Part shown: piece after piece, positions 1-64,000 of the stretch
Layout: each line of letters starts with the position of its first letter
Position numbering within the stretch: the stretch's first letter is position 1
Source: an uncultured Kiritimatiellota bacterium
GTDB lineage: Bacteria > Verrucomicrobiota > Kiritimatiellia > RFP12 > DVOR01
Direction of reading: 5' to 3'
DNA: 64,000 nucleotides
Assembly: GCA_944389545.1 (NCBI GenBank)
Contig: CALXMT010000003.1
Span: 1-64,000 of the forward strand
Made by a program: the position numbers and the translations under genes
The notes under the pieces: model-generated
Told to the model about the DNA's origin: nothing
The model's database searches: none
What the model saw: the letters and a program-made list of their open reading frames with translations, nothing else

Positions 1-12
1 GTAGGTTTATCT

Positions 13-1167
13 GTGGCGCCCAGCGGAATGGGATTTGCCATGGATGAGAGCGTTCGGCCCGACGGGGAGTTGGAGGAACATGCGGTCGGAGAGGCCGCGG
101 ACGATTCGCAATATGAGCGGTTTTTGCCTCTTTTTGGGGAAGGGGACGATTCGGCTCCCGGGGCGTTGCGGGCGGTGGATCTTTTCGCGGGCATCGGTGG
201 GATTCGGTTGGGGTTTGAGCAGGCGTTTGGGAAGCGCTTGCGGACCGTATTGTCGTGCGAGTGGGACGCGGCCGCGCAGAAGACTTATCAGGCGAACTTC
301 CAGGACGACCGCCCCATCGCGGGGGACATCACGAAATTGGGGGCGGAGGAGGTGCCACCCTTCGACATTTGTTTGGCGGGGTTCCCTTGCCAGGCCTTCA
401 GTCTGGCGGGGCGGCGGATGGGTTTTGACGACGATTACAAGGGAATGTCGCGGGGGACGCTCTTCTTTGAGGTGGCGCGTCTGTGCGAGCATCATCGCCC
501 GAAGGTCATCTTTTGCGAGAACGTGAAGGGATTGACCATCCATGACCATGGGCGGACGTTCGAGGTCATCAAGGGGCGTCTGCGTCAGCTGGGCTATCGC
601 GTCCATGCGCAGGTCTTGAACTCCAAGGATTTCGGCGTGCCGCAGAATCGTGAACGCGTGTACATCGTGGCGTTTCGTGAGGACGTGGATGACTCCGGCT
701 TCCGTTTCCCGGCGCCGACGGGACGGAAGGCCTGCCTGCGCGACATTTTGGAGGAGCGCCCCGTGTCGGCGAAGTATTATCTCAGCACGCAATACCTTGC
801 GACGCTCAAGGCCCATCGGGCGCGCCACGAGGCCGCGGGCCATGGCTTCGGCTACGAAATCCGTCCGCTGGACGGCATTGCGGGGGCGATCGTCTGCGGC
901 GGGATGGGGCGCGAGCGCAACTTGATTGTCGACCCTCGGCTGACGGACTTTACGCCCGTGACGCGCATCAAGGGTGAAATCAACCGTGACGGCATCCGTC
1001 GCCTGACGCCCCGCGAGTGGGCGCGCCTGCAGGGATTCCCGGATTCCTTTGAGTTGATTTTGGCGGACGCCTCGCTTTACAAACAATTTGGCAACAGCGT
1101 CACCGTTCCGGTGATCAAGGCCATCGCCGAGCAGATCAAGGAGGTGCTCGATGGGCAAGACGCCTGA
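13..1167 (+). CDS. DNA (cytosine-5)-methyltransferase, HpaII-type R-M system
   Basis: Transfers a methyl group from SAM to C5 of cytosine; with the next gene it should protect CCGG sites. Counting from the GTG at 13, the C5-MTase motifs run in order: motif I DLFAGIGG near residue 56, motif IV PCQ at 125-127 (Cys126 nucleophile), motif VI ENV at 169-171, QNRER at 211-215, a target-recognition stretch, and GNS near 360. The frame is open to the window edge, so the gene may begin upstream. In-frame ATGs at 28 and 40 are alternative starts; the one at 40 has GGGA before it. It overlaps the endonuclease gene by 17 bp. The CCGG specificity is inferred from the partner, not read from this protein. 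Confidence 0.93.
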   Translation: MAPSGMGFAMDESVRPDGELEEHAVGEAADDSQYERFLPLFGEGDDSAPGALRAVDLFAGIGGIRLGFEQAFGKRLRTVLSCEWDAAAQKTYQANFQDDRPIAGDITKLGAEEVPPFDICLAGFPCQAFSLAGRRMGFDDDYKGMSRGTLFFEVARLCEHHRPKVIFCENVKGLTIHDHGRTFEVIKGRLRQLGYRVHAQVLNSKDFGVPQNRERVYIVAFREDVDDSGFRFPAPTGRKACLRDILEERPVSAKYYLSTQYLATLKAHRARHEAAGHGFGYEIRPLDGIAGAIVCGGMGRERNLIVDPRLTDFTPVTRIKGEINRDGIRRLTPREWARLQGFPDSFELILADASLYKQFGNSVTVPVIKAIAEQIKEVLDGQDA

Positions 1168-2242
1168 CGGGCCCATCACGGGGAACCGTGGGGAGTGGAG
1201 CGAGATTTACGCCTTTCTGCGGCTGTTGTGTGACGGGGAGCTGCATGGCGCAAACGCCGATCTTTCCGTCAACCCAGCGATTTCGCTGAAGGTGTTGAAG
1301 GTCGCCCGCATGATCAAGGGGCTGGAGTTCGGCGGAGCGCCGAGCGGCGATGGGACGTCCGTGAAAGTGTGGTACAATGGCGGCGTTTCGTTGAGCAAAG
1401 CCGTATTGGAGCGCCGAACCACGCAACTGTTGAACGCCATCTTGCACGCGCCGAAGCGGGACGGATCCTTCTCCCATGAGGAGACGGAGGCTTTCTTGCG
1501 CTCCATTGGTTGTGTTGCTATTAAGGCCGCCTCGACGGAGAAACGTGACTTGGACGTCACGGTGCAGGACGACCACACGGGCGGCACGCCGACCTATGGC
1601 TTCAGCATCAAATCCCGACTCGGTGCCCCGTCCTCGTTGCTGAACGCCTCCGACGCCACGCTCTTTTCCTACGTAGTTCCGGGCCTGGCGTGGGCGGATG
1701 CCGAGCGGTTGAACGCCATTGTGGGCAAGAATCGCTACAAAGAACGTGCGGCGTGGCTCACCGAGCACGGACTGCGCCCCAAATTCGTTGGAATGTGCAA
1801 CGCCACCTTCTTTCGTAACCTGCAGATGTTGGACGACGCGCTCCCGGAAATCATGGCGGCGTTGTTGTTGGATTCCAGGATGGAGGGGCATACACGCCTG
1901 GACGAGGTGTGCGGGGCGCTCGCGGCGAAGAACCCGCGCGGCTACCAAGACCCCTCGCTCTACGGCGTCAAGGTGCGCAGATTGTTGCGTGCGGCTGCGC
2001 TCGGTATGGTGCCGAGGACCGCGTGGGCCGACCATGACGACGCCACCGGTGGCTATATCATTGTGAAAAAAGACGGGGAGTTGGTCGCCTTTTACGTCTA
2101 CAACCGGGCGAAGTTCGACGACTACCTCTTTCATGCCACCCGCTTCGAGATGCCGGATGGGGAGCGGTATCACCCCATGCGCTTTTACCGTGTCGGTGAG
2201 GAGATCCGTTTCGACCTCTGCCTTCAAATCCGTTTCCGGTGA
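1151..2242 (+). CDS. HpaII family type II restriction endonuclease
   Basis: Predicted to cut unmethylated CCGG DNA. The 363-residue length and the N-terminal NRGEWSEIYAFLRLL signature match the HpaII restriction endonuclease family as I know it. The ATG at 1151 lies inside the 3' end of the methyltransferase gene, so the two are translationally coupled, and the Vsr gene follows after 3 bp. There are no membrane or signal segments, so it is cytoplasmic. Specificity is inferred by homology; the family name is recognised by eye, without an alignment. Confidence 0.85.
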   Translation: MGKTPDGPITGNRGEWSEIYAFLRLLCDGELHGANADLSVNPAISLKVLKVARMIKGLEFGGAPSGDGTSVKVWYNGGVSLSKAVLERRTTQLLNAILHAPKRDGSFSHEETEAFLRSIGCVAIKAASTEKRDLDVTVQDDHTGGTPTYGFSIKSRLGAPSSLLNASDATLFSYVVPGLAWADAERLNAIVGKNRYKERAAWLTEHGLRPKFVGMCNATFFRNLQMLDDALPEIMAALLLDSRMEGHTRLDEVCGALAAKNPRGYQDPSLYGVKVRRLLRAAALGMVPRTAWADHDDATGGYIIVKKDGELVAFYVYNRAKFDDYLFHATRFEMPDGERYHPMRFYRVGEEIRFDLCLQIRFR

Positions 2243-2245
2243 GCC

Positions 2246-2701
2246 ATGGGGAAGCGGACGGCGGAGGAGACCTCCCGTATCATGTCGCGCATCCGCGGCA
2301 AGGACACCGCCATCGAGTGCGCCTTGCGGGGGGAACTTCGGCGTCGCGGCCTTCATTACAGAAAGAACGTCCGTACGCTCACAGGGTGCCCGGATGTCGT
2401 CTTCGCGTATTATCGGGTCGCCATTTTCTGCGACGGGGAGTTCTGGCATGGGCGGGACTGGGCCCGGCACAAGGAGGATTTCCGCAGCAACAAGGCCTTT
2501 TGGGTGGCGAAAATTGAACGCAACCGCGCCCGTGATCGCCGCGTGAACGCAACGTTGCGCGCGCAGGGGTGGCGCGTCCTCCGATTTTGGGAAAGCGACA
2601 TCCAACGTAACGTAAGGGCCGTCGGCGCGAAGGTTGAAGCCGCTTTGGTCGACGCCCTCTTGGCCCGATGGCGGTCGAATCGCCCTAAAGAATCGCGCTG
2701 A
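2246..2701 (+). CDS. vsr: Vsr-type very-short-patch repair endonuclease
   Basis: Predicted to nick at T:G mismatches that arise when 5-methylcytosine made by the linked methyltransferase deaminates. In this 151-aa protein the family pattern is clear: RIMSRIRGKDT (residues 11-21), GCPDVVF with the likely metal-binding Asp50, FWHG at 66-69, FW..KI..N..RD, and GWRVLRFWES. The zinc-site cysteine of E. coli Vsr (GCFWH) is replaced here by GEFWH, so this looks like the variant Vsr branch without that cysteine. It starts 3 bp after the HpaII gene and ends the operon. Confidence 0.9.
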   Translation: MGKRTAEETSRIMSRIRGKDTAIECALRGELRRRGLHYRKNVRTLTGCPDVVFAYYRVAIFCDGEFWHGRDWARHKEDFRSNKAFWVAKIERNRARDRRVNATLRAQGWRVLRFWESDIQRNVRAVGAKVEAALVDALLARWRSNRPKESR

Positions 2702-2866
2702 CGGGCGTGAGCACCCAAGCGTATAGGCCGCCAATTTCCCGATAGGCTTTGTGTCTCTTGTGGTGTTGAGACTTTGTGGGGAAAACTCTGACAGCCCGTG
2801 GGCGATAGCACGCCCTTAATCTGCTCAAAATCTGCTAAAGTTGCGGCTCCTTTGCATTGAGCTAGC

Positions 2867-2906
2867 CTCTGTGTTTCTCTGTCTTTCTCTGTGACTCTCT
2901 GTGTTC
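2867..2906. repeat. 10-bp tandem repeat, four units
   Basis: Four consecutive 10-mers of the form CTCTGTGTTT with one to three changes each. They lie in the gap after the R-M operon. This belongs to the wider set of short tandem motifs in the intergenic DNA. Confidence 0.8.
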
Positions 2907-3003
2907 CCCAAACATCTCCCGGCTCTTTGCGTTTTTGGGGGAGGTGAAAGCTTTTTAAGGGGTCAACTAGACAGTTTTCAACAGGGTCGTAAAGGGGCTT
3001 TTC

Positions 3004-3046
3004 TGAGACCCTATAAGGGTCCGAGGCCGACCCTTATAGGGTCTCA
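3004..3046. repeat. Perfect 18-bp inverted repeat, GAGACCCTATAAGGGTC family
   Basis: TGAGACCCTATAAGGGTC and its exact reverse complement are separated by 7 nt. Each arm is itself nearly palindromic. Related palindromes occur at 22501-22516 and 46838-46922. There is no T-run directly after it, so a simple terminator is unlikely. Confidence 0.85.
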
Positions 3047-3167
3047 AAAGGAGGGTAAAAAGGGCCTTTGAGAGGTGCCTTTAGGGTGATTGAGAGGGGG
3101 AAATTTGGCTCTGTGAGGTCCCTATATATAAGGTAGGGGCCAATAGCCCGCAAAAAGAGGGACCGCA

Positions 3168-3290
3168 GCAATAGTGTCCGGGGAAGTTTTACCGCGAAGA
3201 CGGTCTTGCGTGGAAACCCTGCGGGCTTCATCGCTCCCGTTGGTCGCGCCGCCCTTGGGATTTCCACGCTATCGCGCCAAAGGGGCGGCT
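3168..3290 (+). mobile_element. Partial MITE-like element (one terminal half)
   Basis: Begins with CAATAGTGTCCGGGGAAG and continues with ACCGCGAAGACGGTCTTG. It matches, in reverse orientation, the right half of the composite elements at 10411, 35536, 51681 and 54605. The other half is missing; a GGGGCGGC hairpin followed by GGAGAAC takes its place at 3284. Confidence 0.75.
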
Positions 3291-3403
3291 AACGCCGCCC
3301 CGGAGAACAGAGAACGGAAAACAGAACGCCCCTGCGGGGCGACGGATGGCGTTCCCGAGAAAACGATAAGGCGCGCAACGGGGGCGGTTTCGTGGCACCG
3401 CGG

Positions 3404-3436
3404 TAGGACCAATAGGACATATAGGACTTCTAGGAC
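3404..3436. repeat. 9-bp tandem repeat (TAGGACNNA)
   Basis: Four units of TAGGAC plus three variable bases. The same motif, in either orientation, recurs at 10369-10410, 11237-11269 and around 61913-61951. Confidence 0.75.
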
Positions 3437-3562
3437 GGGGCAACCAAGCCACCCTGCTCAATACCCCACCTGTCGCTCCGCAGGGGCGTTCAGTGGCCGT
3501 GAAAGGTTTGGCGCTTCGCGCCTGCACGCTCCGTTTTCCGGGGGGGGGCTGGCGTTTTAGAA

Positions 3563-3637
3563 TGGAGCCGGCGGTGGGATTTGAACCCACGACCCACTGA
3601 TTACAAATCAGTAGCTCTACCGCTGAGCTACACCGGC
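3563..3637 (-). tRNA. tRNA-Thr (anticodon TGT)
   Basis: The reverse strand folds as a cloverleaf. The acceptor GCCGGTG pairs with CGCCGGC, the D arm is GCTC...GAGC, the anticodon stem CTGAT/ATCAG frames a TTTGTAA loop with anticodon TGT, and the T arm is GTGGG-TTCAAAT-CCCAC. The discriminator is T and CCA is encoded (3563-3565). It reads ACA codons. Confidence 0.95.
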
Positions 3638-3689
3638 GAAAGTGGCTAATAGTGTGCCAAAGGGACGGCTTAAACGCAAGCCTTTTTTA

Positions 3690-4337
3690 TCAAAAACCGG
3701 GATCTTCCTGCAAATAGGGGTTCGCGTTGCGCTCGTGGGCCATGGTGGTGGCGGGGCCGTGGCCGGGGAGCAGGGTGGTCTCCGGGGCAAGCTCGGCGAC
3801 CAGACGCTTGAGCGACTCGTTGAGCGTGGCGTAGGAGCCGCCGGGGAGGTCGGTGCGGCCAATGGACTCCTGAAAGATGGTGTCGCCGGTGAAGCAGAGC
3901 GGCGCGGGGACGTCTTTGTCGATGAGGATGCACTGGCCGCCGGGGGTGTGACCGGGGGTCGGAATGAGACGCGCCTCGATGCCGCCGCACGCCCACGTCT
4001 CGCCGGCCTCGACAAGGCTCGCGGGCTCATGCTGGTGGACGTAGAAGGGCGGATATTGGTTCATCGGGTGGGTGAAGGCCCACGTGCGCTCCTCGGGCCG
4101 CAGGACGACGGGGAGCCCCGGCCAGCGGCGCAGCACCTCGTCCAACGCGCCCAAGTGGTCGAAGTGGCCATGCGTCAGCACCACGCAGACGGGCGTGAGG
4201 CTGCGCGCGGTGACCTCCTGCTCGATGAGGGAAAAGTCCGTGCCGGGGTCAATGATCCAGGCCTGCTTGTCCTCGCCCCACACCAGATAGCAATTCTCGG
4301 CCAACGGCCCGGTCTCAACGACGGAATAGGCAATCAT
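3690..4337 (-). CDS. MBL-fold metallo-hydrolase (glyoxalase II-like)
   Basis: Binuclear-metal hydrolase of the hydroxyacylglutathione hydrolase/YcbL type, cytoplasmic. In the 215-aa protein, THGHFDH (residues 55-61) is the metal motif, followed by GHTPGG, GDTIF and a C-terminal GHGP. The ATG at 4337 is preceded by AAGGAGAG and begins the typical core MIAYSVVETGPLAEN; a longer in-frame start at 4469 lies inside the neighbouring gene and is rejected. It follows the C10 peptidase gene after 8 bp, probably in one transcript. The substrate is not predictable from sequence alone. Confidence 0.9.
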   Translation of the reverse strand: MIAYSVVETGPLAENCYLVWGEDKQAWIIDPGTDFSLIEQEVTARSLTPVCVVLTHGHFDHLGALDEVLRRWPGLPVVLRPEERTWAFTHPMNQYPPFYVHQHEPASLVEAGETWACGGIEARLIPTPGHTPGGQCILIDKDVPAPLCFTGDTIFQESIGRTDLPGGSYATLNESLKRLVAELAPETTLLPGHGPATTMAHERNANPYLQEDPGF

Positions 4338-4345
4338 CTCTCTCC

Positions 4346-6277
4346 TTACTTCAGGCGTAGGCGGTAGCCCAACGCCTTGAGGGTCTCGGGGGTGAACTCG
4401 AAGCTGTCCGGCGCAAGGGCGCCGAGATGCCCGCCCAGGGGCCGACCGTCCAGCCCGTATTCGGGGCACTCATGCCCCGCCTCGCAGGTGCTGGGCTCCG
4501 TGGGACGGCGGGTAGTGGCGTTCGTTAAGTTGCCACCCCCATCCGTATACCCATCGCCAAGCGTCCCAACGAAGGTGCAGTGGGTGACGGAGCAACCTAG
4601 CAATCCCTGCTTACCCCTGTTCAAGAAGATACACGCGGTGGCGGCAACGCCATTGGCCATGTAGTTATTCCGCCCTCCGGAAAAGACGCAGTTACGCACG
4701 GTCGGCGTGACGCCTTTGGCGTTGTCCGAAAGCGTAACCATGACGGAAGCCCCACCGTTGGGGTCACAAAGGAAGAAGCCGTCAAGCGTCGTCCCTTCAT
4801 TAAGGGTAAGCATTGTGTTCTGGAAGGTCGCCGAAAAGGTCAGCCGCGTGGGGGTGGCGAGGGGGTCGACGACGCCGGTCGCGGAGTTGTAGCCGCCGAT
4901 GAGGGTGGTGTTGGCGGGGAGGGTGAGCGGCGCGGTCAGCGTGTAGGTGCCGGTGGCGACGTAAACGGTCTGCCCGGCGTATTGGGAGAGATCGTTCAAG
5001 CCGTTTGGCGTGGAAATGACGGTCTTTGGCGTGGGCTCCAGCACAAAGTCCGCCACGGCCCCGCCATAAGAGAGCGGATAGACGACACCACCACCCTTGC
5101 CATCATCCTTGCCGCCACCTTTTTGAGTGCTTTCCCAAGCGTTTTGCAGGAGTACGACCAAATCGTCGTCGATGTAACTTCCAATTTCAACCGTTTGCGG
5201 TTGCGCCGCGAGGAACCCCGCGCCTTCCACGGCGATGGTATAGACGTCGACAGGCAGATTGGCGGGGTTGTAAGGCAACGTTTCCGCTTCGTCCTGCCAG
5301 ACGGGAACGAGCGGCAAGTTCTTGAAGACATAACACCCATTGGCGTCGGTGCGCGTGGTCCAGACGGTGCCGTTCTTATCAGTGAGGGAGACCTTGGCGT
5401 TTGCGATGGGGGCGTACTTGACGTCTGAGACGCGGCCGACGATGACGCTTCCAAGCGCAGTGGGAAAAACGTTGGGATAGAGTTGCCGCTCCATCTCTTG
5501 GTTGACGGTTGGCAAATCCCACCACAGGCCTTGGGCGTTCCACCACCCTCTGTCCACATGGAACCACTCCGTGCCATTCTCATCCACGCCCCAACCGTCG
5601 GTGACGGCCATGTGCCCCAACGTGTCGATGTAGATACCCGTCCCAAGCGGGGCGCCGACCTGCAACGAAACGCGCAAAATACGGTGAAGCATATCCTCCC
5701 AGTAGTCGGCGACGACCCCGCCCGGTCTCGGCTTTGTGTAGCAATACCCCTCCGCAAAGCCAAAGTACTTGATAAACTCTTTGCGCACGCTTCCCGCCGC
5801 GCCGCCGTCCGCGCGATACTCCGTGTGCCCGAGGATGCCAAGGTTCCACATCAGGCGCGCCACCGGGATATCCTCCTCAAGGACGTGCTTGTCGCGCACC
5901 GCCGCCCAATCGAAAGGCCCCGTAAGCGGAGTGCGCTCGACACGCGCGCCATTATACTGGACATAAGGGTCTGTGATAGCCGGCGGCTCCCACGTGGCGG
6001 AGGGCGCGCCGTGATTCAAGGCATGATAGGTGACAATTTGCCCCCACGCAAGCGGGTCACACCCGCACGGCGAACCGGGAATACCCTTGTAAGTCTGCCC
6101 CTTGTACTCGAACTCACTTGCGCCGACGTAGGCGTTGAGGGCGTCGGTCTGATTCCAATCCGTCGCCTGACAAACAGGCTCCATGATGGTATGCACAGGA
6201 CGCCAAGCGTTGTTCTGTTGCGCCGCGGGGAGGGGGGCGGCGAGGAGGAGGAGAAAGAGGGAGGCGATGCGTTTCAT
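4346..6277 (-). CDS. Secreted C10 (streptopain-like) peptidase with beta-helix region
   Basis: Exported 643-aa protein. A signal peptide (residues 1-19, ending near PLPAA) precedes a papain-like C10 domain. Cys73 in SPCGCDPLAWGQI has the same spacing to Gln80 as the streptopain active-site block, His222 lies in GHMAVTDGWG, and HVDRGWW follows. Residues about 282-370 resemble a carboxypeptidase-regulatory/Cna-B-type domain (GRVSD...TDANGCYVFKNLP). Residues about 430-600 look like a right-handed beta-helix of the pectate-lyase type (TVYVATGTYTLTAPLTLP). No lipobox or LPxTG motif is seen. The ATG at 6277 is chosen because the signal peptide begins there, and an extended -10 lies only 6 nt upstream. 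Confidence 0.8.
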   Translation of the reverse strand: MKRIASLFLLLLAAPLPAAQQNNAWRPVHTIMEPVCQATDWNQTDALNAYVGASEFEYKGQTYKGIPGSPCGCDPLAWGQIVTYHALNHGAPSATWEPPAITDPYVQYNGARVERTPLTGPFDWAAVRDKHVLEEDIPVARLMWNLGILGHTEYRADGGAAGSVRKEFIKYFGFAEGYCYTKPRPGGVVADYWEDMLHRILRVSLQVGAPLGTGIYIDTLGHMAVTDGWGVDENGTEWFHVDRGWWNAQGLWWDLPTVNQEMERQLYPNVFPTALGSVIVGRVSDVKYAPIANAKVSLTDKNGTVWTTRTDANGCYVFKNLPLVPVWQDEAETLPYNPANLPVDVYTIAVEGAGFLAAQPQTVEIGSYIDDDLVVLLQNAWESTQKGGGKDDGKGGGVVYPLSYGGAVADFVLEPTPKTVISTPNGLNDLSQYAGQTVYVATGTYTLTAPLTLPANTTLIGGYNSATGVVDPLATPTRLTFSATFQNTMLTLNEGTTLDGFFLCDPNGGASVMVTLSDNAKGVTPTVRNCVFSGGRNNYMANGVAATACIFLNRGKQGLLGCSVTHCTFVGTLGDGYTDGGGNLTNATTRRPTEPSTCEAGHECPEYGLDGRPLGGHLGALAPDSFEFTPETLKALGYRLRLK

Positions 6278-6283
6278 GGAAAT

Positions 6284-6292
6284 AGTATAGCA
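6284..6292 (-). promoter_or_regulatory. Extended -10 promoter (TGCTATACT) of the C10 peptidase gene
   Basis: TGCTATACT on the minus strand ends 6 nt before the ATG at 6277, so transcription would start at or very near the start codon. No clear Shine-Dalgarno lies between them. Confidence 0.6.
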
Positions 6293-6723
6293 TATTCCGT
6301 CCTGCCAAGGCACCGGAATGCAGGCGAACGCCGCGCGGGCACCTCCGTGCAGGCCCGCAGGGCCAAACCTTCCACGGCCACGGAGAACGGAAAACAGAGA
6401 GCGCCCCGGTGGGGCGACAAAGGAGGCGCTGTACAGGGCGGCGTAAGCCGCGAAGAGGCCAAGCCTCTAAGCCTCCAAACTTCTAAGCTTCCAATTGAGC
6501 GTCCCGCGTGCGGTAGCACGCCCTTAATCTGCAAAAATCTGTGAGATACCGCAAGGTCTTCCTAGCGAAGCGACGGAACAATCAGCGTTTCCCAACTGGC
6601 AGTCTTACGACCTTGCACTGCCTTAGCGCCTTTCGGTTACATCGTCGCCGGAGGCGACAGCTCAGGACTCAACCTCCGGGGCTCCTCCAAACTTCCAAGC
6701 TTCTAAACTTCCAAGCTTCCACC
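6293..6723. repeat. Intergenic repeat mosaic
   Basis: No gene seen. It contains a GTGCAGGCC...CCTTCCACGGCCAC module (6343-6380), GAGAACGGAAAAC heptads, an AGGCGTAAGCCGCGAAG stretch, two TCCAAGCTTCTAAACTTCC arrays (about 6470-6501 and 6685-6722), and a GCGTGC-GGTA-GCACGC hairpin followed by ATCTGC repeats (6506-6545). Confidence 0.65.
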
Positions 6724-6757
6724 AAAAAGCCCCTGGCGTGGGGCCAAGGGCTTTTTG
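6724..6757. terminator. Bidirectional rho-independent terminator
   Basis: AAAAAGCCC and GGGCTTTTT flank an inner TGG/CCA stem, with T-runs on both strands. It lies 18 bp past the stop of the minus-strand KTIKLK gene and should end the pyrH-frr transcript. Confidence 0.85.
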
Positions 6758-6775
6758 GTTCGGCTGGAGGCTCCC

Positions 6776-7744
6776 TCAGAGCGCCTTGAAGGGCAGGGAG
6801 TGGAGCGTGTTGCCGGTGGCTTCTTCGCCGTTGGGCGAGGCGGCCTGTTGCTGGAGCTTCAGGCAGGTGAGCGCCGTGAGGATGAGGGCCACGCAGGCGG
6901 CCACGATGGCGATGATCGTGAAGACCTTGGAGCCGGTGCTTTCCTTCGCCTCGGGGAGGGGCGGGAGGTCCGCCAAGGGGGTGAGATCCGCATCGTCCAG
7001 GTTCTCCAGCTGCTCGAGTTCCGGCTCATCGGCGGGTTTCGGGGCGGGCGCGGGTGCGCCGGGGCCGGGGGCCTTCTTCAGGGTGATGGTGCCGGGACGC
7101 TTCAGCTTGATGGTCTTTTCCTCGCCGCCCTCGCCACCGGAGACGGGGGTCATGGGGGCGGAGGCCTTGGGCTTGGCGGCGCCGCCGGGGGGCGTGGCGC
7201 GCTTCAGCTTGATGGTCTTCTGCGTGGTGTTGGCCAGGGGGGTGTTCGACTGGATGCCGCCCAAGACGGAGTCGAGCGCGATGCGCGCGGTCTTGGACTT
7301 TGCGGCCTGGGTCTCGTCCTTGGCCGGGGTGGCGGTGGCGGAGACGGGCTTCAGCTTGATGGTCTTTTCCTCGGCGGGGGCCGCGTTCATCGGCTGCTGG
7401 ATGATTTCCGGGGGCAACTCGATGCGCGAGGTCTGACGCTTGGCCTGCTGGGCGGCCTCGGAGCCGGCCTCGGCGACCGGGGTCGGGGCGGGTGCCGCAG
7501 GTGCCGCAGGAGCGGGAGCTTCCGCCGCAGGCGCGGGCGCCGGCGCGGGTGCCGCAGGAGCCGGTGCAGGGGCAGGTGCGGGGGCCGCTTCCGCGACGGG
7601 TTCGACGGGGGTGGGCTCGGCCTTGGGCGGTTCGGGCGCGGGTGCCGCTGGCGTGGCCTCGGCGGCGGGTGCGCCGGCGGGCTTTGCGGCGGGCTTTGCG
7701 CCGACGGGCCGCAGCTTGATGGTGATTTTGCGGGGTTCTGCCAT
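6776..7744 (-). CDS. Pro/Ala-rich single-span membrane protein with KTIKLK repeats
   Basis: Function unknown. The 322-aa protein starts with ITIKLRPVG and repeats this strand-like motif through a low-complexity Pro/Ala/Lys region: KTIKLKPVS, KTIKLKRAT, KTIKLKRPG and TITLKKAPG, interleaved with RIELPPE and RIALDS. One hydrophobic segment follows near residues 275-300 (VFTIIAIVAACVALILTALT), so the long repeat region probably faces one side of a membrane while about 20 residues lie beyond. There is no signal peptide, which fits an N-in orientation. It is the third gene after pyrH and frr (54 bp after frr) and shares their terminator. I recognise no family. Confidence 0.75.
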   Translation of the reverse strand: MAEPRKITIKLRPVGAKPAAKPAGAPAAEATPAAPAPEPPKAEPTPVEPVAEAAPAPAPAPAPAAPAPAPAPAAEAPAPAAPAAPAPTPVAEAGSEAAQQAKRQTSRIELPPEIIQQPMNAAPAEEKTIKLKPVSATATPAKDETQAAKSKTARIALDSVLGGIQSNTPLANTTQKTIKLKRATPPGGAAKPKASAPMTPVSGGEGGEEKTIKLKRPGTITLKKAPGPGAPAPAPKPADEPELEQLENLDDADLTPLADLPPLPEAKESTGSKVFTIIAIVAACVALILTALTCLKLQQQAASPNGEEATGNTLHSLPFKAL

Positions 7745-7798
7745 GGTTCCGCGCTCCTTTGCTGAGAGGGGTTGTGCGATGGGGTGGGGCGATGGCCG

Positions 7799-8362
7799 TC
7801 AGACGGCCATCACCTCCGCCTCCTTGGCCTTGGTGTCGGCGTCGACTTTGCCGACCTTGGCGTCGGTGAGCTTCTGCACGTCGTCGAGGCCCTTCTTGGC
7901 CTCATCTTCGGAGATCTTGCCGTCCTTCTGGAGGGCCTTGATGGCATCGTTGGCGTCGCGGCGGACGTTGCGGATGGCGACCTTGCAGTCTTCGGCGAGG
8001 CCCTTGGCGGTCTTGACGATCTCCTTGCGGCGCTCTTCGGTGAGCTCGGGCATGGTGATGCGGATCAAGCGGCCGTCGTTGCGGGGGGTGACGCCGAGGT
8101 TGGCGGCGAGGATGGCCTTCTCGATTTCGGCGAGGGCGGAGGGATCGAAGGGGGCGATGGTGATCTGGCGAGGCTCAGGGGTGGAGATGGTCGCCATGTC
8201 GCGCAGGCGGGTGGGCACGCCGTAGTAGGGGACCTGGAGGGAATCGACCAGCGAGGGCGAAGCCTTGCCGGTGCGGAGGCCGGAGAAGCGTTCCTTGAGG
8301 GAGGCGAGGGCGCCGTCCATGCGGCCGGTCGCATCTTTGATGACGTCTTGTGCAGTATCCAT
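7799..8362 (-). CDS. frr: Ribosome recycling factor
   Basis: Splits post-termination ribosomes with EF-G. It is 187 residues long, the normal length for the family. Recognisable blocks are LRTGKASPSLVDSLQVPYYG (residues about 29-48), RQITIAPFDPSALAEIEKAI, NDGRLIRITMPELTEERRKE, and the C-terminal helix EDEAKKGLDDVQKLTD. A GAGG lies 10 nt upstream of the ATG. It follows pyrH by 34 bp, the classic pyrH-frr arrangement. Confidence 0.97.
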   Translation of the reverse strand: MDTAQDVIKDATGRMDGALASLKERFSGLRTGKASPSLVDSLQVPYYGVPTRLRDMATISTPEPRQITIAPFDPSALAEIEKAILAANLGVTPRNDGRLIRITMPELTEERRKEIVKTAKGLAEDCKVAIRNVRRDANDAIKALQKDGKISEDEAKKGLDDVQKLTDAKVGKVDADTKAKEAEVMAV

Positions 8363-8396
8363 GGGGTTTTTACCTCATTCTGTTTTCTCAAAGGGG

Positions 8397-9110
8397 TTAG
8401 GAGACCACGGTGCCGAGGCCGGGTTCGCCGCAGACGACGCGGCGGAGGGAATCGGGGGCGTGGAAGTCGAAGACGACGATGGGGATGTTGTTGTCGCGGC
8501 AGAGGGCGAAGGCGGCGGCGTCCATCACGTGCAGGTCTTTCGCCAGGGCCTCTTGGTAGGTCAGGGCCTCATAACGCGTGGCGGTGGGGTCCTTGGCGGG
8601 GTCGGCGGAGTAGACGCCATCGACCTTGGTGGCCTTGAGGAGGGCATTGGCGCCGATTTCGGCCGCACGGAGGGCCGCGCCGGAGTCGGTGGAGAAGAAG
8701 GGGTTGCCGGTGCCGCCGGCGAAGAGGGCTACGGAGCCTTGGCCCATGAGGCGGATGGCCTCGCGCGCGTCGAAGGGTTGGGCCACCTGCGGCATGGGGC
8801 GCGCCGTCATCGTGACGGCGGGGACGCCGATGCGCTCGAGGGCGTTCTGCACGGCAAGCGCGTTGATGACCGTCGCGAGCATGCCCATCGTGTCGCCCAG
8901 CACGCGGTCGGTGCCGTTGCGCGCGCCGGTCAGGCCGCGGAAGATGTTGCCGCCGCCGATGACCACGCCGACCTCTGCGCCCAAGGCCACCAATTCCGCG
9001 AGGCGCTTGGCCACCTCGGACAAAATCGCCTCGTCATGGCAAGAGTCGGAGGAGCCCTTCAGCACCTCGCCGCTGAGCTTTAGAAGGATTCGTTTATACT
9101 TCAAGGCCAT
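8397..9110 (-). CDS. pyrH: UMP kinase
   Basis: Phosphorylates UMP to UDP in pyrimidine nucleotide synthesis; a cytoplasmic hexamer in known members. The 237-aa protein has KRILLKLSGEVLKG at the N-terminus, GGGNIFRG, the TARPMPQVAQPF segment, GGTGNPFFSTDSGAALRAAEI and DGVYSADP. These fit the bacterial PyrH family. It heads the operon pyrH-frr-KTIKLK gene. Its 5' end and promoter are duplicated about 1 kb upstream (10074-10217). Confidence 0.97.
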   Translation of the reverse strand: MALKYKRILLKLSGEVLKGSSDSCHDEAILSEVAKRLAELVALGAEVGVVIGGGNIFRGLTGARNGTDRVLGDTMGMLATVINALAVQNALERIGVPAVTMTARPMPQVAQPFDAREAIRLMGQGSVALFAGGTGNPFFSTDSGAALRAAEIGANALLKATKVDGVYSADPAKDPTATRYEALTYQEALAKDLHVMDAAAFALCRDNNIPIVVFDFHAPDSLRRVVCGEPGLGTVVS

Positions 9111-9177
9111 CGCGTAACCACTTTCTCACATTGACGTGCCTATTATAGGCCATTTTCCCGTCAACCGCAAGCGTAAA
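9034..9177. repeat. 144-bp direct repeat, copy 1 (pyrH 5' end and promoter)
   Basis: Matches 10074-10217 over 144 bp with only a handful of substitutions, no indels, and a constant offset of 1040 bp. It covers the first codons of pyrH and the promoter. The two copies bracket the AT-rich lipoprotein gene. Confidence 0.9.
9142..9170 (-). promoter_or_regulatory. pyrH promoter (TTGCGG-N17-TATAAT)
   Basis: On the minus strand TTGCGG (9165-9170) is 17 nt from TATAAT (9142-9147), giving a leader of about 25-30 nt before the pyrH ATG at 9110. The same promoter is preserved in the duplicated copy at 10182-10210. Confidence 0.65.
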
Positions 9178-9473
9178 ATGTTGGTTGGGGCGGCGGGGAA
9201 AGTTACACAATAGAGTGGTCAAGGGCTGACAAGGAAAGGAAAGCCCGAATATGTTCCATCTACGATTGCCATCCCCGTGCTTAGGAAAAGGCTCCATCGA
9301 ACGCCACCGGTACCGCCTTCTGCGCCTTCCTGCCCAAATCCACCGACTTCTCCAAGTTAAGCCCTCGCGCGCTTAAACAGACTCATCGTCTCATCGTCCA
9401 CTACCACACTCCCCCAAAAAGGTCTCCTCACCCATACGTATGTTCCAAGTCTTCCCAAACGCTCTGCGCAAAT
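9178..9473. other. Gap without recognised features
   Basis: Between the first direct repeat and the lipoprotein gene. No gene, clear hairpin or repeat module could be identified. It appears less GC-rich than the flanking genes. Confidence 0.5.
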
Positions 9474-10013
9474 CTATTGACATTCTGCCTTTCTATCATC
9501 ACAATGGGGCCACACCTTTTCAGCAAAATCAATTTCCTTTAATCGGGAATCACACTCTTTCTTATCGAAACGTTGTGAGTAAAATCGGAATCTCGGGAAA
9601 TAAGAGAGGTTGGGATTAAGGCGATGATAGAAACACATCAAAATGAACAATCGCTCCTCTGATGACTCGGAACGCCACCACTCCAACTGCAAAAAGTCAT
9701 AACATTCATATTCTGCAAGGAGAAGAATGGATTCCACGCACGTTTCATCGTACATCCCATAAGTTAATCTCCATTTCGCTGAAGATAACGCATCATTGTT
9801 TAGCGTTGTAGAATCAGAGGATTGCCCCATCTCTCTAAGACATTGAAGATAGGTCTTATACACCTCGTGTGCCTTTTGCTCTGAATAGCACAGCTCTGGA
9901 TAACAGTGTTCCGGGTAATAAAGCCTTGAGGTCGTACCATTCACTTGCTTACGTGCGCACCCCACAAGTATTATAACCATGACAAGCACACAGTAAAAAA
10001 GGATCTTCTTCAT
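9474..10013 (-). CDS. AT-rich hypothetical lipoprotein
   Basis: A 179-aa protein with a lipoprotein signal: KK, then hydrophobic residues 4-16 (ILFYCVLVMVIILVG) ending in a lipobox with Cys near 18. The mature part contains repeated Y-P-E-x-C-Y motifs (YYPEHCYPELCYSEQ) and is otherwise unrecognised. The start at 10013 is preferred over 10028 because it opens the signal peptide and has a GAGG-type site upstream. Base composition is clearly more AT-rich than the neighbours, and the gene sits between two direct copies of the pyrH 5' region, suggesting recent acquisition. Confidence 0.75.
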   Translation of the reverse strand: MKKILFYCVLVMVIILVGCARKQVNGTTSRLYYPEHCYPELCYSEQKAHEVYKTYLQCLREMGQSSDSTTLNNDALSSAKWRLTYGMYDETCVESILLLAEYECYDFLQLEWWRSESSEERLFILMCFYHRLNPNLSYFPRFRFYSQRFDKKECDSRLKEIDFAEKVWPHCDDRKAECQ

Positions 10014-10073
10014 CTCAAGCCCCCTCAATTAAATCGTGGTTTATATATAGGCCCAAGTGCAGAAGGGGGAATA

Positions 10074-10217
10074 TCATGGCAGGAGTCGGAGGAGCCCTTC
10101 AGCACCTCGCCGTTGAGCTTCAGAAGGATTCGTTTATACTTCAAGGCCATCGCGTAACCACTTTCTCACACTGACGTGCCTATTATAAGCCATTTTCCCG
10201 CCAACCGCAAGCGTAAA
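10074..10217. repeat. 144-bp direct repeat, copy 2
   Basis: Second copy of 9034-9177, same orientation. It includes a truncated pyrH start (see next entry) and the pyrH promoter pointing into the lipoprotein gene. Confidence 0.9.
10078..10150 (-). pseudogene. Truncated pyrH fragment (first ~24 codons)
   Basis: The minus strand from the ATG at 10150 encodes MALKYKRILLKLNGEVLKG and SSDSC, matching PyrH residues 1-24 except Ser to Asn in the SGE motif. Homology then stops and unrelated sequence follows. The promoter copy upstream is intact and might now drive the lipoprotein gene at 10013. Confidence 0.85.
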
Positions 10218-10410
10218 GTTCTTTGGGCGGCATCGGCCGCCCAAAGAACGGAGAACAGAAAACAGAGCGTGCAGGCCCGCAGGGCCAAACCTTCCACGGC
10301 CACAGAAAACAGAACGCGCGGCAAGCGCGCGACAGGCGAAGCCGTTGTGCAGGGCGGCGCCAGCCGCCGTCCTATATGTCCTATAGGTCCTATATGTCCT
10401 ATATGTCCTC
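10218..10410. repeat. Intergenic repeat mosaic with 9-bp tandem array
   Basis: Contains a GGGCGGC-ATCG-GCCGCCC hairpin followed by GGAGAAC/AGAAAAC heptads, a GTGCAGGCCCGCAGGGCC...CCACGGCCAC module, a GCGCGGCAAGCGCGCGAC hairpin, and at 10369-10410 a 9-bp tandem array (GTCCTATAT units). No gene. Confidence 0.7.
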
Positions 10411-10734
10411 AACACTGTCCGGGGAAAATGGGAACCGCAAAGACGCAACAATGGGCGCGAACCGCTTCGGGCTCCATCGGTCGCTCTGCGGCTTCGCCGC
10501 TGACCGCGACCGCCGCCCTCCGTTTCGCGCCTTGAAGTAAGGAATGGAAAGGATGTGGGGCGAAGCCCCTCCGTAAAAACTGAACTTTCAAGTTCCCAAA
10601 TTTCCTCATCCCCCTTTTGAGCGCCCCTTTAGGGGCGCGATAGCGTGGAAATCCCAAGGGCGGCGAGGGAACGATGGAGCCCGCAGGGTTTCCACGCAAG
10701 ACCGTCTTTGCGGAAAAACTTCTCCGGACACTAC
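10411..10734. mobile_element. MITE-like composite element, copy 1
   Basis: About 324 bp bounded by imperfect terminal inverted repeats: left CAACACTGTCCGGGGAAAA...ACCGCAAAGACGC, right (reverse complement) GTGTCCGGAGAAGTTTTTCCG then CAAAGACGGTC. The interior carries a GCGAACCGCTTCGGGCTCC block, a TCCAA-rich spacer and a GCGATAGCGTGGAAAT block. No coding capacity or transposase. It is close to copies at 35536, 51681 and 54605. Confidence 0.75.
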
Positions 10735-10773
10735 CTGGAGGGTATTGTACAAGGCCCGCTTTATGTAGGAATA

Positions 10774-10782
10774 TGTTAAACT
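10774..10782 (+). promoter_or_regulatory. Extended -10 promoter (TGTTAAACT)
   Basis: TGT-TAAACT lies 38 nt before the ATG at 10821. No convincing -35 is seen. It is placed just after the MITE-like element. Confidence 0.4.
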
Positions 10783-10820
10783 GATGGCAGTGAACGGTCA
10801 CACCGGAAAGGAGCACGTCC

Positions 10821-11123
10821 ATGGAAAAGTTCTACAATCCCTTTGAGAAGATTGAACCGGTCATCAAAGCGTTGGCAGAGCTGGACACCCCGCTTAGGCC
10901 GGGGTGGATTCTTAGCATCTGTGGCTTGTTGCCCGCCATCTACCCCTCCGAGCGCTCCGAGCAGTTCGAGCCTTACATACTCAATCACAAGCCCAGCATG
11001 GACGAGTTGGTCGCCATTGCCAAAGGTTACATGGACGGGGATGGCGTCCCAGAATATGGCGAGTATCTGTGGTTCAACATCCCCGAAGAGTGGCTCAACA
11101 AGTTCGGTCTGACGCGTGAATGA
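10821..11123 (+). CDS. Small hypothetical protein, 100 aa
   Basis: Unrecognised acidic cytoplasmic protein without signal peptide or membrane span. The ATG at 10821 has a good ribosome-binding site (GGAAAGGAG, about 8 nt upstream). It contains a single Cys and a C-terminal half rich in Glu, Tyr and Trp (EYGEYLWFNIPEEWLNKFG). It stands alone between repeat arrays. The good start site and non-repeat sequence support a real gene. Confidence 0.65.
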   Translation: MEKFYNPFEKIEPVIKALAELDTPLRPGWILSICGLLPAIYPSERSEQFEPYILNHKPSMDELVAIAKGYMDGDGVPEYGEYLWFNIPEEWLNKFGLTRE

Positions 11124-11373
11124 GCCCCTCAAGGATTCCCCGAAGGCCTAAGCCAACGGCTTCGTCCCTCGCCTGCGCCGAGTCTTCCCCTTCGCCGCAC
11201 CCTCGCACGTCTGCGACGTGCCAACAGGTAGCGCGGTAGGACATATAGGACCTATAGGACGACTAGGACGGCGGCTGACGCCGCTTGGACAACGGCTTCG
11301 CCTGTCGCCCCGCAGGGGCGTTCCAATCAGCGAATCAGCGAATCAGCTAATCAGCGGGGCGCGTGAGCGCCCC
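11124..11373. repeat. Intergenic gap with 9-bp and 8-bp tandem arrays
   Basis: Holds a TAGGAC 9-mer array at 11237-11269, a CGCCCCGCAGGGGCG hairpin near 11307, and four units of AATCAGCG at 11325-11356, matched by the inverse GGCTGATT array at 56325-56358. No gene. Confidence 0.7.
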
Positions 11374-12354
11374 TCAACGGGCGTAGGGGCAGCGGACGAG
11401 GTGGCGGCCGACGGGGTGGAGGTCGGGCGGGGTCTCGGCGCACTCGGGGTGGGCCTGGTCGCAACGTTCGGCGAAGCGGCAGCCGACGGCGAAGTTGCCG
11501 GGGCTGGGGACTTGGCCGGGGATGGCTTTGAGGCGGCGGCCGCGGGTGGCGTGGCTGGGGAGGGCCTCGAGGAGGGCGCGGGCGTAGGGGTGTTTGGGGC
11601 CGGCGAAGAAGTCCTTGGCATCGGCCTGCTCGACGATCTGGCCGGCGTACATGACGGCGACGCGGTCGGCCATTTTGTAGACGACGCCCATGTCGTGGGT
11701 GATGAAGATCATGCCGGAGTCCTTGCGGTGGAGCTGGAGCATGAGTTCGAGGACCTGGGCCTGGATGGTGACGTCGAGGGCGGTGGTGGGTTCGTCGGCG
11801 ATGACGAGCTGGGGCTCGAGGATGAGGCACATGGCGATCATGACGCGCTGCTGCATGCCGCCGGAGAGCTCGTAGGGGTAGGCGCGGATGGCGACCTGGG
11901 GATTCTGGATGCCGACTTTGCCAAGCCATTCGAGGGCTTTGGCGCGGGCGGCGTCGCGGGGGAGTTCGGGGTCGTGGATGAGGAGGGCCTCGATGATTTG
12001 GTCGCCGATGCGGACGAGGGGGGAGAGGGCGGTCATGGGGTCCTGGAAGATGACGCCGATGCGTTTGCCGCGGTATTTGCGCATCTCCTTGATGGGGAGC
12101 TGGAGGAGATCGGTGCCCTCGAAGAGGATCTCGCCGGAGAGGATTTTGGAGGGGGGCGAGGGGAGGAGGCGGGGGATGCACATGGAGCTGACGGATTTGC
12201 CGCAGCCGGACTCGCCGACGATGCAGAGGATCTCGCCGCGGTGGACGTCGAAGGAGACGTCTTGGACGGTGGTGACGGCCTTGCGGGTCTCGTCGTTCTC
12301 GAAGGCGATGGTGAGGTGCTTGACCTGGAGAAGGGGTTGCTCGGAATCGGACAT
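11374..12354 (-). CDS. Oligopeptide/dipeptide ABC transporter ATP-binding protein (OppD-like)
   Basis: Powers uptake across the inner membrane from the cytoplasmic face. The sequence shows Walker A GESGCGKS near residue 42, a Q-loop in VIFQDPMTALSP, signature ELSGGMQQR, Walker B LVIADEPTTALD and the switch ITHD. The C-terminal oligopeptide-type extension with CRFAERC...HPEC and ...VRCPY cysteines is typical of OppD/DppD and may hold an Fe-S cluster. The ATG at 12354 (GAGG upstream) is preferred to the overlapping GTG at 12366. It follows the permease gene; no OppF-like partner is present here. Confidence 0.93.
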   Translation of the reverse strand: MSDSEQPLLQVKHLTIAFENDETRKAVTTVQDVSFDVHRGEILCIVGESGCGKSVSSMCIPRLLPSPPSKILSGEILFEGTDLLQLPIKEMRKYRGKRIGVIFQDPMTALSPLVRIGDQIIEALLIHDPELPRDAARAKALEWLGKVGIQNPQVAIRAYPYELSGGMQQRVMIAMCLILEPQLVIADEPTTALDVTIQAQVLELMLQLHRKDSGMIFITHDMGVVYKMADRVAVMYAGQIVEQADAKDFFAGPKHPYARALLEALPSHATRGRRLKAIPGQVPSPGNFAVGCRFAERCDQAHPECAETPPDLHPVGRHLVRCPYAR

Positions 12355-12362
12355 GGCGGGCC

Positions 12363-14780
12363 TCACTGGAGTTTGCTGAAGGGTTTGGGGTCAAAGGCGT
12401 TGCGGACGCCTTCGCCGACCATGACGGTGAGGAACATGACGGTGAAGATGGCCAGGGAGGGGAAGAGGATGAGCCACCAGGCCTCACGGTGGGTCTGGGC
12501 TTGGTTGAGGAGCTCGCCCCAGCTGGGGGTGAGGGGCGGCAGGCCGAAGCCCAGGAAGTCCAGGGAGACGAGGGCGCTGATGGCACCGACGAGGAGGAAG
12601 GGGAAGAGGGTGATGATGGGGGTGAGGGCGTTGGGGAGGATGTGGCGGAAGATGATGCGGGCGTTGCTCAGGCCTTGGCAACGGGCGGCGGCGACGAAGG
12701 GCCGGTCACGCAGGCGGAAGAACTCGGCACGCATATAGTAGGAGAGGCCGAGCCAGCAGAAGAGTCCGTAGACCAAGAGCAGGAGCCAGAAGCTTTGGCC
12801 GAAGATGGAGCCGACGAGGACCATGATGTAGAGGAAGGGCAGGGCGGCCCAAATCTCGGTGAAGCGCTGCATGCAGATATCGACCTTGCCGCCGAAGTAG
12901 CCCTGGATGGAGCCGATGAGCATGCCGATGAGGGTGGCGGCGAAGGCCAAGAGCAGACCGAAGCTCATGGCGATGCGGGTGGCGTAGACGATGCGGGCGA
13001 AGACGTCGCGCCCGGATTGGTCGAGGCCGAAGAGATGCTCGCCGGAGGGCGGGAAGGGGAAGCGGATATTGTTGCCGGAGAGGACCTGATAGGTGGGGCT
13101 GGCCTCGTCGGCGAAGTAGACCTGGGCATCCTTGGCGGTGAGGTCGCCGACGGGGCGGACGTTGAGGCGCTTGCCGGCGGCGGTCTCCCAGTGGGCGGGG
13201 TCGGGGCGGACGGCGGTGCCGGCCTTGCCGAGCTCGGGGTGGTCGAGGACCAGGCGGCCGGAGAAGAAGACGGCGGGGTTGGGGAGGGCGAGCTTGGGTT
13301 CGCCGTCAACGACCCACCGGCCGTCGACACGGCGGACGATGTCGCCGGAGACCGCGATGCCCTCCGCGCCCTTGTAGTCGCCGCGCAGTTTGCCGCCGGT
13401 GATGAGGAGGACGTTGGCGAGGGGTTTGCCATCGGCGGTTTCCCAGCGTTCGGGGACCTGCACGGCGGGGGTGCCGGCCTTGCCGAGGGGGCCATCCTGC
13501 GCGAGTTTGCCGTCTTTGAGGAGGGCGGCATCGACGGGCTTGCCGTCCATTTCCCAGTGCGCGGGGACTTGGCGGACGGGGGTGCCGAGTGTGCCCTGCG
13601 GGCAGTCTTGGGCGAGGCGGCCTTCGAAGACCAGGGTGGGGTCCTTGAGGGTCTCGGCGCCGACTTCCCAGTTGGGATAGGCGAGGATGGCCTGTGCGCC
13701 GGCCTTGCCTTGGGGCAGGTCTTGGGCGAGGGTGGCGATGGTGAGGTCGATGCCGTAGGGGATGGGCTTGCCCTCGGCGTTCACCCAGCGGCGGGGAACG
13801 AAGGTGACGGGGGTGCCGGCGGGGCCGTAGTCGGAGGTCTGGGTGAGCTTGCCGTTGAGGATGGGGACGCCGCTGTTTTTGGGCGCGGCATCGTCGCGGA
13901 CGGTGTCGTAGAAGCTCATGTTGGCCCACTTCTTGAGGGCGGCCAAGAGCTTGTCGTCGGGCTGGCTGTCGCTCTGCTCCGGCAGGAAGCGGAGTTCGCC
14001 GGGGCGGCCATCATCGTCGAAGTCGCGGGTGAAGGCGAAGGTGCGGGTGGGCAGGAAGCGCTCGCCGTCGGCGAGGCGGAGGGTGACGCGCAGGGTGCGG
14101 GTGGACCCTTCGCCGATCGCGGTGGGGGCGAGGGTGAGCGAGAGGCGCTTCCACGGGAGGTCGTGGCCCGCGGCGGGTGCGACGGTGGTCTCGTAGGGGC
14201 CGAGGTCTTCGCCGCCGATGCGGCGCGCAATCTCGTCGGCAAGTTTTGGGGTGACGTCGATGAAGTCGTAGAGGCTGATTTGGCCATCGCGCAGGTCACG
14301 CGAGGAGGTCTGCTTGGGGAAGAATTGGAGGCAGTTGTCCTGGCGGACGATGGCGAGGTCTTGGGTAAGGTTGAAGCGGCCGACGGGCTGGGTGGGGACG
14401 AGGGTGAGGGTGACGATTTTGTCGCGCTCCAGGTCCTTGGTGTCGAGCGTTTCGTCGGGGCTGTAGGGGATGGGGGCGAAGAGGGCGTAGTTGTCGGGGT
14501 TCTGGGTGAAGACCTCGCTGCGGACGAACTCGCGGTAGTTGACGTAGACGCGTTCGCCGGTGGCATCCAGGACGGCCTGCGGGGGGAGCTCGCGGAGGAA
14601 GGGGAAGTAGGTCTCGCCGTCAAAGCGCATCATGAGCGGCTTGCCGTTGCAGATGAGCTCGGCGCAGAGGCTGAGCACGTAGATCAGGCACAATAGGCAA
14701 AGCGACCAGAAGGCGACGCGGCTGCGGCGGAATCGCTCGAGGCGTTTCTTGGTGAGGGGGGAGAGGGTGAAGAGCGTCAT
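12363..14780 (-). CDS. OppC/YejE-like ABC permease with large periplasmic repeat insertion
   Basis: Inner-membrane permease, 805 aa, more than twice the usual 300-350. It has an N-terminal span (about residues 21-38) and a YejE-like stretch (GKPLMMRFDGETYFP). A long periplasmic part contains six degenerate repeats of 37-45 residues (about 305-547) built on GKLAQD..GKAGTP..VP..WE..GKP. Then comes the normal C-terminal permease with LFGLDQSGRDVFARIVY, five or so membrane spans, and the EAA-type loop AAARCQGLSNARIIFRHILPN. The ATG at 14780 has GAGGA upstream. No OppA or OppB homologue lies in the operon. The permease assignment is firm; the role of the insertion is unknown. Confidence 0.9.
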   Translation of the reverse strand: MTLFTLSPLTKKRLERFRRSRVAFWSLCLLCLIYVLSLCAELICNGKPLMMRFDGETYFPFLRELPPQAVLDATGERVYVNYREFVRSEVFTQNPDNYALFAPIPYSPDETLDTKDLERDKIVTLTLVPTQPVGRFNLTQDLAIVRQDNCLQFFPKQTSSRDLRDGQISLYDFIDVTPKLADEIARRIGGEDLGPYETTVAPAAGHDLPWKRLSLTLAPTAIGEGSTRTLRVTLRLADGERFLPTRTFAFTRDFDDDGRPGELRFLPEQSDSQPDDKLLAALKKWANMSFYDTVRDDAAPKNSGVPILNGKLTQTSDYGPAGTPVTFVPRRWVNAEGKPIPYGIDLTIATLAQDLPQGKAGAQAILAYPNWEVGAETLKDPTLVFEGRLAQDCPQGTLGTPVRQVPAHWEMDGKPVDAALLKDGKLAQDGPLGKAGTPAVQVPERWETADGKPLANVLLITGGKLRGDYKGAEGIAVSGDIVRRVDGRWVVDGEPKLALPNPAVFFSGRLVLDHPELGKAGTAVRPDPAHWETAAGKRLNVRPVGDLTAKDAQVYFADEASPTYQVLSGNNIRFPFPPSGEHLFGLDQSGRDVFARIVYATRIAMSFGLLLAFAATLIGMLIGSIQGYFGGKVDICMQRFTEIWAALPFLYIMVLVGSIFGQSFWLLLLVYGLFCWLGLSYYMRAEFFRLRDRPFVAAARCQGLSNARIIFRHILPNALTPIITLFPFLLVGAISALVSLDFLGFGLPPLTPSWGELLNQAQTHREAWWLILFPSLAIFTVMFLTVMVGEGVRNAFDPKPFSKLQ

Positions 14781-14799
14781 GGTGCAGGTCCTCGGCGGT

Positions 14800-16806
14800 T
14801 CAAGGGGCGGTTGCGGTGCCGTTGTCCATCTGAAGCAACTCCAAGACAGGGGCGGAGAGTCCATCGGCGCCTTGGATTTGGCGGGGGAAGTAGCGCACGG
14901 GCACGACGGTCTTGGGTGTGCCGTCGGGGTTCGATTCGGTCACGCGGCGGCCGCGCGCGTCAAAGTGGTCCACCTCCGTCTTCCCGGGGCGGTGGCGCTC
15001 CCAGCCCAGGAGCGTGCCGTCGGCGTCGTAGCGGTAGTCATCGCGCCAGTTCTTGAAGGTGGTCAGCAGGGGGTCTTCATAGACGAACCCGCTCTCGGGC
15101 GCGGTGTAGTCGACGCTCACCAGGCGGTCGCCCTCGTAGAAGCGGCGCTCGTTGGTGAGGAACCGGAAGCTGACGAAGGCGGGGGCCGAGACCGTGCCAT
15201 CGGGGCGGACGGCCACGCAGGCGAGGTCGACGCGGCGAGAGGGGCGGCCATCGCGCGTGTAGGGCGCGTGCCAGGCCACCTCAAGGGTTGTCAAGGCGCC
15301 GTCGGAGGTCAGGGGCTTGATGCGAATCTTCTCAGGGTCGCCGCCCACGATGAACCAACGGAAGGAGCAGCCGGGCGCCTGCGCGGCCACGGTGAGGCTC
15401 CGCCAGCGGGCCGTGCCGCGGAAGACGCGGGTGATGCACTGCGGCGTGTCGGCAAGGGCCTCGGAGCCGACAGCATCGAAGAACTCCACGCCGACGAGCG
15501 GCGCGCGCTCCATCCGCACCGAGAGGGCGAGGGGCGGCGGCAAGGTCGCGGGTGTGAGGGCGTGCGCGGCCTTGAGGAAGGCCTCCTTGTCGATCCGCTT
15601 CGGGTCGAAGGCGGTCGGGTGGGCCGCCGCGCTGAAGTAGTCCGGCGCGCCCTTTTGGCTCTGTCGGAGCAGACGCTGGATGGTGGGCACCAAGAGGCCG
15701 TTGCGCTCGATGGCTTCCTTGGTCTCCGGTGTAAAGGCGGCGAAGGCGGCCAGGATGAGCTCGGTCAGCTCGCGCTGGGCCTCGGCGGCGTTGGGTTTCT
15801 CGTTGGTGAGGTCGGTGGAGGGGATGAAGGCGGTGTTGTTCCCCACCAACAGGTCGCCTGTCCCGCGCGTGTAGTCCAGCGTGACGTCATAGACGTAGAG
15901 TTGGTTGGCGGCGGCCAGGCGCGCGGCCAGGCCGATGGCGTTGGGGGTGGTGGCGATCTTGCGGGGCAGGGTCCGCCAGAAGGGCGTCGCCGCCATCGCC
16001 AGGATGGAGTTGCCCACCGTCATCAAGGGGCGGACGCCCGTGGAGAAGATGCCGTTCGCCTCGCCTTGATGCGCGCCGGCACGGACGGCGTCCTCGCCGT
16101 AGACCACGGGGGTCAGGCCGGGGAAGGCTTCGTAGCGCGCCGCGCCGCGATCCTCGTCGCGGTTGACATACAGCACGCCTTCGTAGGCCGTGGGATTGGC
16201 TTTCATCCAGGGGCCGACGAGGTCGGGGCAGGGGCCGGCGTAGGCCTTGTCTTGGATGGCGGCGTCCATCCGCGGCCGCAGGAGGGTGGTCATGAAACCG
16301 CCGCGCGCGGGGTCCCACTCCCACTGCGTGTCGGCGGCGTCCACGATGGCCTCTTCGCCGGCGGGCACCTCGCGCACGATGGCCGCGCTCAAGGTGGCGT
16401 TGCGGGGCGGATTCGCGGCCAACGTCTTCGCACGGGCCTCAATCTCGGAGAAACGCGGCAGGCCCCAGAGCGTGGCGAGGTCGGAATCGGAACGCAATTT
16501 GCGCGTGTCGGTAAAGCCGAGTTCCACGGCCTTGGCGAGCAGATCCAGCGCCTCTTCGGTGCGGTTGTCGCGGGCGCAGACGCAGGCGACGTTGTAGTGC
16601 CAGTTTGCGTCGTTCGGGAAGAGTTTCGCGGCCGCGCGCGCCGCCGTTTCCGCGGCGAAGAGGTCGCCGCGTTGCGCCGCGCCGATGAACTGTTGCAAGT
16701 AGAAGAGGTGCCGCGGGAAAAGCCGTGGCATGTCAAAAACCGACTGCGCCCCTGCAACGCCTGCAAACGCAAGCGCCGCAAGCGCGACCAAACGCTTCCA
16801 TCCCAT
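14800..16806 (-). CDS. Secreted TPR-containing protein of unknown function
   Basis: A 668-aa exported protein. The signal peptide is at residues 1-20 (GWKRLVALAALAFAGVAGAQ). A short TPR-like helical pair (about 30-90: AAETAARAAAKLFPNDANWHYNVACVCARDNRTEEALDLLAKAVELG) is followed by a large region without recognised domains, ending with RHS/YD-like pieces (DDYRYDADGTLLGWERHRPGKTEVDHFDARGRR) that resemble single YD repeats. The start is uncertain: 16806 (AGGA upstream) is used, 16824 is an alternative. It is first in the operon with the permease (19 bp gap), so it may serve the same transporter, but it is not a typical OppA. Confidence 0.75.
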   Translation of the reverse strand: MGWKRLVALAALAFAGVAGAQSVFDMPRLFPRHLFYLQQFIGAAQRGDLFAAETAARAAAKLFPNDANWHYNVACVCARDNRTEEALDLLAKAVELGFTDTRKLRSDSDLATLWGLPRFSEIEARAKTLAANPPRNATLSAAIVREVPAGEEAIVDAADTQWEWDPARGGFMTTLLRPRMDAAIQDKAYAGPCPDLVGPWMKANPTAYEGVLYVNRDEDRGAARYEAFPGLTPVVYGEDAVRAGAHQGEANGIFSTGVRPLMTVGNSILAMAATPFWRTLPRKIATTPNAIGLAARLAAANQLYVYDVTLDYTRGTGDLLVGNNTAFIPSTDLTNEKPNAAEAQRELTELILAAFAAFTPETKEAIERNGLLVPTIQRLLRQSQKGAPDYFSAAAHPTAFDPKRIDKEAFLKAAHALTPATLPPPLALSVRMERAPLVGVEFFDAVGSEALADTPQCITRVFRGTARWRSLTVAAQAPGCSFRWFIVGGDPEKIRIKPLTSDGALTTLEVAWHAPYTRDGRPSRRVDLACVAVRPDGTVSAPAFVSFRFLTNERRFYEGDRLVSVDYTAPESGFVYEDPLLTTFKNWRDDYRYDADGTLLGWERHRPGKTEVDHFDARGRRVTESNPDGTPKTVVPVRYFPRQIQGADGLSAPVLELLQMDNGTATAP

Positions 16807-16824
16807 TCTGTGTCCTGTTGTCAT

Positions 16825-17105
16825 TGTGGCCTTGTCCGCATTCCGATTCATATGCTACCACATTCCCCTGTCCCGCGCAAAGGGGGCGGCTTGCGCCGCC
16901 CCGGAGAACAGAGAACGGAGAACGGAGCGTGCAGGCCCGAAGGGCCAAACCTTCCACGGCCACAGAGCGCGCGTCAAGCGCGACAGGCGAAGCCGGAGGT
17001 AAACTTCCAATCGTGCGTCCTGCGTGCGGTAGCACGCCAAAAATCTGCCCTAATCTGCGAAATCTGCGGTTCCTAACACTGGCTGTCCACTGCGGGGCGC
17101 CTTGT
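16825..17105. repeat. Intergenic repeat mosaic
   Basis: Contains a GGGGGCGGC-TTGC-GCCGCCCC hairpin (16882-16902) followed by GGAGAACAGAGAACG heptads, a GTGCAGGCCCGAAGGGCC...CCACGGCCAC module, a GGCGAAGCC hairpin, a GCGTGC-GGTA-GCACGC hairpin and ATCTGC repeats (17036-17076). No gene. Confidence 0.7.
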
Positions 17106-18881
17106 TTATTTCAGCGATTCGGCCTTTTCCTCGAGGGTGAGGTATTGCTCCACGGCGGCGTCGAGGGTCGACTGGGTTTGGGCGAGTTCCGCGGAGAGGG
17201 CGGTGTAGTCCGCGTTGGGGGCGGTGAGCTGCGCGTTGAGATCCGCGACCTTGGCCTCCAGGGCCTCGATTTCGCTGGGGAGGGTCTCGAGCAGACGGCG
17301 CTCCTTATAAGAGAGGCGCGTGGCCGAGTTGTCGCGTTTGGGCGCGGCGGGTTTGGACGCGGCCTCGGCCTTGGGGGCGGGGGCCTGTTGTGCGGCCTCT
17401 TGCCGGGCTTTGGCGGTCTGCCAATCGCTGTAGCCGCCGGGGTAGGCGGTCACGCGGCCCTCTTCCACCACGAGGACGGAGGTCGCCACGTGGTCGATGA
17501 AGTCGCGGTCGTGCGAGACGAGCAGGAGCGTCCCTTGGTAGTTGGCGAGCTGTTCCTCCAGCAACTCCAGCGTCTCGACGTCCAGGTCGTTGGTCGGCTC
17601 GTCCATCACCAGCAGGTTGCCGGGATTGAGGAAGAGGCGTGCCAGGAGGAGCCGTGCACGTTCGCCGCCCGAGAGCGCCTTGACCGGCGTGCGGGCGCGT
17701 TGGGGGGTGAAGAGGAAGTCGCCCAGATAGCCGTAGAGGTGTTTGCGGACGCCGCCGACGGTGACGAACTCCTTGCCCTCGGCGACGTTTTCGGCCACGG
17801 TGGCCTCGGGGTCGAGCGCGCCGCGGAGCTGGTCGAAGAAGGCCGGCTTCACGTTGCTCCCCAGGCGTTGCTCGCCCGTCTGCGGCGTCAGGCGGCCCAG
17901 GATGAGGTTGAGCAGGGTGGACTTGCCGGAGCCGTTGGCGCCGATGATGCCCACGCGCTCCCCGCGCAGGATGCGCAGCGAGACGTCCCGCAGGATGGGC
18001 TTGGCGGGGTCGTAGCCAAAGGTCACACCCTCGCAACGGTAGACCAGGTCGCCGGCGCGGCCATCGGCGGCGAGCGTGAGCGTGGCGTTGCCGCCCTGCG
18101 TGCGCCGCTCGGCGAATTCCTGGCGCAGCTTCATCAACGCCGCCACGCGGCCCTCGTTGCGGCAGGTGCGGGCCTTGACGCCGCGGCGGAGCCAGGCTTC
18201 TTCCTCGGAGAGCTTCTTGGCTTTGCGCTCCCAGTAGACCGCCTCGTCCGCCAGCAGATCGGCCTTGCGGCGGAGGAAGGTGGGATAATCGCAGTCCCAC
18301 CCCGAGAGGATGCCGCGGTCCAGATCGAAGACCGTCTTGGCCACGGCGCGCAGGAAGGCGCGGTCGTGCGTGATGAAGAGGCACGCGAAGGGGGCGGTGG
18401 CGAGGAACTGTTCCAGCCACTTGATGGAGGGGATGTCCAGGTGGTTCGTCGGCTCGTCCAGGAGCAAGAGGTGTGGCTCCCGCGCCAGGGCGCATCCGAG
18501 CAGGACGCGGCGGCGGAGTCCGCCGGAGAGGGCATTGAACGTCGCCTCCGGCGGCAAGGAGAGACGCGTGCAGAGCGCGTCCGCCACGTGGGCCCGCGCG
18601 GGGTCGTGCAGGGCGTCGAGGAGGATGTCGCGCACCGTCCCGGGGCGGTCCTCGGGGACGTCCTGCGGCAGGTAGGCCACGCGTGTGGAGGGGGCCTTGA
18701 GCACCTCCCCGGAGTCCGGCTCCAGGATGCCGGCGATGACCTTCAGCAGGGTGGACTTGCCCTCGCCGTTGCGCCCCGTGACGCACGCGCGGGCCCCCGG
18801 CTCGATGCTCAGCGAAATATTCTCCAAGACGGGTGCGTTGCCGAACCCGACCGTGACGTCATGCAAAGTGATGAGTGCCAT
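17106..18881 (-). CDS. uup: ABC-F ATPase, Uup type
   Basis: Soluble tandem ABC ATPase of the ABC-F family; Uup homologues affect ribosome function and suppress transposon excision. The 591-aa protein has two nucleotide-binding domains: Walker A GRNGEGKST (about residue 36) with signature LSGGLRRRV and Walker B LLLLDEPTNHLD, then Walker A GANGSGKST with LSGGERARL and LVMDEPTNDLD. A linker rich in Lys/Arg joins them, and a C-terminal coiled coil (LPSEIEALEAKVADLNAQL) marks the Uup branch. The ATG at 18881 begins the conserved core; an extended -10 sits 9 nt upstream, suggesting a near-leaderless message. An Ala/Pro/Lys stretch precedes the coiled coil. Confidence 0.92.
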   Translation of the reverse strand: MALITLHDVTVGFGNAPVLENISLSIEPGARACVTGRNGEGKSTLLKVIAGILEPDSGEVLKAPSTRVAYLPQDVPEDRPGTVRDILLDALHDPARAHVADALCTRLSLPPEATFNALSGGLRRRVLLGCALAREPHLLLLDEPTNHLDIPSIKWLEQFLATAPFACLFITHDRAFLRAVAKTVFDLDRGILSGWDCDYPTFLRRKADLLADEAVYWERKAKKLSEEEAWLRRGVKARTCRNEGRVAALMKLRQEFAERRTQGGNATLTLAADGRAGDLVYRCEGVTFGYDPAKPILRDVSLRILRGERVGIIGANGSGKSTLLNLILGRLTPQTGEQRLGSNVKPAFFDQLRGALDPEATVAENVAEGKEFVTVGGVRKHLYGYLGDFLFTPQRARTPVKALSGGERARLLLARLFLNPGNLLVMDEPTNDLDVETLELLEEQLANYQGTLLLVSHDRDFIDHVATSVLVVEEGRVTAYPGGYSDWQTAKARQEAAQQAPAPKAEAASKPAAPKRDNSATRLSYKERRLLETLPSEIEALEAKVADLNAQLTAPNADYTALSAELAQTQSTLDAAVEQYLTLEEKAESLK

Positions 18882-18890
18882 AGGCCGCAC

Positions 18891-18899
18891 AGTATAACA
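18891..18899 (-). promoter_or_regulatory. Extended -10 promoter (TGTTATACT) of uup
   Basis: TGTTATACT on the minus strand ends 9 nt before the ATG at 18881. No Shine-Dalgarno-like sequence fits in the remaining 9 nt. Confidence 0.6.
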
Positions 18900-19204
18900 C
18901 AAGGGGCGCCGTTGGCGCCCGGAGAACGGAGAACAGAGAACGGAGAACGGAGCGCGCGGCAAGCACGCGACCGGCGAAGCCGCCGTCTTAGTCGTCCTAA
19001 CGCATCGCCTGAAGACTGTCTGGGGAACCGCAGATTTCGCAGATTTTGAGCAGATTTAGGGCGTGCTATCGCACGCAGGACGCGGTATTGGAAGTTTGGA
19101 AGCTTGGAGGTTCGGAAGTTTGGAGGAGCCTAGGAGGTTGAGACCCGGGTTGTCGACTGCGGCGACGGCGTAGCCGAAAGGCGCGAAACGGAGGGCGCCT
19201 GGCA
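18900..19204. repeat. Intergenic repeat mosaic
   Basis: Contains a GGGCGCC-GTT-GGCGCCC hairpin at 18903 followed by GGAGAACGGAGAACAGAG heptads, a GCGCGGCAAGCACGCGAC hairpin, a TCGTCCTA motif, an inverted ATCTGC array with GCAC hairpin (19028-19082), and an inverted TCCAA array (19090-19125). No gene. Confidence 0.7.
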
Positions 19205-19375
19205 GATTGCTTTATTCCAACCGGCAGGTCTTGGAGATGGGGTATCTTGTTGAGTGTGATGGTGTTGATGTTGATTCAGAAAAGTCGAATGACAGGTCTT
19301 TGGAAAAGGGTGCAGGCAGCGATTGTCGAGCAACCGTACGCCGCTTGATCTTTGACAACTGAATCGTGTATTGGG
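19205..19375 (+). repeat. ~170-bp conserved element, copy 1 (possible RNA)
   Basis: Shares with the minus strand of 35985-36125 the ordered blocks GTTGA.GTTGATT, ATGACAGGTCTTTG, AAGGGTG and GATCTTTG.CAACTGAAT, with diverged sequence between them. No reading frame is conserved. Ordered conserved blocks in diverged sequence suggest a functional non-coding unit or an old mobile repeat. Confidence 0.6.
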
Positions 19376-19434
19376 CAATTGAGGTGGGGAAGCCTCTTTG
19401 CTGGCGCTTAGATTTTCCCGGGATAGTATTGGGG

Positions 19435-19533
19435 ACAATAGTGTCCGGGGAAATCGGCAAGCCTCCTTTTCTCGCGAGAACTGGCGTCTTCGCGGGAAAC
19501 TGGCATCTGCAGATTTTCTCGGACACCAGTGGG
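19435..19533. mobile_element. Short MITE-like element
   Basis: About 99 bp. The left end CAATAGTGTCCGGGGAAAT and the right end (reverse complement CACTGGTGTCCGAGAAAAT) form imperfect terminal inverted repeats of the same type as the ~330-bp elements. The interior has a second inverted pair around GCGAGAACTGGCGTCTTCGC. Confidence 0.65.
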
Positions 19534-19552
19534 CGGGAAGCTGGCGGGGCAC

Positions 19553-19582
19553 AAAAAAAGAAGGCCGCGAGGGCGGCCTTCA
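19553..19582 (-). terminator. Rho-independent terminator
   Basis: On the minus strand GAAGGCCGCC-CTC-GCGGCCTTC is followed by seven T. It lies 24 bp after the stop of the glycogen-binding-like gene. Confidence 0.9.
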
Positions 19583-19605
19583 GAGATGCGGAAGAGACCC
19601 GCGGC

Positions 19606-20106
19606 TCAGTCAACGACGATGACGCTGTTGATGGTGTTCATGTCGTTCCCGACCCAATCCTTGCACTCGGGGTCGGCGCACCAGGTGCCGTTGATGACGA
19701 ACTTGTACTCGTAGCGGCCCTTGGGGAGGGAGAGCGTGCAGGTGAACTCGCCGGTGCCGTCCTTGTCGGCCATGGCCTTGGCGGCGGGGTCCCAGTCGTT
19801 GAACGAGCCGGCGAGGAAGACCTTGCTGCCGACCTCGGCGCGGACACGGAAGGTGACGCGGGTGGCCTTGGGGGCGGCGGGCTTGGCAGCCGCGGGCTTC
19901 TTGGCGGCGGGGGCCTTGGCGGGAGTCTTCTTGGCGGGGGCCTTGGCGACGGGCTTCTCGGGGACATCGAGGGGGAGATCCTCGGTCTCGGGGGCCTTGG
20001 CGGCGGGCTTCTTGGCCGCCTTCGGTGCGGCAGCCTTCTTCGCGGGCGCGGCCTTGGGGGCGGCGGCCTTCACGGTTGTGGTCTTGGCGGTCTTTTTGGT
20101 GGCCAT
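19606..20106 (-). CDS. Glycogen-binding (CBM48-like) protein with Ala/Lys/Pro histone-H1-like tail
   Basis: Residues 1-80 are almost only Ala, Lys and Pro (AKKTPAKAPAAKKPAAAKPA), like the tails of bacterial histone-H1-like proteins. Residues about 83-166 match the AMPK/isoamylase N-terminal carbohydrate-binding fold: RVTFRVRAEVGSKVFLAGSFNDW, then GTGEFTCTLSLPKGRYEYKFVINGTW and a terminal VNTINS-like strand. There is no signal peptide, so it should be cytoplasmic. The known fold binds glycogen-type glucans; the basic tail could bind nucleic acid. It has its own consensus promoter and terminator, so it is monocistronic and probably well expressed. Confidence 0.8.
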   Translation of the reverse strand: MATKKTAKTTTVKAAAPKAAPAKKAAAPKAAKKPAAKAPETEDLPLDVPEKPVAKAPAKKTPAKAPAAKKPAAAKPAAPKATRVTFRVRAEVGSKVFLAGSFNDWDPAAKAMADKDGTGEFTCTLSLPKGRYEYKFVINGTWCADPECKDWVGNDMNTINSVIVVD

Positions 20107-20159
20107 GACAGTTTACTCCTTATTCCTGTGAACATTCCTTGTGTAAAAGGAATGGACGT

Positions 20160-20188
20160 ATTATGGCGCAATGCCAAAGATTTGTCAA
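20160..20188 (-). promoter_or_regulatory. Sigma-70 promoter (TTGACA-N17-CATAAT)
   Basis: On the minus strand TTGACA (20183-20188) is 17 nt from CATAAT (20160-20165). It drives the gene starting at 20106, which also has AAGGAG before its ATG. This is one of the few full consensus promoters here. Confidence 0.7.
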
Positions 20189-20282
20189 GCGTGAGGCTTT
20201 GAGGGGGATACGTGGGGTGGAATCCGGGGGCACGGTGGGGCGCAGTTTGGTGGGGTTTTCGTGCTTTTTGGCAAAATAAGTC

Positions 20283-20312
20283 TTGCGTCGAAGGGGCGAA
20301 GTTTGGTATTTT
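20283..20312 (+). promoter_or_regulatory. Likely rpsB-tsf promoter (TTGCGT-N18-TATTTT, TGG extended)
   Basis: TTGCGT (20283-20288), 18 nt, then TATTTT (20307-20312) preceded by TGG. It predicts a GC-rich leader of about 110 nt before the rpsB ATG. S2 leaders are often autoregulated, but I could not match a known S2-binding structure. Confidence 0.45.
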
Positions 20313-20431
20313 ATTAGGCAATACGCGTTGGGGCGGGTGCCCGAATGGCGTAGGAAGCGACGGCGGCCGTCCGCGTGTGCGGCAGTCGGAGCGGATTGAA
20401 CGGAACACGTTTCTAGAGAGGAAGGACCGCA

Positions 20432-21382
20432 ATGGCCCATCTCATCGAGCTCAAGGACCTCATCGAGGCCGGCCTGCACTTCGGCCACCAGACCAAGCGT
20501 TGGAACCCGAAGATGAAGAGCTACATCTTCGACAAGCGCAACGGCATCCACATCATCGACCTCACCCAGACCGTCGACCTCATTGACGAGGCCGCCGAGT
20601 TCCTGCGCGGCGTCGTTGCCAAGGGGCAGAAGATCCTCTTCGTGGCCACCAAGAAGCAGGCCCAGGAAGTCGTCAAGGAAGCCGCTCTCAACTGCAACCA
20701 GTTCTACATGACCGAGCGCTGGCTGGGCGGCACGCTGACCAACAACCAGACCATCCGCCGCAGCGTCAAGCGCATGCAGCAGATCCAGAACATCGCCCGC
20801 CAGAACAACGGCGTCCTCTCCGAGCACAAGCAGGAGGCCTCCGCCCTCGCCCGTGAGCTCGCCAAGCTTGAGACCAACCTCACCGGCATCGCCGAGATGG
20901 ACAAGATGCCCGGCGCCCTCTTCGTGGTGGACGTCTGCCGCGAGGCCAACGCCGTCAAGGAGGCCAAGCGCCTCGGCATCCCCGTCGTTGCCATCGTCGA
21001 CACCAACGCCGACCCCGATCCCATCGACTACGTCATCCCCGGCAACGATGACTCCGTGCGCGGCATCGAGCTGATCGTCACCAAGCTCGCCGACATCCTC
21101 AAGGATGCCGACATCGAGGCCGCCAAGGCCGCCGCCGAGGCCCAGGCCCAGGCCGAGCAGGAGCGCGCCGCCAAGGCCGCCGCCGACCGCGCCGCCCGCA
21201 AGGAAACCCAGGGCGCCGCCAAGAAGCCCGCCACCGGCCTCTCCGGTCGCAAGCCCGTCACCAACACCCGCCGCGCCGCCGCCGCCGCCGCCCAGGAGGC
21301 CGTCGCCGCCGCCGCCAAGGAAGCTGAAGCCGCCAAGGAAGCCGAGGCCGCCGCTCCCGCTGAGACCCCTGCCGCCGAGTAA
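20432..21382 (+). CDS. rpsB: 30S ribosomal protein S2
   Basis: Component of the small ribosomal subunit that binds near S1. Residues 1-230 are a normal S2: LIEAGLHFGHQTKRWNPKM, IDLTQTV, VLFVATKKQAQE-type block, ERWLGGTLTN, MPGALFVVD and GIPVVAIVDTNADP. The protein is 316 aa, longer than the usual 240-260, because of a C-terminal tail of about 85 residues rich in Ala, Glu and Lys. GAGGAAGGA precedes the ATG. It heads the rpsB-tsf-small basic protein operon. Confidence 0.97.
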   Translation: MAHLIELKDLIEAGLHFGHQTKRWNPKMKSYIFDKRNGIHIIDLTQTVDLIDEAAEFLRGVVAKGQKILFVATKKQAQEVVKEAALNCNQFYMTERWLGGTLTNNQTIRRSVKRMQQIQNIARQNNGVLSEHKQEASALARELAKLETNLTGIAEMDKMPGALFVVDVCREANAVKEAKRLGIPVVAIVDTNADPDPIDYVIPGNDDSVRGIELIVTKLADILKDADIEAAKAAAEAQAQAEQERAAKAAADRAARKETQGAAKKPATGLSGRKPVTNTRRAAAAAAQEAVAAAAKEAEAAKEAEAAAPAETPAAE

Positions 21383-21407
21383 CGCGGAAACCGAAAGGAA
21401 TCCCACC

Positions 21408-22244
21408 ATGGCTAACATCACCATTCAGATGATCAACGACCTTCGTGCCGCCACCAACGTCGGCATGATGGACTGCAAGCGCGCCCTCCAGGAGACGGAC
21501 GGCAACATGGAAGAGGCCATCAAGATCCTTCGCGAGAAGGGTCTGGCCCTCCAGGTCAAGCGCGCCGACCGCGAGTCCAAGCAGGGCATCATCACCGCCG
21601 CCGCCGGCGAGAACGGCGCCTACGGCATGATTGAGCTCAACTGCGAGACCGACTTCGTCGCCAAGACCGACAAGTTCCTCGACTTCGCCAAGGTCCTCGC
21701 CGATGCCGCCGCCAAGGGCGACACCGACCTGACCAACACCCACGCACAGGGCCTCACCGAGGTCGTCGCCGCCACTGGCGAGAACGTGAAGATCCGCCGC
21801 GCCGCCTACATGCCGCTCACCGGCACCGGCCTCGTCGAGGCCTACATCCACATGGGTGGCAAGGTCGGCGTCCTCGTCGAGGTCGGTTGCACCAAGCCCG
21901 AGACCGTCCAGAACGAGGCCTTCAAGACCCTCGTCCACGACCTCTGCCTCCAGGCCGCCGCCGCCGCTCCCCGCTACCTCAACGAGACCGAAGTCCCCGC
22001 CGAGGAAATCGAGAGCGAGAAGGAAGTCTACCGCGCCCAGGTCGAAGGCAAGCCCGCCAACATCATCGAAGGCATCCTCCGCGGCAAGCTCAAGAAGCAC
22101 TTCGCCGAGGTCTGCCTCATCGACCAGCCCTTCGTCAAGGAGCCCAAGATGTCCGTCACCGACATTGTGAAGGCTGCCGAGAAGACCACCGGCGACACCA
22201 TCACCGTGAAGCGCTTCGTGCGCTACCAGCTCGGCATGGCCTAA
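21408..22244 (+). CDS. tsf: Translation elongation factor Ts
   Basis: Nucleotide exchange factor for EF-Tu. The 278-aa protein starts at the ATG at 21408 (GAAAGGA upstream), 25 bp after rpsB. The UBA-like N-terminus LRAATNVGMMDCKRALQETDGNMEEAIKILREKG contains the family signature, followed by ELNCETDFVAK. A longer frame reaching back into rpsB is spurious. Confidence 0.97.
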   Translation: MANITIQMINDLRAATNVGMMDCKRALQETDGNMEEAIKILREKGLALQVKRADRESKQGIITAAAGENGAYGMIELNCETDFVAKTDKFLDFAKVLADAAAKGDTDLTNTHAQGLTEVVAATGENVKIRRAAYMPLTGTGLVEAYIHMGGKVGVLVEVGCTKPETVQNEAFKTLVHDLCLQAAAAAPRYLNETEVPAEEIESEKEVYRAQVEGKPANIIEGILRGKLKKHFAEVCLIDQPFVKEPKMSVTDIVKAAEKTTGDTITVKRFVRYQLGMA

Positions 22245-22278
22245 GCCACAACCCCTGAACACCGGAAAGGACACCACC

Positions 22279-22383
22279 ATGGGTCAGCAACTCCGCAAGC
22301 GTGCCAAGCGTGCCCGCCGCGCCTCCTACATCAAGCGCGTCAAGGCCCGCAACAACGCCGCCAAGACCGCCAAGGCCAAGTAA
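22279..22383 (+). CDS. Small Arg/Lys-rich protein, 34 aa, in rpsB-tsf operon
   Basis: The ATG at 22279 follows a strong ribosome-binding site (GGAAAGGA, 22264-22271). The product, starting MGQQLRKRAKRARRASYIKR, is 34 residues with more than 40 percent Arg/Lys and no acidic residue. It is 34 bp after tsf and directly before the operon terminator, which supports real translation. Composition resembles small ribosome-associated or nucleic-acid-binding proteins. I have seen similar short proteins next to translation genes in verrucomicrobial genomes, but no function is known to me. Confidence 0.8.
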   Translation: MGQQLRKRAKRARRASYIKRVKARNNAAKTAKAK

Positions 22384-22398
22384 GCCGGCGACCAACCA

Positions 22399-22433
22399 AA
22401 AGGAAGGACCCCACCCGGGGCCCTTCCTTTTTG
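22399..22433 (+). terminator. Rho-independent terminator of rpsB-tsf operon
   Basis: AAAGGAAGG-ACCCC-ACCC-GGGGC-CCTTCCTTT followed by a T-run. It begins 16 bp after the small-protein stop codon. Confidence 0.95.
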
Positions 22434-22500
22434 TCTAATCGTAGGGTAGAAAACCTCACTGGGCAGTGGCTGGAAGGCGGAAGGCGTAAGAAGCCGCCAC

Positions 22501-22516
22501 AGACCCTATAGGGTCT
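22501..22516. repeat. 16-bp palindrome AGACCCTATAGGGTCT
   Basis: Perfect palindrome in the gap between the rpsB-tsf operon and mutS. It is the same core as the elements at 3004-3046 and 46838-46922. Confidence 0.85.
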
Positions 22517-22632
22517 CGGTATGGGCCTTTAGGGAAGACCGACGGCGCGGTAGGCCGTCTAGAACCACCAAGACGGCGGTTGGCGTCGCTTTGGAAATCA
22601 ATCTTTCTCTGGTGATGGAGGTCTTGGGGCGG

Positions 22633-25131
22633 TCAGAAGAGGGAGAGTTGGAGGTCGTCGTCGGTGGGGGTGGGGGTGCGGCGGCGCTTGGGAAGCTCGG
22701 GGGTGGGGGCCTTTTGGCCCTCGAGGCCGGTGAGGATGACGTTGGCGCGGTCGACGACGGGGGCGGGGAGGCCGGCGAGGCGGGCGACATGGATGCCGTA
22801 GCTCTTGTCGGCGGCGCCGGGGACGATGCGGCGGAGGAAGACGATGGAGTCGCCTTGTTCGCGGACTTGGACGGTGTAGTTTTTGACGCCGGGGAGGGCG
22901 GCGGCGAGGTCGGTGAGCTCGTGGTAGTGGGTGGCGAAGAGGGTGCGGGCTTTGCGCTGGGGGGTGTTGTGGAGGTATTCGACGACGGCCCAGGCGATGG
23001 AGATGCCGTCGAAGGTGGAGGTGCCGCGGCCGATTTCGTCGAGGACGATGAGGGAGCGGGGGGTGGCGTTGTTGAGGATGTTGGCGGTTTCCTGCATCTC
23101 GACCATGAAGGTGGAGCGGCCGCGGGCGAGGTCGTCGCCGGCGCCAACGCGGGTGAAGACGCGGTCAACGAGGCCGACCTTCATCTCTTCGGCGGGGACG
23201 GGGCAGCCGATGTGGGCCATGACGGCGAGGATGGCGACCTGGCGGATGTAGGTGGATTTACCGGCCATGTTAGGGCCGGTGATGAGGATGAATTGGCGGG
23301 TGGTGCCGTTGAGGTGGGCGTCGTTGGGGACGAAGCGTTCGGCGCCGGGTTGGAGCTCAACGATGGGGTGGCGGCCCTCGCGGATGATGAGGTCGAGGGA
23401 GTCGTCGACGATGGGGCGACGGTAGGCGAGGGCGAGGGCGCGGTCGGCGAAGCCTTGGAGGATGTCGAGCTCGGCGACGGCGGCGGCGGTGGCCTGGATG
23501 GGGGCGAGCTGGGCGACGGCCTTGGCGCGGAGGGCTTGGAAGAGCTCGTATTCGAGGGCGTTGCCTTTGTCTTGGGCGCCGTAGATGCGGCTTTCGTATT
23601 CCTTGAGCTCGGGGGTGACGTAGCGCTCGGCGTTGACGATGGTCTGGCGGCGCTCGTAGGTGGGGGGGACGAGGGCGAGCTGGGATTTGCTGACCTCGAT
23701 GTAGAAACCGAAGACGTTGTTGTGGCGGACGCGGAGGGTGCGAATGCCGGTGGCTTCCTGCTGCTCGGCCTGGTAGCGGGCAATCCAGGCGTGGCCGTTT
23801 TGGGCGGCCTCGCGGTAGGCGTCGAGGTCGGCGTTGTAGCCTTCGCGGATGATGCCGCCTTCGCGGATGGTGAGGGGCGGGTCGTCGACGAGGGCGCGGG
23901 CCAGCTCGGCGGTGAGGTCGGGGAGGTCGCGGAGCTCGGCGGCGAGGTGGGTGAGGCGCTCGGCCTTGGCGCCGGCGAGGCGTTCGCGGAGCTTGGGGAT
24001 CTGTGCGAGGGAGTCGGCGAGGGCGCGGAGGTCGCGGGCGTTGCCGGAGCCGCCGGAGAGACGGGTCATCACGCGCTCCAAGTCGCGGGTTTCGGCGAGG
24101 ATGGCGCGGAGGTCGGAGAGGCGGCGGCGGTCGCTTTGGAGGTCTTCGACGGCGTCTTGGCGGGCGTGGATGGCGGGCAGGGAGTGGAGGGGCGAGCGGA
24201 TCCAGGCGCGGAGGAGGCGCTTGCCCATGGGGGTGCGGGTGCCGTCGAGCACGCCGAGGAGGGTCTCGGCCTCGGGGCGGCCGCCGGGGATGGGCAGGAG
24301 GTCGAGGTTGCGGCAGGTGCACTCGTCCAGCGCGAGGAAGTCGCCGGAGTGGCGGACGTCGAGGGTTCGGACGTGGGTGAGGTCGCGGCGGAGCTCGTGG
24401 CGGACGTAGTTGAGGAGTGCGCCGGCGGCGCGGACCCATTGTGGGAGGGGGCCTTGGCCGCAGTAACCCTCCAGCGAATGGACGTTGAACTGGTGGGTGA
24501 GCGTGTCGGTGGCTTGGTCGGCCATGAAGCGCCAGGCGTCGGTGGCGGTGAGGGGGCCGGAGACAGAGGCGGGGAGGGTGGGGGCGAGTTGGTCGCGCTG
24601 GTCGTCGGCCACCAGCGTCTCGCTAGGGGCGATGCGGCGGAGCGCTTCGATAAGGGCGGCCTCGCCGTGGGCGTCCTCCACGGCCAGGGTGCCGGTGGAG
24701 AGCTCGAGCGCGGCAACGCCATAGGCGCACTTGCCGGAGAAGACGGCGGCGATGTAGTTCGAGGCTTCGGCATCGAGGAGGGCGTCTTCGGTGAGGGAGC
24801 CGGGGGAGACGATGCGGGTGATCTCGCGGCGGACGAGGCCTTTGGCGGTCTTGGGGTCTTCGGCCTGCTCGCAGACGGCGGCTTTGAGACCGGCGCGGAT
24901 GACCTTGGCCAGATAGTTGTCGAGCGCATGGTAGGGCACGCCGCACATGGGCACGCCCGCGCGTTTGGTGACGGCCACGCCGAGGATGGGGGCCGCGCGG
25001 TGCGCGTCCTCAAAGAACATCTCGTAGAAGTCGCCCATCCTGAAGAAGAGGATGGTGTCCGCGTCGAGTTCTTCCTTGGTGCGGCGGTACTGCCGCATCA
25101 TCGGTGTCAAGCCATCTGGGTCCTTAGCCAT
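22633..25131 (-). CDS. mutS: DNA mismatch repair protein MutS
   Basis: Mismatch-binding ATPase, 832 aa. The N-terminal mismatch-recognition motif is seen as FFRMGDFYEMFFEDA (Phe-x-Glu context, residues about 29-43), followed by GVPYHALDNYLAKVI. The ATPase domain has GPNMAGKSTYIRQVA, RVGAGDDLARGRSTFMVEM, LVVLDEIGRGTSTFDG-type Walker B, and TLFATHYHEL. The start at 25131 gives the canonical beginning just before the M-x-Q-Y motif; an upstream extension is repeat DNA. An extended -10 lies 7 nt before it. Confidence 0.97.
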   Translation of the reverse strand: MAKDPDGLTPMMRQYRRTKEELDADTILFFRMGDFYEMFFEDAHRAAPILGVAVTKRAGVPMCGVPYHALDNYLAKVIRAGLKAAVCEQAEDPKTAKGLVRREITRIVSPGSLTEDALLDAEASNYIAAVFSGKCAYGVAALELSTGTLAVEDAHGEAALIEALRRIAPSETLVADDQRDQLAPTLPASVSGPLTATDAWRFMADQATDTLTHQFNVHSLEGYCGQGPLPQWVRAAGALLNYVRHELRRDLTHVRTLDVRHSGDFLALDECTCRNLDLLPIPGGRPEAETLLGVLDGTRTPMGKRLLRAWIRSPLHSLPAIHARQDAVEDLQSDRRRLSDLRAILAETRDLERVMTRLSGGSGNARDLRALADSLAQIPKLRERLAGAKAERLTHLAAELRDLPDLTAELARALVDDPPLTIREGGIIREGYNADLDAYREAAQNGHAWIARYQAEQQEATGIRTLRVRHNNVFGFYIEVSKSQLALVPPTYERRQTIVNAERYVTPELKEYESRIYGAQDKGNALEYELFQALRAKAVAQLAPIQATAAAVAELDILQGFADRALALAYRRPIVDDSLDLIIREGRHPIVELQPGAERFVPNDAHLNGTTRQFILITGPNMAGKSTYIRQVAILAVMAHIGCPVPAEEMKVGLVDRVFTRVGAGDDLARGRSTFMVEMQETANILNNATPRSLIVLDEIGRGTSTFDGISIAWAVVEYLHNTPQRKARTLFATHYHELTDLAAALPGVKNYTVQVREQGDSIVFLRRIVPGAADKSYGIHVARLAGLPAPVVDRANVILTGLEGQKAPTPELPKRRRTPTPTDDDLQLSLF

Positions 25132-25138
25132 GGGGTTT

Positions 25139-25147
25139 ATTGTACCA
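25139..25147 (-). promoter_or_regulatory. Extended -10 promoter (TGGTACAAT) of mutS
   Basis: TGGTACAAT ends 7 nt before the mutS ATG at 25131. The surrounding CTTTGGTAYAMTAAA context is shared with the rph promoter at 59639. A leaderless or nearly leaderless mRNA is predicted. Confidence 0.6.
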
Positions 25148-25837
25148 AAGTCGGCCTGGGGCGGCTTGCGCCGCCCTGGAGACGGTTTCCACGAAGACAC
25201 GAAAGGAACGCAAGGGCCTGGGCACTTCACCGTTCAGCCCTTCGGGCCTCACTACCGTGCCCATCCCTTGCGTTTCTGCGTTTTCTTGGAACGCCACTAG
25301 GCTTCGCAGTAGGACGACTAGGGCGTTGACGCGCCCCGGAGAACGGGAGGGTGGCTGACGCCACCCTAGAGAACAGTGAACAGAGAACAGAGAACGCCCC
25401 TGCGGGGCAATGACAGTCGTGTCGGGGAAAAGAAATAGACCGCAAAGACGCAAATCTTGCAGGAAAGCTGGGGCGCTAACGCCGGGCGCACGGTCGTGCG
25501 CCCTCCCGCGCCCCACTTTCCTGCGCCAATGGAGATGAGGAAGTTTGGAGGCTTAGAGGCTTGGAAGTTTGGTCTTCGGGGAGGGGCTTCGTCCCACACC
25601 CTTACTTCTTTCCTTCAAGCGCGAAGACGATGGGCGGGAGGGAGCAATCAGCGGGTGTTTAGCCCGCAAAGCGACCGGCGTTAGCCCATCTGGCTTCGCG
25701 CGCATTGGCGTCTTTGCGGAAAAACTTCCCCGGACTGTATTGACGGCGAACAACGAACAGAAAATGGGGTGCCTGTGTTCTTCTCTGCGCGGCGGGGTTT
25801 GCACGTGCGCCGGGGTTTGTGTTTGCGGAGAGGAATA
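25148..25837. repeat. Intergenic repeat mosaic
   Basis: No gene. It contains three hairpins before GGAGA-type heptads (GGGGCGGC-TTGC-GCCGCCC at 25153, one near 25320, GGGTGGC-TGAC-GCCACCC near 25350), a 110-bp-family element (25185-25296), an inverted TCCAA array near 25545, and a MITE right-end remnant near 25700-25742 (GTCTTTGCGG, AAACTTCCCCGGACTGTATTG). Confidence 0.7.
25185..25296 (+). repeat. 110-bp intergenic repeat family, copy 1
   Basis: Starts GTTTCCACGAAGACACGAAA, passes through GGCACTTCACCGTTC, the GGCCCTTCGGGCC hairpin and CCCATCCCTTGCG, and ends near TTTTCTTGGAA. Other copies are at 35398, 53741 (inverted), 59694 and 61959 (inverted). Confidence 0.8.
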
Positions 25838-25846
25838 TGGTATCAT
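25838..25846 (+). promoter_or_regulatory. Extended -10 promoter (TGGTATCAT) of the parvulin gene
   Basis: TGGTATCAT lies 33 nt before the ATG at 25880; AGAGGA provides the ribosome-binding site. Confidence 0.55.
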
Positions 25847-25879
25847 GAAGGAAATTGCGAACGTTTCAGAGGACTGATT

Positions 25880-27220
25880 ATGAAGCAACGTTTGATGTTT
25901 GGCGGAATTGCCGTGGCGCTGTTGGCGGTCGTGGCTTCCTTTGCGATTGCGGCGAACGCGGATACGCAGCCGAAGGGCGTGGAGAGCGACGTGGTGGCCT
26001 TGCCGCCGCCGCCGAAGGATGAGGACGTGGTGGCCAAGGTCGGCGACAAGACGTTGACCTGGGGCGAGCTGAAGCAACTCGTGGCCGAAGAGTCCGCGCT
26101 CTATGAGAAGGGCACCGGCACGGCCATCCCGCCGCAGATGCGCGAGGCGTTCGAGCAGAACGTGCGGATGAACCAGGTGCAGTATTTCATCGAGACGAAC
26201 CTGATCGCGAACGCGGCCGCGGCCGCCGGCGTGACGGTGGATGACGCCACGCGTGAGGCGTTCGCCAAGGATCTGCAGGCGCAGACGGGGCGGACGGTCG
26301 AGCAGCTGTTGGCGGAGTCGCCTTACGGCAAGGAGCGTTCGCAGCAGATGATTGAGCAGAGCATGCTGGCCAAGAAACTCTTTGACGAGGTAGTGCTGAA
26401 GGACGTGACCGTCTCCGATGAGGCCGTGAAGGCCGAGGAGGAGAAGATCGCGGCCGAGGCGAAGCTCGCCAAGGATGCGATGGCCGGTTATGCCAAGCAG
26501 GTGGCCGACGGCACGGCGACGTTCGAGGATCTGGTGAAGGCCAACTCCGTGGTCAAGGACCCGATGTCGGAGGTGCCGGAGACCGCGCTTGGGCAGGTCT
26601 TCCCGCCCACGGCGGTGACGGCCATCCAGGCGACCCAGCCGGGCGCGACGACGCCGGTGCTTGACCTGCCCGGCGCACAGGCGATGTTCAAGGTGACGGC
26701 CCGCGCAGGCGCCTCTGCGGATCCCGAGGCCGAGGCCAAGAAGGCCAAGCTGGAGGGCATCCGCGAGCGCATCGTGAAGGGCGAGGACTTCGCCGCGTTG
26801 GCCAAGGAGTTCTCCGATTGCCCGAGCGGCGCGCGCGCCGGCGGTGACCTGGGTGAGTTCGGTCGCGGTATGATGGTGAAGGAATTTGAGGATGTGGCGT
26901 TCTCCCTGCCGGTGGGCGAGGTGAGCCCGGTTTTCAAGACGCCCTTCGGCTGGCACATCGTGAAGGTGACCAAGCGTGACGACGCGGCCGGTAAGGTGCA
27001 GGCGAGCCACATTCTGCTGAAGACCGAGGACAAGTCGGCGACGGTCTCGGTGTTGGCGCTGGTGGTGCCGGTGCCGCAGGCGAGCGCCGAGCAAATCCGT
27101 GAGGGGCTGTTGGCGCAACGCAAGCAGGAGGTCTTGCGCACGTGGCTCACGGATCAATTGAAGGTTCAGCAGGTGCAGAGCCCGTTGTTCCCTGAGTTCG
27201 CGGCCCCGCCCGCGCAGTAA
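25880..27220 (+). CDS. Parvulin-type peptidyl-prolyl isomerase (SurA/PpiC-like), exported
   Basis: Periplasmic foldase candidate of 446 aa. The signal peptide is at residues 1-25 (LMFGGIAVALLAVVASFAIAANA), with no lipobox Cys. A SurA-like N-terminal helical region (VGDKTLTWGELKQLV...) is followed by a degenerate first module and one clear PpiC module near 293-370: FAALAKEFSDCPSGARAGGDLGEFGRGMMVKEFEDVAF and PFGWHIVKVT. An ASHILLK motif, usually the first strand of a rotamase domain, follows at about 376-382, so the order looks permuted or a third module is truncated. AGAGGA precedes the ATG. A terminator follows. Confidence 0.85.
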   Translation: MKQRLMFGGIAVALLAVVASFAIAANADTQPKGVESDVVALPPPPKDEDVVAKVGDKTLTWGELKQLVAEESALYEKGTGTAIPPQMREAFEQNVRMNQVQYFIETNLIANAAAAAGVTVDDATREAFAKDLQAQTGRTVEQLLAESPYGKERSQQMIEQSMLAKKLFDEVVLKDVTVSDEAVKAEEEKIAAEAKLAKDAMAGYAKQVADGTATFEDLVKANSVVKDPMSEVPETALGQVFPPTAVTAIQATQPGATTPVLDLPGAQAMFKVTARAGASADPEAEAKKAKLEGIRERIVKGEDFAALAKEFSDCPSGARAGGDLGEFGRGMMVKEFEDVAFSLPVGEVSPVFKTPFGWHIVKVTKRDDAAGKVQASHILLKTEDKSATVSVLALVVPVPQASAEQIREGLLAQRKQEVLRTWLTDQLKVQQVQSPLFPEFAAPPAQ

Positions 27221-27233
27221 GGAATGCTCTTTC

Positions 27234-27266
27234 GGCCGCCCCGCCGGGAGGCGCGGGCGGCTTTTT
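27234..27266 (+). terminator. Rho-independent terminator after the parvulin gene
   Basis: GCCGCCC-CGCC-GGGA-GGCG-CGGGCGGC followed by TTTTT. It overlaps the first possible start (27224) of the next reading frame, which argues for a later start of that gene. Confidence 0.85.
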
Positions 27267-27304
27267 GCGTGATGGGCAGAAAGCGTAGATTGTTGCGTAG
27301 AGTC

Positions 27305-29650
27305 ATGGGTCCCAAGCGGTTGCTCCGTGGGCGGCCGGGGGCCCGTGTGCCCGCGATGGGGAGTTTTTGGGGACGCGTGCGGCAGCGGGGGCTTTTCCCG
27401 TTGCCGGTCGCCTTGCTGGCATTTCCGACGCTGACGGTGCTCTTCGCGACGATTGGGTTCTTGGTGGGGATCCCGGTGACGGGGTGGTGGGGGATCTTGG
27501 GCTTTTTGGGCGCGGCGGGCCTGGCGCTGGTGGGCGGCGGGACCTGGCTTGACGGCGCGAAGCGGGTGGGCTGGCTGCTGTTGGCGACGCTGGCGATCTT
27601 CCTGGTGGATCAGGCGTTTGTGCTTTTCTCGTGGTGGGATGCGCAGGCCTATCACTTGATGGGGTCGCGGCTTCTCCTGGAGGGGTGGAACCCGGTCTTT
27701 GACGCGACGCGTGGAGCGATGTTGGCGGCGACGGGCGCGGATCCGGCGACGTTCAATTCGTATCACGTGGCGTATCTGCCGCGGGGCGGCTGGGTGTGGG
27801 GCGCGGTGACGGCCGCCTTGACGGGCAACTTGGAGTCCGGCGATACGTTGATTTTGCTCACGGCGGTGGTGTTGGGGGCGGTGTCGTGGCGGGTGACGCC
27901 GTTGCTCTTTGGCGGAGGGCGGTGGAAGCGCTGGTTCTTTGCGTCGCTGACGTTGCTTTCCCCGGGCGTCGCGGCGAGTGTCTTTGCATTTGCGCAGGAT
28001 GGTTCGCTCTATGCGTTGCTGATGATTTATCTGTTGGCGGCGTGCGCCTATCGGAAGACGGGGCGGACGCCGTGGCTGGTGTACATCGCGTTGGCGCCGA
28101 TTCTGGGGTGCAACCTGAAGTTCACCGGTGTGGTGAACCTGGTGTTGTCCGGGGCGTTGTTCACGGTGCCGTTGCTTTGGGGGGCGGTGCGCCATGGGCG
28201 GACGTGGATGTTTTGGAAGTGGATTTTGGCGAACGCGCTGGGGTTCATGGCCGCGTTGGTGGCGGGGGTGTCGCCCTATCTCACGAATTGGGTGAATCAA
28301 GGCGGGCCCTTCTATCCGGAGCACGCCTTCTCGCAGGAGTTCAAGGAGGCCCGGGTCGAGCAGGAGGCCGACTGGCAGGCGATGTTGCGCGGTGAGGCAC
28401 GCCCTGCACCGCAGACGCCCAACGTGGAGAACGAACCGGATCGTGCGACGGAGCCGGAGGCGTGGGCCGCGTGGATGGACCAAGAGGAGCGCAAGAATCC
28501 GCCGCAGATGACGAAGGACTTCAGCCTAGTGAGCGAGGATGCCCGGGCGATGGGCTACTTTGGGCGTGTGGTGAATGCCTATTTCTCGAAATGGCTGGCG
28601 CACCGCTACTATGAGTGGAAGTTGGGACGGAAACCCTTCCGGCCGGTCTATCACTTGGACCAGGTGGATGGCTTGGGACGAAGTTTCCGCATTGTGATGT
28701 GCCTGACGTTGGTGATGCTGGCGCTGACGCGACGGTGCGGGACGCCTTGGCTGATCGGGGCGATTTTGTTGACGTCGTTCTGCGTGCCCACAAAGATGGT
28801 GGGTTATGTGCGCTATGTGCCGCAACTGTGGATGTTCCCGGTGCTGGTGGCGTTCAATGCGATGACGGTGAATGTAAGCCGCTCGGCCGAGGTGGGGCGG
28901 ACGTTGGTGCACTCCGGGCAACGCCTTGCGGATTGGGGTTATGACCGGGGGACGACGTGCCGGTGCGGAGGTCGCTTCGCGCGAAGGGTGCTCTATCCGT
29001 TGACCTGCGTGGTGACGTCGGCGGGCTGGCTGTGGTCGATGATCGGCCGCTCGTTGGCGATTGTGGGGCGGGCCTTGGGGGTGTCGGTGACGGCCACCCT
29101 GGCCACGGGGTCTTACCTCTTTGCGCTGGGCAAGCTGGTGTTGGCGATCGGGATGACCAACTATGTGCTTTCGTTGGTGGAGAACATGCGCGCGGAGGAG
29201 GCTCCGCGGGTGTATGCGCTCTCGTTGCAGGATCGTTATGAGGTCGATGGCCGTTGCCGGGCGGCCTGGCGGTTGATGCCTTCGGACATCCCTGCGCCGC
29301 ACGTCTTTGACAACTACTATCGCGCCATTCTGCCGGCGAGCGGCGTGGACAACATCGCTTGGCAGACGCCGGAAGAGAAGGATCGGTTGCGCGATCCGCG
29401 CTACTTCTTGCACGCCGATGCGTTTTATCTGGGCGAGAACCTGTGGTATTGGCCGCAACGCCCCGAGCTGATCCGTCATCCTTCCATGCATCATTATGCG
29501 GGCCATCCGCGGCGTGATTACTCCGCCGAGAATATTTGGCATATCGCCAAGGAAACCTTGCCGGATCTTCCCGGTTATCTGTGGCGTGTGACCCGCTTCC
29601 GGTGGGGGCAGTTCTGGGCGAATGCCAAGGGGGAGCCTTATGGGCGGTGA
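27305..29650 (+). CDS. Polytopic membrane protein, GT-C glycosyltransferase-like
   Basis: Large inner-membrane protein (about 781 aa from this start) with around a dozen hydrophobic segments and a C-terminal soluble part. After the first spans comes WWDAQAYHLMGSRLLLEG, with an acidic residue in the first external loop as in lipid-phosphosugar-dependent GT-C enzymes; PYLTNWVNQGGPFYPEHAFSQEF lies in a later loop. The substrate is unknown. The frame opens at 27224 inside the preceding terminator, so starts at 27272, 27305 or 27356 are more likely; none has a strong ribosome-binding site. It overlaps the next gene by 11 bp and forms an operon with it and lnt. Confidence 0.7.
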   Translation: MGPKRLLRGRPGARVPAMGSFWGRVRQRGLFPLPVALLAFPTLTVLFATIGFLVGIPVTGWWGILGFLGAAGLALVGGGTWLDGAKRVGWLLLATLAIFLVDQAFVLFSWWDAQAYHLMGSRLLLEGWNPVFDATRGAMLAATGADPATFNSYHVAYLPRGGWVWGAVTAALTGNLESGDTLILLTAVVLGAVSWRVTPLLFGGGRWKRWFFASLTLLSPGVAASVFAFAQDGSLYALLMIYLLAACAYRKTGRTPWLVYIALAPILGCNLKFTGVVNLVLSGALFTVPLLWGAVRHGRTWMFWKWILANALGFMAALVAGVSPYLTNWVNQGGPFYPEHAFSQEFKEARVEQEADWQAMLRGEARPAPQTPNVENEPDRATEPEAWAAWMDQEERKNPPQMTKDFSLVSEDARAMGYFGRVVNAYFSKWLAHRYYEWKLGRKPFRPVYHLDQVDGLGRSFRIVMCLTLVMLALTRRCGTPWLIGAILLTSFCVPTKMVGYVRYVPQLWMFPVLVAFNAMTVNVSRSAEVGRTLVHSGQRLADWGYDRGTTCRCGGRFARRVLYPLTCVVTSAGWLWSMIGRSLAIVGRALGVSVTATLATGSYLFALGKLVLAIGMTNYVLSLVENMRAEEAPRVYALSLQDRYEVDGRCRAAWRLMPSDIPAPHVFDNYYRAILPASGVDNIAWQTPEEKDRLRDPRYFLHADAFYLGENLWYWPQRPELIRHPSMHHYAGHPRRDYSAENIWHIAKETLPDLPGYLWRVTRFRWGQFWANAKGEPYGR

Positions 29651-31136
29651 GGAGGCCTCCCGTGCGTTGCGGGGATGGTGCCTGGCGACCCTGCTCCTTG
29701 CGGCGCTTGCGTTTTTGGCCAACGCCTTGCTTGGCCCGCTGAATCAAGATGAGGGGTGGTATCTGCTTGCCGCGCGTCATGTGATGGCCGGCGACTTCCC
29801 GCACCGGGATTTCTTCTTCACGCAGGGGCCGGTGATGCCGCTGGTCTATGCGCTCTTTGGGTGGTTGTGGTCGCCTTTTGGCGTGTTGGGCGGACGTCTT
29901 TTCACGGCGGTGTTGGGGTTTGCCGCGATTGTCGTGGCAGGCGGTGCGGCGGCCTCTTGCCTGCGGCGCGAGGATGAGCGCTGGACGGCGCGTTTGGCGC
30001 TTTGGGTTTTCTTGGGGCTCTCCTTGTGGTTCACCTATTTCACCTGTATCCCGAAGGCATATGCGCTCTGCGCCCTGGGGCTGGCGGTGGCCTTGCGACT
30101 GATTGACGGCGGACGCGCCTGGCGTCCGGCGGTGGCCGGTGCGATTTTGGCGCTTCTGGCCGGGACGCGCCTCTCGATGGGGATTTTGCTGCCGGTGGTC
30201 GGCGTGTGGTTGCTTGCCCATCGCGACTGGGCCGGTCGAACCGCTTGGGTGTGGTTCGGGGTCGGCGGCGTGGCCGGTCTGGCCTTTGTCTTTGGCCCCT
30301 GGTTGGTGCTTTGTCCGGACAGTTTCTTTGAGGCGCAGGCCTTTCATGCGGCGCGGGCGCCGATGGGTGTGCTCGGCGTGATGGGGTGTCTGGCGCGGGC
30401 CGTCCGGTTCAATCCGGTGCTGACGGTGGCGTGCGTTCTGCTTGCGTGGTTGGCGCTCACGGGCAAGCCGAGTATGCGTATCCCGCCGCGGGAGACCGCG
30501 CCCCTGCCGCGGTTGTGGCTGCTCTGCGCCGTGGCCTTGGGCGCCGTCCACCTGCTCGCCCCCGTGCCTTATGACGACTATCTGGTGCCGGCCCTGGTGC
30601 CTTTGGCGATGGTCGCGGCGGTTGCTTTTGCGCGCCTGCCCTTCGATAGTTTGCGCACGGCCTTCGCCAAGGCGCTTGTCCCCGCGGCACTCGCTGTCTC
30701 GGTCTGCGGTTCGCCCCTCGCCGAGGCGTGGGTCTCGATGGGACAGGATCGCTTTTGGCCGCGTCTGAAGGCAGAGCCCGATCTCTTCCGCTTGCGGCGT
30801 GCCGCCGCGGAGGCCCGTGCCGCCGCCGACCGATTGGGCACGGACGTCATTTGGACGCAGGATGCCTACCTCGCCGTCGAGGCCGGGCTTGACGTCCCAC
30901 GCGGGCTGGAGATGGGCCCCTTCTCCAAACCGAGCGCGCTGAATCCCGCCGCGACCCCGCTTGCCGCCTGGAGCGGCTACACCTACGCGCTTCATTTCCC
31001 TGATTTGACTCCCGCGCCCGACCGTGCGGAACGTTTGGCCGCGCTCCGTGCCGCTTACGGGCGCACCTTGGCCGAGTTCCCCGATTTCGGTCAGGGCCAC
31101 ACCACGCTCATCCTTGCCGAGAGGACCTCACCATGA
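29640..31136 (+). CDS. GT-C family membrane glycosyltransferase (ArnT/PMT-like)
   Basis: Predicted to transfer a sugar from a lipid carrier on the periplasmic side. The 498-aa protein has an N-terminal span, then NQDEGWYLLAARHVMAGDFPHRDFF with the acidic DE pair typical for this superfamily, TQGPVMPLVY, and 8-10 further spans to about residue 370. A soluble C-terminal segment follows. The ATG at 29640 is preceded by GGGGAG and overlaps the end of the upstream gene, so it is translationally coupled. Acceptor and donor cannot be told from sequence. Confidence 0.8.
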   Translation: MGGEEASRALRGWCLATLLLAALAFLANALLGPLNQDEGWYLLAARHVMAGDFPHRDFFFTQGPVMPLVYALFGWLWSPFGVLGGRLFTAVLGFAAIVVAGGAAASCLRREDERWTARLALWVFLGLSLWFTYFTCIPKAYALCALGLAVALRLIDGGRAWRPAVAGAILALLAGTRLSMGILLPVVGVWLLAHRDWAGRTAWVWFGVGGVAGLAFVFGPWLVLCPDSFFEAQAFHAARAPMGVLGVMGCLARAVRFNPVLTVACVLLAWLALTGKPSMRIPPRETAPLPRLWLLCAVALGAVHLLAPVPYDDYLVPALVPLAMVAAVAFARLPFDSLRTAFAKALVPAALAVSVCGSPLAEAWVSMGQDRFWPRLKAEPDLFRLRRAAAEARAAADRLGTDVIWTQDAYLAVEAGLDVPRGLEMGPFSKPSALNPAATPLAAWSGYTYALHFPDLTPAPDRAERLAALRAAYGRTLAEFPDFGQGHTTLILAERTSP

Positions 31137-34100
31137 AGAAGACTCTCCTGCAACTCGCCGCCGCGCTTTTCTCCGCCGCCTTGATTATCTCCCTGTGGCC
31201 GCCCATTGGGCAGTCCGGCAACATCTGGTTCGCGTTGGTTCCGCTTCTGTTGCTGGTGCGCCATGTCTCTGTGCGCCGGGCCTTTTGGCTGGGCGGGTTG
31301 GTCGGCCTGGTCTCGTGGGTGGGGCAACTGTGGTGGATGCTCGCGCTGACCGACAACAATGGCCCCTGGTACCTTGTCCTTCCCGCACTGCTCGGGCTTA
31401 GCACCGTCTTGTCCGTTTTTGTCGCCGCCTTTGCGGGCTTGGCCGCGGCCCTTCGCGTGCGCCTCTCCGCAGAACCGGGCCTTGGGCGCATCGCCCTGGC
31501 CACGGTGTTGGAGCCCACGCTGTGGGCCGGATTGGAATGCTTGCGTTCCAACCTCTTTACCGGCTTTGCGTGGAATCCGCTGGGCCTGGCCCTGGCCACG
31601 CCGGCTTGGTTGCCCATTGCGCAGGTCGCCGCGTTGGGCGGCGCCGCCCTCGCCTCGGCCCTTGTCGTCTCCGTCAATGGCGCCATCGCCACGCTGTGCG
31701 AACGCATTTGGTTCTCCGTCACCCACACCGGCCCTGACGATTTCCGTGGACGGGCCTTGCTCTCGGCGGAGTCCATCCTGCCGTTGGCCTTCCTGTTGGT
31801 CGCCTTCCTGTGGGGCACGCACCGCATCGCCGCTTACAATGCGCTCATTACAGAGGCCCCTCGCGCTTCTGTCGTCGCCGAGTCCACCGAGGTCCCCAGC
31901 GTCTTCTCCGGCGGCCGTCTCTCCCCGCTTTGGCAACGTTCCACCTATGACCGCGCCCGGGATATGGCCTACCTGCGCCCGGATCTTTGGCTTTGGCCCG
32001 AGAGCGCCGTCTTCGAGTATGCCTTCCCTGACGCCGTCGGCGCCAAGGTCGCGCTTACCCGCCTTGCCGATGCGGCCGGGACGCCGCTCTTGCTCGGCGG
32101 GCTTCACCGCGCCCCCGAGGAGGGGTGGTACAACGCCGCCCTCCTCTTCACCGACCAGGGCCTCACTCAAGTCTACGGCAAGCGCCACCTCGTCCCCTTC
32201 GGCGAATACATCCCCTTCGACAAGACCTTTCCGTGGCTTCAGCGTTTCGCCCCCACCGGCCTCAGCAATGTCCCCGGTCGTGACGTCACCACGCTCACCT
32301 TGCCCTCCGGCCTGACCGTCGGTCCGCTCATCTGCTTCGAAGACTCCGTCGCCTCCGTCGCCCGCGAGTCCGTCAACGATGGCGCCCAAATCCTCCTCAA
32401 CATGAGCAACGACGCCTGGTACGCCGGCTCCGCCGAGCCCGCCCAACACGCCCACCAGGCCGCCCTGCGTTGCATCGAGACCGGCGTTCCCATGGCCCGC
32501 TCCTCCAACGGCGGCACCAACGTCGCTTACGATGCCGTCGGGCGGGTCATCGAGGATTTCGCTGCGCTTGCTCCGGATGCCGCCGTCCTCGCGCCGGTCT
32601 TTCTTCCCCTCACCGAGCGCCCCTTTGCCGGCCCGTACCTGCGCTTTGGCGAATTGACCTTCGGCGCCCCCTGCGCCACCTTCGTCCTCTGCCTGGCCGC
32701 TTGGCTTCTGTTCCGCAGGTTCCGCCGCCCGCTTGGCGGCCGTTCCGCGCTTCTGTTGTTCTTCTTGGTGTTGCCGCTGGTCTCTCTGCGCGCCCAGTCG
32801 ACCGGCGACAATCTGCTCCCTGCCGCCGGCATGGCCCTTGACGATGGCAACCTGAACATCGCCGAGCGTACCGCCCGCGACCTCCTCAACAAACTCGGCC
32901 TCACCCCTGAGGAACGCGCCCGCGCCACCGAAATCCTCATCCGCGCCGACCTCGCCAAGGGCGACTGGGATGCCGCCCTCAAGCGGATCGACGAATGCCC
33001 CGAGCTCCCCGCCGAGCGCCGCCTCGTCTTCACCCTCGCCGCCCACAATGGCCGCCGCGATTTCGCCGCCACCCAACGGCTCTTCGATGCCGCCCGCCCC
33101 TCCGCAGACACCGAGTGGGGCGTCGCCGCCCTCCGCCAGGCGCTGCGCGCCGACCTCGAACTGGGCCGCACGCTCCAGGCCTCCGCCCGCTTCTCCGCCG
33201 TCAATGCCGCCAAGGGTGCCGACTCCCGCACGCGTGCCGAAAACGCCCTCGCCTGGGTCGAACGCTTCCCCAATGCGCAGTCCCGCGCCGCCCTGCTCGC
33301 CGCCGCCGCAGAGGCCGACAAGGGCGATGTTTGGCTCGATTGCGCGCTCGCCCTGCCGGAGGCCTACGCCGGCGCCGAAGACCGTTCCGAAGCCCTGGCC
33401 CAACTCGACAAGTTGCTGGCCGCCCCGGATCTCAGCTCCTCCGTCGAGGCGCGTTTGGCCTTGGCCGCCTCCGCCCTCGCCGACCAGCCGGAGCAGGCCA
33501 TCGCCTATGCCCGCAAGGCCGCTGACGTCGCCCGTCGTCTTGACCTCCGCCGGCATGCCCTCTCCACCCTCGGCACCCTGCTCTGCGCCCAATCGGACGC
33601 CGCGTCCGTCAAGGAGGGCTTGGATGCCCTCGATCAAGCCGTGCGTCTGGACCCCTCCGCCGAGGATGCCCCCTCGCTCCTGCTCTATATCGCCGAGACC
33701 CTCGCCGCCCAGGGCCGCAACGAGGAGTCCCTCGCCGCCTACGACCGCTGGATCTCCGCCTACGATGTTCCCGACCTGCGCGTCCGGATCCGCCGTGGCC
33801 GGGGCCGCGCCCTCTTGGCCGTCGGGCGTCCCGACGAGGCGCTCGCCTCGCTCACCGAGGCCATTGAGCTCGCCGATACCGACACCCTCCGCCGTGAACT
33901 GCAGATCGAGGCCGTGGAGGCCGCGCTCGCCGCCAAGCGTTATCCCCGCGCCGAGACCCTCTGCCAAGAACTCCTCAAGGCCTCCCCCGATGCCGCCATC
34001 TCCCTGCGCCTGGCCCGCGCCTTGGAGGCCAATGGCGATTACGAGGCCGCCCGCCAGGCCTACGTCGTCACGCGCGACGCCCCCCAGGCCTCCGAGGACG

Positions 34101-35167
34101 ATGCCTACACCGCCGCCGTCCGGCTCGCCGCGCTCTTCTCCAAGGAAGGCCGCTACGATGCCGCCATCGCCGAATTCACCCGCTTCTTGCCTCGCGCTCG
34201 CAGACCTGCCCATCAGGCCGCCATTCGCCTGGGCCGTGGCCGGGCCTACCACGCCCTCGCCCTGTCCACCGGCGACCGCTTCCAACTGGAGCGTGCGCGA
34301 GACGACTTTGCCGCCCTGGAGGGCGCCGAGGACCCCGCCATCGCCTCCGAGGCCCGCTTCTTCCTCGTCCTGTGCCACTACGACCTCGGCGAAGACGACC
34401 AGGCGCGAACCCTCGCCCAGACCTATCTCACCGACTACCCCGACTCCCCGCGCGTCCCGGACATGATCCTCTGGCTCGCCAAGAGCGACTTCAACCGCGG
34501 GGAATATGAAGCCGCCGCCAAGGGCTTCCAGACCTTTGCCGACCGGTGGCCCAAAGATGCGCGCGTGCCGAATGCGCGTTTCCTCGCCGCCCGCGCCGCC
34601 TACCAGGCCGGCGACTACGCCCACGCCATCGAGTTGGTCGCCACCCTCGCCGAGACCGCGCCACAGGCCAAAATCCTCCCCGACGCCCGCTTCCTCCAAG
34701 CCGAGGCCCTCATCGAGCTCGCCCGCTTCGGCGAGGCCGCAGAGCTCCTCACCCGCCTCATCCGCCACTCCCCGGAAGCCCCCTGGGTCGGCGAGGCCCA
34801 TGGCCGTCTGGGCGACTGCCTCCGCATCACCGCCACCAACGACCCCGCCCGCTACGAACTCGCCTACGCGCACTATCGCGCCGCCCTCGACCGACTCGAC
34901 CCCGAGCAAGACCCCGATGCCGCCGCCATGTACGCCTACCAGATTGGCCGCGTCTATGAGAAGCAGGAACGCCTCGACCTCGCCGTCAAGCAATACTACA
35001 CCCTGCTCTACACCGCCGCCGCCCGCACCGCCGAAGCCTACACCGCCGAAGGCCGCCGCTGGCTCGACAAGGCCCGCACCCGTCTGGAATCCATCGAAAC
35101 CGCCCGTGGCCGCCGTGCCGAATATGGCCGCCTCCACGCCCGCCTCGCCTCCGCCGGCCTCGCCTGA
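31133..35167 (+). CDS. lnt: Apolipoprotein N-acyltransferase fused to a TPR domain
   Basis: Residues 1-560 form Lnt, which adds the third acyl chain to lipoproteins on the periplasmic face. Several N-terminal spans are followed by the nitrilase domain with Glu290 (WPES), Lys350 (YGKRHLVPFGEY) and Cys401 (LICFED). After the last Lnt span a second hydrophobic stretch (RSALLLFFLVLPLVSLRAQS) resembles a signal peptide, and residues about 590-1344 are an array of Ala-rich TPR-like helices (GDWDAALKRI, GEYEAAAKGFQTFADRWPKD). Ordinary Lnt is about 500-550 aa. No in-frame ATG marks a separate second gene. It overlaps the preceding stop by ATGA. Confidence 0.9.
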   Translation: MKKTLLQLAAALFSAALIISLWPPIGQSGNIWFALVPLLLLVRHVSVRRAFWLGGLVGLVSWVGQLWWMLALTDNNGPWYLVLPALLGLSTVLSVFVAAFAGLAAALRVRLSAEPGLGRIALATVLEPTLWAGLECLRSNLFTGFAWNPLGLALATPAWLPIAQVAALGGAALASALVVSVNGAIATLCERIWFSVTHTGPDDFRGRALLSAESILPLAFLLVAFLWGTHRIAAYNALITEAPRASVVAESTEVPSVFSGGRLSPLWQRSTYDRARDMAYLRPDLWLWPESAVFEYAFPDAVGAKVALTRLADAAGTPLLLGGLHRAPEEGWYNAALLFTDQGLTQVYGKRHLVPFGEYIPFDKTFPWLQRFAPTGLSNVPGRDVTTLTLPSGLTVGPLICFEDSVASVARESVNDGAQILLNMSNDAWYAGSAEPAQHAHQAALRCIETGVPMARSSNGGTNVAYDAVGRVIEDFAALAPDAAVLAPVFLPLTERPFAGPYLRFGELTFGAPCATFVLCLAAWLLFRRFRRPLGGRSALLLFFLVLPLVSLRAQSTGDNLLPAAGMALDDGNLNIAERTARDLLNKLGLTPEERARATEILIRADLAKGDWDAALKRIDECPELPAERRLVFTLAAHNGRRDFAATQRLFDAARPSADTEWGVAALRQALRADLELGRTLQASARFSAVNAAKGADSRTRAENALAWVERFPNAQSRAALLAAAAEADKGDVWLDCALALPEAYAGAEDRSEALAQLDKLLAAPDLSSSVEARLALAASALADQPEQAIAYARKAADVARRLDLRRHALSTLGTLLCAQSDAASVKEGLDALDQAVRLDPSAEDAPSLLLYIAETLAAQGRNEESLAAYDRWISAYDVPDLRVRIRRGRGRALLAVGRPDEALASLTEAIELADTDTLRRELQIEAVEAALAAKRYPRAETLCQELLKASPDAAISLRLARALEANGDYEAARQAYVVTRDAPQASEDDAYTAAVRLAALFSKEGRYDAAIAEFTRFLPRARRPAHQAAIRLGRGRAYHALALSTGDRFQLERARDDFAALEGAEDPAIASEARFFLVLCHYDLGEDDQARTLAQTYLTDYPDSPRVPDMILWLAKSDFNRGEYEAAAKGFQTFADRWPKDARVPNARFLAARAAYQAGDYAHAIELVATLAETAPQAKILPDARFLQAEALIELARFGEAAELLTRLIRHSPEAPWVGEAHGRLGDCLRITATNDPARYELAYAHYRAALDRLDPEQDPDAAAMYAYQIGRVYEKQERLDLAVKQYYTLLYTAAARTAEAYTAEGRRWLDKARTRLESIETARGRRAEYGRLHARLASAGLA

Positions 35168-35187
35168 GGGCGGCTCCGCCGCCCCGG

Positions 35188-35325
35188 AGCGTGCAGCCCG
35201 AAGGGCAAACCTTCCACGGCCACGGAAAACAGAGCGTGCAGGCGCAAAGCGCCAAACCTTCCACGGCCACAGAGAACAGAGCGTGCAGGCGCAAAGCGCC
35301 AAACCTTCCTCGGTCACAGAACGCG
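35188..35325 (+). repeat. Tandem repeat, three units of 45-47 bp
   Basis: Each unit reads AGCGTGCAGG, a small GGCGC-AAA-GCGCC type hairpin, then CCAAACCTTCCACGGCCAC and AGAACAG. Units start at 35188, 35233 and 35280. Single units occur at 6343, 10265 and 16928, and inverted near 3500 and 36190. Confidence 0.85.
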
Positions 35326-35397
35326 CGGCAAGCGCGCGACAGGTGAAGCGAGAGCCAAACTCCAAGCCTCCAAGCTTCTAAACTTCCAAACTTCCCA

Positions 35398-35475
35398 CTC
35401 GGCACTTCACCGTTCGGCCCTTCGGGCCTCTCTACCGTGCCCATCCCTTGCGTCTCTGTGACTTCCTGAAAAACG
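35398..35475 (+). repeat. 110-bp intergenic repeat family, copy 2 (5'-truncated)
   Basis: Carries GGCACTTCACCGTTC, GGCCCTTCGGGCC and CCCATCCCTTGCG and ends with the TTCCTGAAAAACG edge. The CCACGAAGACAC end is missing. Confidence 0.75.
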
Positions 35476-35535
35476 ACTTAAGCAACGCGGTAGCACGCAC
35501 TCAATCTGCCACAATCTGCGAGATTTGCGTTTCCC

Positions 35536-35867
35536 CAATAGTGTCCGTGGAAAATTGGGACCGCAAAGACGCAAAGGTGGGCGCGAACCGCTTCGGGCTC
35601 CGTCGGTCGCTCTGCGGCTTCGCCGCTGACCGCGACCGCCGCCCTTCGTTTCGCGCCTTGTGGTCTTTTCTAAAGAAGAAAGGTCGGGGGTGGGGCAGAG
35701 CCCCCCAAGAACTCCAATCAGCTAAGCTTCCAGCTCCCTTTGAGCGCCCCTTCAGGGGGCGCGATAGCGTGGAAATTCCAAGGGCGGCGCGACCAACGGG
35801 AGCGATGGAGCCCGCAGGGTTTCCACGCAAGACCGTCTTCGCGGTAAAACTTCCCCGGACAGTATTG
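35536..35867. mobile_element. MITE-like composite element, copy 2
   Basis: 332 bp from CAATAGTGTCCGTGGAAAA to ...AAAACTTCCCCGGACAGTATTG. The ends are imperfect inverted repeats including ACCGCAAAGACG/CGTCTTCGCGGT. The interior blocks are the same as in copy 1. No coding capacity. Confidence 0.8.
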
Positions 35868-36362
35868 GCGTTTCCCATCCCGGCAATGCTTCGTGTACCT
35901 TTGTGGTTCTTCGTGTTCTTTGTGAGAGCCGCGCAGCGTGGGGTCTGACCAAGCCTTCAAACCTCTAGACTTCTAAGCTTCCAATATTCAGTTGGCAAAG
36001 ATCTGGGATGTCTGGTGCTTGCGCCATCCACCCTTGTCAAAGACCTGTCATCCGTATTCCCTAAATCAACCTCAACTCCTTCACCCATCGCAGAATACGT
36101 CATTTCACAGGCTTGTCATTATGAGGAAGCTTGGGCGCTTGGCTTTCTTACAATGGTTTCGTCCGTCGCCCCACAGGGGCGTTCTGTAATCGTGGGAGGT
36201 TTGGCCTATCGGACCTGCACGCACAACACTGGCAATCCTTCTATCTTTCCTTTCCTTGCCTACTCGTGCTTTGTGTCCTTTGTGGACCTTTGTGCCTTTG
36301 TGGGTGCCGCGCAGCGTAACCAAGCCTCCAAACATCCAAACCTCTAAACTTCCAATTCATAT
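35868..36362. repeat. Intergenic mosaic between MITE copy 2 and leader promoter
   Basis: Includes CTTTGTGGTTCTTCGTG-type stretches (35888-35930 and 36270-36300), TCCAA arrays (35950-35985, 36320-36350), the second copy of the ~170-bp conserved element (35985-36125, minus strand), and an inverted CCTGCACG module near 36185-36230. No gene. Confidence 0.65.
35985..36125 (-). repeat. ~170-bp conserved element, copy 2
   Basis: The minus strand shares ordered blocks with 19205-19375: GTTGAGGTTGATTTAG, GATGACAGGTCTTTGACAAG and AGATCTTTGCCAACTGAAT. Sequence between the blocks differs. Confidence 0.6.
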
Positions 36363-36391
36363 TTGACATTCTGGTGGGAATGGGGTATCTT
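36363..36391 (+). promoter_or_regulatory. Sigma-70 promoter (TTGACA-N17-TATCTT)
   Basis: TTGACA at 36363-36368, 17 nt, TATCTT at 36386-36391. Predicted transcription start near 36398. It is the best -35/-10 pair in the window and stands in front of the structured RNA and the cohesin/dockerin gene cluster. Confidence 0.75.
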
Positions 36392-36397
36392 ATAGAC

Positions 36398-36628
36398 ACC
36401 GTTTGAGTTGCGGTGGAGCCGCGAGGCCCCCCACCACGCCTCAGACACATGAAAGCATGCGTCACGCATACTTTCGTCCGATGGAAATTAGCACCTTTCA
36501 TGAAGGGACGAACGTATTGCGGAGGCGCGTCTGGGTTATTCCCCAGGCGTGTTTCTTCGTATCGTCTCTTCCTTCAGGGTAGTGCTAAGCCTCCATCGGA
36601 GACACGGTCGGCGGAGCACGCCTTTTTT
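36398..36628 (+). ncRNA. Structured RNA or leader, ~230 nt, family unknown
   Basis: From the predicted start to a run of six T (36623-36628). By eye, ACCGT at the 5' end pairs with ACGGT (36604-36608), GGTGGAG (near 36412) with CTCCATC (near 36591), GAAAG-C-ATGCG-TCA-CGCAT-A-CTTTC forms a hairpin (about 36453-36477), and CGCGTCTGGG pairs with CCCAGGCGTG (about 36521-36546). GGCG-GAGCA-CGCC before the T-run could terminate. Closing stem, bubble and size recall 6S RNA, but I could not confirm any family; tmRNA, SRP RNA and RNase P motifs are absent. It may be an attenuator-type leader for the gene at 36687. Confidence 0.5.
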
Positions 36629-36686
36629 GTGCCCGCCTCTCCGGCGAGGACCTCTTCGTCCACGCCATAACGTTAGGAGATGGACG

Positions 36687-37565
36687 ATGAGTGTGCAACC
36701 GATGAGTAAACAACTTGAAGAGGTGTTGACTCACAATCCTTGGGCGGGCAAGGCCAAGTCGTGGTACAAATATGTGCCAGGTGAGAAGTATTACTTTGCC
36801 GAAGACAAGGCGGCAATTGATCAGTTCAATGTAAACTCAAATGGCAAGACCGTAAAGGTTCATTTTGAACTCCCTCCGCAACCCTTCATTGGTGACCCTG
36901 ACGCGCCGATTTGGATTCTTCACCTTTGCCCGGGATACAGTGATATAGACCTCTACGATATGGTCTCTATCGATCACGAACTTGATGGTACGCCCATTGT
37001 GAAGAACTGTACGAAAGAGGCCTTCGAGGAGCGTCGCAAGTCCCTCTTCCGCCAGTTGGACTTTTCGGAACCTCATCCGTTCTATGTCTTAAAAGAAGAG
37101 TTCCGGACCATCAAACAACAAAACAGAATCCATTTAAATGGCACCTATGGATGGTGGTACAACTATCTTCTGGAGGGGCCAGACTCCTTCTTGACAGAGC
37201 ACGATTTGGACAAGTGTTTTGTATTGGAAGCTTTTCCCTATCACTGTGATACGACCGACAAAGAAAAGCATTGTAATCCCTCTGCCTCTTTGATTCGGAA
37301 GATGTGTCATCACGATTTTTGGTGTAAGTTGGTGGAATACGCGTTTGCACAAGACAAAGCCATCATTGCTCGACGTGGAGTTGCATCGTTGGTAGAGAAT
37401 TGTCTCAAGAACGTGAAAACAGACAAACTATGTGTGTTCACCTCCACGCAGAACATTTACCTAACGAAAGGTAATGTCGCGAAGCGGTTTAAACATCGCC
37501 ATAGACCTACCCAAGCGGAGCGCGATTTCGCTTTTTGTCGTATTACTGAAAAGTTGTCTAAGTAA
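36687..37565 (+). CDS. Hypothetical protein with weak uracil-DNA-glycosylase-superfamily resemblance
   Basis: A 292-aa soluble protein, more AT-rich than most genes here. Residues 74-88 (PIWILHLCPGYSDID) resemble the first motif of UDG-like folds. A later strand carries FPYH (183-186), then IARRG (227-231), STQN (253-256) and KGNV (261-264), an order I recall from widespread uncharacterised proteins ending in a (S/N)PQN..SPGN motif. Catalytic function is not established. The ATG at 36687 has TAGGAGATGG upstream. It is the first coding gene after the structured leader and 10 bp ahead of the LRR gene. Confidence 0.6.
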   Translation: MSVQPMSKQLEEVLTHNPWAGKAKSWYKYVPGEKYYFAEDKAAIDQFNVNSNGKTVKVHFELPPQPFIGDPDAPIWILHLCPGYSDIDLYDMVSIDHELDGTPIVKNCTKEAFEERRKSLFRQLDFSEPHPFYVLKEEFRTIKQQNRIHLNGTYGWWYNYLLEGPDSFLTEHDLDKCFVLEAFPYHCDTTDKEKHCNPSASLIRKMCHHDFWCKLVEYAFAQDKAIIARRGVASLVENCLKNVKTDKLCVFTSTQNIYLTKGNVAKRFKHRHRPTQAERDFAFCRITEKLSK

Positions 37566-37575
37566 GAGGTCCCCT

Positions 37576-38796
37576 ATGAAACGGTTCTTCACACTTTTTG
37601 TGTTGTTGTGCGCCCCCATTCTTTCCGCCGATACATGGCAAGACCCTGAAACCGGAATCACTTGGCGGTATGGCATCCGTTCTGATGGCTCTGTCTCTAT
37701 TTGGGGAGTTGTTGGGGAGCTTCCTGCACATCTGGTAATTCCTTCAGAAGTCAATGGATATCAAGTGATAGCAATCGGAGAATTCGCCTTTCTCAAAGAA
37801 ACATCTCTGCAATCTGTTGTTATTCCAGAGGGGGTGACAACACTTGAAACTTATGCGTTTGCGGGGTGTTCTTCGTTGAAATCTGTTGTTATTCCAGAGG
37901 GGGTAACATACTTTTTCTCTGGAGTGTTTGAGGAGTGCACTTCATTAGAGTCGTTGGTAATTCCTGCCAGTATGAAAGGTTTTGGATTAGAGGAGTTTAA
38001 ATATTGTTCATCATTAAAGTTAATAGTATTTAAAGGAGATGTTCCCGGTAATGTCGAAGCAAGTTCTGCAAGTAGGTATCCGATTTCTTACCCGTTTGTA
38101 TATGCGAATAATTGGCAAAAGTCTTTTCCAGACAAGCCATGTGAGATTTTTTCGGATGGAATTCTTCCGGCGCAGGTGAATGTGTATACACACACTGAAC
38201 TGACGACGCCAAAGACGATGAAGGTGACGTACACGATAAAGGGGAATCTGCCGACAGTGAAGGTTCGTGCGGTGGCATGGAAAGACGGCGTGCGTAGTTT
38301 TGCCAATATCATTCCCGTGCGGACGGGAGAAGGTATCCCAAGTGGAGAGCGTGTGACCACAAATGAGGAACATTCTTTCGTGTGGGACGTGGCGAGCGAT
38401 TGGGCCTCCGACTTGGACAAGGTGACGGTGGAGATTCTCGTTCAAGAGGGGGCACTTCTGCCGCAGGATTTTGTCACCATTCCCGCAACAGAGACGCGCA
38501 AGGCGATGATTATCACGCGGAATGTCTTGCTAGAATCGTGGCTTTTTGATGCGTTGGTATGGTGCTATGCGGAGGGGGATTCGCAGTTGCAAGTAAAAAA
38601 TGGTCGAGCCTATGTGAACGGTACTCAAGTCGCGAATGCGGCCTCAGTTTCTCCTGATGCGCTGAATTATCTTTATGGCAAAATGGGTTATAAGGTGCTT
38701 GCCGGGGAGGACTTGAAATATGCGGAGGCGGCGACGCGGTTGGACTTCTCGGACAATGGGCTTAACCAAGTCTCTGTGAAGATTGAGGAGGAGTGA
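37576..38796 (+). CDS. Secreted leucine-rich-repeat (BspA-like) surface protein
   Basis: A 406-aa exported protein. The signal peptide is at residues 1-18 (FFTLFVLLCAPILSA). Residues about 50-165 hold four or five BspA-type repeats (TSLQSVVIPEGVTTLETYAFAGCSSLKSVVIPEGVTYF). The C-terminal 200 residues (KVTYTIKGNLPTVKVRAVAW... to ...LNQVSVKIEEE) form a separate non-repeat domain. The LRR half is AT-rich and the C-terminal half less so, which hints at a chimeric origin. The ATG at 37576 follows AAGAGG. It is 2 bp from the scaffold gene, so co-translation is likely. No sortase or lipid anchor is seen. Confidence 0.8.
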   Translation: MKRFFTLFVLLCAPILSADTWQDPETGITWRYGIRSDGSVSIWGVVGELPAHLVIPSEVNGYQVIAIGEFAFLKETSLQSVVIPEGVTTLETYAFAGCSSLKSVVIPEGVTYFFSGVFEECTSLESLVIPASMKGFGLEEFKYCSSLKLIVFKGDVPGNVEASSASRYPISYPFVYANNWQKSFPDKPCEIFSDGILPAQVNVYTHTELTTPKTMKVTYTIKGNLPTVKVRAVAWKDGVRSFANIIPVRTGEGIPSGERVTTNEEHSFVWDVASDWASDLDKVTVEILVQEGALLPQDFVTIPATETRKAMIITRNVLLESWLFDALVWCYAEGDSQLQVKNGRAYVNGTQVANAASVSPDALNYLYGKMGYKVLAGEDLKYAEAATRLDFSDNGLNQVSVKIEEE

Positions 38797-38798
38797 GG

Positions 38799-41700
38799 AT
38801 GGGATGGGCGCGAGGGTTGGCGCCGGTCGTGGCGTTGGCCTTGGGCGGGTTGGCCGCCCAAGGCTGGGGGCAAAATGCCGCCCGCGTGACGGTCAAGCAG
38901 GTGGACAGTTTCGGAACGGAATTGGCCGCTGAACAGTATGTCTCTACGGACGCGGTCTTCACGTCGGTGGCGGCGCCGGAGCGGAGCGGCAAGCGCTTCA
39001 CTCATTGGACGGTGGAACCGACGCAACCAGGCTTCGTGAACCGCGACGCATGGGGACGGGCGTTGGACGCAGTGCAACTGACGCCGAAGGACGCGGTCGT
39101 CACATTGACGGCTGTCTATGTGGACGTGGCAGAGGACACGGACGGAGATGCCATCCCCGATGCGGACGAACGCTATTGGTATGGCACGGCGAGCGCCTAT
39201 GACACGAAAGGTTCGCTCCAATGGGATGGCGCGAGCGACACGGACGGCGACGGCTACACCTTCGCCGAGGAGTTGCAGTGCACGCTAAACCCACTCTTTC
39301 CGAACGAACTCAAGCTCGGCGGCGTGGCCTACGGTGACAGCGCAACGGTGCTCTACAACCCGAACGGTTATGTGCCCTACACGGTGCGCTCCGACCCCGA
39401 GGGCGAACTCTTTGCGACCTACTCCGCCTCTGTGCGTCCGGGGACGGTTATTACGACCAAAGAGTCCTTCTCACCGGACGACTCGACCTTCGCCTACTGG
39501 ACGGTGAACGGCGTGCGCCAGGCCGACGCCTGGGGCGTGGCGACGAACGTGGCAATCTTCACGGTGGGCAACGAGCCCATTGAGGTGGTGGCCCACTGTG
39601 TGGCGGACGAACAGTCGCGTCAGTCGCTCTATTGGTATGGCGGCGATGTGGGGCCGGATTCCGATACCGACGGTGACGGTTACACCCTCTCTGAAGAGTT
39701 GCAATATGGACTAAGCCCCATCTTTCCGAATGAACTTAAGCTCGGTGGCGTGGTCTACGGCGACAGCGAGGTGGTGCTTTACAATCCGAATGAGTATCCC
39801 GAGGTGACCATCCGCTCTGAGCCCGAGGGCGTCTTCGCCACGGAGAGCCTGGTGCTGCGTCCCGGGCAGGAACACACCACGGACACCTATACGCCGGACG
39901 ACCGCTTCGCCCAGTGGACGCGCAACGGGGAACGTCAGGCCGATGCGTGGGGCCGCGCACTCGACGCCGTGACCATCGTCGGTAACCCGGGCGTGGGCAA
40001 GGTGGAGCTCGTGGCCGACTTTGTGGACGACGAGCACACACGTCTCTCACGCTATTGGTACGGCGTGGACAATCAACCTAAGGACTCCGACACCGACGGC
40101 GACGGTTACACCTTCTCCGAGGAGCTGCAGGCTGGCATGAATCCGCTCTTTCCGAACAAACTCGTCCTCGGCGGCGTGGCTACCGGCGACGGCCCGACGC
40201 TGGAGAGCAACCTGCAACCCTTCGACATGGGCGGCCTCGCCTTGGTGGAGGGCGCCTTGGAGGAACTCTTCGCGACCCTCGACGGCGCGACGGGGGAACT
40301 GACGGGCGGCCGCGACTTCGGCGGCCCCGCCGCCGTGGCGGTCGTGGACTTCGACCAAAACGAGGCCTTCGACGTCCTCGTCTTCGCCCAAGGCGTCCTC
40401 TGGACGCTTCGCAACGTCGGCGTCGCGGGGAGCCCGGAATGGGCGATTGCCCCCGCCGCGGAGGTCGCCGAACAGCCCGGCCTCGCCGCGTTGGAGTGCG
40501 CCCTCGCCGCCTTGGCACGGCCCGTGATGGCCGGCGGCGCGGCCGAGGCCGGCCCGGCGGTCTGGTTCTGCGACGACGGCGGGCCCGTGCGGCGCCTCGA
40601 CCTCGCGACGGGCGCCGTCGCCGAGACGGGCCTCGCGGGCTTCCCCGTGTGGGACGCCGCCGACGGCCCCGGCGTCTTCGCCGACAACGCCCTTGCCCTG
40701 GCCGCCGGGCAAAGCCTCCCCCTCGATGCGGCGGTGGAGGCCCCCTGCGCCGCGGCCTTGTCCGATGCGACGGGTGACGGTGCGGCCGATTTGCTCGTGG
40801 CGGATACGCAGGGGCGCATCTCCCTCTATGCCCGGACGGCGGATGGTTTCGCCCTTGAGCACCGCGTCTGGGGCGGTTCTTTCATTGGTTTCGCCGAGGG
40901 GCTGACCTTAGCCCCTGTGGACTGGGAGTCCGACGGTGACCTCGATATGCTCTGCGGTACGGCCACGGGCAAACTCCTCCTGCTTAGTGACCCGAACGTG
41001 GGCAGACCGAGTAACCTCCGTGCCACGGCGGGGTATGACAACGTCCTGCTGACGTGGGACCCGAACGGCCAGTCGCGCGTCTATGGTTACGGCGTCTACC
41101 GTGCGCAGGGGGCCGACTTCGCCCGTATTGCCGAGGCGTTGCTCCCCACCCACCGCGACACGCCGCCGAGCCTTGCCACGTGGGCCTACCGTGTGACCGC
41201 GCTCAGCCGCCTCTGGACCGCCGGCAACTCCGTGCCAGAGACCTTCGAGAGCCTCCCCAGTGAGGTGGTGAGCGTCGACCTCGGCGGCATCACCCTCTCG
41301 ATGCCCGAGACGATTGCCTCCTACGACGATGCGGAGATTGCCCTGCCCATTATGGTGGACAACACCAAGGGGCTTGGTGCTTTCACCCTCACCGTGACCT
41401 ACGACCCCATGATTGTCGATCCGTTGGGCTACGAACCTACCGCCCTTACCGAGGGCCTTACGGTCACCTCCACGCCCGCCGATGGCACTTGGACGCTCTC
41501 GGCCACCGGAGCACTCACGGCAGGTTCTGGCCCCTTCTTCCGTTTGCGCTTCCACGTCAAGGCCGGGGCCTTCGGCGAGACCGTCTTCCGATTGACCGAG
41601 GCCGATTTCACGGCGACCGACGGTAAGCCCGTCGCTACCAACGCGCTCCCCATCGAGACCACGCTCACGGTGCAGGCGCGGCCCCTCCCCGCCACCGTCT

Positions 41701-43292
41701 CCCTGCGGATGGAGGACGCCCAGGCCAAGACTGGCGAAACCATCCGCGTGCCCGTGTCCGTCGAGTCCGCCAACTCCATCGACTGGGCTACGCTCACTCT
41801 TACCCCGGCCTTCGATGCCGGCAAGCTCCGTCTGGTCTCTCGTACCGAGGCTACCGAGACCGAGCCGACCCTTACCCTCACCTTCGAGGTGTTGGAGCAA
41901 CACGGCGACAATCTCTTCACTACTGTCACCGTCTCCGGTACGGCTACAAGCGCGAACGGTCTCCCCGCCACCGTCCTTCCCGCCACCGCCACCATCTCGA
42001 TCACGGACAGCAACCCGCCCGTACCCGCAATCGTTACGCTGACAACGACGGATGTTCCCGCGAACGTGGGCGAAACAATCACGGTCACGGTCGCGGCCCG
42101 CAGTGAAGGGGATTTGCTTTGGGAAACACTGTCATTGACTCCCGACTTCGACAAGTCTTGGTTGGAGTTGCTTGGTCAGACGCCCGCCACGGCATCCATG
42201 CCGGCGACCTTCTCCTTCAAGGTCTTGGAGCGCTTCGGCGTCAATCTGGCCACGGCCATCACTTTCTCGGGAACGGCCATGAGTGCCAACGGACTCGCGG
42301 CCACCGTCGGAAGTGTCACCTGCCGCGTGCTCATTGCCGACAACCCGCAGGAACCGGCAGTCGTCTCGTTGAGTCTGCCCAACCAGACCGTGGACACGCT
42401 GTCGCGCGTGTCGTTGACTGTCGAGGCGACTGCGGTGGGCGAGGTCGAGTGGGACACACTCGCACTCCATGCGCAGTGGGATGCCTCCAAACTCGACCTC
42501 GTCTCGCAGGAGGGGCGTACCTTCGTCTTCGACGTCAAGGACGTTCACGAGGACCTTTCCACGACGATGACTATCACCGGTACGGCCACGAGCACGAATG
42601 GACTTCCCGCGATTGTCCAGCCGGCCACTTGCACGCTCACGTTTATTGACACGAATCCGCCGGTGCCGGCGGTGGTGACGTTGGCGGCGGAGGGTGGAAG
42701 CGCGATGACGGAGAGCGAGGTGACGCTTGCGGTGCGTGTGAGCACGGTGGGTGAACTGGACTGGGGGACGTTGGCGTTGACGGCGACCGTGGAGGCCGGC
42801 GGCTTGGAGCTGCGGAGTCAGACGGCGGCGACGGTCGAGAACCCGACGGCAACCTTTACCTTCTGGGTGCCGGAGCAGCACGGGGACGACCTCTTTGCGC
42901 GGGTGACCTTCACGGGCTCGGCAACGAGCGCGAACGGTCTGCCGGCGCAGGTGGCGCCGACGACGGTGACGTTGGCCCTCACGGACAGCAATCCGCCGAA
43001 GGATCCGACGGAGGTGCCGCCGTGGTCGAGCGGGGATGTGGATGGCGATGGCAAATTGACGTGGGACGACTACGCGACGGCCCGTGCGGCTATTCTGAAG
43101 TATCACCGTCCTACCATTCGGCCGCCGAGTCACTCCTCCGACCCGAACGCGACGGACAACAAGGTGCACCGTTCCATCTGCCAGGCGCTCGGGCGCGGGG
43201 AGAATGAGACGTTGTCCATCGCGGACATCACGGCGTTTCAGCGGTATCTCGAGGGGATTTTGGGCGAGATGCCCAAGGAGGCGACGCGATGA
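38799..43292 (+). CDS. Giant secreted scaffold with cohesin-like repeats and C-terminal dockerin
   Basis: 1497 aa, exported (signal peptide about 1-25, ending near GWGQ). Domains in order: three repeats of about 140 residues, each with a DTDGDGYTF calcium-type loop (near 147, 288 and 430) and an FPNEL/NKL..GGV block; an FG-GAP-like propeller region (about 490-725; DATGDGAADLLVAD, DWESDGDLDML); a fibronectin-III-like domain (about 737-810); a cohesin-like domain (about 829-950; VTYDPMIVDPLGYE); four tandem related domains of about 100 residues (964-1397), each ending ATSANGLPA...DSNPP; and a dockerin type I-like end (1408-1494; GDVDGDGKLTWDDY, second half LSIADITAFQRYL). The ATG at 38799 has GGAGGAG; a GTG at 38793 is possible. 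Confidence 0.75.
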   Translation: MGWARGLAPVVALALGGLAAQGWGQNAARVTVKQVDSFGTELAAEQYVSTDAVFTSVAAPERSGKRFTHWTVEPTQPGFVNRDAWGRALDAVQLTPKDAVVTLTAVYVDVAEDTDGDAIPDADERYWYGTASAYDTKGSLQWDGASDTDGDGYTFAEELQCTLNPLFPNELKLGGVAYGDSATVLYNPNGYVPYTVRSDPEGELFATYSASVRPGTVITTKESFSPDDSTFAYWTVNGVRQADAWGVATNVAIFTVGNEPIEVVAHCVADEQSRQSLYWYGGDVGPDSDTDGDGYTLSEELQYGLSPIFPNELKLGGVVYGDSEVVLYNPNEYPEVTIRSEPEGVFATESLVLRPGQEHTTDTYTPDDRFAQWTRNGERQADAWGRALDAVTIVGNPGVGKVELVADFVDDEHTRLSRYWYGVDNQPKDSDTDGDGYTFSEELQAGMNPLFPNKLVLGGVATGDGPTLESNLQPFDMGGLALVEGALEELFATLDGATGELTGGRDFGGPAAVAVVDFDQNEAFDVLVFAQGVLWTLRNVGVAGSPEWAIAPAAEVAEQPGLAALECALAALARPVMAGGAAEAGPAVWFCDDGGPVRRLDLATGAVAETGLAGFPVWDAADGPGVFADNALALAAGQSLPLDAAVEAPCAAALSDATGDGAADLLVADTQGRISLYARTADGFALEHRVWGGSFIGFAEGLTLAPVDWESDGDLDMLCGTATGKLLLLSDPNVGRPSNLRATAGYDNVLLTWDPNGQSRVYGYGVYRAQGADFARIAEALLPTHRDTPPSLATWAYRVTALSRLWTAGNSVPETFESLPSEVVSVDLGGITLSMPETIASYDDAEIALPIMVDNTKGLGAFTLTVTYDPMIVDPLGYEPTALTEGLTVTSTPADGTWTLSATGALTAGSGPFFRLRFHVKAGAFGETVFRLTEADFTATDGKPVATNALPIETTLTVQARPLPATVSLRMEDAQAKTGETIRVPVSVESANSIDWATLTLTPAFDAGKLRLVSRTEATETEPTLTLTFEVLEQHGDNLFTTVTVSGTATSANGLPATVLPATATISITDSNPPVPAIVTLTTTDVPANVGETITVTVAARSEGDLLWETLSLTPDFDKSWLELLGQTPATASMPATFSFKVLERFGVNLATAITFSGTAMSANGLAATVGSVTCRVLIADNPQEPAVVSLSLPNQTVDTLSRVSLTVEATAVGEVEWDTLALHAQWDASKLDLVSQEGRTFVFDVKDVHEDLSTTMTITGTATSTNGLPAIVQPATCTLTFIDTNPPVPAVVTLAAEGGSAMTESEVTLAVRVSTVGELDWGTLALTATVEAGGLELRSQTAATVENPTATFTFWVPEQHGDDLFARVTFTGSATSANGLPAQVAPTTVTLALTDSNPPKDPTEVPPWSSGDVDGDGKLTWDDYATARAAILKYHRPTIRPPSHSSDPNATDNKVHRSICQALGRGENETLSIADITAFQRYLEGILGEMPKEATR

Positions 43293-44599
43293 GGGCGTTC
43301 TTGGCGTGCGTGGCGGCGTTGGCCGCCGGAATCGCGGCGGCACGGACGGTGTCGTTGGGCGCCGTGGTGTGCAACCCGGGGGCCCGGCTGACGGTGCCGA
43401 TTGAGGTGGACGACGTGGCCGGGGTGGCCTCGGTCTACGTGCGGGTAACGTATGACCCGCTGGTGTTGGCGTTGGTGGAGGTGCGTCCCGGAACGTTGCA
43501 AGAGGCGTTCGGGACGGACTTTGTGACGGCGTCTGACGCGGGGTCGGCGTGCGTGTTGGCCTTCGGTCGCGAGAACGCGGCCTCGGGTTCGGGAAGCGTG
43601 GCGGAGTTGGTCTTTGAGGCGCGGCCCGGGTGCGAGGGGATGTATTCGGACGTGGCGTTGGCGGAGGCTCGGTTGGAAGAGCGGACGCAGACCGCGGACC
43701 TAACGGTGTCGGTGCCCTTGGAGCCGACCAACGGGATGGTGCGGGCCTTCGCGCCGGACGGCACGTGCGAGACACGTCAAGGTGCGGCCACGGTGACGGT
43801 GGCCGCGGAGACGACCCTGCGTTGCCTGACCTTGGCAGCGGGGGACGCCTTGGAGGCGAGCGCAAGCGCGGAGCCGCGCCCCATCACCGTGACGGAGGCG
43901 CTCGCCGCCGAAGGGACCTTGCGGGTCTTGCCGCCGGAGGGCGGTTGGGCGACGGCGCGTTATGAGGTTTTGCGTTGCCCGGCCTCGACGCCGACGCTGA
44001 CGTTGGAGGCGGCGGAACCGCCGGAGGCGTGGACGGTGACGGCGCTCACCGAGGGCGGGACGACGACCTACGTGTTGGAAACGACCGTGGAGACGGAAAT
44101 CCCTGTCCTGACCGAGGCAGAGTTATCGCCGGCGGACGCGAACCTGCTTCGCGAGCTCCTGGCGGAACGTTTGGACGGCGTGACGGCCATCCGCGCGGAA
44201 GGTTCGCGCGAGGCGATCTTGGCCGGCTTGGATTTGGGTATTGTGCCGGTCTGCGCGGTGGAGAATGGCACGTTGACGGCGACCTTCGAACTGCCTGAGC
44301 TGCGCATCACCGCCTTCGACCCCGCGACGGGAACGGTGCAGGTGCGGGTCATCCCCGCGGAGGGCGCAACCATCACCCAAGAGGTCCGCACGGGCGTCTT
44401 GCAAGTGTGGGCGACGGAGGATCTTGGTGTGGAGATGAAAGCCGTGCCGGACGCGGCCTTCAGTCTGCAGAACTATGTCGGGCAGGGCTTGGCCGGTGTG
44501 ACGTTGCCGGAGGCCTTCCGTCTGAGTTTGGGACGAAACCTTTTCATCAAAGTGGTCGCCGATCATCCGGCGGCCGCGGAACAACCAACCGGAGACTAA
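43289..44599 (+). CDS. Secreted protein with N-terminal cohesin-like domain
   Basis: 436 aa. The signal peptide is at residues 1-19 (AFLACVAALAAGIAAA). Residues about 20-150 have the cohesin pattern: VVCNPGARLTVPIEVDDVAG, VRVTYDPLVLALVEV, and GSVAELVFEARPGCEGMYSDVAL. The remaining 280 residues are beta-rich and Thr/Glu/Ala-rich without a recognised domain; EIPVLTEAELSPADANLLRELLAERL forms one helical segment. It overlaps the scaffold gene by ATGA. It could receive the dockerin of the preceding protein, which is an inference from domain types. There is no anchor motif; the outer-membrane barrel gene follows after 6 bp. Confidence 0.7.
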   Translation: MRAFLACVAALAAGIAAARTVSLGAVVCNPGARLTVPIEVDDVAGVASVYVRVTYDPLVLALVEVRPGTLQEAFGTDFVTASDAGSACVLAFGRENAASGSGSVAELVFEARPGCEGMYSDVALAEARLEERTQTADLTVSVPLEPTNGMVRAFAPDGTCETRQGAATVTVAAETTLRCLTLAAGDALEASASAEPRPITVTEALAAEGTLRVLPPEGGWATARYEVLRCPASTPTLTLEAAEPPEAWTVTALTEGGTTTYVLETTVETEIPVLTEAELSPADANLLRELLAERLDGVTAIRAEGSREAILAGLDLGIVPVCAVENGTLTATFELPELRITAFDPATGTVQVRVIPAEGATITQEVRTGVLQVWATEDLGVEMKAVPDAAFSLQNYVGQGLAGVTLPEAFRLSLGRNLFIKVVADHPAAAEQPTGD

Positions 44600-44605
44600 G
44601 ACACC

Positions 44606-45316
44606 ATGAAAAATCTTATCGCACTCTTTTGCGCGGCCGGCTTGGCCGCTGTGGCCGCCGCGGCCGAGGCTCCTGCCTTGGAGGCCGGCGGGACGGATTG
44701 GGCCAGCCGCCTGCGCGTCTCGGCCGGAGGTTTCGGGCGCTTTGGCGCGGAGGCGAAGCTGAAAGGCCTGGGCAGCGACAACGGCGACCTGTGGGGTGCG
44801 GGTTTGGACGTACAGTTCAATCTCATTCCCGCAGAACGCTTCAACCTGTGGGTCGGGCTCGGCGGCACCTACATCCCCGAGCAGGACTTCGCGGATTTCG
44901 CCTATTCGGAAGGTGACGCTTCTTACTCCTATACGGAGGCTTACAAGATGCGTATTCGTTCCTATGGGATGCGTCTGATGGCCGTGCCGGAGTGGAAGGT
45001 GTGCGACGCCTTCGCGCTGGGTCTGCGCCTCGGGGTCTCCCTGGAGCACTACAAGGGCGAGGTGCGCGACAATTGGCGCTACTCGGACGATTACGGAACC
45101 GATTCCGGCACCGATATCTTCTCTGACTCGGATAACTTGGTGCAGGGCATCGTGGGTCTGCAGGCCACGTGGAACATTACCGACCATTTCGGCCTCTTCG
45201 CGTATGTGGATGGGCGTTTCGGCGGCGATGTGGACCTGAAGGTCGAGGGCGAGAAGATCGGCTCCTTCGACGGCACCTCCTGCGAGGCCGGCCTGGGTCT
45301 GCACTGGGTCTTTTGA
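44606..45316 (+). CDS. Outer-membrane beta-barrel protein, ~8-10 strands
   Basis: 236 aa. The signal peptide is at residues 1-20. The rest alternates polar and hydrophobic residues with aromatic girdles (SRLRVSAGGFGRFGAEAKL, FNLWVGLGGTYIP, GMRLMAVPEWKV) and ends in ...GLGLHWVF, the terminal Phe expected for outer-membrane insertion. It ends the operon and may tether or assist the cohesin/dockerin proteins, though a general porin-like or OmpW-like role is possible. A terminator follows 70 bp later. Confidence 0.75.
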   Translation: MKNLIALFCAAGLAAVAAAAEAPALEAGGTDWASRLRVSAGGFGRFGAEAKLKGLGSDNGDLWGAGLDVQFNLIPAERFNLWVGLGGTYIPEQDFADFAYSEGDASYSYTEAYKMRIRSYGMRLMAVPEWKVCDAFALGLRLGVSLEHYKGEVRDNWRYSDDYGTDSGTDIFSDSDNLVQGIVGLQATWNITDHFGLFAYVDGRFGGDVDLKVEGEKIGSFDGTSCEAGLGLHWVF

Positions 45317-45389
45317 CACGCACGCGGCGGCCTTGTTTAGGGCCGCCGCCAGAACCTGCACTGACATCAAGTTCGGTATCATGATTACA

Positions 45390-45414
45390 GGGTCCCTCGC
45401 GGGGCCCTTTTGTT
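45390..45414 (+). terminator. Rho-independent terminator of the cohesin/dockerin operon
   Basis: GGGTCCC-TCGC-GGGGCCC followed by TTTTGTTT. A stronger hairpin GCGGCGGCC/GGCCGCCGC lies just upstream (45325-45350) but lacks a T-run. Confidence 0.75.
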
Positions 45415-45527
45415 TGGATTCAATCACCTTCTGCAAAGAACCGAGCGCTCTGGCGGGGCGCTCGCGTCTTCACGGTAAACCTTTTTTGGAGGCCGTGCCG
45501 TAATTTCTTTACGGAACGAGTTCCGTG

Positions 45528-45536
45528 TGTTATCAT
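45528..45536 (+). promoter_or_regulatory. Extended -10 promoter (TGTTATCAT) of the AAA ATPase gene
   Basis: TGTTATCAT is 33 nt before the ATG at 45570. An inverted repeat CCGTAATTTCTTTACGG lies about 20 nt upstream (45498-45514) and could bind a regulator. Confidence 0.5.
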
Positions 45537-45569
45537 AAAGGCAGTTTAGTATTAACAACGGTGATGATC

Positions 45570-46685
45570 ATGCTCAAATCTTTTGAGGTCGAGAATTTCC
45601 GCGGCTTCCAAAACCCGATTAGGCTTTGCCTTGTCGCGAGGAACTATGATTATAACCCGGCCGTGGTCAAGGATGGCTTGGTCAAGAACGCGATTTTGTA
45701 CGGCCCGAATGGCATCGGCAAGAGTTCGTTGGGATTGGCGCTCTTTGACGCGGCGCGCCATCTCACGGATACGACGCCTTTCCCGGCGGAGCGTTTGGAG
45801 CCTTATTGCAACCTTGACAATCCGGCGGATAGGCCGGCCTGTTTCACGTATGAGCTTCTGTGCGGAGGGACAACGATTCGCTATCGTTATGAGAAGCGTG
45901 CGCCGGATGCGTTGGTGCGCGAGACGCTGTGCTTTGATGGTCGTAAAGTTGTCGACTACTGTTATGCAGAGGCGCGGCAGGAAGCGCGGTTTGTGGACAA
46001 ATCCGTCTTCGGCGACATCAAGACGGACTTGCCTGACAACCGTCTTTCCATCTTGAAGTATTTGCACCGCAACTTGCCGACCGGGACCGTTCCGGCGCTT
46101 GACGCCTTTTTCCGTTTCTTTGAGGGCATGTTGTGGTATCGCTCCCTGTCGGAGGGAAATTCCTACGCGGGTTTCACGACGGGTTCGCGGATGCTTGAGG
46201 ATGTGATCTTCGAGGCCAATGCGTTGCCGGGCTTCGTGGCCTTCTTGGAGGAAAATGGCTTGCATTACGATCTCACGTTTCGGGAGGTCGATGGCAAGCC
46301 TCGCTTGATTGCCCGGTTCAAGGATGGCCGAGAGGCCTTCTTCGGCTCTGTTGCGTCCACCGGCACGAAGGCGTTGATGCTCTTTTATTCGTGGAAGATT
46401 TCCGCCTTCTCGCGGCTGTCCTTCCTGTTCATTGATGAGTTTGACGCTTTCTTGCATTATCAGTCGGCGGCGGCAATTGTCCGGTTGCTCAACGAGCATA
46501 CCGACTTCCAGACTGTGCTGACCACGCACAACACCTATCTGATGCAAAATGCGTTTACTCGTCCGGACGCCTGTTTCTTGATGGGTGAACAACGCGTGGC
46601 GTGTTTGGCGGATGCGACGCAGAAGGAGATTCGCGCGGCGCACAACCTTGAGAATCTCTATCTCAATGGAGCCTTCCGTGTCTGA
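45570..46685 (+). CDS. AAA family ATPase (AbiL/OLD-like, COG1106-type)
   Basis: A 371-aa SMC-like ATPase. It opens MLKSFEVENFRGF, typical of this group, with Walker A GPNGIGKSS (residues 45-52), an STGTKALMLFYSW signature-like block, Walker B LSFLFIDEFDAFLH, and TTHNTYLM as the H-loop. No nuclease (TOPRIM) domain is attached. Such lone ATPases often act in abortive infection or with a toxin partner, but no partner gene is adjacent, so the role is open. In-frame ATG at 45564 and GTG at 45561 are alternative starts. It has its own promoter and terminator. Confidence 0.85.
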   Translation: MLKSFEVENFRGFQNPIRLCLVARNYDYNPAVVKDGLVKNAILYGPNGIGKSSLGLALFDAARHLTDTTPFPAERLEPYCNLDNPADRPACFTYELLCGGTTIRYRYEKRAPDALVRETLCFDGRKVVDYCYAEARQEARFVDKSVFGDIKTDLPDNRLSILKYLHRNLPTGTVPALDAFFRFFEGMLWYRSLSEGNSYAGFTTGSRMLEDVIFEANALPGFVAFLEENGLHYDLTFREVDGKPRLIARFKDGREAFFGSVASTGTKALMLFYSWKISAFSRLSFLFIDEFDAFLHYQSAAAIVRLLNEHTDFQTVLTTHNTYLMQNAFTRPDACFLMGEQRVACLADATQKEIRAAHNLENLYLNGAFRV

Positions 46686-46727
46686 CCATCTGTTCCAATA
46701 CAGACCAAGGAAGACGGGAACCACAAA

Positions 46728-46756
46728 AACGAGCGCTCTGCCGAGCGCTCGTTTTC
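46728..46756 (+). terminator. Rho-independent terminator after the AAA ATPase gene
   Basis: AACGAGCGCTC-TGCC-GAGCGCTCGTT followed by TTCC and further T. Begins 42 bp after the stop codon. Confidence 0.9.
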
Positions 46757-46837
46757 CTTAATAGAATAAGGCTACAGAGCGAGGTCTCGTGGGAGTGTTC
46801 GGGGGGCTTTTGGCGGGGGGCTAAAGGGGCTTTTCTG

Positions 46838-46922
46838 GACCACTAAGGGTTTCGACCCCGACCCCTATAGGGTCTCACCTTCGACCCCTATAGTGGTTGA
46901 CCTCGGACCCCTATAGGGTCTC
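46838..46922. repeat. Cluster of GACCCCTATAGGGTCTC palindromes
   Basis: Two intact copies of GACCCCTATAGGGTCTCA at either end of a partial copy (GACCCCTATAGTGGTTGAC). The cores match the palindromes at 3004-3046 and 22501-22516. Confidence 0.8.
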
Positions 46923-47188
46923 AGAAAGGCCCCTTTAGGGGGCGATGCGAGGGGGGTAGTGAGGGCTTTGTCGAGGGCATGGGGCGGAGCCCCACCAAGA
47001 GCGCCAAGCCTCCAAACCTCTAAGCTTCCAAACTCCCCTGGAAAGTCCTGCGGGTGGTAGCACGCCCATAATCTGCTCTAATCTGTAAAATCAGCGGTTC
47101 CCGATAGTGGCAATTCCTTGTGTACCTCTTTGTGGTTCTTCGTGTTCTTTGTGAGAATCATAGAGCGCCCGATGGCGCCCGAGGCGTT

Positions 47189-47245
47189 TCGCTCCTACGT
47201 TGCGTCTTTGCGGTCCTCATTTTCCCCGGACAGTATTGGCTGTAA
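47189..47245 (-). mobile_element. MITE left-end fragment
   Basis: The minus strand reads CAATACTGTCCGGGGAAAAT then ACCGCAAAGACGCAACG, the left terminal repeat of the 330-bp element; the rest is absent. Confidence 0.65.
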
Positions 47246-47273
47246 AATTGTTTCTTGTCTGCTCTTAGGGATT

Positions 47274-47282
47274 TGCTATAAT
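47274..47282 (+). promoter_or_regulatory. Promoter TGCTATAAT of a candidate small RNA
   Basis: TGC-TATAAT with TTGTCT 16 nt upstream of TATAAT. It points towards the 3' end of the convergent DUF3800 gene and no gene follows on this strand. Confidence 0.5.
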
Positions 47283-47287
47283 AAAAG

Positions 47288-47372
47288 CAGAAAGAACGCC
47301 GCCGGAGAACACGAGGGTGTATCACCAGCATGAGCAATCATGTGGTAGTCGTGCCGGGGGTTCTTTCTTTTT
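47288..47372 (+). ncRNA. Candidate small RNA / convergent terminator hairpin
   Basis: About 85 nt between the TATAAT at 47277 and six T at 47367-47372. AGAAAGAAC and CCGG near the 5' end pair with CCGG and GTTCTTTCT before the T-run, enclosing a 49-nt loop. It overlaps the last 35 nt of the DUF3800 coding region in antisense and, read on the other strand, also resembles that gene's terminator (T-rich TGCTTTTATT). Confidence 0.4.
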
Positions 47373-48135
47373 TGCATAGACAGGTTGCATCCATTTCTAC
47401 CTTATTGGGTGTCATGGCCTTGTCAAAATATTTAACCCCATAGTTTAATATATCCTTTCCATGTTTATAAAGGTGTGATCTCAAACGATACTCAAAGCAA
47501 GGTGTACGAAAGCCCCATGTGTTGACTTCATGCGACCAAAACATGGAAGTTGCACATACATCCGCCAGTTGGAGCATGTCCCATGAAGATGCAGGTTTCG
47601 CGGAGATTCGCTTAAACACGCCTTGGGCAAGTCGAGTTCCTGGATAAGTACCCGTAATCAATTTCTCACTGATATACTGAATAAGCTCTTCATCGCGAGC
47701 AGTTCCCCGTGCGGAAAGGACAATGTCTCCGACTCGTTGCGTGTCTCGTAAAAACCAAGACACCCGTTCCAACAACATCCGACAGATGTAGTTGTATGCA
47801 ACACTTGCCGTTGCGCGCATCGTCAAATTCAGCTTCTTTGTGTCAACGAGTACCGCAATATAGGTAAATGTTCCGTCTGCCAACACATCTACAGCAAAAG
47901 CGCGTTGATTGTAATCTCGCAACTTTCGCATATGGATTTCTCGTACATTAAGACGTTCACGAACGATCTCTATTTTATGGCGTAATTCCGTCTCTTCCGT
48001 CTTGTCCACCACTACAGCAGCAAGAACAAACCATTGGGTTCCTCGTTGATAGCCGAGATCCCCTGCCTCATCTATATAAACAGTTGAAGGAGTGATTTGT
48101 TTCTCTTCTACAAAAGTTGTCAAACCGAGTTCCAT
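47338..48135 (-). CDS. DUF3800 domain protein
   Basis: 265 aa, AT-rich relative to the neighbours. The DUF3800 signature VYIDEAGDLGYQRG is near the N-terminus (residues 19-32), with two acidic residues that in this family are thought to form an RNase-H-like active site. FVLAAVVVD follows, and D-M-L-Q-L-A-D-V lies near residue 205 (QLADV is a common late motif). Function is unknown; the family is often found near mobile elements and defence genes. The ATG at 48135 (GAGGTGATT upstream) is preferred over 48153. TATAAT lies about 25 nt upstream on the minus strand. Confidence 0.82.
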   Translation of the reverse strand: MELGLTTFVEEKQITPSTVYIDEAGDLGYQRGTQWFVLAAVVVDKTEETELRHKIEIVRERLNVREIHMRKLRDYNQRAFAVDVLADGTFTYIAVLVDTKKLNLTMRATASVAYNYICRMLLERVSWFLRDTQRVGDIVLSARGTARDEELIQYISEKLITGTYPGTRLAQGVFKRISAKPASSWDMLQLADVCATSMFWSHEVNTWGFRTPCFEYRLRSHLYKHGKDILNYGVKYFDKAMTPNKVEMDATCLCKKERTPGTTTT

Positions 48136-48162
48136 AATCACCTCTACTTTCACTGCTTTAAT

Positions 48163-48410
48163 TATACACGCTTATAACGGTTTACGTCAAAGCAACAGGG
48201 GCCGAGGAAAGATAGAACTCTTTTTCCACAAAGACACAAAAGCGTGCGCGAAACGCCCGGCATCGTCGGTCGCTTGATGTCTTCGCCATTGCCCGTGTCC
48301 GCCGCCCTCCGTCTCGCGCCTTTTCTAAAGAAGAGCCGAGTGTGAGGCGGAGCCCCACCAAGAGCGCCAAGCCTCCAAACCTCGAAGCTTCCAAACTTAC
48401 TTGAAGGTTA
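48163..48410. repeat. Gap with decayed MITE-type and TCCAA repeats
   Basis: A degenerate form of the MITE left half (CACAAAGACACAAAAGCG ... CGTCGGTCGCTTGA) lies at about 48230-48330, followed by GTGTGAGGCGGAGCCCC and a TCCAA array at 48370-48400. No gene. Confidence 0.55.
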
Positions 48411-48836
48411 TCAGTCGGGGAAGGTGTGGAGGCGGGTGCGGCGGGTGGTGGTGGCGGCGTCGGCGCGGAGGGATTCGCGGAGGAGGGTCCAGCCTTCGGG
48501 GGTGTCGGGGCGGGGATATTCGCTGGTGACGAAGTCGAAGAGGATGGTGCCGGAGGGGGAGCGTTCGCCCTTGATGTATTTGCCCTGGGGCTCATCGATG
48601 AAGGTGGAGACGATGCGCTTGCCGTCGCGCTCGTAGGCGTCCCACTGGGCGTTGGCAGGCGGATAGACGACCAGGTCGAAACCGTCCGAGGCCCAGCAGA
48701 AGTAGGAGGTCGGGGTGTCGCCTTGCTCGATGTCGTTGATGACGACGCGGAGGCCTTGAGGGTTGCTGTCGATGGTGTAGTGACGGCAGCCGGAGAGGAG
48801 GGCTACGAGGAGGCAGGGCAGGAGCAGTCGCTTCAT
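48411..48836 (-). CDS. PEGA-like small lipoprotein
   Basis: 141 aa. The signal peptide and lipobox (LLLPCLLVALLSGC, Cys17) predict a lipid-anchored envelope protein. The following stretch YTIDSNPQGLRVVINDIEQGDTPTSYF has the PEGA pattern (S.P.G..V.ing...G.TP), a small beta domain found at cell surfaces. AGAGG precedes the ATG. It is the second gene after valS (50 bp), so transcription from the valS promoter is likely. Function unknown. Confidence 0.78.
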   Translation of the reverse strand: MKRLLLPCLLVALLSGCRHYTIDSNPQGLRVVINDIEQGDTPTSYFCWASDGFDLVVYPPANAQWDAYERDGKRIVSTFIDEPQGKYIKGERSPSGTILFDFVTSEYPRPDTPEGWTLLRESLRADAATTTRRTRLHTFPD

Positions 48837-48886
48837 GAGGGGACCTCTTTCGTGTGTTTGTGTCGCTCGGCCACCGGCCGGCCGCC

Positions 48887-51559
48887 TTAGAGGGCGGCGC
48901 GGCGGGCGGTGAGGGTGGCGATTTGGGCCTCGAGCTCGGCCTTGCGGTCGCGCTGGTTTTGGATGATGGGGGCGGGGGCCTTGGAGACGAAGGCTTCGTT
49001 GTTGAGCTTGGCGTTGACGCCGTTGAGGAAGCCTTGGAGTTTGGCGATCTCCTTGTCGAGCTTCTCGGCCTCGGCCTTGGTGTCGACAAGTCCATCGAGG
49101 GGGAGGTAGACGACGCCGGCCTTGAGGAGCTTGGAGGGCATGGGGGCCTCGGGGGCGGCATCGACGAAGTCGAGGGCCTCGGCGCGGACGGCGGTCTTGA
49201 TGGAGTCGGCGTCGCGGGAGAGGCGGTCGCGGAGGTCGTCGGTGGCGGGGTGGAGGAGGAGACGGACGTTGAGGGCGGGGGCGAGGCCGGCCTCGGCGCG
49301 GAGGGCGCGGATGCCGGTGATAAGGTCGCGCTTGGTCTCGACGTAGGCGAGGACGTCCTCGGTGAGGCCCCAGGCGGCGAGGCGGTCGGGCGCGTAACCG
49401 GTGGGATAGGGGGCGCGCATGATGGTCTCGCCCTCGGCGCAGTAGCCGAGCTGGTGCCAGAGCTCTTCGGTGACGAAGGGCATGTAGGGGTGGAGGAGAC
49501 GGAGGATTTGCCCGTAGACATCGGCGAGGATGGCGAGCACCTGGCGGCGGCGGGCCTCGTCGGGGGCGTTGAGGTCGGCCTTGGCGTACTCGAGGTACCA
49601 GTCGCAGAAGTCGGTCCAGGCGAAGTCGTAGATGGCGAGGGCGCCGTCCTGGATGCGGTATTTGGCGAGTGCGGCGTTGAGGTCGGCGCAGGTGTGGTGG
49701 GCCTTGAGGAGAAGGTGGCGGTCGTCGTCGCGCAGGAGGGCGGGGTCGAGGTCGAGGGTGCCGCCGGCGTGGTCGGCGAAGGAGAAGCCGGGGAGCTTTT
49801 CGGCGTTCATCTGGAGGAAGCGCGCGGCGTTCCAGAGCTTGGTGCCGAAGTTGCGGCCGATCTCGAACTTGCCCATGTCCACCTTGGTGTCGGTCTCCAT
49901 GGAGGTGATGAGGGCGAGGGAGAAGCGGAGGGCGTCGGCGGAGTATTGGCCGATGATCTCGAGCGGGTCCAGGGAGTTGCCGAGGGACTTGGACATCTTG
50001 CGGCCCTGGGCGTCGCGGACGATGCCGTGGAGGATGACGTTCTTGAAGGGGGCCTTGCCCATGAAGTGGAAGCCGGCCATCATCATGCGCGCCACCCAGA
50101 AGAAGAGGATGTCGGCGCCGGTGATGAGGTCGCAGGTGGGATAGTAGAAGGCGAGGTCCTGGGTCTGCTTGGGCCAGCCGAAGGTGGAGAAGGGCCAGAG
50201 CCAGGAGGAGAACCACGTGTCCAACACGTCGGGGTCCTGGTCGATGGCCGCGCCGCCGCACTTGGGGCAGACGGTGGGCTTGGCGGGGGCGGCCCACTCG
50301 TGCTTGCAGTCACGGCAGGTGTAGACGGGGATGCGGTGGCCCCACCAGATCTGGCGGCTGATACACCAGTCGCGGATGTTCTCCATCCAGTTGAAGAAGA
50401 CGCTCTCCCAGCGCTTGGGCTGGATGACGATCTCGCCCTTGCGCACGGCCTCGATGGCGGGCTGGGCGAGGGGCTTCATGCGGACGAACCACTGCTTGGA
50501 GAGACGGCTGTCCACCACCGTGTGGCAACGGTAGCAGTGGCCCACCTGATTCTGGTAGGGCTCCACCTTGACGAGGAAGCCGCCCTTCTCCAGGTCGGCC
50601 ACGATGGCCTTGCGGCACTCAAAGCGGTCCATTCCCTCGTAACCCGAGAGGGCGTTCATCGTGCCATCGTCGTTCATCACGTCCACCTGCGGCAGGTTGT
50701 GACGCTGGCCGACGGCGAAGTCGTTGGCGTCGTGCGCGGGGGTGATCTTCACCACGCCCGTGCCGAACTCCTTCTCCACGTAATCATCGAAGACGACGGG
50801 GATTTCTTTGCCCACCAACGGCAGGATGACGGACTTGCCCTTGAGGTGCGCGTAGCGTTCGTCCGAGGGGTTCACGGCCACCGCCGTGTCGCCGGGGAGG
50901 GTCTCGGGGCGGGTGGTGGCGACGGTGACGAACTCGCCCTCGCTCCCTGCCACGGGATAGCGCACATACCACAGATTGCCGTCGTTCGGCTCGTGCTCCA
51001 CCTCGTCGTCGGCGAGCGCCGTGCCGCAACGCGGGCACCAGTTCACGATGTAGTTGCCGCGGTAGATCAGCCCCTCGTCATAGAGGTCGCAGAAGACCTT
51101 CGCCACGGCGGCGGAGAGGCCTTCGTCCATGGTGAAACGCTCGCGCTGCCAGTCGGTCGAGTTGCCGAGCATGCGTTGCTGGTGGACGATGGTGCCGCCG
51201 TACTGCTTCTTCCACTCCCACACGCGGTCGATGAACGCCTCGCGGCCGAGGTCCTGACGGCGCTTGCCCTCCTTGCGCAGGGCCTTCTCCACCACGTTCT
51301 GCGTGGCGATGCCCGCGTGGTCCGTGCCCGGCACCCAGCAGACGTTGTCGCCGCACATCCGGTGCCACCGCACCAGGACGTCCTGGATGGTCTGGTTCAG
51401 CGCGTGGCCCATATGCAGGATGCCTGTCACGTTCGGCGGCGGGATCACCACGGAATAGGGCTTCCCACCCCGTGCGGGATCGTCATGGAAGCAGCCATGC
51501 TGCTCCCACCAAGGATACCATTTCGCCTCAACTGCCTTCGGGTCGTAATGTCTGTCCAT
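48887..51559 (-). CDS. valS: Valyl-tRNA synthetase
   Basis: Class Ia synthetase that charges tRNA-Val and edits misacylated Thr. 890 aa, a normal length. Visible: PPPNVTGILHMGHA (HIGH motif), WVPGTDHAGIATQ, the editing-domain TTRPETLPGDTAVAVNP, a zinc-type CPRC/CRDC..CPKC pair, GRKMSKSLGNSLDP (KMSKS motif), and a C-terminal coiled coil (VDTKAEAEKLDKEIAKLQGFLN). The start at 51559 is preceded by AAAGGA at a slightly long spacing; the next upstream ATG is out of frame. Confidence 0.97.
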   Translation of the reverse strand: MDRHYDPKAVEAKWYPWWEQHGCFHDDPARGGKPYSVVIPPPNVTGILHMGHALNQTIQDVLVRWHRMCGDNVCWVPGTDHAGIATQNVVEKALRKEGKRRQDLGREAFIDRVWEWKKQYGGTIVHQQRMLGNSTDWQRERFTMDEGLSAAVAKVFCDLYDEGLIYRGNYIVNWCPRCGTALADDEVEHEPNDGNLWYVRYPVAGSEGEFVTVATTRPETLPGDTAVAVNPSDERYAHLKGKSVILPLVGKEIPVVFDDYVEKEFGTGVVKITPAHDANDFAVGQRHNLPQVDVMNDDGTMNALSGYEGMDRFECRKAIVADLEKGGFLVKVEPYQNQVGHCYRCHTVVDSRLSKQWFVRMKPLAQPAIEAVRKGEIVIQPKRWESVFFNWMENIRDWCISRQIWWGHRIPVYTCRDCKHEWAAPAKPTVCPKCGGAAIDQDPDVLDTWFSSWLWPFSTFGWPKQTQDLAFYYPTCDLITGADILFFWVARMMMAGFHFMGKAPFKNVILHGIVRDAQGRKMSKSLGNSLDPLEIIGQYSADALRFSLALITSMETDTKVDMGKFEIGRNFGTKLWNAARFLQMNAEKLPGFSFADHAGGTLDLDPALLRDDDRHLLLKAHHTCADLNAALAKYRIQDGALAIYDFAWTDFCDWYLEYAKADLNAPDEARRRQVLAILADVYGQILRLLHPYMPFVTEELWHQLGYCAEGETIMRAPYPTGYAPDRLAAWGLTEDVLAYVETKRDLITGIRALRAEAGLAPALNVRLLLHPATDDLRDRLSRDADSIKTAVRAEALDFVDAAPEAPMPSKLLKAGVVYLPLDGLVDTKAEAEKLDKEIAKLQGFLNGVNAKLNNEAFVSKAPAPIIQNQRDRKAELEAQIATLTARRAAL

Positions 51560-51585
51560 CGCATCTGTCCTTTGGAAACCGCAAA

Positions 51586-51594
51586 AGTATACCA
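51586..51594 (-). promoter_or_regulatory. Extended -10 promoter (TGGTATACT) of valS
   Basis: TGGTATACT on the minus strand is 26 nt from the valS ATG, leaving room for a short leader with AAAGGA. No T-box-like leader fits in this space. Confidence 0.6.
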
Positions 51595-51680
51595 TAAAGC
51601 TGATGGGGCGGCTTGCGCCGCCCCGGAGAACAGAGAGCGGAGAGCGGAACGCCCCTGCGGGGCGACAGGCGAGGGTGTGG
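51595..51680. repeat. Covarying hairpin plus GGAGAAC heptads upstream of valS
   Basis: GGGGCGGC-TTGC-GCCGCCCC (51604-51623), then GGAGAACAGAGAGCGGAG and a CGCCCC-TG-CGGGGCG hairpin. Same modular order as at 3284, 16882, 54468 and 61814. Confidence 0.75.
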
Positions 51681-52014
51681 CAGTAGTGTCCGGGGAAAAT
51701 TGGGACCGCGAAGACGCAAAGGGAGGCGCGAACCGCTTCGGGCTCCGTCGGTCGCTCTGCGGCTTCGCCGCTGACCGCGCCCGCCGCCCTCCGTTTCGCG
51801 CCGTGAGATAAGAAGTCAGGGTGTGGGGCGAAGCCCCGCCAATAAAGCCAAACTTCCAAGCATCCAAGCTTCTAAACTTCCCAATTCCCCTTTGAGCGCC
51901 CCTTCAGGGGCGCGATAGCGTGGAAATCCCAAGGGCGGCGCGACCAACGGGAGCGATGGAGCCCGCCGGGTTTCCACGCAAGACCGTCTTTGCGGTAAAA
52001 CTTCCCCTGGACGG
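51681..52014. mobile_element. MITE-like composite element, copy 3
   Basis: 334 bp bounded by CAGTAGTGTCCGGGGAAAAT and ...TAAAACTTCCCCTGGACGG. The interior GCGAACCGCTTCGGGCTCCG, TCCAA spacer and GATAGCGTGGAAATCC blocks are nearly identical to copies 2 and 4. It ends 8 bp from the stop codon of the split gene at 52023. Confidence 0.82.
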
Positions 52015-52022
52015 GCAGAGGA

Positions 52023-53149
52023 TTAGGGGGCGAAGGTGGGGCGAAGGCGGAAGAGGTGGGTGCCGCTTTGGGCGAGGTCGAGGCGGAGACGGCGGACGTT
52101 TGGCGCGGGGGTCTCCTCGGAGAGGGTGCGGATTGCGGCGGTGCGGGCGGCTGTCCCATCGAGGGAGACTGGGATGGCCTGCAGGATGGTCGCGGCGTTG
52201 AAGGTGCCGCGGGAGAGGGAGGCCTCGACCCAGAGACCGTCGGCGTCGAAGCCCATTGCGGAGACGTCGAAGTCGGTCTTGGCGGTGGTGAGGGTTTGGG
52301 TGGCGCCGTCTGCGCTGACGGAGGAGGAGATGTCCAGTCCATCGAAGAAGCGGGCACGGTCTGCGTCGTCCTCCGAGGCGAAGCGGAGTTCGGTGACGCC
52401 GGGCTCGGGCGCGGGGAGTTTGTCGGAGAGGCCTGCGGGCAGGTCGAGGGGCTGAGGGGCGGCGCCTTCGTTCAGCCAGAGGTTGGAGTCTGGGAAGGTG
52501 GTACCGTTCAGGATGGTGATGGTGCCGTTGGGGCCGAGGGTGGGGGCGCCGGCGGTGGAGTCGTGGTTGCGGCTGCCGATGTAGGGCTGGGTGGCGAAAC
52601 CGCCGGGGCCCTCGACGGTGCCGCCATACCAGAAGAGGTTGAGGCCGGAGAGGGTGAGGGAGTCGCAGACGCCGAGGGCGAGATTGGCGATGCACCCGCC
52701 GGCGGCGCGGTGGGTGCCCAAGCGGCTGCGGATGGCCGCGCCGGGGCGGATGGCGACGGTGTTGTCGGTGAGGGTGAGGTGGGCGGTGGAATTCCAGTTG
52801 CATTGGCCGACGAGGAGGCCGACGTCGCCGTTGCCGTTCATGGTGACGTCGTTCCCGAGGGAGTCCGAGCCGTAGGCCTGGACGAGACCGGCGGCGTCGA
52901 TGACGCACCGAGAGATGGAGACCGCCGCGCCGGGCTCGATCCAGAGTCCGCCGGCGTGCAGTGGGTCAACTTGAAGGTGACGGAGAGGGCGTTGAACTTG
53001 CCCCAAGGCACATTGCGGAAGCCGAGGATCGGCTCATCCCCCGCGCCACGCACCAACCATGCATGGTCGCGCACCATTGTCACGGCCCCGGCGGCGTGCA
53101 GGGCGAGGAGGGAACACAAGGCGGTCAAGGCAAGTCGAGGTATCTGCAT
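52023..53149 (-). pseudogene. Frameshifted secreted protein (beta-helix-like)
   Basis: The N-terminal part starts at the ATG at 53149 (GGAG upstream) with a signal peptide (RLALTALCSLLALHAAGA) and reads MVRDHAWLVRGAGDEP...LSVTFK. Near 52970 the coherent protein continues only in another frame (VDPLHAGGLWIEPGAAVSISRC...) to the stop at 52023, about 375 aa in all. One missing G in AAG(G)TTGACC would join them; no classic slippery heptamer is present. The C-terminal part has Asn/Gly/Thr-rich strands (NGNGDVGLLVGQCNWNSTAHLTLTDNTV) like secreted beta-helices. It could be a true lesion or a sequencing error. Confidence 0.75.
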
Positions 53150-53394
53150 GGGCACTCCAATCTTTCCTCTCACAATGCCAAAAAGCGTATCCATTCGTCA
53201 AGCGGAATCGTGTCCGACACAATCGCTGTGGGCATAGGAATGACGCAGGGGAGACATCTTGCGGAAAAAACGTCGATTCCGTCGGTCGTGTTTGATTATC
53301 GCATTTTCTCTTTCTTTTGTGTGTTTTATGGCGTTTGTTGAGGGAGGGTTGGCGGCGGGTCGGAGAACTTTTTTAAGATTTATAAAAAAAGTGC
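53150..53394. other. Gap between split gene and tRNA pair, nothing recognised
   Basis: No repeat module or supportable gene was identified. Two short reading frames cross it but lack ribosome-binding sites and match no known pattern. The promoter of the tRNA pair begins at its end. Confidence 0.5.
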
Positions 53395-53424
53395 TTGCAT
53401 GGATGGTGGGGTGTGTGCTACTAT
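53395..53424 (+). promoter_or_regulatory. Promoter of the tRNA pair (TTGCAT-N18-TACTAT)
   Basis: TTGCAT (53395-53400), 18 nt, TACTAT (53419-53424) preceded by TGC. The tRNA begins 21 nt downstream. Confidence 0.65.
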
Positions 53425-53444
53425 ATGCGCCGTTTTCCCGACAT

Positions 53445-53520
53445 GGCGGGTTAGCTCAGTCGGTAGAGCAGCGGAATCATAATCCGCGTGTCGGGGGTTC
53501 GATCCCCTCACCCGCTACCA
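53445..53520 (+). tRNA. tRNA-Met (CAT), elongator type or Ile2
   Basis: Acceptor GGCGGGT pairs with ACCCGCT through one G-T pair. The D arm is GCTC...GAGC, the anticodon stem GCGGA/TCCGC with loop ATCATAA gives anticodon CAT, and the T arm is GGGG-TTCGATC-CCCT. CCA is encoded. It lacks initiator features (three G-C pairs in the anticodon stem). A lysidine-modified tRNA-Ile cannot be ruled out from sequence. Confidence 0.92.
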
Positions 53521-53545
53521 TGCGAGAGAGGAAAACATACCACAG

Positions 53546-53620
53546 TCCGAAGTGGCGCAGTGGTAGCGCAGGTGACTGTTAATCACTTGGTCGCAGGTTC
53601 GAATCCTGCCTTCGGAGCCA
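53546..53620 (+). tRNA. tRNA-Asn (anticodon GTT)
   Basis: Acceptor TCCGAAG pairs with CTTCGGA, discriminator G, CCA encoded. The anticodon stem GTGAC..(TGTTA)..ATCAC region presents GTT. It follows tRNA-Met by 25 nt, so they are co-transcribed. Confidence 0.92.
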
Positions 53621-53627
53621 ATTTCTT

Positions 53628-53670
53628 GGAGGCCGTGCCCCAGAGGGGGGGCACGGCCTCCATTTTTTTT
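53628..53670 (+). terminator. Strong rho-independent terminator of the tRNA pair
   Basis: GGAGGCCGTGCCCC and GGGGCACGGCCTCC enclose a short loop and are followed by eight T after one A. Confidence 0.95.
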
Positions 53671-53674
53671 GGAA

Positions 53675-53740
53675 AACGGAGAACGGAAAACGGAAAACGG
53701 AGAACGGAACGCGCGGCAAGCGCGCGACGGGCGAGGGCGC
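53675..53740 (+). repeat. GGAAAAC/GGAGAAC heptad array
   Basis: Five near-perfect 7-bp units (GGAAAAC or GGAGAAC), then a CGCGCGGCAAGCGCGCG hairpin. The same heptad follows hairpins in many gaps here. Confidence 0.75.
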
Positions 53741-53848
53741 TTTTCAGGAAAACATGGAAACGCAAGGGATGGGCACGGCAGAGAGGCCCGCAGGGCCGAA
53801 CGGTGAAGTGCCCAGGCCCTTGCGTTGCTTTGTGTCTTCGTGGAAAAC
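53741..53848 (-). repeat. 110-bp intergenic repeat family, copy 3
   Basis: Inverted relative to the copy at 25185: begins TTTTCAGGAAAAC on the plus strand, passes CGCAAGGGATGGGCACGG and GGCCCGCAGGGCC, and ends CTTCGTGGAAAAC. Confidence 0.8.
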
Positions 53849-53931
53849 AGCCGTCCCGATATGGGTTGACTTGGAGTGGGGGCGAGGGTGTATGCTATGG
53901 GAGATTGTTGTCCGAAAGAGAAAGGTTAGAC

Positions 53932-54465
53932 ATGAAGAAAGTGTTGATTTTGTCCGGGTCGCCGCGGAAGGGCAACTCGCAGACGTTGTGCGAGGCCGTG
54001 GCCGAGGGTGCGCGCGAGGCGGGCCATGAGGTGACGTTGATCCGCGTGGCGGAGAAGCAGATCGGCTATTGCACGGGCTGCGGACTGTGCTCGTTCCAGG
54101 GCAAGCCGTGCCCCATCAAGGACGACGCGGAGGCCATTCAGCGGCAGATGCTGGCGGCGGACGTCATCGTGATGGGCACGCCGGTCTACTTCTATTCCAT
54201 CTGCGCGCAGCTGAAGACGTTGATCGATCGCTCCAGCCCCTACTATGAGCAGATGGTCGGCAAGACCTTTGGCTTTGTGATGACCTCGGCGGATGACGAT
54301 CCCGCGTGCATGGACCGGACGCTGGAGGATTTCCGTGGTTATCTGGCGTGCCTGGACGACCCGAAGGAGGCCTTTGTCCTTCGCGCGGCGGGGCTCACCC
54401 ATCCCAATGAGGCCAAGGATTCGCCCTATCTGGCGCAGGCCCATGCCCTAGGCAAGGCGCTTTGA
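53932..54465 (+). CDS. NADPH-dependent FMN reductase / flavodoxin-fold oxidoreductase
   Basis: 177-aa flavoprotein of the iron-sulfur flavoprotein/NADPH-FMN reductase group. It begins MKKVLILSGSPRKGNSQTL, the FMN-phosphate loop, and has CTGCGLCSFQGKPCPIKDD with three close cysteines as in Isf-type flavoproteins (possible Fe-S or metal site), then VIVMGTPVYFYSICAQLKTLIDR, the family's second signature. The physiological partner is unknown. AAGG lies upstream of the ATG. Longer frames reaching into the tRNA are rejected. Confidence 0.9.
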   Translation: MKKVLILSGSPRKGNSQTLCEAVAEGAREAGHEVTLIRVAEKQIGYCTGCGLCSFQGKPCPIKDDAEAIQRQMLAADVIVMGTPVYFYSICAQLKTLIDRSSPYYEQMVGKTFGFVMTSADDDPACMDRTLEDFRGYLACLDDPKEAFVLRAAGLTHPNEAKDSPYLAQAHALGKAL

Positions 54466-54604
54466 GGGGTGGCTGTCGCCACCCCGGAGAACGGGAGGGC
54501 GGCAGAGCCGCCCTAGAGAACAGAGAACGGAGAACAGAACGCCCCTGCGGGGCGACGAATGGAGCATTGTGCAGGGCGGCGTCAGCCGCTGTCCTAGTCG
54601 TCCT
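54466..54604. repeat. Covarying hairpin array directly after stop codon
   Basis: GGGGTGGC-TGTC-GCCACCCC starts at the stop codon, followed by GGAGAACGGGA, then a second hairpin GGGCGGC-AGA-GCCGCCC, GAGAAC heptads, CGCCCC-TG-CGGGGCG, and TGTCCTAGTCGTCC. It leads into MITE copy 4. Confidence 0.75.
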
Positions 54605-54949
54605 CAATACTGTCCGGGGAAAATGGGGACCGCAAAGACGCAAGGGGAGGCGCGAACCGCTTCGGGCTCCATCGGTCGCTCTGCGGCTTCGCCGCTGACC
54701 GCGACCGCCGCCCTCCGTTTCGCGCCTTTTCGCCTTTTTATAAAGAAGGGAAGTCGGAGAGTGGGGCAGAGCCCCACCAACAAAACCAAACTTCCAAGCA
54801 TCCAAGCTTCTAAACTTCCCAATTCCCCTTTGAGCGCCCCTTCAGGGGCGCGATAGCGTGGAAATCCCAAGGGCGGCGCGACCAACGGGAGCGATGGAGC
54901 CCGCCGGGTTTCCACGCAAGAACGTCTTTGCGGTAAAACTTCCCGGGCC
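54605..54949. mobile_element. MITE-like composite element, copy 4
   Basis: About 345 bp from CAATACTGTCCGGGGAAAAT to TAAAACTTCCCGGGCCCTGC, the right end partly decayed. Interior blocks match copies 1-3; a GCGCCTTTTCGCCTTTTTA stretch makes it slightly longer. Confidence 0.78.
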
Positions 54950-54957
54950 CTGCTGGG

Positions 54958-56319
54958 TCAGCGGAAGTCGCGGAGGTGGGAGAGGAGGGCGGAGGCGGAT
55001 TTGAGAAGGTGGCCGGGGTTGGCCAGGGCGCGGGCGGCGGCGTGGAGGAGGGGCCGCGGCTGGAGGTGGGCGCGGTAGGCCTGGGAGATGAGGGCGTTGA
55101 TTTGGGCGTGGGTGAGGGGGCAACGCATGACGGGCGCGCGCATATCGTAGGCGTCCCAATCCTCGGTGAGGAGGCCGCCGGAGGCCTGGAGGTCGCGGAA
55201 GAGGGGCGTTCCGGGATAGGGGACGAGCCAAGTGGCCTGGAGGGTGTGGGCGTGGCCGCGGCGGAGGAGTTCGCGGCCGAGGGCGACGGTGCGCCGGGCG
55301 TCCTCGAGGGTCTCCCAGGGATAGCCGAGCATGAGGGTGATGTGGACGTGGAGACCGGCCTGGGCGGCGTCGCGGGCGCCTTGGCGGATCTGCTCGACGA
55401 CGAGGCCCTTGTTCAGGCGGTCGAGAGTGGCCTGATTGGCGGATTCGACGCCGAAGAGGACCATGCGATAGCCCGCGCGGCGCATGAGGCGATAGTCCGC
55501 GAGGGAGAGGGCACCAAAACGTTGGTTGCAGTCGAGGTGCAGACGCTTGGCGTAGCCGCGCGAGAGGAGGCCCTCGCAGAAGGTGCGGAGCCAATCGCCG
55601 ACGGGCTGGCTGCCGGCGTCGTCCATGATTTCGCGTGCGCCGAGGTCGAGGAGCCCGCCGATTTCATCGAGGACGTGCGCCACGGGGCGGGTGCGGCAGG
55701 TGGGGTAGAGCGCGGCCCAGGAGCAGAAGGAACAGCGGGCGTACCAGCAGTCGCGGGCGGACATGAGGTAGGCGCCGGGGGTGCGCAGGAAGTTGCCGTT
55801 GCGCGTGGCGTAGTCGCGCCAGCGGGTGAGGGTGCGGTCGATCTGCGGGAGGGCGGCGAGGTCGACAGGGACATCGCGCCCCTCGGCCCAGGAGAGGAGG
55901 GCGAAGTCGTAGTCCCCGCCCATGAGGGCGGCGTCGACGGGGGCGTTGCGGCGGGTCTCCTCGGGGAGGGCGGTGACGTGGTCGCCGGCGATGAGGGCCT
56001 TGCAGTGGGGCAGACGGCGCTTGAGTTCGCGAATCCAGGCCCAGTGGAACTTCACGACGGGCGTCTTGGTCTCGACGAAGACGGCGTCCGGTCCCCAAGT
56101 CTCGAGTTCGCGCCAGAAGGCCTCGGGCGTCAGGCCGCGGGCGATGCCGTCAAGCCAGAGCACGTCGTGGCCGTGGGCGCGGAGGAGGGTGGCGGCGGAG
56201 GCGGGGACGACGGGATAGATGGCCGTCTGCCGGTGGAACCACTGGAACTGCCGGTTTTGGCTGAGCAGTGGCGTGCCTTTGTCCGAGGGGATGGGCGGAT
56301 AGCAGATGGCGAGACGCAT
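54958..56319 (-). CDS. Radical SAM protein, B12-binding-type family (unusual CX4CX2C)
   Basis: 453 aa. The N-terminal half has a Rossmann-like region similar to B12-binding radical SAM enzymes (LLRAHGHDVLWLDGIARG), but the DxHxxG cobalamin motif is not evident. The cluster motif is Cys191-x4-Cys196-x2-Cys199 (CWYARCSFC) instead of CX3CX2C. Further radical SAM features follow: GVESANQATLDRLNKG, LMLGYPWETLEDARRT, and VPYPGTPLFRDL. The context gives no substrate. The ATG at 56319 has only a weak ribosome-binding site. Candidate reactions include lipid or tetrapyrrole modification, but none can be assigned. Confidence 0.85.
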   Translation of the reverse strand: MRLAICYPPIPSDKGTPLLSQNRQFQWFHRQTAIYPVVPASAATLLRAHGHDVLWLDGIARGLTPEAFWRELETWGPDAVFVETKTPVVKFHWAWIRELKRRLPHCKALIAGDHVTALPEETRRNAPVDAALMGGDYDFALLSWAEGRDVPVDLAALPQIDRTLTRWRDYATRNGNFLRTPGAYLMSARDCWYARCSFCSWAALYPTCRTRPVAHVLDEIGGLLDLGAREIMDDAGSQPVGDWLRTFCEGLLSRGYAKRLHLDCNQRFGALSLADYRLMRRAGYRMVLFGVESANQATLDRLNKGLVVEQIRQGARDAAQAGLHVHITLMLGYPWETLEDARRTVALGRELLRRGHAHTLQATWLVPYPGTPLFRDLQASGGLLTEDWDAYDMRAPVMRCPLTHAQINALISQAYRAHLQPRPLLHAAARALANPGHLLKSASALLSHLRDFR

Positions 56320-56324
56320 CGGGT

Positions 56325-56358
56325 GGCTGATTGGCTGATTCGCTGATTGGCTGATTGG
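56325..56358. repeat. 8-bp tandem repeat (GGCTGATT)
   Basis: Four units of GGCTGATT/CGCTGATT, directly upstream of the radical SAM gene. Reverse complement of the AATCAGCG array at 11325-11356. Confidence 0.8.
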
Positions 56359-56401
56359 AGATGCCCTGCCGGGCGATCACGCAAACTTCCAAACTTCCCA
56401 T

Positions 56402-57754
56402 TCAGCCGTTCACGGCTGAACGGGCGGCGGCGAGGAGTTTGTCCAGGGTCTCCTGGGTTTTGGCCTCTGCGGCGATGCGCAGGAGTGGCTCGGTGTTGGA
56501 GGGGCGGACGCCCAGCCAAGCATCGGGCCAATCGAGGCGGACGCCGTCGTAGTCGATGCGGTGTTCGGGCGGACCCATGAGGGCGACCAGGGCGGCCTCG
56601 ACGCGGGCGACGGCGGCGGGGCGGTCGGCGACGTCGGGGATGTTGACTTCGCCGGAGGAGACGTAGCGGCCGATGATGGGGTCGATGAGGTCGTGTAGGG
56701 TGCGGCCTTCGCGTTTGGCGCGGGCCAGGACGCCGAGGATGATGAGGGCGGCGTAGATGCCGCTGTCGCTCCAGTGGAAGTCACGGAAGTAGTAGTGGCC
56801 GGCGACCTCGCCGCCGCAGAGACCGTTGCTTTCGCGGAGGGCGGTCTTGGCGAAGGCGGCGCCGACCTTGACCATGCGGGGCTCGAAGCCGCGTTCGCGG
56901 AGGGCCTCGATGACGCCGCGGGAGGTGCGGACGTCGTGCACGACGACGTTGGAGGCGTCGGGGCAACGGGCGCGGAGTTCCTCGGCAATGAGGGGGATGA
57001 AGGCGTCCGGCGGGATGAAGGTGCCCTCGGCGTCGACAAAGCAGACGCGGTCGCCGTCGCCGTCGAAGATGAGGCCGACCTCGGCCTTACGGTAACGGAC
57101 CATGCGGACGAGCTCCTCGCGATTCTTGGGGTTGAGCGGGTCCGGGCCGTGCCAGGGGAAGCGTCCGTCCGGGTCGCCGTTCAGACAGCCGAGCTCCATG
57201 CCCAGCAGGTCGATGCCGAAGGGGCCGGCGGCGCCGTTCGAGTAGTCGGCCAGGAAGCGGAGGCCGGAGAGGTCGGGCTTGCGTTCGCGGAGCCACTTGA
57301 GGTAGGGGTCGCAGAGGAGGCGGTCGCGCCAGGTACCGGGGGTGGGCGCGGGCGGCGGGAGGTTGCCGGACTCAATCATGGCCTCGACCTCGCGGAGGCC
57401 TTGGTCGTAGCCGCAGGGGCGGGCGTCGGAGCGGCAGACCTTGAAGCCGTTGTACTCCTTCGGGTTGTGCGAGGCGGTCACCATCACGGAGGCGTCAAAG
57501 CCGAGCTCGGCGTTGAGGAAGTAGCACATCGGGGTGGTGGTGAAGTGGACGTTCGTCACGTCGGCGCCGGCCTCGAGCAGGCCGCGCGTGAGGGCCTTGC
57601 GGAGGGGCTGGGCGGAGAGGCGGGCGTCGGCGCAGACGAGGATGGTCTTGGCGTGAAGCACCGCGGGCAGGCAACGGCCGATTTGGTAGGCCAGGTCGTC
57701 GGTGAGGTCTTGTCCGTAGACGCCGCGGATGTCGTAGGCTTTGAAGGCTTTCAT
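56402..57754 (-). CDS. Phosphomannomutase / phosphoglucomutase
   Basis: Interconverts hexose 1- and 6-phosphates for nucleotide-sugar synthesis; cytoplasmic. The 450-aa alpha-D-phosphohexomutase has the phosphoserine loop TASHNPKEYNG (about residues 93-103), the metal loop DGDGDRV (near 230), the sugar-binding GEVAGHYYF (near 312) and the phosphate loop RPSNTEPLLR near the C-terminus. The GEVAGH form points to PMM/PGM rather than a phosphoglucosamine mutase. It lies 9 bp after the RlmI-like gene, in one operon. Confidence 0.95.
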   Translation of the reverse strand: MKAFKAYDIRGVYGQDLTDDLAYQIGRCLPAVLHAKTILVCADARLSAQPLRKALTRGLLEAGADVTNVHFTTTPMCYFLNAELGFDASVMVTASHNPKEYNGFKVCRSDARPCGYDQGLREVEAMIESGNLPPPAPTPGTWRDRLLCDPYLKWLRERKPDLSGLRFLADYSNGAAGPFGIDLLGMELGCLNGDPDGRFPWHGPDPLNPKNREELVRMVRYRKAEVGLIFDGDGDRVCFVDAEGTFIPPDAFIPLIAEELRARCPDASNVVVHDVRTSRGVIEALRERGFEPRMVKVGAAFAKTALRESNGLCGGEVAGHYYFRDFHWSDSGIYAALIILGVLARAKREGRTLHDLIDPIIGRYVSSGEVNIPDVADRPAAVARVEAALVALMGPPEHRIDYDGVRLDWPDAWLGVRPSNTEPLLRIAAEAKTQETLDKLLAAARSAVNG

Positions 57755-57763
57755 GACGCTCCT

Positions 57764-58942
57764 TTATTCGACGTGGCAGAGGAGGCCCTTGAGGTAGAGG
57801 CCCTCGGGGAAGTTCAGCGCCTCGACGTGGTCGGGGGCCTGGCGGAGCTCGCGGAGGATGCGGACGCGGCGGCCGGCGTCGCACGCGGCCTCGGCCACGA
57901 CCATGCGGAAGGTGGGCGCGTCGATGGCGCCGGAGCAGGAGAAGGTGGCGAGGAGGCCACCGGGGGAGACGAGCTTGAAGCCCAGGATGTTGATGTCCTT
58001 GTAGCCGCGGAGGGCCTTCTCGGCGAGGGCCTTGGAGTCGGCGAACTTCGGCGGGTCGAGCACCACGAGGTCGAAGTCGCGGGCGCGGTCGCGGAAGCCG
58101 CGGAGCTCCTGGAAGACGTTGCCCTGGATGAACTCGGCCTCGGGCAGGCCGTTGAGGGCGGTGTTGCGGCGGGCCTGCTCCAGCGCGGGGCCGGAGAGGT
58201 CGACGTGCGTGACGGACGCGGCGCCGGCGACCTGCGCGGCGACGCCGAAACCGCCGGTGTAGCAGAAGGTGTTGAGGACGCGGCGGCCCTTGGCGGACTC
58301 GGCGACCAGGCGGCGGTTCTCGCGCTGGTCCAGGTAGAAGCCGGTCTTGTGGCCCTCGCGGACGTCAACCTCGAAACGGACGGGGCCCTCGTGGATGGCG
58401 ACGCGCTCGGGCGGCTCGGGGCCCGCGAGCAGGCCGCGTGTGGGTTCGAGACCCTCGCGCTTGCGCACGTCCAGGTCGCTGCGTTCGTAGAAGGAGGCCG
58501 CGCCGGTGAGGTCGAGGAGCGCGTCGACAATCTCGGCCTTGTGACGCTCGGCGCCGATGGAGGCGAATTGGCCGACCAGGACATCGTCGTAGCGGTCGAC
58601 GGTCACGCCGGGGAGGCCGTCGGCCTCGGCGTTCACCAGGCGCAAGGCGTTGGTGTCGAAACGCTCGGCCATGCCTTCGCGCACGGCCAGGGCGCGCGCC
58701 AGGAGGTCATGGAGGAAGGCGCCGTCCACGGGGCCTTCGTCGAAGCGCCAGAGGCGGACGCGGATCTGCGAGGTGGGCGACCACGCGCCCACGCCCAGCG
58801 GCATGCCGTTGGCGTCGGTCACCAGCACATCCTCGCCGGGGTCCGGCTCACGCGAAACGGAATCGATGGCGCCGGAGAAGATCCAGGGGTGGCGGCGACG
58901 CGTCGCCTTGTCGCGGCCGGGTTTCAGACGGACGATTTTCAT
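57764..58942 (-). CDS. Class I SAM-dependent rRNA methyltransferase, RlmI-like
   Basis: 392 aa with an N-terminal PUA domain ([27 protein letters not shown]) and a C-terminal Rossmann methyltransferase: [20 protein letters not shown] for SAM binding, [17 protein letters not shown], and VVLDPPKF catalytic loop. RlmI methylates C5 of a 23S rRNA cytosine; the exact target here is inferred by similarity. The start overlaps the rph stop (ATGA), so the two are translationally coupled. Confidence 0.93.
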
Positions 58943-59631
58943 GCGTTCCTCCCCAGGGCCTCGGCCTGCGCCTTGAAGAGGGCCGCGCAGCCCTCCTTCG
59001 CCAGCGCGCGCAGGGCGTCCAGCTGTTCATCGGTGAAGGGGTCGTGTTCGGCCGTGCCCTGCAGTTCCACAAAGCGCCCGTCCGAGGTCATCACCACGTT
59101 CAGGTCAACATCCGCCGTGGAGTCGTGGGCGTAGTCTAGGTCGAGGGTCGGGACGCCCGCGCAGATGCCCACGCTGATGGCCGCCACGCGGCGGAGCAAC
59201 GGATTCTCGGTCAGTGCGCCGGAGGCGAGGAGCGAGGCCACCGCATCTTCCAACGCCACCATGCCGCCGGTGATGGAGGCGCAACGCGTGCCGCCGTCGG
59301 CCTGGAGCACATCGCAGTCGATGGTGATGGTGCGCTCGCCCAGCTTCGTCAGGTCGAAGCTCGCGCGCAGGGCCCGGCCGATCAGGCGGCCGATTTCCAC
59401 GCCGCGGCCGTCCTGCCGCAGTTTCTTGATGTCACGTTCCTTGCGTGTGAGGGTCGAGGAGGGGAGCATCGCGTACTCCGCCGTGACCCAGCCTTTGCCA
59501 GAGCCCTTGAGGAAAGGCGGCACCTTTTCCTCCACGCACGCGGTGCAGAGCACCCACGTGTCGCCCTGTTTGATGAGCACGGAACCTGCCGCGTGCTTCG
59601 TGAACTGCCGAACAATCTCAACGTTTCTCAT
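58939..59631 (-). CDS. rph: Ribonuclease PH, N-terminally short
   Basis: 3'-5' phosphorolytic exoribonuclease that trims tRNA. 230 aa against the usual 237-250. It shows [76 protein letters not shown] and [25 protein letters not shown]. The normal opening with R-x-DGR and ELRPV is missing: the protein begins MRNVEIV. The extended -10 promoter sits 7 nt before this ATG, so no longer form is made from it. Upstream in-frame codons (from 59700) do not encode the missing motif. Confidence 0.94.
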
Positions 59632-59638
59632 GCCCTTT

Positions 59639-59647
59639 AGTATACCA
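59639..59647 (-). promoter_or_regulatory. Extended -10 promoter (TGGTATACT) of rph
   Basis: TGGTATACT on the minus strand ends 7 nt before the rph ATG at 59631, in the same CTTTGGTAYAMTAAA context as mutS. A leaderless rph-rlmI-phosphohexomutase message is predicted. Confidence 0.62.
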
Positions 59648-59693
59648 AAGCCCGCCGCCCCACTCGTGTTTCCCGAAATTGTTTCCGGGGGAG

Positions 59694-59803
59694 TTTCCAC
59701 GAAGACACGAAGGAACGCAAGGGCCTGGGCATTTCACCGTTCGGCCCTCCGGGCCTCACTCCCTATCCCCATCCCTTGCGGTTCTGTGACTTTCGGCAAC
59801 CCC
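59694..59803 (+). repeat. 110-bp intergenic repeat family, copy 4
   Basis: GTTTCCACGAAGACACGAAG through GGCATTTCACCGTTC, GGCCCTCCGGGCC and CCCATCCCTTGCG to the CTGTGACTTTCGG edge. It lies between the divergently facing ends of the rph operon and the aldo/keto reductase gene. Confidence 0.8.
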
Positions 59804-59915
59804 GTCAATCGGAGTTCCCTCTTCTGGCAATCCTTCTCTGTGATCTAAAACCTGCCGGGATTCTTACGTTTTCCCAAGCCTCCATTTGGACCCTTGGCAT
59901 CTGTGGAGTAAGGAA

Positions 59916-60773
59916 TCAGTCGTGAATCTTCCACTGATTCGCGCCGATGGCCGTCTCAAGCGCGGTGGGGTCTTCGGCTTCCGTGTGCCCCATATCGAGT
60001 TGGGCAATGGCGGCCATCTCTTCATCTGTCAAAGAAAAGTCCCAGACGTTGAAGTTCTCTTCGATACGGGCTTTCTTCACCGATTTCGGAATGACGGCGA
60101 CGCCTCGTTGCACATTCCAACGAATCGCCACCTGGCTGATGCTCTTGCCGTGTTTCTTCGCGATGGCTCCCAAGACCTCATTGGAGAAGATGTCGAAGCG
60201 ACCGTGCGCCAATGGGCTCCAAGCCTCCGGTTGCACCCCGAAGGACTTCATGTTCGCGATGGCATCGCCCTGCTGATAGAATGGGTGCATCTCCACTTGG
60301 CACACCGCCGGCTTGATTCGTACGTTCATGCACAGGTCTGCCAAGCGTGCCGGATAGAAGTTGCATACGCCGATCGCCCGAATCTTGCCGGCCTCGTAGA
60401 GCTCTTCCATCGCCCGCCACGACCCATAATAGTCGCCAAAAGGCACGTGGACGAGATACATGTCCAGATAATCAAGGCCCAACTTCTCCAGCGAGAGTTG
60501 GAAGGCCTTCTTGGTGTTCTCATAGCCCGCATCTTGCGCCCAGAACTTGGTGGTGACGAAGCGTTCTTCGCGGGGCAGGCCACTCTTCTTGATTGCCCGC
60601 CCCACGGTCTCTTCGTTGAAATAGACGGTCGCGGTGTCGATCATCCGGTATCCGGCCTCAAGCGCATCCAAAATAACCCGCTCGCCGGCCTCCCCGTTTT
60701 CGATTTCCATCACGCCAAGACCGATCAAAGGCATCGCAACGCCGTTGTTCAATATCGTGTGTTCCATCTGCAT
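59916..60773 (-). CDS. Aldo/keto reductase
   Basis: NADPH-dependent carbonyl reductase with a (beta/alpha)8 barrel, cytoplasmic. The 285-aa protein has the catalytic tetrad Asp46 (GYRMIDTATVY), Tyr51, Lys76 (VTTKFW) and His109 (YLVHVPFG), plus the cofactor block IPKSVKKARIEEN near residue 230. GVCNFYPARLADL marks the AKR fold. The substrate is unknown; related enzymes act on 2,5-diketo-gluconate or methylglyoxal. An ATG at 60767 is an alternative start with better spacing from AAAGG. Confidence 0.95.
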   Translation of the reverse strand: MQMEHTILNNGVAMPLIGLGVMEIENGEAGERVILDALEAGYRMIDTATVYFNEETVGRAIKKSGLPREERFVTTKFWAQDAGYENTKKAFQLSLEKLGLDYLDMYLVHVPFGDYYGSWRAMEELYEAGKIRAIGVCNFYPARLADLCMNVRIKPAVCQVEMHPFYQQGDAIANMKSFGVQPEAWSPLAHGRFDIFSNEVLGAIAKKHGKSISQVAIRWNVQRGVAVIPKSVKKARIEENFNVWDFSLTDEEMAAIAQLDMGHTEAEDPTALETAIGANQWKIHD

Positions 60774-60867
60774 AGACCTTTCATGATACTGTTGCGCATA
60801 CCGTACACCTTTGTCTGGACTCTAGGTCAAGCCGGATTTGTTGAGCATCGGGCTGCCGGCGGAGGTT

Positions 60868-60876
60868 TGCTATAAT
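60868..60876 (+). promoter_or_regulatory. Extended -10 promoter (TGCTATAAT) of cysK
   Basis: TGCTATAAT is 19 nt before the ATG at 60896, with AAAAGGAGG in the leader. Consensus -10 and consensus ribosome-binding site suggest strong expression. Confidence 0.7.
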
Positions 60877-60895
60877 GAGGGAAAAGGAGGCCAAG

Positions 60896-61813
60896 ATGGC
60901 AGTCTATGATTCTGTATTGGAAGCGGTCGGGCGGACGCCTTTGGTGCGTCTGAGCCGTTTCAACGATGGCAAGGCCGAGCTCTTCGCGAAGGTCGAGGGG
61001 CGCAACCCCGGCGGGAGCGTCAAGGACCGCGTGGGCGTGGCGATGATTGAGGCGGCGGAACGCGCCGGCGCGCTCGCCCCCGGCGGACTCATCATCGAGC
61101 CGACCAGCGGCAACACGGGCATCGGTCTGGCCATGGCCGCCGCCGTCAAGGGCTACCGTCTGATTCTCACCATGCCCGAGACCATGAGCGTGGAGCGGCG
61201 CAAGCTCCTGGCGGCCTACGGCGCCGAGCTGGTCCTCACCCCCGGCGCCAAGGGCATGGCCGGCGCCATCGTCGAGGCCGAGCGTCTGCACGCGGCCAAT
61301 CCGGGCAGCATCATCCCCCAGCAGTTTGAGAATCCCGCCAACCCCGCGGCGCACGAGGCCTCCACCGGCCCCGAGATTCTGGAAGATCTCGGCGGCGCGC
61401 CGGATGTCTTCGTGGCGGGCGTGGGCACCGGCGGCACGCTCACCGGCGTGGGCCGCGTCCTGCGCCGTGCCAACCCCGCGGTCGAATTGGTCGCCGTGGA
61501 GCCCGACGCCTCCGCCGTCCTCAGCGGCAAACCCGCCGGCCCGCACAAACTGCAAGGCATCGGCGCGGGCTTCGTGCCCAAGACGCTCGACCGGGACCTG
61601 GTGAGCCGCGTGATCCCCGTCTCCGCCGAGGAGGCCGGCGCCGCCGCCCGGGCCTGCGCGCGTTCCGAAGGCTTGCTTGTCGGTATTTCCGGCGGCGCCG
61701 CGCTCCATGCCGCGCGCCAGCTCGCCCGCGACCCGGCCTACGCCGGCAAACGCATCGTTGTTCTCCTGCCGGACTCCGGCGACCGCTACCTCTCCACCTG
61801 GCTGTGGGAGTAG
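60896..61813 (+). CDS. cysK: Cysteine synthase A (O-acetylserine sulfhydrylase)
   Basis: PLP enzyme making cysteine from O-acetylserine and sulfide. 305 aa, a normal length. It shows GRTPLVRLSRF, the PLP lysine in NPGGSVKDR (Lys43), substrate loop PTSGNTGIG, QQFENPANPAAHEASTGPEI, VGTGGTLTGVGR and GISGGAALHAA. The ATG at 60896 has AAAGGAGG five nt upstream; a start at 60875 would lie almost on the -10 and is rejected. Monocistronic. Confidence 0.96.
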   Translation: MAVYDSVLEAVGRTPLVRLSRFNDGKAELFAKVEGRNPGGSVKDRVGVAMIEAAERAGALAPGGLIIEPTSGNTGIGLAMAAAVKGYRLILTMPETMSVERRKLLAAYGAELVLTPGAKGMAGAIVEAERLHAANPGSIIPQQFENPANPAAHEASTGPEILEDLGGAPDVFVAGVGTGGTLTGVGRVLRRANPAVELVAVEPDASAVLSGKPAGPHKLQGIGAGFVPKTLDRDLVSRVIPVSAEEAGAAARACARSEGLLVGISGGAALHAARQLARDPAYAGKRIVVLLPDSGDRYLSTWLWE

Positions 61814-62081
61814 GGGCGGCTTGCGCCGCCCCGGAGAACGGAGAACGGAAAACGGAGAACGGAACGCGCGGCAAGCGCGCGACGGAGTGTGCGTTGTATG
61901 AAGCGGCGAAGCCGCCGTCCTAGTTGTCCTATGGGTCCTAATCGTCTTACCGCGTTGCTTTTCAGGAAAACGCTAGAAACGCAAGGGATGGGTACGGTAG
62001 AGAGGCCCGTAGGGCCGAACGGTGAAGTGCCCAGGCCCTTGCGTTCCTTGATGTCTTCGTGGAAAACTTCCCCGGGCTTTT
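61814..62081. repeat. Intergenic repeat mosaic after cysK
   Basis: GGGGCGGC-TTGC-GCCGCCCC begins directly at the cysK stop codon, then GGAGAAC/GGAAAAC heptads, a CGCGCGGCAAGCGCGCG hairpin, a GGCGAAGCC hairpin, a TCCTA 9-mer array (61913-61951) and an inverted 110-bp element (61959-62067). No gene. Confidence 0.75.
61959..62067 (-). repeat. 110-bp intergenic repeat family, copy 5
   Basis: Begins TTTTCAGGAAAACG, contains CGCAAGGGATGGGTACGG, GGCCCGTAGGGCC and GAACGGTGAAGTGCC, and ends CTTCGTGGAAAAC. Inverted like the copy at 53741. Confidence 0.8.
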
Positions 62082-62090
62082 TGGTAGCAT
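62082..62090 (+). promoter_or_regulatory. Extended -10 promoter (TGGTAGCAT)
   Basis: TGGTAGCAT ends 9 nt before the ATG at 62100. AAAGG directly before the ATG is too close to be an optimal ribosome-binding site. Confidence 0.5.
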
Positions 62091-62099
62091 ATAAAGGTT

Positions 62100-62543
62100 A
62101 TGGTGCTTTATCTGATTCGTCATGGGACGTACGCCTCGGGGGAGATAGACCCGGGGCTTTCGCCGTTCGGCGAGGCGCAGGCGCGGGCCGCGGGGCGTTT
62201 CCTGCGGGCGCAGGGGGCGCGGCCGGAGGTCGTGCTGACAAGCGGTTATCGACGGGCGCGGGAGACCGCGGCGCTCATCCAGGAAGAACTGGGGACGACG
62301 CTTGACCCGGTGGAAAGCCGCGACTTCTCGCCCTCCGGCGACGCGGAGACGATGCGCGCGATTCTCGAGGGCTTGGGTGCGAACGAGACGCTCGTGGTGG
62401 GCCATATGTGCTCGATCGGGGAGTTGGCGTGGACGCTTTGCGCGGCGGCGCCCCATGTTTTCGGCACGTGCATGATTGTGGCGCTGGAGCGCCAAGACAA
62501 CGACTGGCGTCTGCTTTGGGCGCAACGGATGGAGACGGTATGA
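62100..62543 (+). CDS. Histidine phosphatase, SixA-like
   Basis: 147 aa. The active-site RHG motif is in VLYLIRHGTYASG (residues 2-14), with LSPFGEAQARAAGRFL, SGYRRARETAALI, and the second catalytic His in LVVGHMCSIGEL. Length and pattern fit SixA-type phosphohistidine phosphatases rather than phosphoglycerate mutase. It overlaps the transporter gene by ATGA. Natural substrate unknown; SixA dephosphorylates PTS-related phosphohistidine in E. coli. Confidence 0.9.
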   Translation: MVLYLIRHGTYASGEIDPGLSPFGEAQARAAGRFLRAQGARPEVVLTSGYRRARETAALIQEELGTTLDPVESRDFSPSGDAETMRAILEGLGANETLVVGHMCSIGELAWTLCAAAPHVFGTCMIVALERQDNDWRLLWAQRMETV

Positions 62544-63919
62544 GCGAGGGTAAACGCGAATCGTTGGCGACGAGTCTGGGCTTCCTGCTGGTGTCGGCAG
62601 GGTGCGCCGTGGGGTTGGGGAACGTGTGGCGTTTCCCTTACATCGTGGGCGAGGGCGGTGGCGCGCTCTTCGTGCTGATGTACATCGTCTTCTTGTTGAT
62701 GTTTGGTCTGCCGATGATGGTGGCGGAGTTCTCGATTGGCCGCGCGGCGCAACGTTCGCTGGCGACGGCCTACACGGTGCTGACGCCGCGTCCGGGGCCG
62801 TATCGGGCCATCTCGAAGGCGCAAATCGCGGGCAACTGGTTGCTGATGATGTATTACACCACGGTGGCGGGCTGGATGCTGGCCTATCCGGTGGCGCTGT
62901 TGTGCGGGTGGTTCGACTTCGGCGACCCGGAGGGGTTCTTTGGGTCCTTCACCGGCAATGCGACGGCGCAACTCTTCTGGATGGCGGTGGTGTGCCTCTT
63001 CGGTTTCGGCGTCTGCGCGCTGGGGTTGGAGAAGGGCGTGGAGAGCGCGAGTAAGAAGATGATGGCGGCGCTCTTTGTGCTTCTCTTCTGTCTGGCGGGT
63101 TATGCGCTGACGCTCGACGGCGCCGGCGCGGGCTTGAAGTTCTACCTGATGCCCTCGCTTGAGCCGCTCAAGGAGCGTCCGCTCTTCGACATCGTCTTCG
63201 ACGCGCTGGGACAGAGCTTCTTCACGTTGTCGCTGGGCATCGGCTCGATGGCCATCTTCGGCAGTTACACCTCGCGGCGCTACACGCTTCCCGGGGAGTC
63301 GGCGAAGATCATCGGCATCGACACCTCCGTGGCCTTGCTCTCGGGCCTCATCATCTTCCCGGCGTGTTTCGCCTACGACGTCCGCCCGGACCAAGGGCCG
63401 GACCTCATCTTCATCACGCTCCCCAAGGTCTTTGCGCAGATGCCCCATGGACTGGGCGTTTGGGTGGGGTCGGCCTTCTTCGTGCTGTTGGCGTTGGCGG
63501 CGCTCACCACGGTCATCGCGGTCTTTGAGAACATCATCGCCATGACGATGGAGGCGCGCCAGTGCACGCGCCACAAGGCCATCAAGCGCAACGCGCCAAT
63601 CCTCTTCCTCCTCTCGATTCCCTGTGCGCTGGGCTTCAACCTGCTCTCCTTCATCAAGCCGCTTGGCGAAAAGAGCACCATCATGGACCTGGAGGACTTC
63701 TTGGTCTCGAACGTTGCTCTGCCGCTGGGTTCCTTGGCCGTGCTCATCTTCTGCACCAGCCGCCGCTACTGGGGGTGGAACAACTTCCTGAAGGAAGCCA
63801 ACACGGGGCGCGGCCTGCGCTTTGCCAACGCCCTGCGCATCTACATGACCTACATCCTGCCCACCATCCTGGTGGTGGTCTTTGTGTTGGGTATTTACGT
63901 CAAGTTCTTCCGTTCGTGA
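62540..63919 (+). CDS. Sodium-dependent transporter, NSS (SNF) family
   Basis: Inner-membrane Na+-coupled symporter of the LeuT fold, 459 aa, 11-12 spans. The N-terminus FLLVSAGCAVGLGNVWRFPYIVGEGGGALFVLMYI carries the family signature for span 1 and its sodium/substrate break. DALGQSFFTLSLGIGSMAIFGSY is span 6, which holds the second unwound region. Bacterial members carry amino acids; the substrate here is not determinable. It is translationally coupled to the SixA-like gene. Confidence 0.94.
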   Translation: MSEGKRESLATSLGFLLVSAGCAVGLGNVWRFPYIVGEGGGALFVLMYIVFLLMFGLPMMVAEFSIGRAAQRSLATAYTVLTPRPGPYRAISKAQIAGNWLLMMYYTTVAGWMLAYPVALLCGWFDFGDPEGFFGSFTGNATAQLFWMAVVCLFGFGVCALGLEKGVESASKKMMAALFVLLFCLAGYALTLDGAGAGLKFYLMPSLEPLKERPLFDIVFDALGQSFFTLSLGIGSMAIFGSYTSRRYTLPGESAKIIGIDTSVALLSGLIIFPACFAYDVRPDQGPDLIFITLPKVFAQMPHGLGVWVGSAFFVLLALAALTTVIAVFENIIAMTMEARQCTRHKAIKRNAPILFLLSIPCALGFNLLSFIKPLGEKSTIMDLEDFLVSNVALPLGSLAVLIFCTSRRYWGWNNFLKEANTGRGLRFANALRIYMTYILPTILVVVFVLGIYVKFFRS

Positions 63920-63920
63920 T

Positions 63921-64000
63921 ATGCGTCTGCGTCGAAACTTTCTCTTCTCCTTCCTCTTCCTGCCGCGCACGCCCGCGCCGATCCGCGCCCGCGTGGCCAT
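63921..64000 (+). CDS. Partial reading frame running off the window edge
   Basis: The ATG at 63921, one base after the transporter stop codon, opens a frame that stays open to the end (MRLRRNFLFSFLFLPR...). Tight spacing suggests a third operon gene. Too short to name; a basic, hydrophobic N-terminus could be a signal or membrane segment. Confidence 0.4.
   Translation, partial: MRLRRNFLFSFLFLPRTPAPIRARVA

What the first reader, a model, noticed from the sequence alone, without database searches (positions are those of the whole stretch)
36363..45414. Candidate cohesin-dockerin surface system in one operon behind an RNA leader
Five genes sit within a few bases of each other or overlap: a UDG-like protein, an LRR protein, a 1497-aa scaffold with cohesin-like repeats and a C-terminal dockerin-like domain (GDVDGDGKLTWDDY), a protein with an N-terminal cohesin-like domain, and an outer-membrane barrel. 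Known cohesin-dockerin pairs build cellulosomes, but no glycosidase or carbohydrate-binding module is seen here. A scaffold with both domain types encoded next to a cohesin protein and a barrel suggests a self-assembling surface layer or adhesin rather than a cellulosome. The domain calls are by eye.
Basis: partly seen in the sequence, partly recalled or inferred. Interest (0 to 1): 0.8.

Follow-up and report, generated by a model that had tools for sequence, protein, structure and literature searches.

The report
Cohesin-dockerin operon behind switch-like leader RNA
A bacterial operon encodes one protein ending in a molecular plug (dockerin) and a neighbour starting with the matching socket (cohesin), with no sugar-degrading enzymes, and it is transcribed behind a folded leader RNA, absent from the Rfam library, that also precedes DNA-restriction and surface-protein genes in about a third of the related genomes searched.

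Summary
The observation mostly holds. Pfam confirms cohesin domains in the 1497-aa scaffold and its downstream neighbour; the top PDB fold matches of the neighbour's domain are all cohesins. The scaffold's C-terminus is a dockerin by orthology: 12 orthologues match a dockerin profile, but the window's own subclade has lost the second calcium loop. The "cohesin-like repeats" are one full cohesin plus four shortened copies. The UDG label could not be supported.

In 17 genomes, cohesins occur only in these two genes and the dockerin, where detected, ends the scaffold (one genome has an extra small copy). Two species carry an in-frame fusion of scaffold N-arm and neighbour C-tail that drops every cohesin and dockerin. 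This suggests a closed, non-cellulosomal connector between two secreted proteins, anatomically like Archaeoglobus ORF2375/2376. Binding is not shown.

The leader (36396-36633) is the more novel part: a covarying RNA without Rfam 15 match, found in 106 of 346 genomes of the class, up to ten copies each, before about 50 gene families enriched in restriction-modification. Two incompatible pairings, antiterminator-like and terminator-like, are both supported by covariation, suggesting a transcription attenuator. Its signal is unknown.

The parts
36363..36391 (+). sigma-70-like promoter of the leader: TTGACA, 17 bases, TATCTT
   Evidence: read from sequence; a similar -35/-10 lies before many other copies of the RNA
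36396..36633 (+). structured leader RNA; at least 8 copies in this genome
   Evidence: covariance model R1, 216.9 bits; folding z-score -8.3, 0 of 200 shuffles as stable; no Rfam 15 match
36474..36517 (+). 5' side of the long-range stem (TTCGTCCGATGG..TTAGCAC..GAAGGGACGAA)
   Evidence: pairs with 36568-36605; 95.5-99.7% paired in 55 rows outside the training set against 58-65% when shuffled
36525..36535 (+). strand 1: antiterminator-like partner of strand 2
   Evidence: 1:2 hairpin 98.3% paired in 55 outside rows
36542..36552 (+). strand 2: pairs either with strand 1 or with strand 3
36568..36605 (+). 3' side of the long-range stem; in the other fold it closes on itself (TCTCTTC/GGAGACA)
36616..36628 (+). 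strand 3 plus T-run: GCACGCC TTTTTT, terminator-like
   Evidence: 2:3 stem 94.7% paired in 55 outside rows, shuffled maximum 90.2%; this stem was not in the model used to align
   Evidence: no family match; homologues in two other genomes also sit directly behind the RNA
37576..38796 (+). secreted BspA-type LRR protein with a conserved C-terminal tail of about 190 aa
   Evidence: Pfam LRR_5 7.2e-20; in other families the same tail follows NHL-like repeats, by eye
38799..43292 (+). scaffold (SCAF), 1497 aa, signal peptide by eye
38880..40232 (+). SCAF N-arm: WYG..DTDGDGYT modules with TSP3-like calcium loops
   Evidence: Pfam TSP3_bac, 3 stretches, E=1.9e-5, 24.9 bits against a cut-off of 25
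40764..40952 (+). SCAF FG-GAP-like repeat
   Evidence: Pfam FG-GAP_3 8.7e-6, 26.7 bits against a cut-off of 26.9
41322..41642 (+). SCAF cohesin domain
   Evidence: Pfam Cohesin over cut-off
41676..42971 (+). four shortened cohesin-like repeats (about 105 aa each); none in the nearest relative L045
42996..43277 (+). SCAF dockerin: first calcium loop canonical (DVDGDGKLTWDD), second degenerate with an insertion
   Evidence: orthologue profile A8, all 11 members match PF00404; hhalign 93.5%, E=2.3e-7
43289..44599 (+). neighbour protein (COHB), 436 aa, signal peptide by eye
43346..43657 (+). COHB cohesin domain
   Evidence: Pfam 6.4e-11; Foldseek top 50 all cohesins
44075..44596 (+). COHB C-tail, fused directly to the SCAF N-arm in two species
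44606..45316 (+). putative outer-membrane barrel, 236 aa
   Evidence: no Pfam match; homologue follows COHB in L045, L094 and L102

Best explanation
The operon makes a small, closed, non-cellulosomal cohesin-dockerin complex at the cell surface. LRR protein, scaffold, neighbour and barrel are exported. The scaffold's C-terminal dockerin docks on the N-terminal cohesin of the neighbour encoded right after it, so that the scaffold's calcium-binding N-arm is tied to the neighbour's C-tail; the scaffold's own cohesin may bind a second dockerin and extend the complex. Transcription is gated by the 5' leader RNA: strand 2 pairs either with upstream strand 1 (antiterminator-like, inside a long-range stem, read on) or with downstream strand 3 before a T-run (terminator-like, stop). 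The same leader precedes restriction-modification and surface-protein genes elsewhere, so the operon probably belongs to a regulon of accessory, possibly phage-facing genes. Shown here: the domains, their near-exclusive co-occurrence, the fusions, the RNA family, covariation for both folds, gene context. Inferred: protein binding, surface location, termination, regulation, the signal.
For: Cohesin domains: Pfam, fold. Dockerin by orthology. In 17 scaffold-bearing genomes cohesins lie in the scaffold and its neighbour, and detected dockerins end the scaffold, with one extra small copy in G570; own genome: one dockerin, two cohesin genes. The neighbour starts within about 30 bases of, or overlaps, the scaffold stop in nearly all loci read (inspected, not formally counted). 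In-frame fusion of scaffold arm and neighbour tail in two species. Precedent with reported binding: A. fulgidus Doc at the C-terminus of ORF2375, Coh at the N-terminus of ORF2376 (PMC9705933). RNA: 24 of 44 pairs with double changes, 0 of 500 shuffles, slid controls 32-55% against 97.4%; alternative fold 94.9%, 16 pairs with double changes; 55 rows outside training support both; median 35 nt from RNA end to start codon, about 50 gene families; 16 of 30 EcoRI-type methylase loci, picked by gene family, carry it within 300 nt upstream.
Against: No binding, no complex prediction and no expression data. The window's own dockerin has lost canonical calcium ligands in its second loop, so binding may be weakened, altered or lost in this subclade. 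The scaffold has its own cohesin, so the partner is ambiguous. The fusions could be plain deletions. Only some genus operons have the leader (window, L045, L050; not L046, L048). Some RNA copies have poor T-runs (TTAATT), so termination may not be the output everywhere. Alignment A5 was fitted to the long-range fold, which favours that fold in the counts.
Confidence: 0.62

Rival explanations
1. Self-assembling fibre or layer: scaffold dockerin binds scaffold cohesin of the next molecule, giving head-to-tail chains, with COHB as cap or anchor.
For: Scaffold carries both a full cohesin and a dockerin; shortened cohesin-like repeats vary from none to four between species.
Against: A dedicated second cohesin protein is encoded next door in nearly all loci read; fusions keep scaffold arm plus neighbour tail; the A. 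fulgidus pair binds between the two genes (PMC9705933).
Confidence: 0.2
2. In this subclade the dockerin has lost cohesin binding and the cohesins serve as ordinary beta-sandwich spacers.
For: Second calcium loop degenerate with an insertion in window, L045, L046 and L048; Pfam dockerin only E=0.32.
Against: The changed tail is retained and conserved in four species; COHB cohesin still scores 6e-11; gene order unchanged.
Confidence: 0.2
3. The leader RNA is not a switch but a mobile or repeated promoter-RNA cassette, or a separate small RNA ended by the terminator, with no control of the gene behind it.
For: Many copies per genome before unrelated genes; truncated copies exist (L109, L110, L119).
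Against: Strong compensatory change in far diverged copies, constant position about 35 nt before start codons, same strand, and two exclusive pairings with a T-run.
Confidence: 0.25
4. Degenerate cellulosome scaffold.
For: Scaffold with cohesin and dockerin modules.
Against: No other dockerin protein in the genome or in nearly all relatives, so no enzymes to recruit; no glycosidase or carbohydrate-binding family in the operon.
Confidence: 0.02

Closest known systems
Archaeoglobus fulgidus ORF2375/ORF2376 cohesin-dockerin pair
   Same: Dockerin at the C-terminus of one gene, cohesin at the N-terminus of the gene numbered next; non-cellulosomal; specific binding reported (PMC9705933; structure 2xdh, matched).
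   Different: Here in bacteria, within an operon with an LRR protein and a putative barrel, a much longer multi-module scaffold with its own cohesin and repeats, and an RNA leader.
ANME archaeal scaffoldin-like proteins (one dockerin plus several cohesins)
   Same: Dockerin and cohesins in one protein outside cellulose degradation (PMC9012536).
   Different: ANME genomes carry many dockerin and cohesin proteins; here the set is one dockerin and two cohesin genes.
Cellulosome scaffoldins (CipA and relatives)
   Same: Cohesin fold and a C-terminal dockerin on the scaffold.
   Different: No enzymes with dockerins, no carbohydrate-binding module matched, only one full cohesin.
Transcription attenuators and riboswitches with terminator/antiterminator platforms
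   Same: Three strands with mutually exclusive 1:2 and 2:3 stems, T-run, position in the 5' leader.
   Different: No Rfam 15 match; about 50 unrelated downstream gene families enriched in restriction-modification and LRR proteins; a long-range stem whose sequence varies from copy to copy while staying complementary.

Membership tests
Cohesin (PF00963) | Pfam model over curated cut-off | tested here: met
   Scaffold 47.4 bits, COHB 43.1 bits, cut-off 24.1
Cohesin (PF00963) | cohesin beta-sandwich fold | tested here: met
   COHB model: 50 best PDB matches are cohesins, best E 8e-7; mean pLDDT only 69
Type I dockerin (PF00404) | Pfam model over cut-off in the window protein | tested here: not met
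   12.9 bits against 22.9
Type I dockerin (PF00404) | Pfam match of the same tail in orthologues | tested here: met
   11 of 11 orthologue tails match, best 2.4e-9; the one itemised scores 33 bits against 22.9
Type I dockerin (PF00404) | two calcium loops | tested here: not met
   window, L045, L046, L048 keep one canonical loop; most other orthologues have two
Cellulosome | several dockerin-bearing enzymes | tested here: not met
   no other dockerin in the genome; none in 11 of 12 relatives with a match, one small extra copy in G570
Non-cellulosomal cohesin-dockerin pair (A. fulgidus kind) | dockerin and cohesin on adjacent genes | tested here: met
Non-cellulosomal cohesin-dockerin pair (A. 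fulgidus kind) | specific binding | not testable with these tools
   no assay; no complex prediction offered
Attenuator leader RNA | mutually exclusive covarying 1:2 and 2:3 stems | tested here: met
Attenuator leader RNA | conditional termination | not testable with these tools
   needs in vitro transcription or RNA-seq
Any Rfam 15 family | covariance model match | tested here: not met
   no match at E up to 1 for the window leader, none at E up to 0.5 for 12 loci holding diverged copies

The most novel reading that the evidence does not exclude
The leader is a new, class-wide regulatory RNA that switches restriction-modification and surface-adhesin genes together, a common RNA gate for phage-facing accessory genes, with a copy-specific complementary long-range stem that may keep copies from cross-pairing; the cohesin-dockerin surface complex is one of its clients.
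Probability: 0.4. Interest if true: 0.88.

Novelty: new variant of a known kind. Interest (0 to 1): 0.72.

Why it matters
Non-cellulosomal cohesins and dockerins are known but their purpose is largely open; a system with essentially one dockerin and two cohesin genes, plus natural fusions that bypass the link, makes it directly testable. The leader RNA would be a regulator of restriction-modification genes acting through RNA structure, present in nearly a third of the genomes searched in a poorly studied class and, as far as the Rfam and literature searches here reach, undescribed.

Tried and rejected
Cellulosome: rejected (no dockerin enzymes). UDG label: no support in Pfam, NCBIfam, PADLOC or PDB. 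AlphaFold2 of the dockerin tail alone: too poor to use. A genome-contig scan with the scaffold core returned only weak, unrelated-looking loci and did not name the organism. Leader in phages, plasmids and viral contigs: none by DNA similarity or pattern. Literature on the leader, on restriction-modification leader RNAs and on cohesins/dockerins in this group: nothing specific found. A first alignment with unoriented copies was wrong and was redone.
Full report
OBSERVATION. The five genes are present, on one strand, with gaps of 10, 2, -4 and 6 bases. Start codons with plausible Shine-Dalgarno sites: 36687, 37576, 38799, 43289, 44606. The last four proteins begin with signal peptides by eye; the first does not. 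Pfam finds LRR_5 in the second, Cohesin in the third (E=2.9e-12) and the fourth (E=6.4e-11), and borderline TSP3-like and FG-GAP-like repeats in the third. The first protein and the barrel match no family, so the label UDG is not supported and 'barrel' rests on sequence character.

COHESINS. The COHB domain (43346-43657) was modelled by AlphaFold2 from six window sequences (pLDDT about 80 in the core, mean 69); the 50 best PDB matches are cohesins, including the Archaeoglobus fulgidus one, 2xdh. The scaffold has one full cohesin (41322-41642) followed by four shortened relatives of about 105 aa; only the first passes Pfam's cut-off alone. The nearest relative, L045, has none of the four.

DOCKERIN. 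In the window the Pfam dockerin model reaches only 12.9 bits. Orthologues settle it: L047, L051, L054 and most of L093-L102 end in tails such as GDVDGDGDVDKDDLKLLARLKNGNGQHPTADQIKAGDFNGNGKLDNADYQALRALL, and 11 of 11 tested match PF00404. Profile comparison aligns the window tail to them (93.5%, E=2.3e-7). The subclade of the window, L045, L046 and L048 keeps the first loop; the second is degenerate with an insertion.

A CLOSED SET. The scaffold core model finds 17 clear orthologues in 346 genomes of the class, in five families besides the window's own. In these 17 genomes all strong cohesin matches lie in scaffold and neighbour, and the dockerin profile finds the scaffold tail in 12; G570 has one extra short copy beside its cohesin gene; the genus members with the degenerate tail, and G528, fall below the threshold. 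Own genome: two cohesin genes, one dockerin. The neighbour follows the scaffold directly in the loci read, except L100 (G570), where no downstream gene was found in the stretch examined. The upstream gene keeps a common tail but has LRRs in the genus and NHL-like repeats, by eye, in some other families. The barrel gene follows COHB in L045, L094 and L102.

FUSIONS. In G011 (L050:8280-10217) and G013 (L049:1039-2484) one intact frame joins scaffold residues up to 475 to COHB residues 263-436 and lacks every cohesin and the dockerin. The simplest functional reading is that the non-covalent link was replaced by a covalent one; plain deletion cannot be excluded.

PRECEDENT. In A. fulgidus the dockerin lies in ORF2375 (432-506) and the cohesin in ORF2376 (29-162); the pair binds strongly and specifically (PMC9705933). 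Dockerins and cohesins outside cellulose degradation, and binding of archaeal ones, are also noted in PMC9012536.

LEADER RNA. A DNA search with 36355-36690 found copies in 12 of 17 genomes of the family, before unrelated genes. An alignment of 21 copies (A4) gives a consensus with 26 of 51 pairs compensated on both sides. Counted on a named structure: 97.4% of cells paired, 24 of 44 pairs with double changes, 0 of 500 shuffles as high, 32-55% when slid. A second, incompatible structure gives 94.9% and 16 pairs with double changes, slid 37-60%. The window copy folds with z=-8.3. No Rfam 15 match.

DISTRIBUTION AND CONTEXT. The model finds it in 82 of 145 genomes of the order (E up to 1e-3) and 106 of 346 of the class (E up to 1e-5), with up to 10 copies per genome and 8 in this one. 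It was not found by DNA similarity or pattern in phages, plasmids or viral contigs, searches that only reach close copies. Of 83 matches read, 80 are followed on the same strand by an open frame of at least 100 aa, median 35 nt from RNA end to start codon, about 50 gene families (some starts are uncertain). Pfam on 69 of these proteins: EcoRI_methylase 7, ResIII 7, LRR_5 7, Mrr_cat_2 4, N6_Mtase 3, ISP_coupler 3, N6_N4_Mtase 2, HsdM_N 2 and others, with overlaps between families; PADLOC agrees. Reciprocal test: 30 loci chosen by the methylase family; 16 have the RNA within 300 nt upstream on the same strand and one at 1 kb, against 4 copies in 387 kb of other loci, of which three were fetched because of this operon (Fisher p about 1e-18 as computed with 17 of 30 and with background genes approximated at one per kb, not counted).

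SWITCH. In 55 rows outside the training set the long-range helices pair at 95.5-99.7% (shuffled 58-65%), the 1:2 hairpin at 98.3% (shuffled maximum 86.7%) and the 2:3 stem before the T-run at 94.7% (shuffled maximum 90.2%); the last was not part of the model. An outer extension of the 2:3 stem is not supported in these rows (70.5%, same as shuffled). The hypervariable long-range stem stays complementary across copies (TAGCAC/GTGCTA, TACCAC/GTGGTA, CGACCA/TGGTCG and others). This is the anatomy of a transcription attenuator; the trigger is unknown, and some copies have weak T-runs.

LIMITS. No binding, termination or expression was measured. The leader occurs at this operon in the window, L045 and L050 but not in L046 or L048.

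Noticed in passing
47291-47371 (+) and 47338-48153 (-): Rfam DUF3800-VII RNA (57.4 bits) overlapping the 3' end of a DUF3800 gene on the other strand.
   Followed up: no
45525-46685 (+): AAA ATPase directly downstream of the operon; PADLOC candidate defence family PDC-M12A, E=2e-101.
   Followed up: partly
31133-35167 (+): Apolipoprotein N-acyltransferase (TIGR00546, 5.8e-74) in one open frame with about 800 aa of TPR/YbgF-like repeats; real fusion or assembly error not tested.
   Followed up: no
L119:751-1437 (-): In G009 a homologue of the barrel gene sits alone behind its own, 5'-truncated copy of the leader RNA.
   Followed up: partly
L058:5367-5601 (-): A second leader copy 33 kb from the first in the same contig, 83% identical in DNA, before a protein with no family match that has relatives behind other copies.
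   Followed up: partly
L024, L025, L027-L029 and similar (G042, G093, G241 and others): Another genus of the phylum has a cohesin-bearing frame of about 1315 aa in many of the genomes drawn, one match per genome.
   Followed up: no

Follow-up and report, generated by a model that had tools for sequence, protein, structure and literature searches.

The window, by which we mean the whole 64,000-nucleotide stretch of DNA that was analyzed, carries an operon on the forward strand that is headed by a promoter and a long structured leader. The operon and its signals are laid out as follows.

36363..36391, + strand: promoter, with TTGACA at 36363-36368, a 17-nt spacer, and TATCTT at 36386-36391
36398..36628, + strand: structured leader RNA (fold z of -7.6; z of -7.36 for a 263-nt fold; covariation in the core)
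36673..36679, + strand: Shine-Dalgarno sequence TTAGGAG of the first gene, read in the sequence
36687..37565, + strand: first gene, 292 aa, with a uracil-DNA-glycosylase-like predicted fold; candidate anti-phage protein
37576..38796, + strand: second gene, a BspA-type leucine-rich repeat protein (LRR_5), with its start placed by eye within the ORF 37474-38796
38793-43292 and 43289-44599, + strand: third and fourth genes, with cohesin-like domains

The promoter named in the initial annotation, TTGACA and TATCTT separated by 17 nt, is present at 36363-36391. Close copies of the RNA keep the same spacing between the -35 and -10 boxes, and a promoter score of at least 10 out of 12 was reached by 22 of 88 copies versus about 1% of shuffled sequences. 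Reading from the -10 box, we infer that transcription starts at approximately position 36398. The annotation had also called the transcript strongly structured, and the predicted fold of -119.3 kcal/mol (z of -7.6) was equaled by none of 200 shuffles. As it had stated as well, a T6 run at 36623-36628 ends 59 nt upstream of the ATG at 36687. The RNA is made up of the following parts.

36401..36446, + strand: P1 stem-loop, 36401-36420 with 36425-36446, with compensatory pairs
36449..36477, + strand: P2 hairpin, 36449-36461 with 36465-36477, in the predicted fold
36473..36512, + strand: candidate pseudoknot, TTCGTCC at 36473-36479 with GGACGAA at 36506-36512
36473..36607, + strand: conserved core, the long arm P3-P4-P5, 36478-36535 with 36542-36599, matched by the covariance models R1 and R2
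36519..36535, + strand: seg1, the 5' strand of P5 and the partner of seg2 in predicted fold A
36544..36572, + strand: seg2, the shared strand, pairing in fold A with seg1 and in fold B with seg3
36597..36624, + strand: seg3, the rival partner of seg2, which holds the Shine-Dalgarno sequence in other copies
36605..36643, + strand: local hairpin seg3:seg4, its loop holding the U-run; the fold A state in the predicted minimum-energy fold
36623..36628, + strand: U-run (T6), terminator-like, closing the fold B stem

The individual pairings drawn in the annotation fared less well than its outline of the locus. The closing stem proposed between ACCGT and ACGGT retains some pairs in a 243-nt fold and is absent from the 263-nt fold, and its 5' bases vary among copies. 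As for the proposed inner stem of GGTGGAG and CTCCATC, the local partner of GGTGG is CCACC, within P1, and CTCCATC is part of the long arm. In the fold of lowest predicted energy, the local hairpin at 36605-36643 carries the T-run in its loop. P1 differs from subfamily to subfamily, and distant copies have, as judged by eye, a short GCG..CGC hairpin at the position of P2.

The annotation had seen no tmRNA, SRP, or RNase P motif, and the window RNA matched no common family of Rfam 15 at gathering scores or at E values up to 10; the further copies searched had no Rfam match either. The T-box model gave no match at the copies searched, no Rfam riboswitch model matched the RNA, and the 6S model (RF00013, which is part of Rfam 15) gave no match at its gathering score or up to an E value of 10. 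Permissive scans returned only subthreshold matches to unrelated families. The sole permissive match for the window was to an lncRNA, at 15 bits, on the opposite strand and outside the RNA, and a match of the suhB model in copy L139 reached 19.9 bits against the 41 required and was judged to be chance. Across the window, Rfam matched tRNAs and one DUF3800-VII RNA, both away from the leader. The DUF3800-VII RNA (RF02967) lies at 47291-47371 on the + strand with 57.4 bits against a cut-off of 36.2, and it is flanked by a TATAAT-like box on the 5' side and a T-rich run on the 3' side. Both it and the leader are small structured RNAs without an assigned role, encoded in one genome, but the DUF3800-VII RNA belongs to a different family, is 81 nt long, and does not overlap the leader. 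Finally, no description of an RNA like the leader was found in the open-licence PMC literature. We conclude that the family is previously undescribed, as judged by Rfam 15 and the open literature searched.

With the window RNA as query, BLASTN found two further matches in its own genome and matches in 13 of 40 genomes, its own counted. Nearly all of these belong to the same genus, and the single match beyond the genus spans just 27 nt. R1, a covariance model covering the core arm, gave matches in 16 of the 17 genus genomes; for the order the figure was 80 of 161 genomes and for the class 94 of 345. Within the class, Kiritimatiellae, a second covariance model built on 86 copies, R2, matched 171 of 332 genomes, and across the phylum it matched 94 of 377 sampled genomes, 22 of those 94 from other classes. 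The counts from these large searches are lower bounds, because few candidates were scored per genome. Antisense model matches were removed as mirror images of better matches (20 of 91, 3 of 43, and 1 of 22 rows), and the named carrier genomes are metagenome assemblies. In the genome of the window, R2 returned 22 matches, one of them a mirror image of another, leaving 21 copies; one extra copy (G000:C1:40171) was seen by R1 alone.

One alternative offered by the initial annotation was a stand-alone small RNA, resembling 6S RNA and ending at the U-run. The RNA does have its own promoter, a U-run, and a strong fold, and 6S RNA likewise combines a promoter with a long folded transcript. However, a search with cmscan gave no match to 6S, the whole of Rfam 15 was without a match to the RNA, and the family is multi-copy and linked in cis to its genes, with 21 dispersed copies in one genome; 27 of 130 copies have a Shine-Dalgarno sequence within the RNA. 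A 6S-like RNA is extremely improbable here, and we set that alternative aside.

Dispersed copies might also mark a mobile or recombination element, such as a MITE or an attC-like cassette site, that has landed before accessory genes. Many copies per genome, a patchy distribution, two nearly identical leaders heading different genes at a distance of 3.6 kb, and one tandem second match are what such an element could leave behind. It is the RNA pairing that is conserved, however, with G-U wobbles included and divergence accompanied by compensatory changes, and the examined copies point to an ORF at short distance. Moreover, no similar copy was found in mobile sequences: the window copy matched none of 72,556 plasmid records and none of 50,697 phage records, a single-copy query by which distant copies could be missed, and the exact core pattern, the one pattern searched, was absent from viral contigs. 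We consider a mobile element very improbable. The exact core pattern was found in 17 stretches of genome contigs. A stretch in Saccharopolyspora (L084) was rejected as chance, R2 being empty in that one genome, a result that by itself carries no weight.

Two observations on single copies may be recorded here. At G000:C8:9511-9641 and 13078-13208 (L184 and L185), the near-identical leaders 3.6 kb apart precede two different genes, one encoding GtrA, as if the leader had been copied along with new genes. At L020 and L022 (G001:C27 and G005:C5), the copies retain their promoter and only half of the RNA, the 5' one, before running on into other sequence; both loci stood outside the co-evolution tests described below.

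Covariation in homologues, which the annotation had named as a check, was looked for and found. An early alignment of 18 copies had 50 consensus pairs, 26 of them with compensatory changes. In an alignment of 86 copies, standard pairs occupied 96.5% of pair cells, and changes on both sides were seen in 33 of 38 base pairs. Double-change cells numbered 757 in the 86 copies versus 210 when shuffled and at most 135 when the partner was slid. The 86-copy alignment had been fitted to the structure, and therefore an alignment-free test was added in which the duplex energy of a copy's own strands was compared with that obtained with partners from other copies, over 88 non-redundant copies and after removal of a partial copy (L027:4530). 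P3 gave -23.4 kcal/mol with its own partner versus -9.1 when swapped, with 98% of the copies ranking within the best 5%, and P4 gave -13.7 versus -7.9 kcal/mol. The pseudoknot, which would join the beginning of the core to P4 on its 5' side, gave -7.8 versus -5.6 kcal/mol at a median rank of 0.087; of the 88 copies, 42% ranked within the best 5%, and it is more weakly supported than P3 and P4. We conclude from these comparisons among copies that the leader RNA is real and conserved as a structure.

The arm has a competitor for one of its strands. The strand that forms the 3' side of the terminal hairpin is seg2, which pairs inside the arm with seg1, and seg3, directly 3' of the arm, complements seg2 over approximately 25 bp in nearly every copy. 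Energies of own versus swapped strands in the 88 copies were -32.8 versus -23.8 kcal/mol for seg1:seg2 and -35.6 versus -23.9 kcal/mol for seg2:seg3, and the control pairing seg1:seg3 was flat at -18.4 versus -18.3 kcal/mol. A later set, 20 loci fetched afterwards that yielded 18 non-redundant copies, placed 17 of 18 copies in the best 5% for seg2:seg3, 16 of 18 for seg1:seg2, and 1 of 18 for the control. The co-evolution of both helices stands separately inside and outside the genus, with all rows of L027 left out of the genus part of the later test. The seg3:seg4 hairpin co-evolves weakly, with a median rank of 0.21. In the window, the seg2:seg3 helix of fold B comprises 24 bp at -32.9 kcal/mol; a 25-bp stem exceeds the length of an ordinary terminator stem.

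Seg3 starts where P3 ends, and therefore folds A and B should not coexist. Indeed, none of the predicted minimum-energy folds holds both helices. In the two helices with seg2 as a strand, G-U wobbles reached 19.8% and 16.4% versus 3.9% in P3, an excess to be expected if seg2 serves two partners. For 80 of the 88 copies the unconstrained minimum-energy fold of the full-length RNA contained P3, and for 7 it contained seg2:seg3; fold B lay a median of 12.6 kcal/mol above the minimum-energy fold and was itself the minimum in 6 copies. Nearest-neighbor energies favor fold A; thus, they do not by themselves predict flipping, and we infer which way control runs. By their design, the exclusive pairings would constitute a riboswitch-type expression platform.

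What follows seg3 suggests how such a platform may act. A T-rich 8-mer, with at least five T's, came after seg3 in 84 of 88 copies versus 23 of 88 and 31 of 88 for control stretches. Seg3 itself contains a Shine-Dalgarno sequence in 27 of 130 copies, with an ATG coming immediately after, and therefore fold B would bury the ribosome site there. In the other copies, the window included, the gene lies further 3' and has its own Shine-Dalgarno sequence, and termination seems the likelier output. An ORF of at least 50 codons starts on the same strand within 330 nt 3' of the RNA in 106 of 110 copies, with the start within 100 nt in 91 of the 110, and in another set an ORF stood behind 20 of 20 copies. 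The ORF behind 106 of 110 copies and exclusive helices that end at a U-run or a Shine-Dalgarno sequence support the annotation's other alternative, an attenuator of the operon. Ribosome-mediated attenuation was rejected, as leader peptides were not in excess: closed ATG-initiated ORFs of at least six codons were present in 79 of 130 leaders versus 95 expected from shuffles.

A leader before genes of these kinds might instead remain in fold A and act on RNA polymerase, by processive antitermination or against Rho, for full transcription of long, horizontally acquired operons, with the U-run and seg3 being secondary. The antitermination leaders RfaH/ops, LoaP, EAR, and put head long, variable surface operons, and the surface, glycan, and defense genes with long ORFs found here resemble RfaH/LoaP-type regulons. 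Moreover, fold A is the predicted ground state, and each copy read heads a gene or operon. Left unexplained are the complementarity of seg2 and seg3 in nearly every copy, the U-run after seg3, and the 27 of 130 copies in which seg3 is the Shine-Dalgarno sequence, and RfaH/ops, LoaP, EAR, and put are not known to have a co-evolving terminator-like partner strand. Antitermination is, in our judgment, distinctly unlikely.

The genes behind the leader were scanned as the first gene of each operon only, in 101 of 106 ORFs (five near-identical ones removed); the ORFs were picked mechanically, and some starts or frames may be wrong. Pfam assigned 75 families among the 101 proteins, including BspA leucine-rich repeats (11), type III restriction/DEAD helicase domains (7), KAP NTPases (6), Mrr-type nucleases (4), N6/N4 methylases (3), GtrA (3), EcoRI-type methylase (2), and HsdM (2). 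Downstream proteins matched 235 PADLOC models at an E value of 1e-3, and 62 downstream proteins from the genus matched 57 models at 1e-10. The upstream control, one neighbor per copy with 56 of 59 scanned, matched 10 PADLOC models under three names with one protein per model, and its Pfam list was mostly housekeeping enzymes. We conclude that the first downstream genes are enriched for restriction-modification, KAP NTPases, other PADLOC families, BspA surface proteins, and glycan genes. Restriction-modification proteins follow at least seven copies in this genome (L086, L090, L091, L178, L180, L187, and L188), other copies precede GtrA-type, acyltransferase, and F420-dehydrogenase-like genes, and several downstream genes are without any family match. 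When the downstream products were aligned, no column past the first residue was conserved. In its attenuator alternative, the annotation had the RNA controlling the surface operon. Control in cis is supported, but the single surface operon is replaced by a phylum-wide, multi-copy family before phage-defense and surface genes.

Some downstream genes recur. At L086, L111, L112, L113, and L118, in five genomes, similar proteins begin right at the Shine-Dalgarno sequence of seg3, and the L086 protein is a PADLOC type II methyltransferase match for which the Pfam scan was empty. A near-identical long surface gene occurs in several genomes (L031, L032, L035, L036, L038, L097, and L099), with a class I leader at five loci and a much diverged leader at L097 and L099.

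The first gene of the window operon had no match in Pfam or PADLOC. An initial search of genome contigs at the protein level turned up no relative. An AlphaFold2 model made from three sequences was of low confidence (pLDDT of 56.2 and pTM of 0.62). When this low-confidence model was searched with VIA-align, 50 of the 50 rows listed were UDG-type, with a best Z of 7.4, below 8, and the best E value by Foldseek was 0.036. The model of Brig1, an anti-phage DNA glycosylase (NCBIfam NF047634), did not match the window protein, and it scored the homologue at L023 at 16.7 bits against a cut-off of 230. Five matches to the first-gene protein were found in 59 genomes of the order, the window's included, and the RNA was upstream of four of the five, directly or with one gene between. 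An anti-phage glycosylase under a defense-marking RNA would be a coherent but hypothetical picture. We note that at L201:1165-1277 (G007:C6), a second RNA match of 28.6 bits lies right behind the first and before the glycosylase-like gene, and the pair is a possible tandem leader.

Who reads the leader may also be considered in light of the genes that follow it. The same bistable switch might respond not to a small molecule but to its own product or to a dedicated or global RNA-binding protein, and the core is large, with a defined fold that a protein could read. The downstream products are mutually unrelated, with 75 Pfam families, and therefore autoregulation by each product is unlikely. We regard a protein-read leader as possible but doubtful. 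A type III toxin-antitoxin or AbiF RNA was rejected, with 75 Pfam families among 101 downstream proteins and not one toxin family. RCd22 is reported to neutralize one protein family by binding it (PMC12373285). The RCd22/abiF-motif and type III toxin-antitoxin RNAs (PMC12373285) share with the leader a structured RNA beside a phage-defense gene and negative control, but the proteins downstream of our leader are unrelated to one another and the putative terminator or Shine-Dalgarno switch is in the RNA itself.

Taken with its relatives, the window RNA is probably the 5' leader of the operon at 36687 and belongs to a new bistable, cis-regulatory, riboswitch-like family. In fold A, the arm would hold, seg3 would be left free, and the operon would be expressed. 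In fold B, seg2 would take seg3, a terminator-like stem would form before the U-run and/or the ribosome site would be buried, and the operon would be off. A putative effector on the arm, whether a small molecule, a protein, or another RNA, would bias the choice of fold and could thereby co-regulate restriction-modification, other defense, surface-protein, and glycan genes genome-wide. Riboswitches share with the leader its position, a conserved folded domain, and a strand common to that domain and to a stem that terminates transcription or sequesters the Shine-Dalgarno sequence. Unlike riboswitches, the family would control genes for defense and the cell surface, not a single metabolic pathway, and it has 21 copies in one genome. 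The family would work like a riboswitch, as far as its sequences indicate, and it is a candidate for membership among riboswitches proper.

How bacteria control the expression of costly or self-toxic defense genes is largely an open question. Here, one RNA family stands before many unrelated defense and surface genes in one genome, and the arrangement recurs across the phylum. Many downstream genes are without family assignment, and presence of the RNA may serve as a marker for unknown defense genes. If the RNA is a switch, its signal would be the signal that controls a defense regulon, and it could be found by standard aptamer methods. We offer, tentatively and as less probable than the leader assignment itself, that the family is a phylum-wide RNA sensor by which one infection- or stress-linked signal flips a dispersed immune and surface regulon through one riboswitch class. 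That regulon, to be taken just as tentatively, would span restriction-modification, KAP-type and other defense systems, glycosylase-like proteins, and receptor and glycan variants. Ultimately, if the sensor reading is true, one riboswitch class would control a bacterium's whole anti-phage arsenal.
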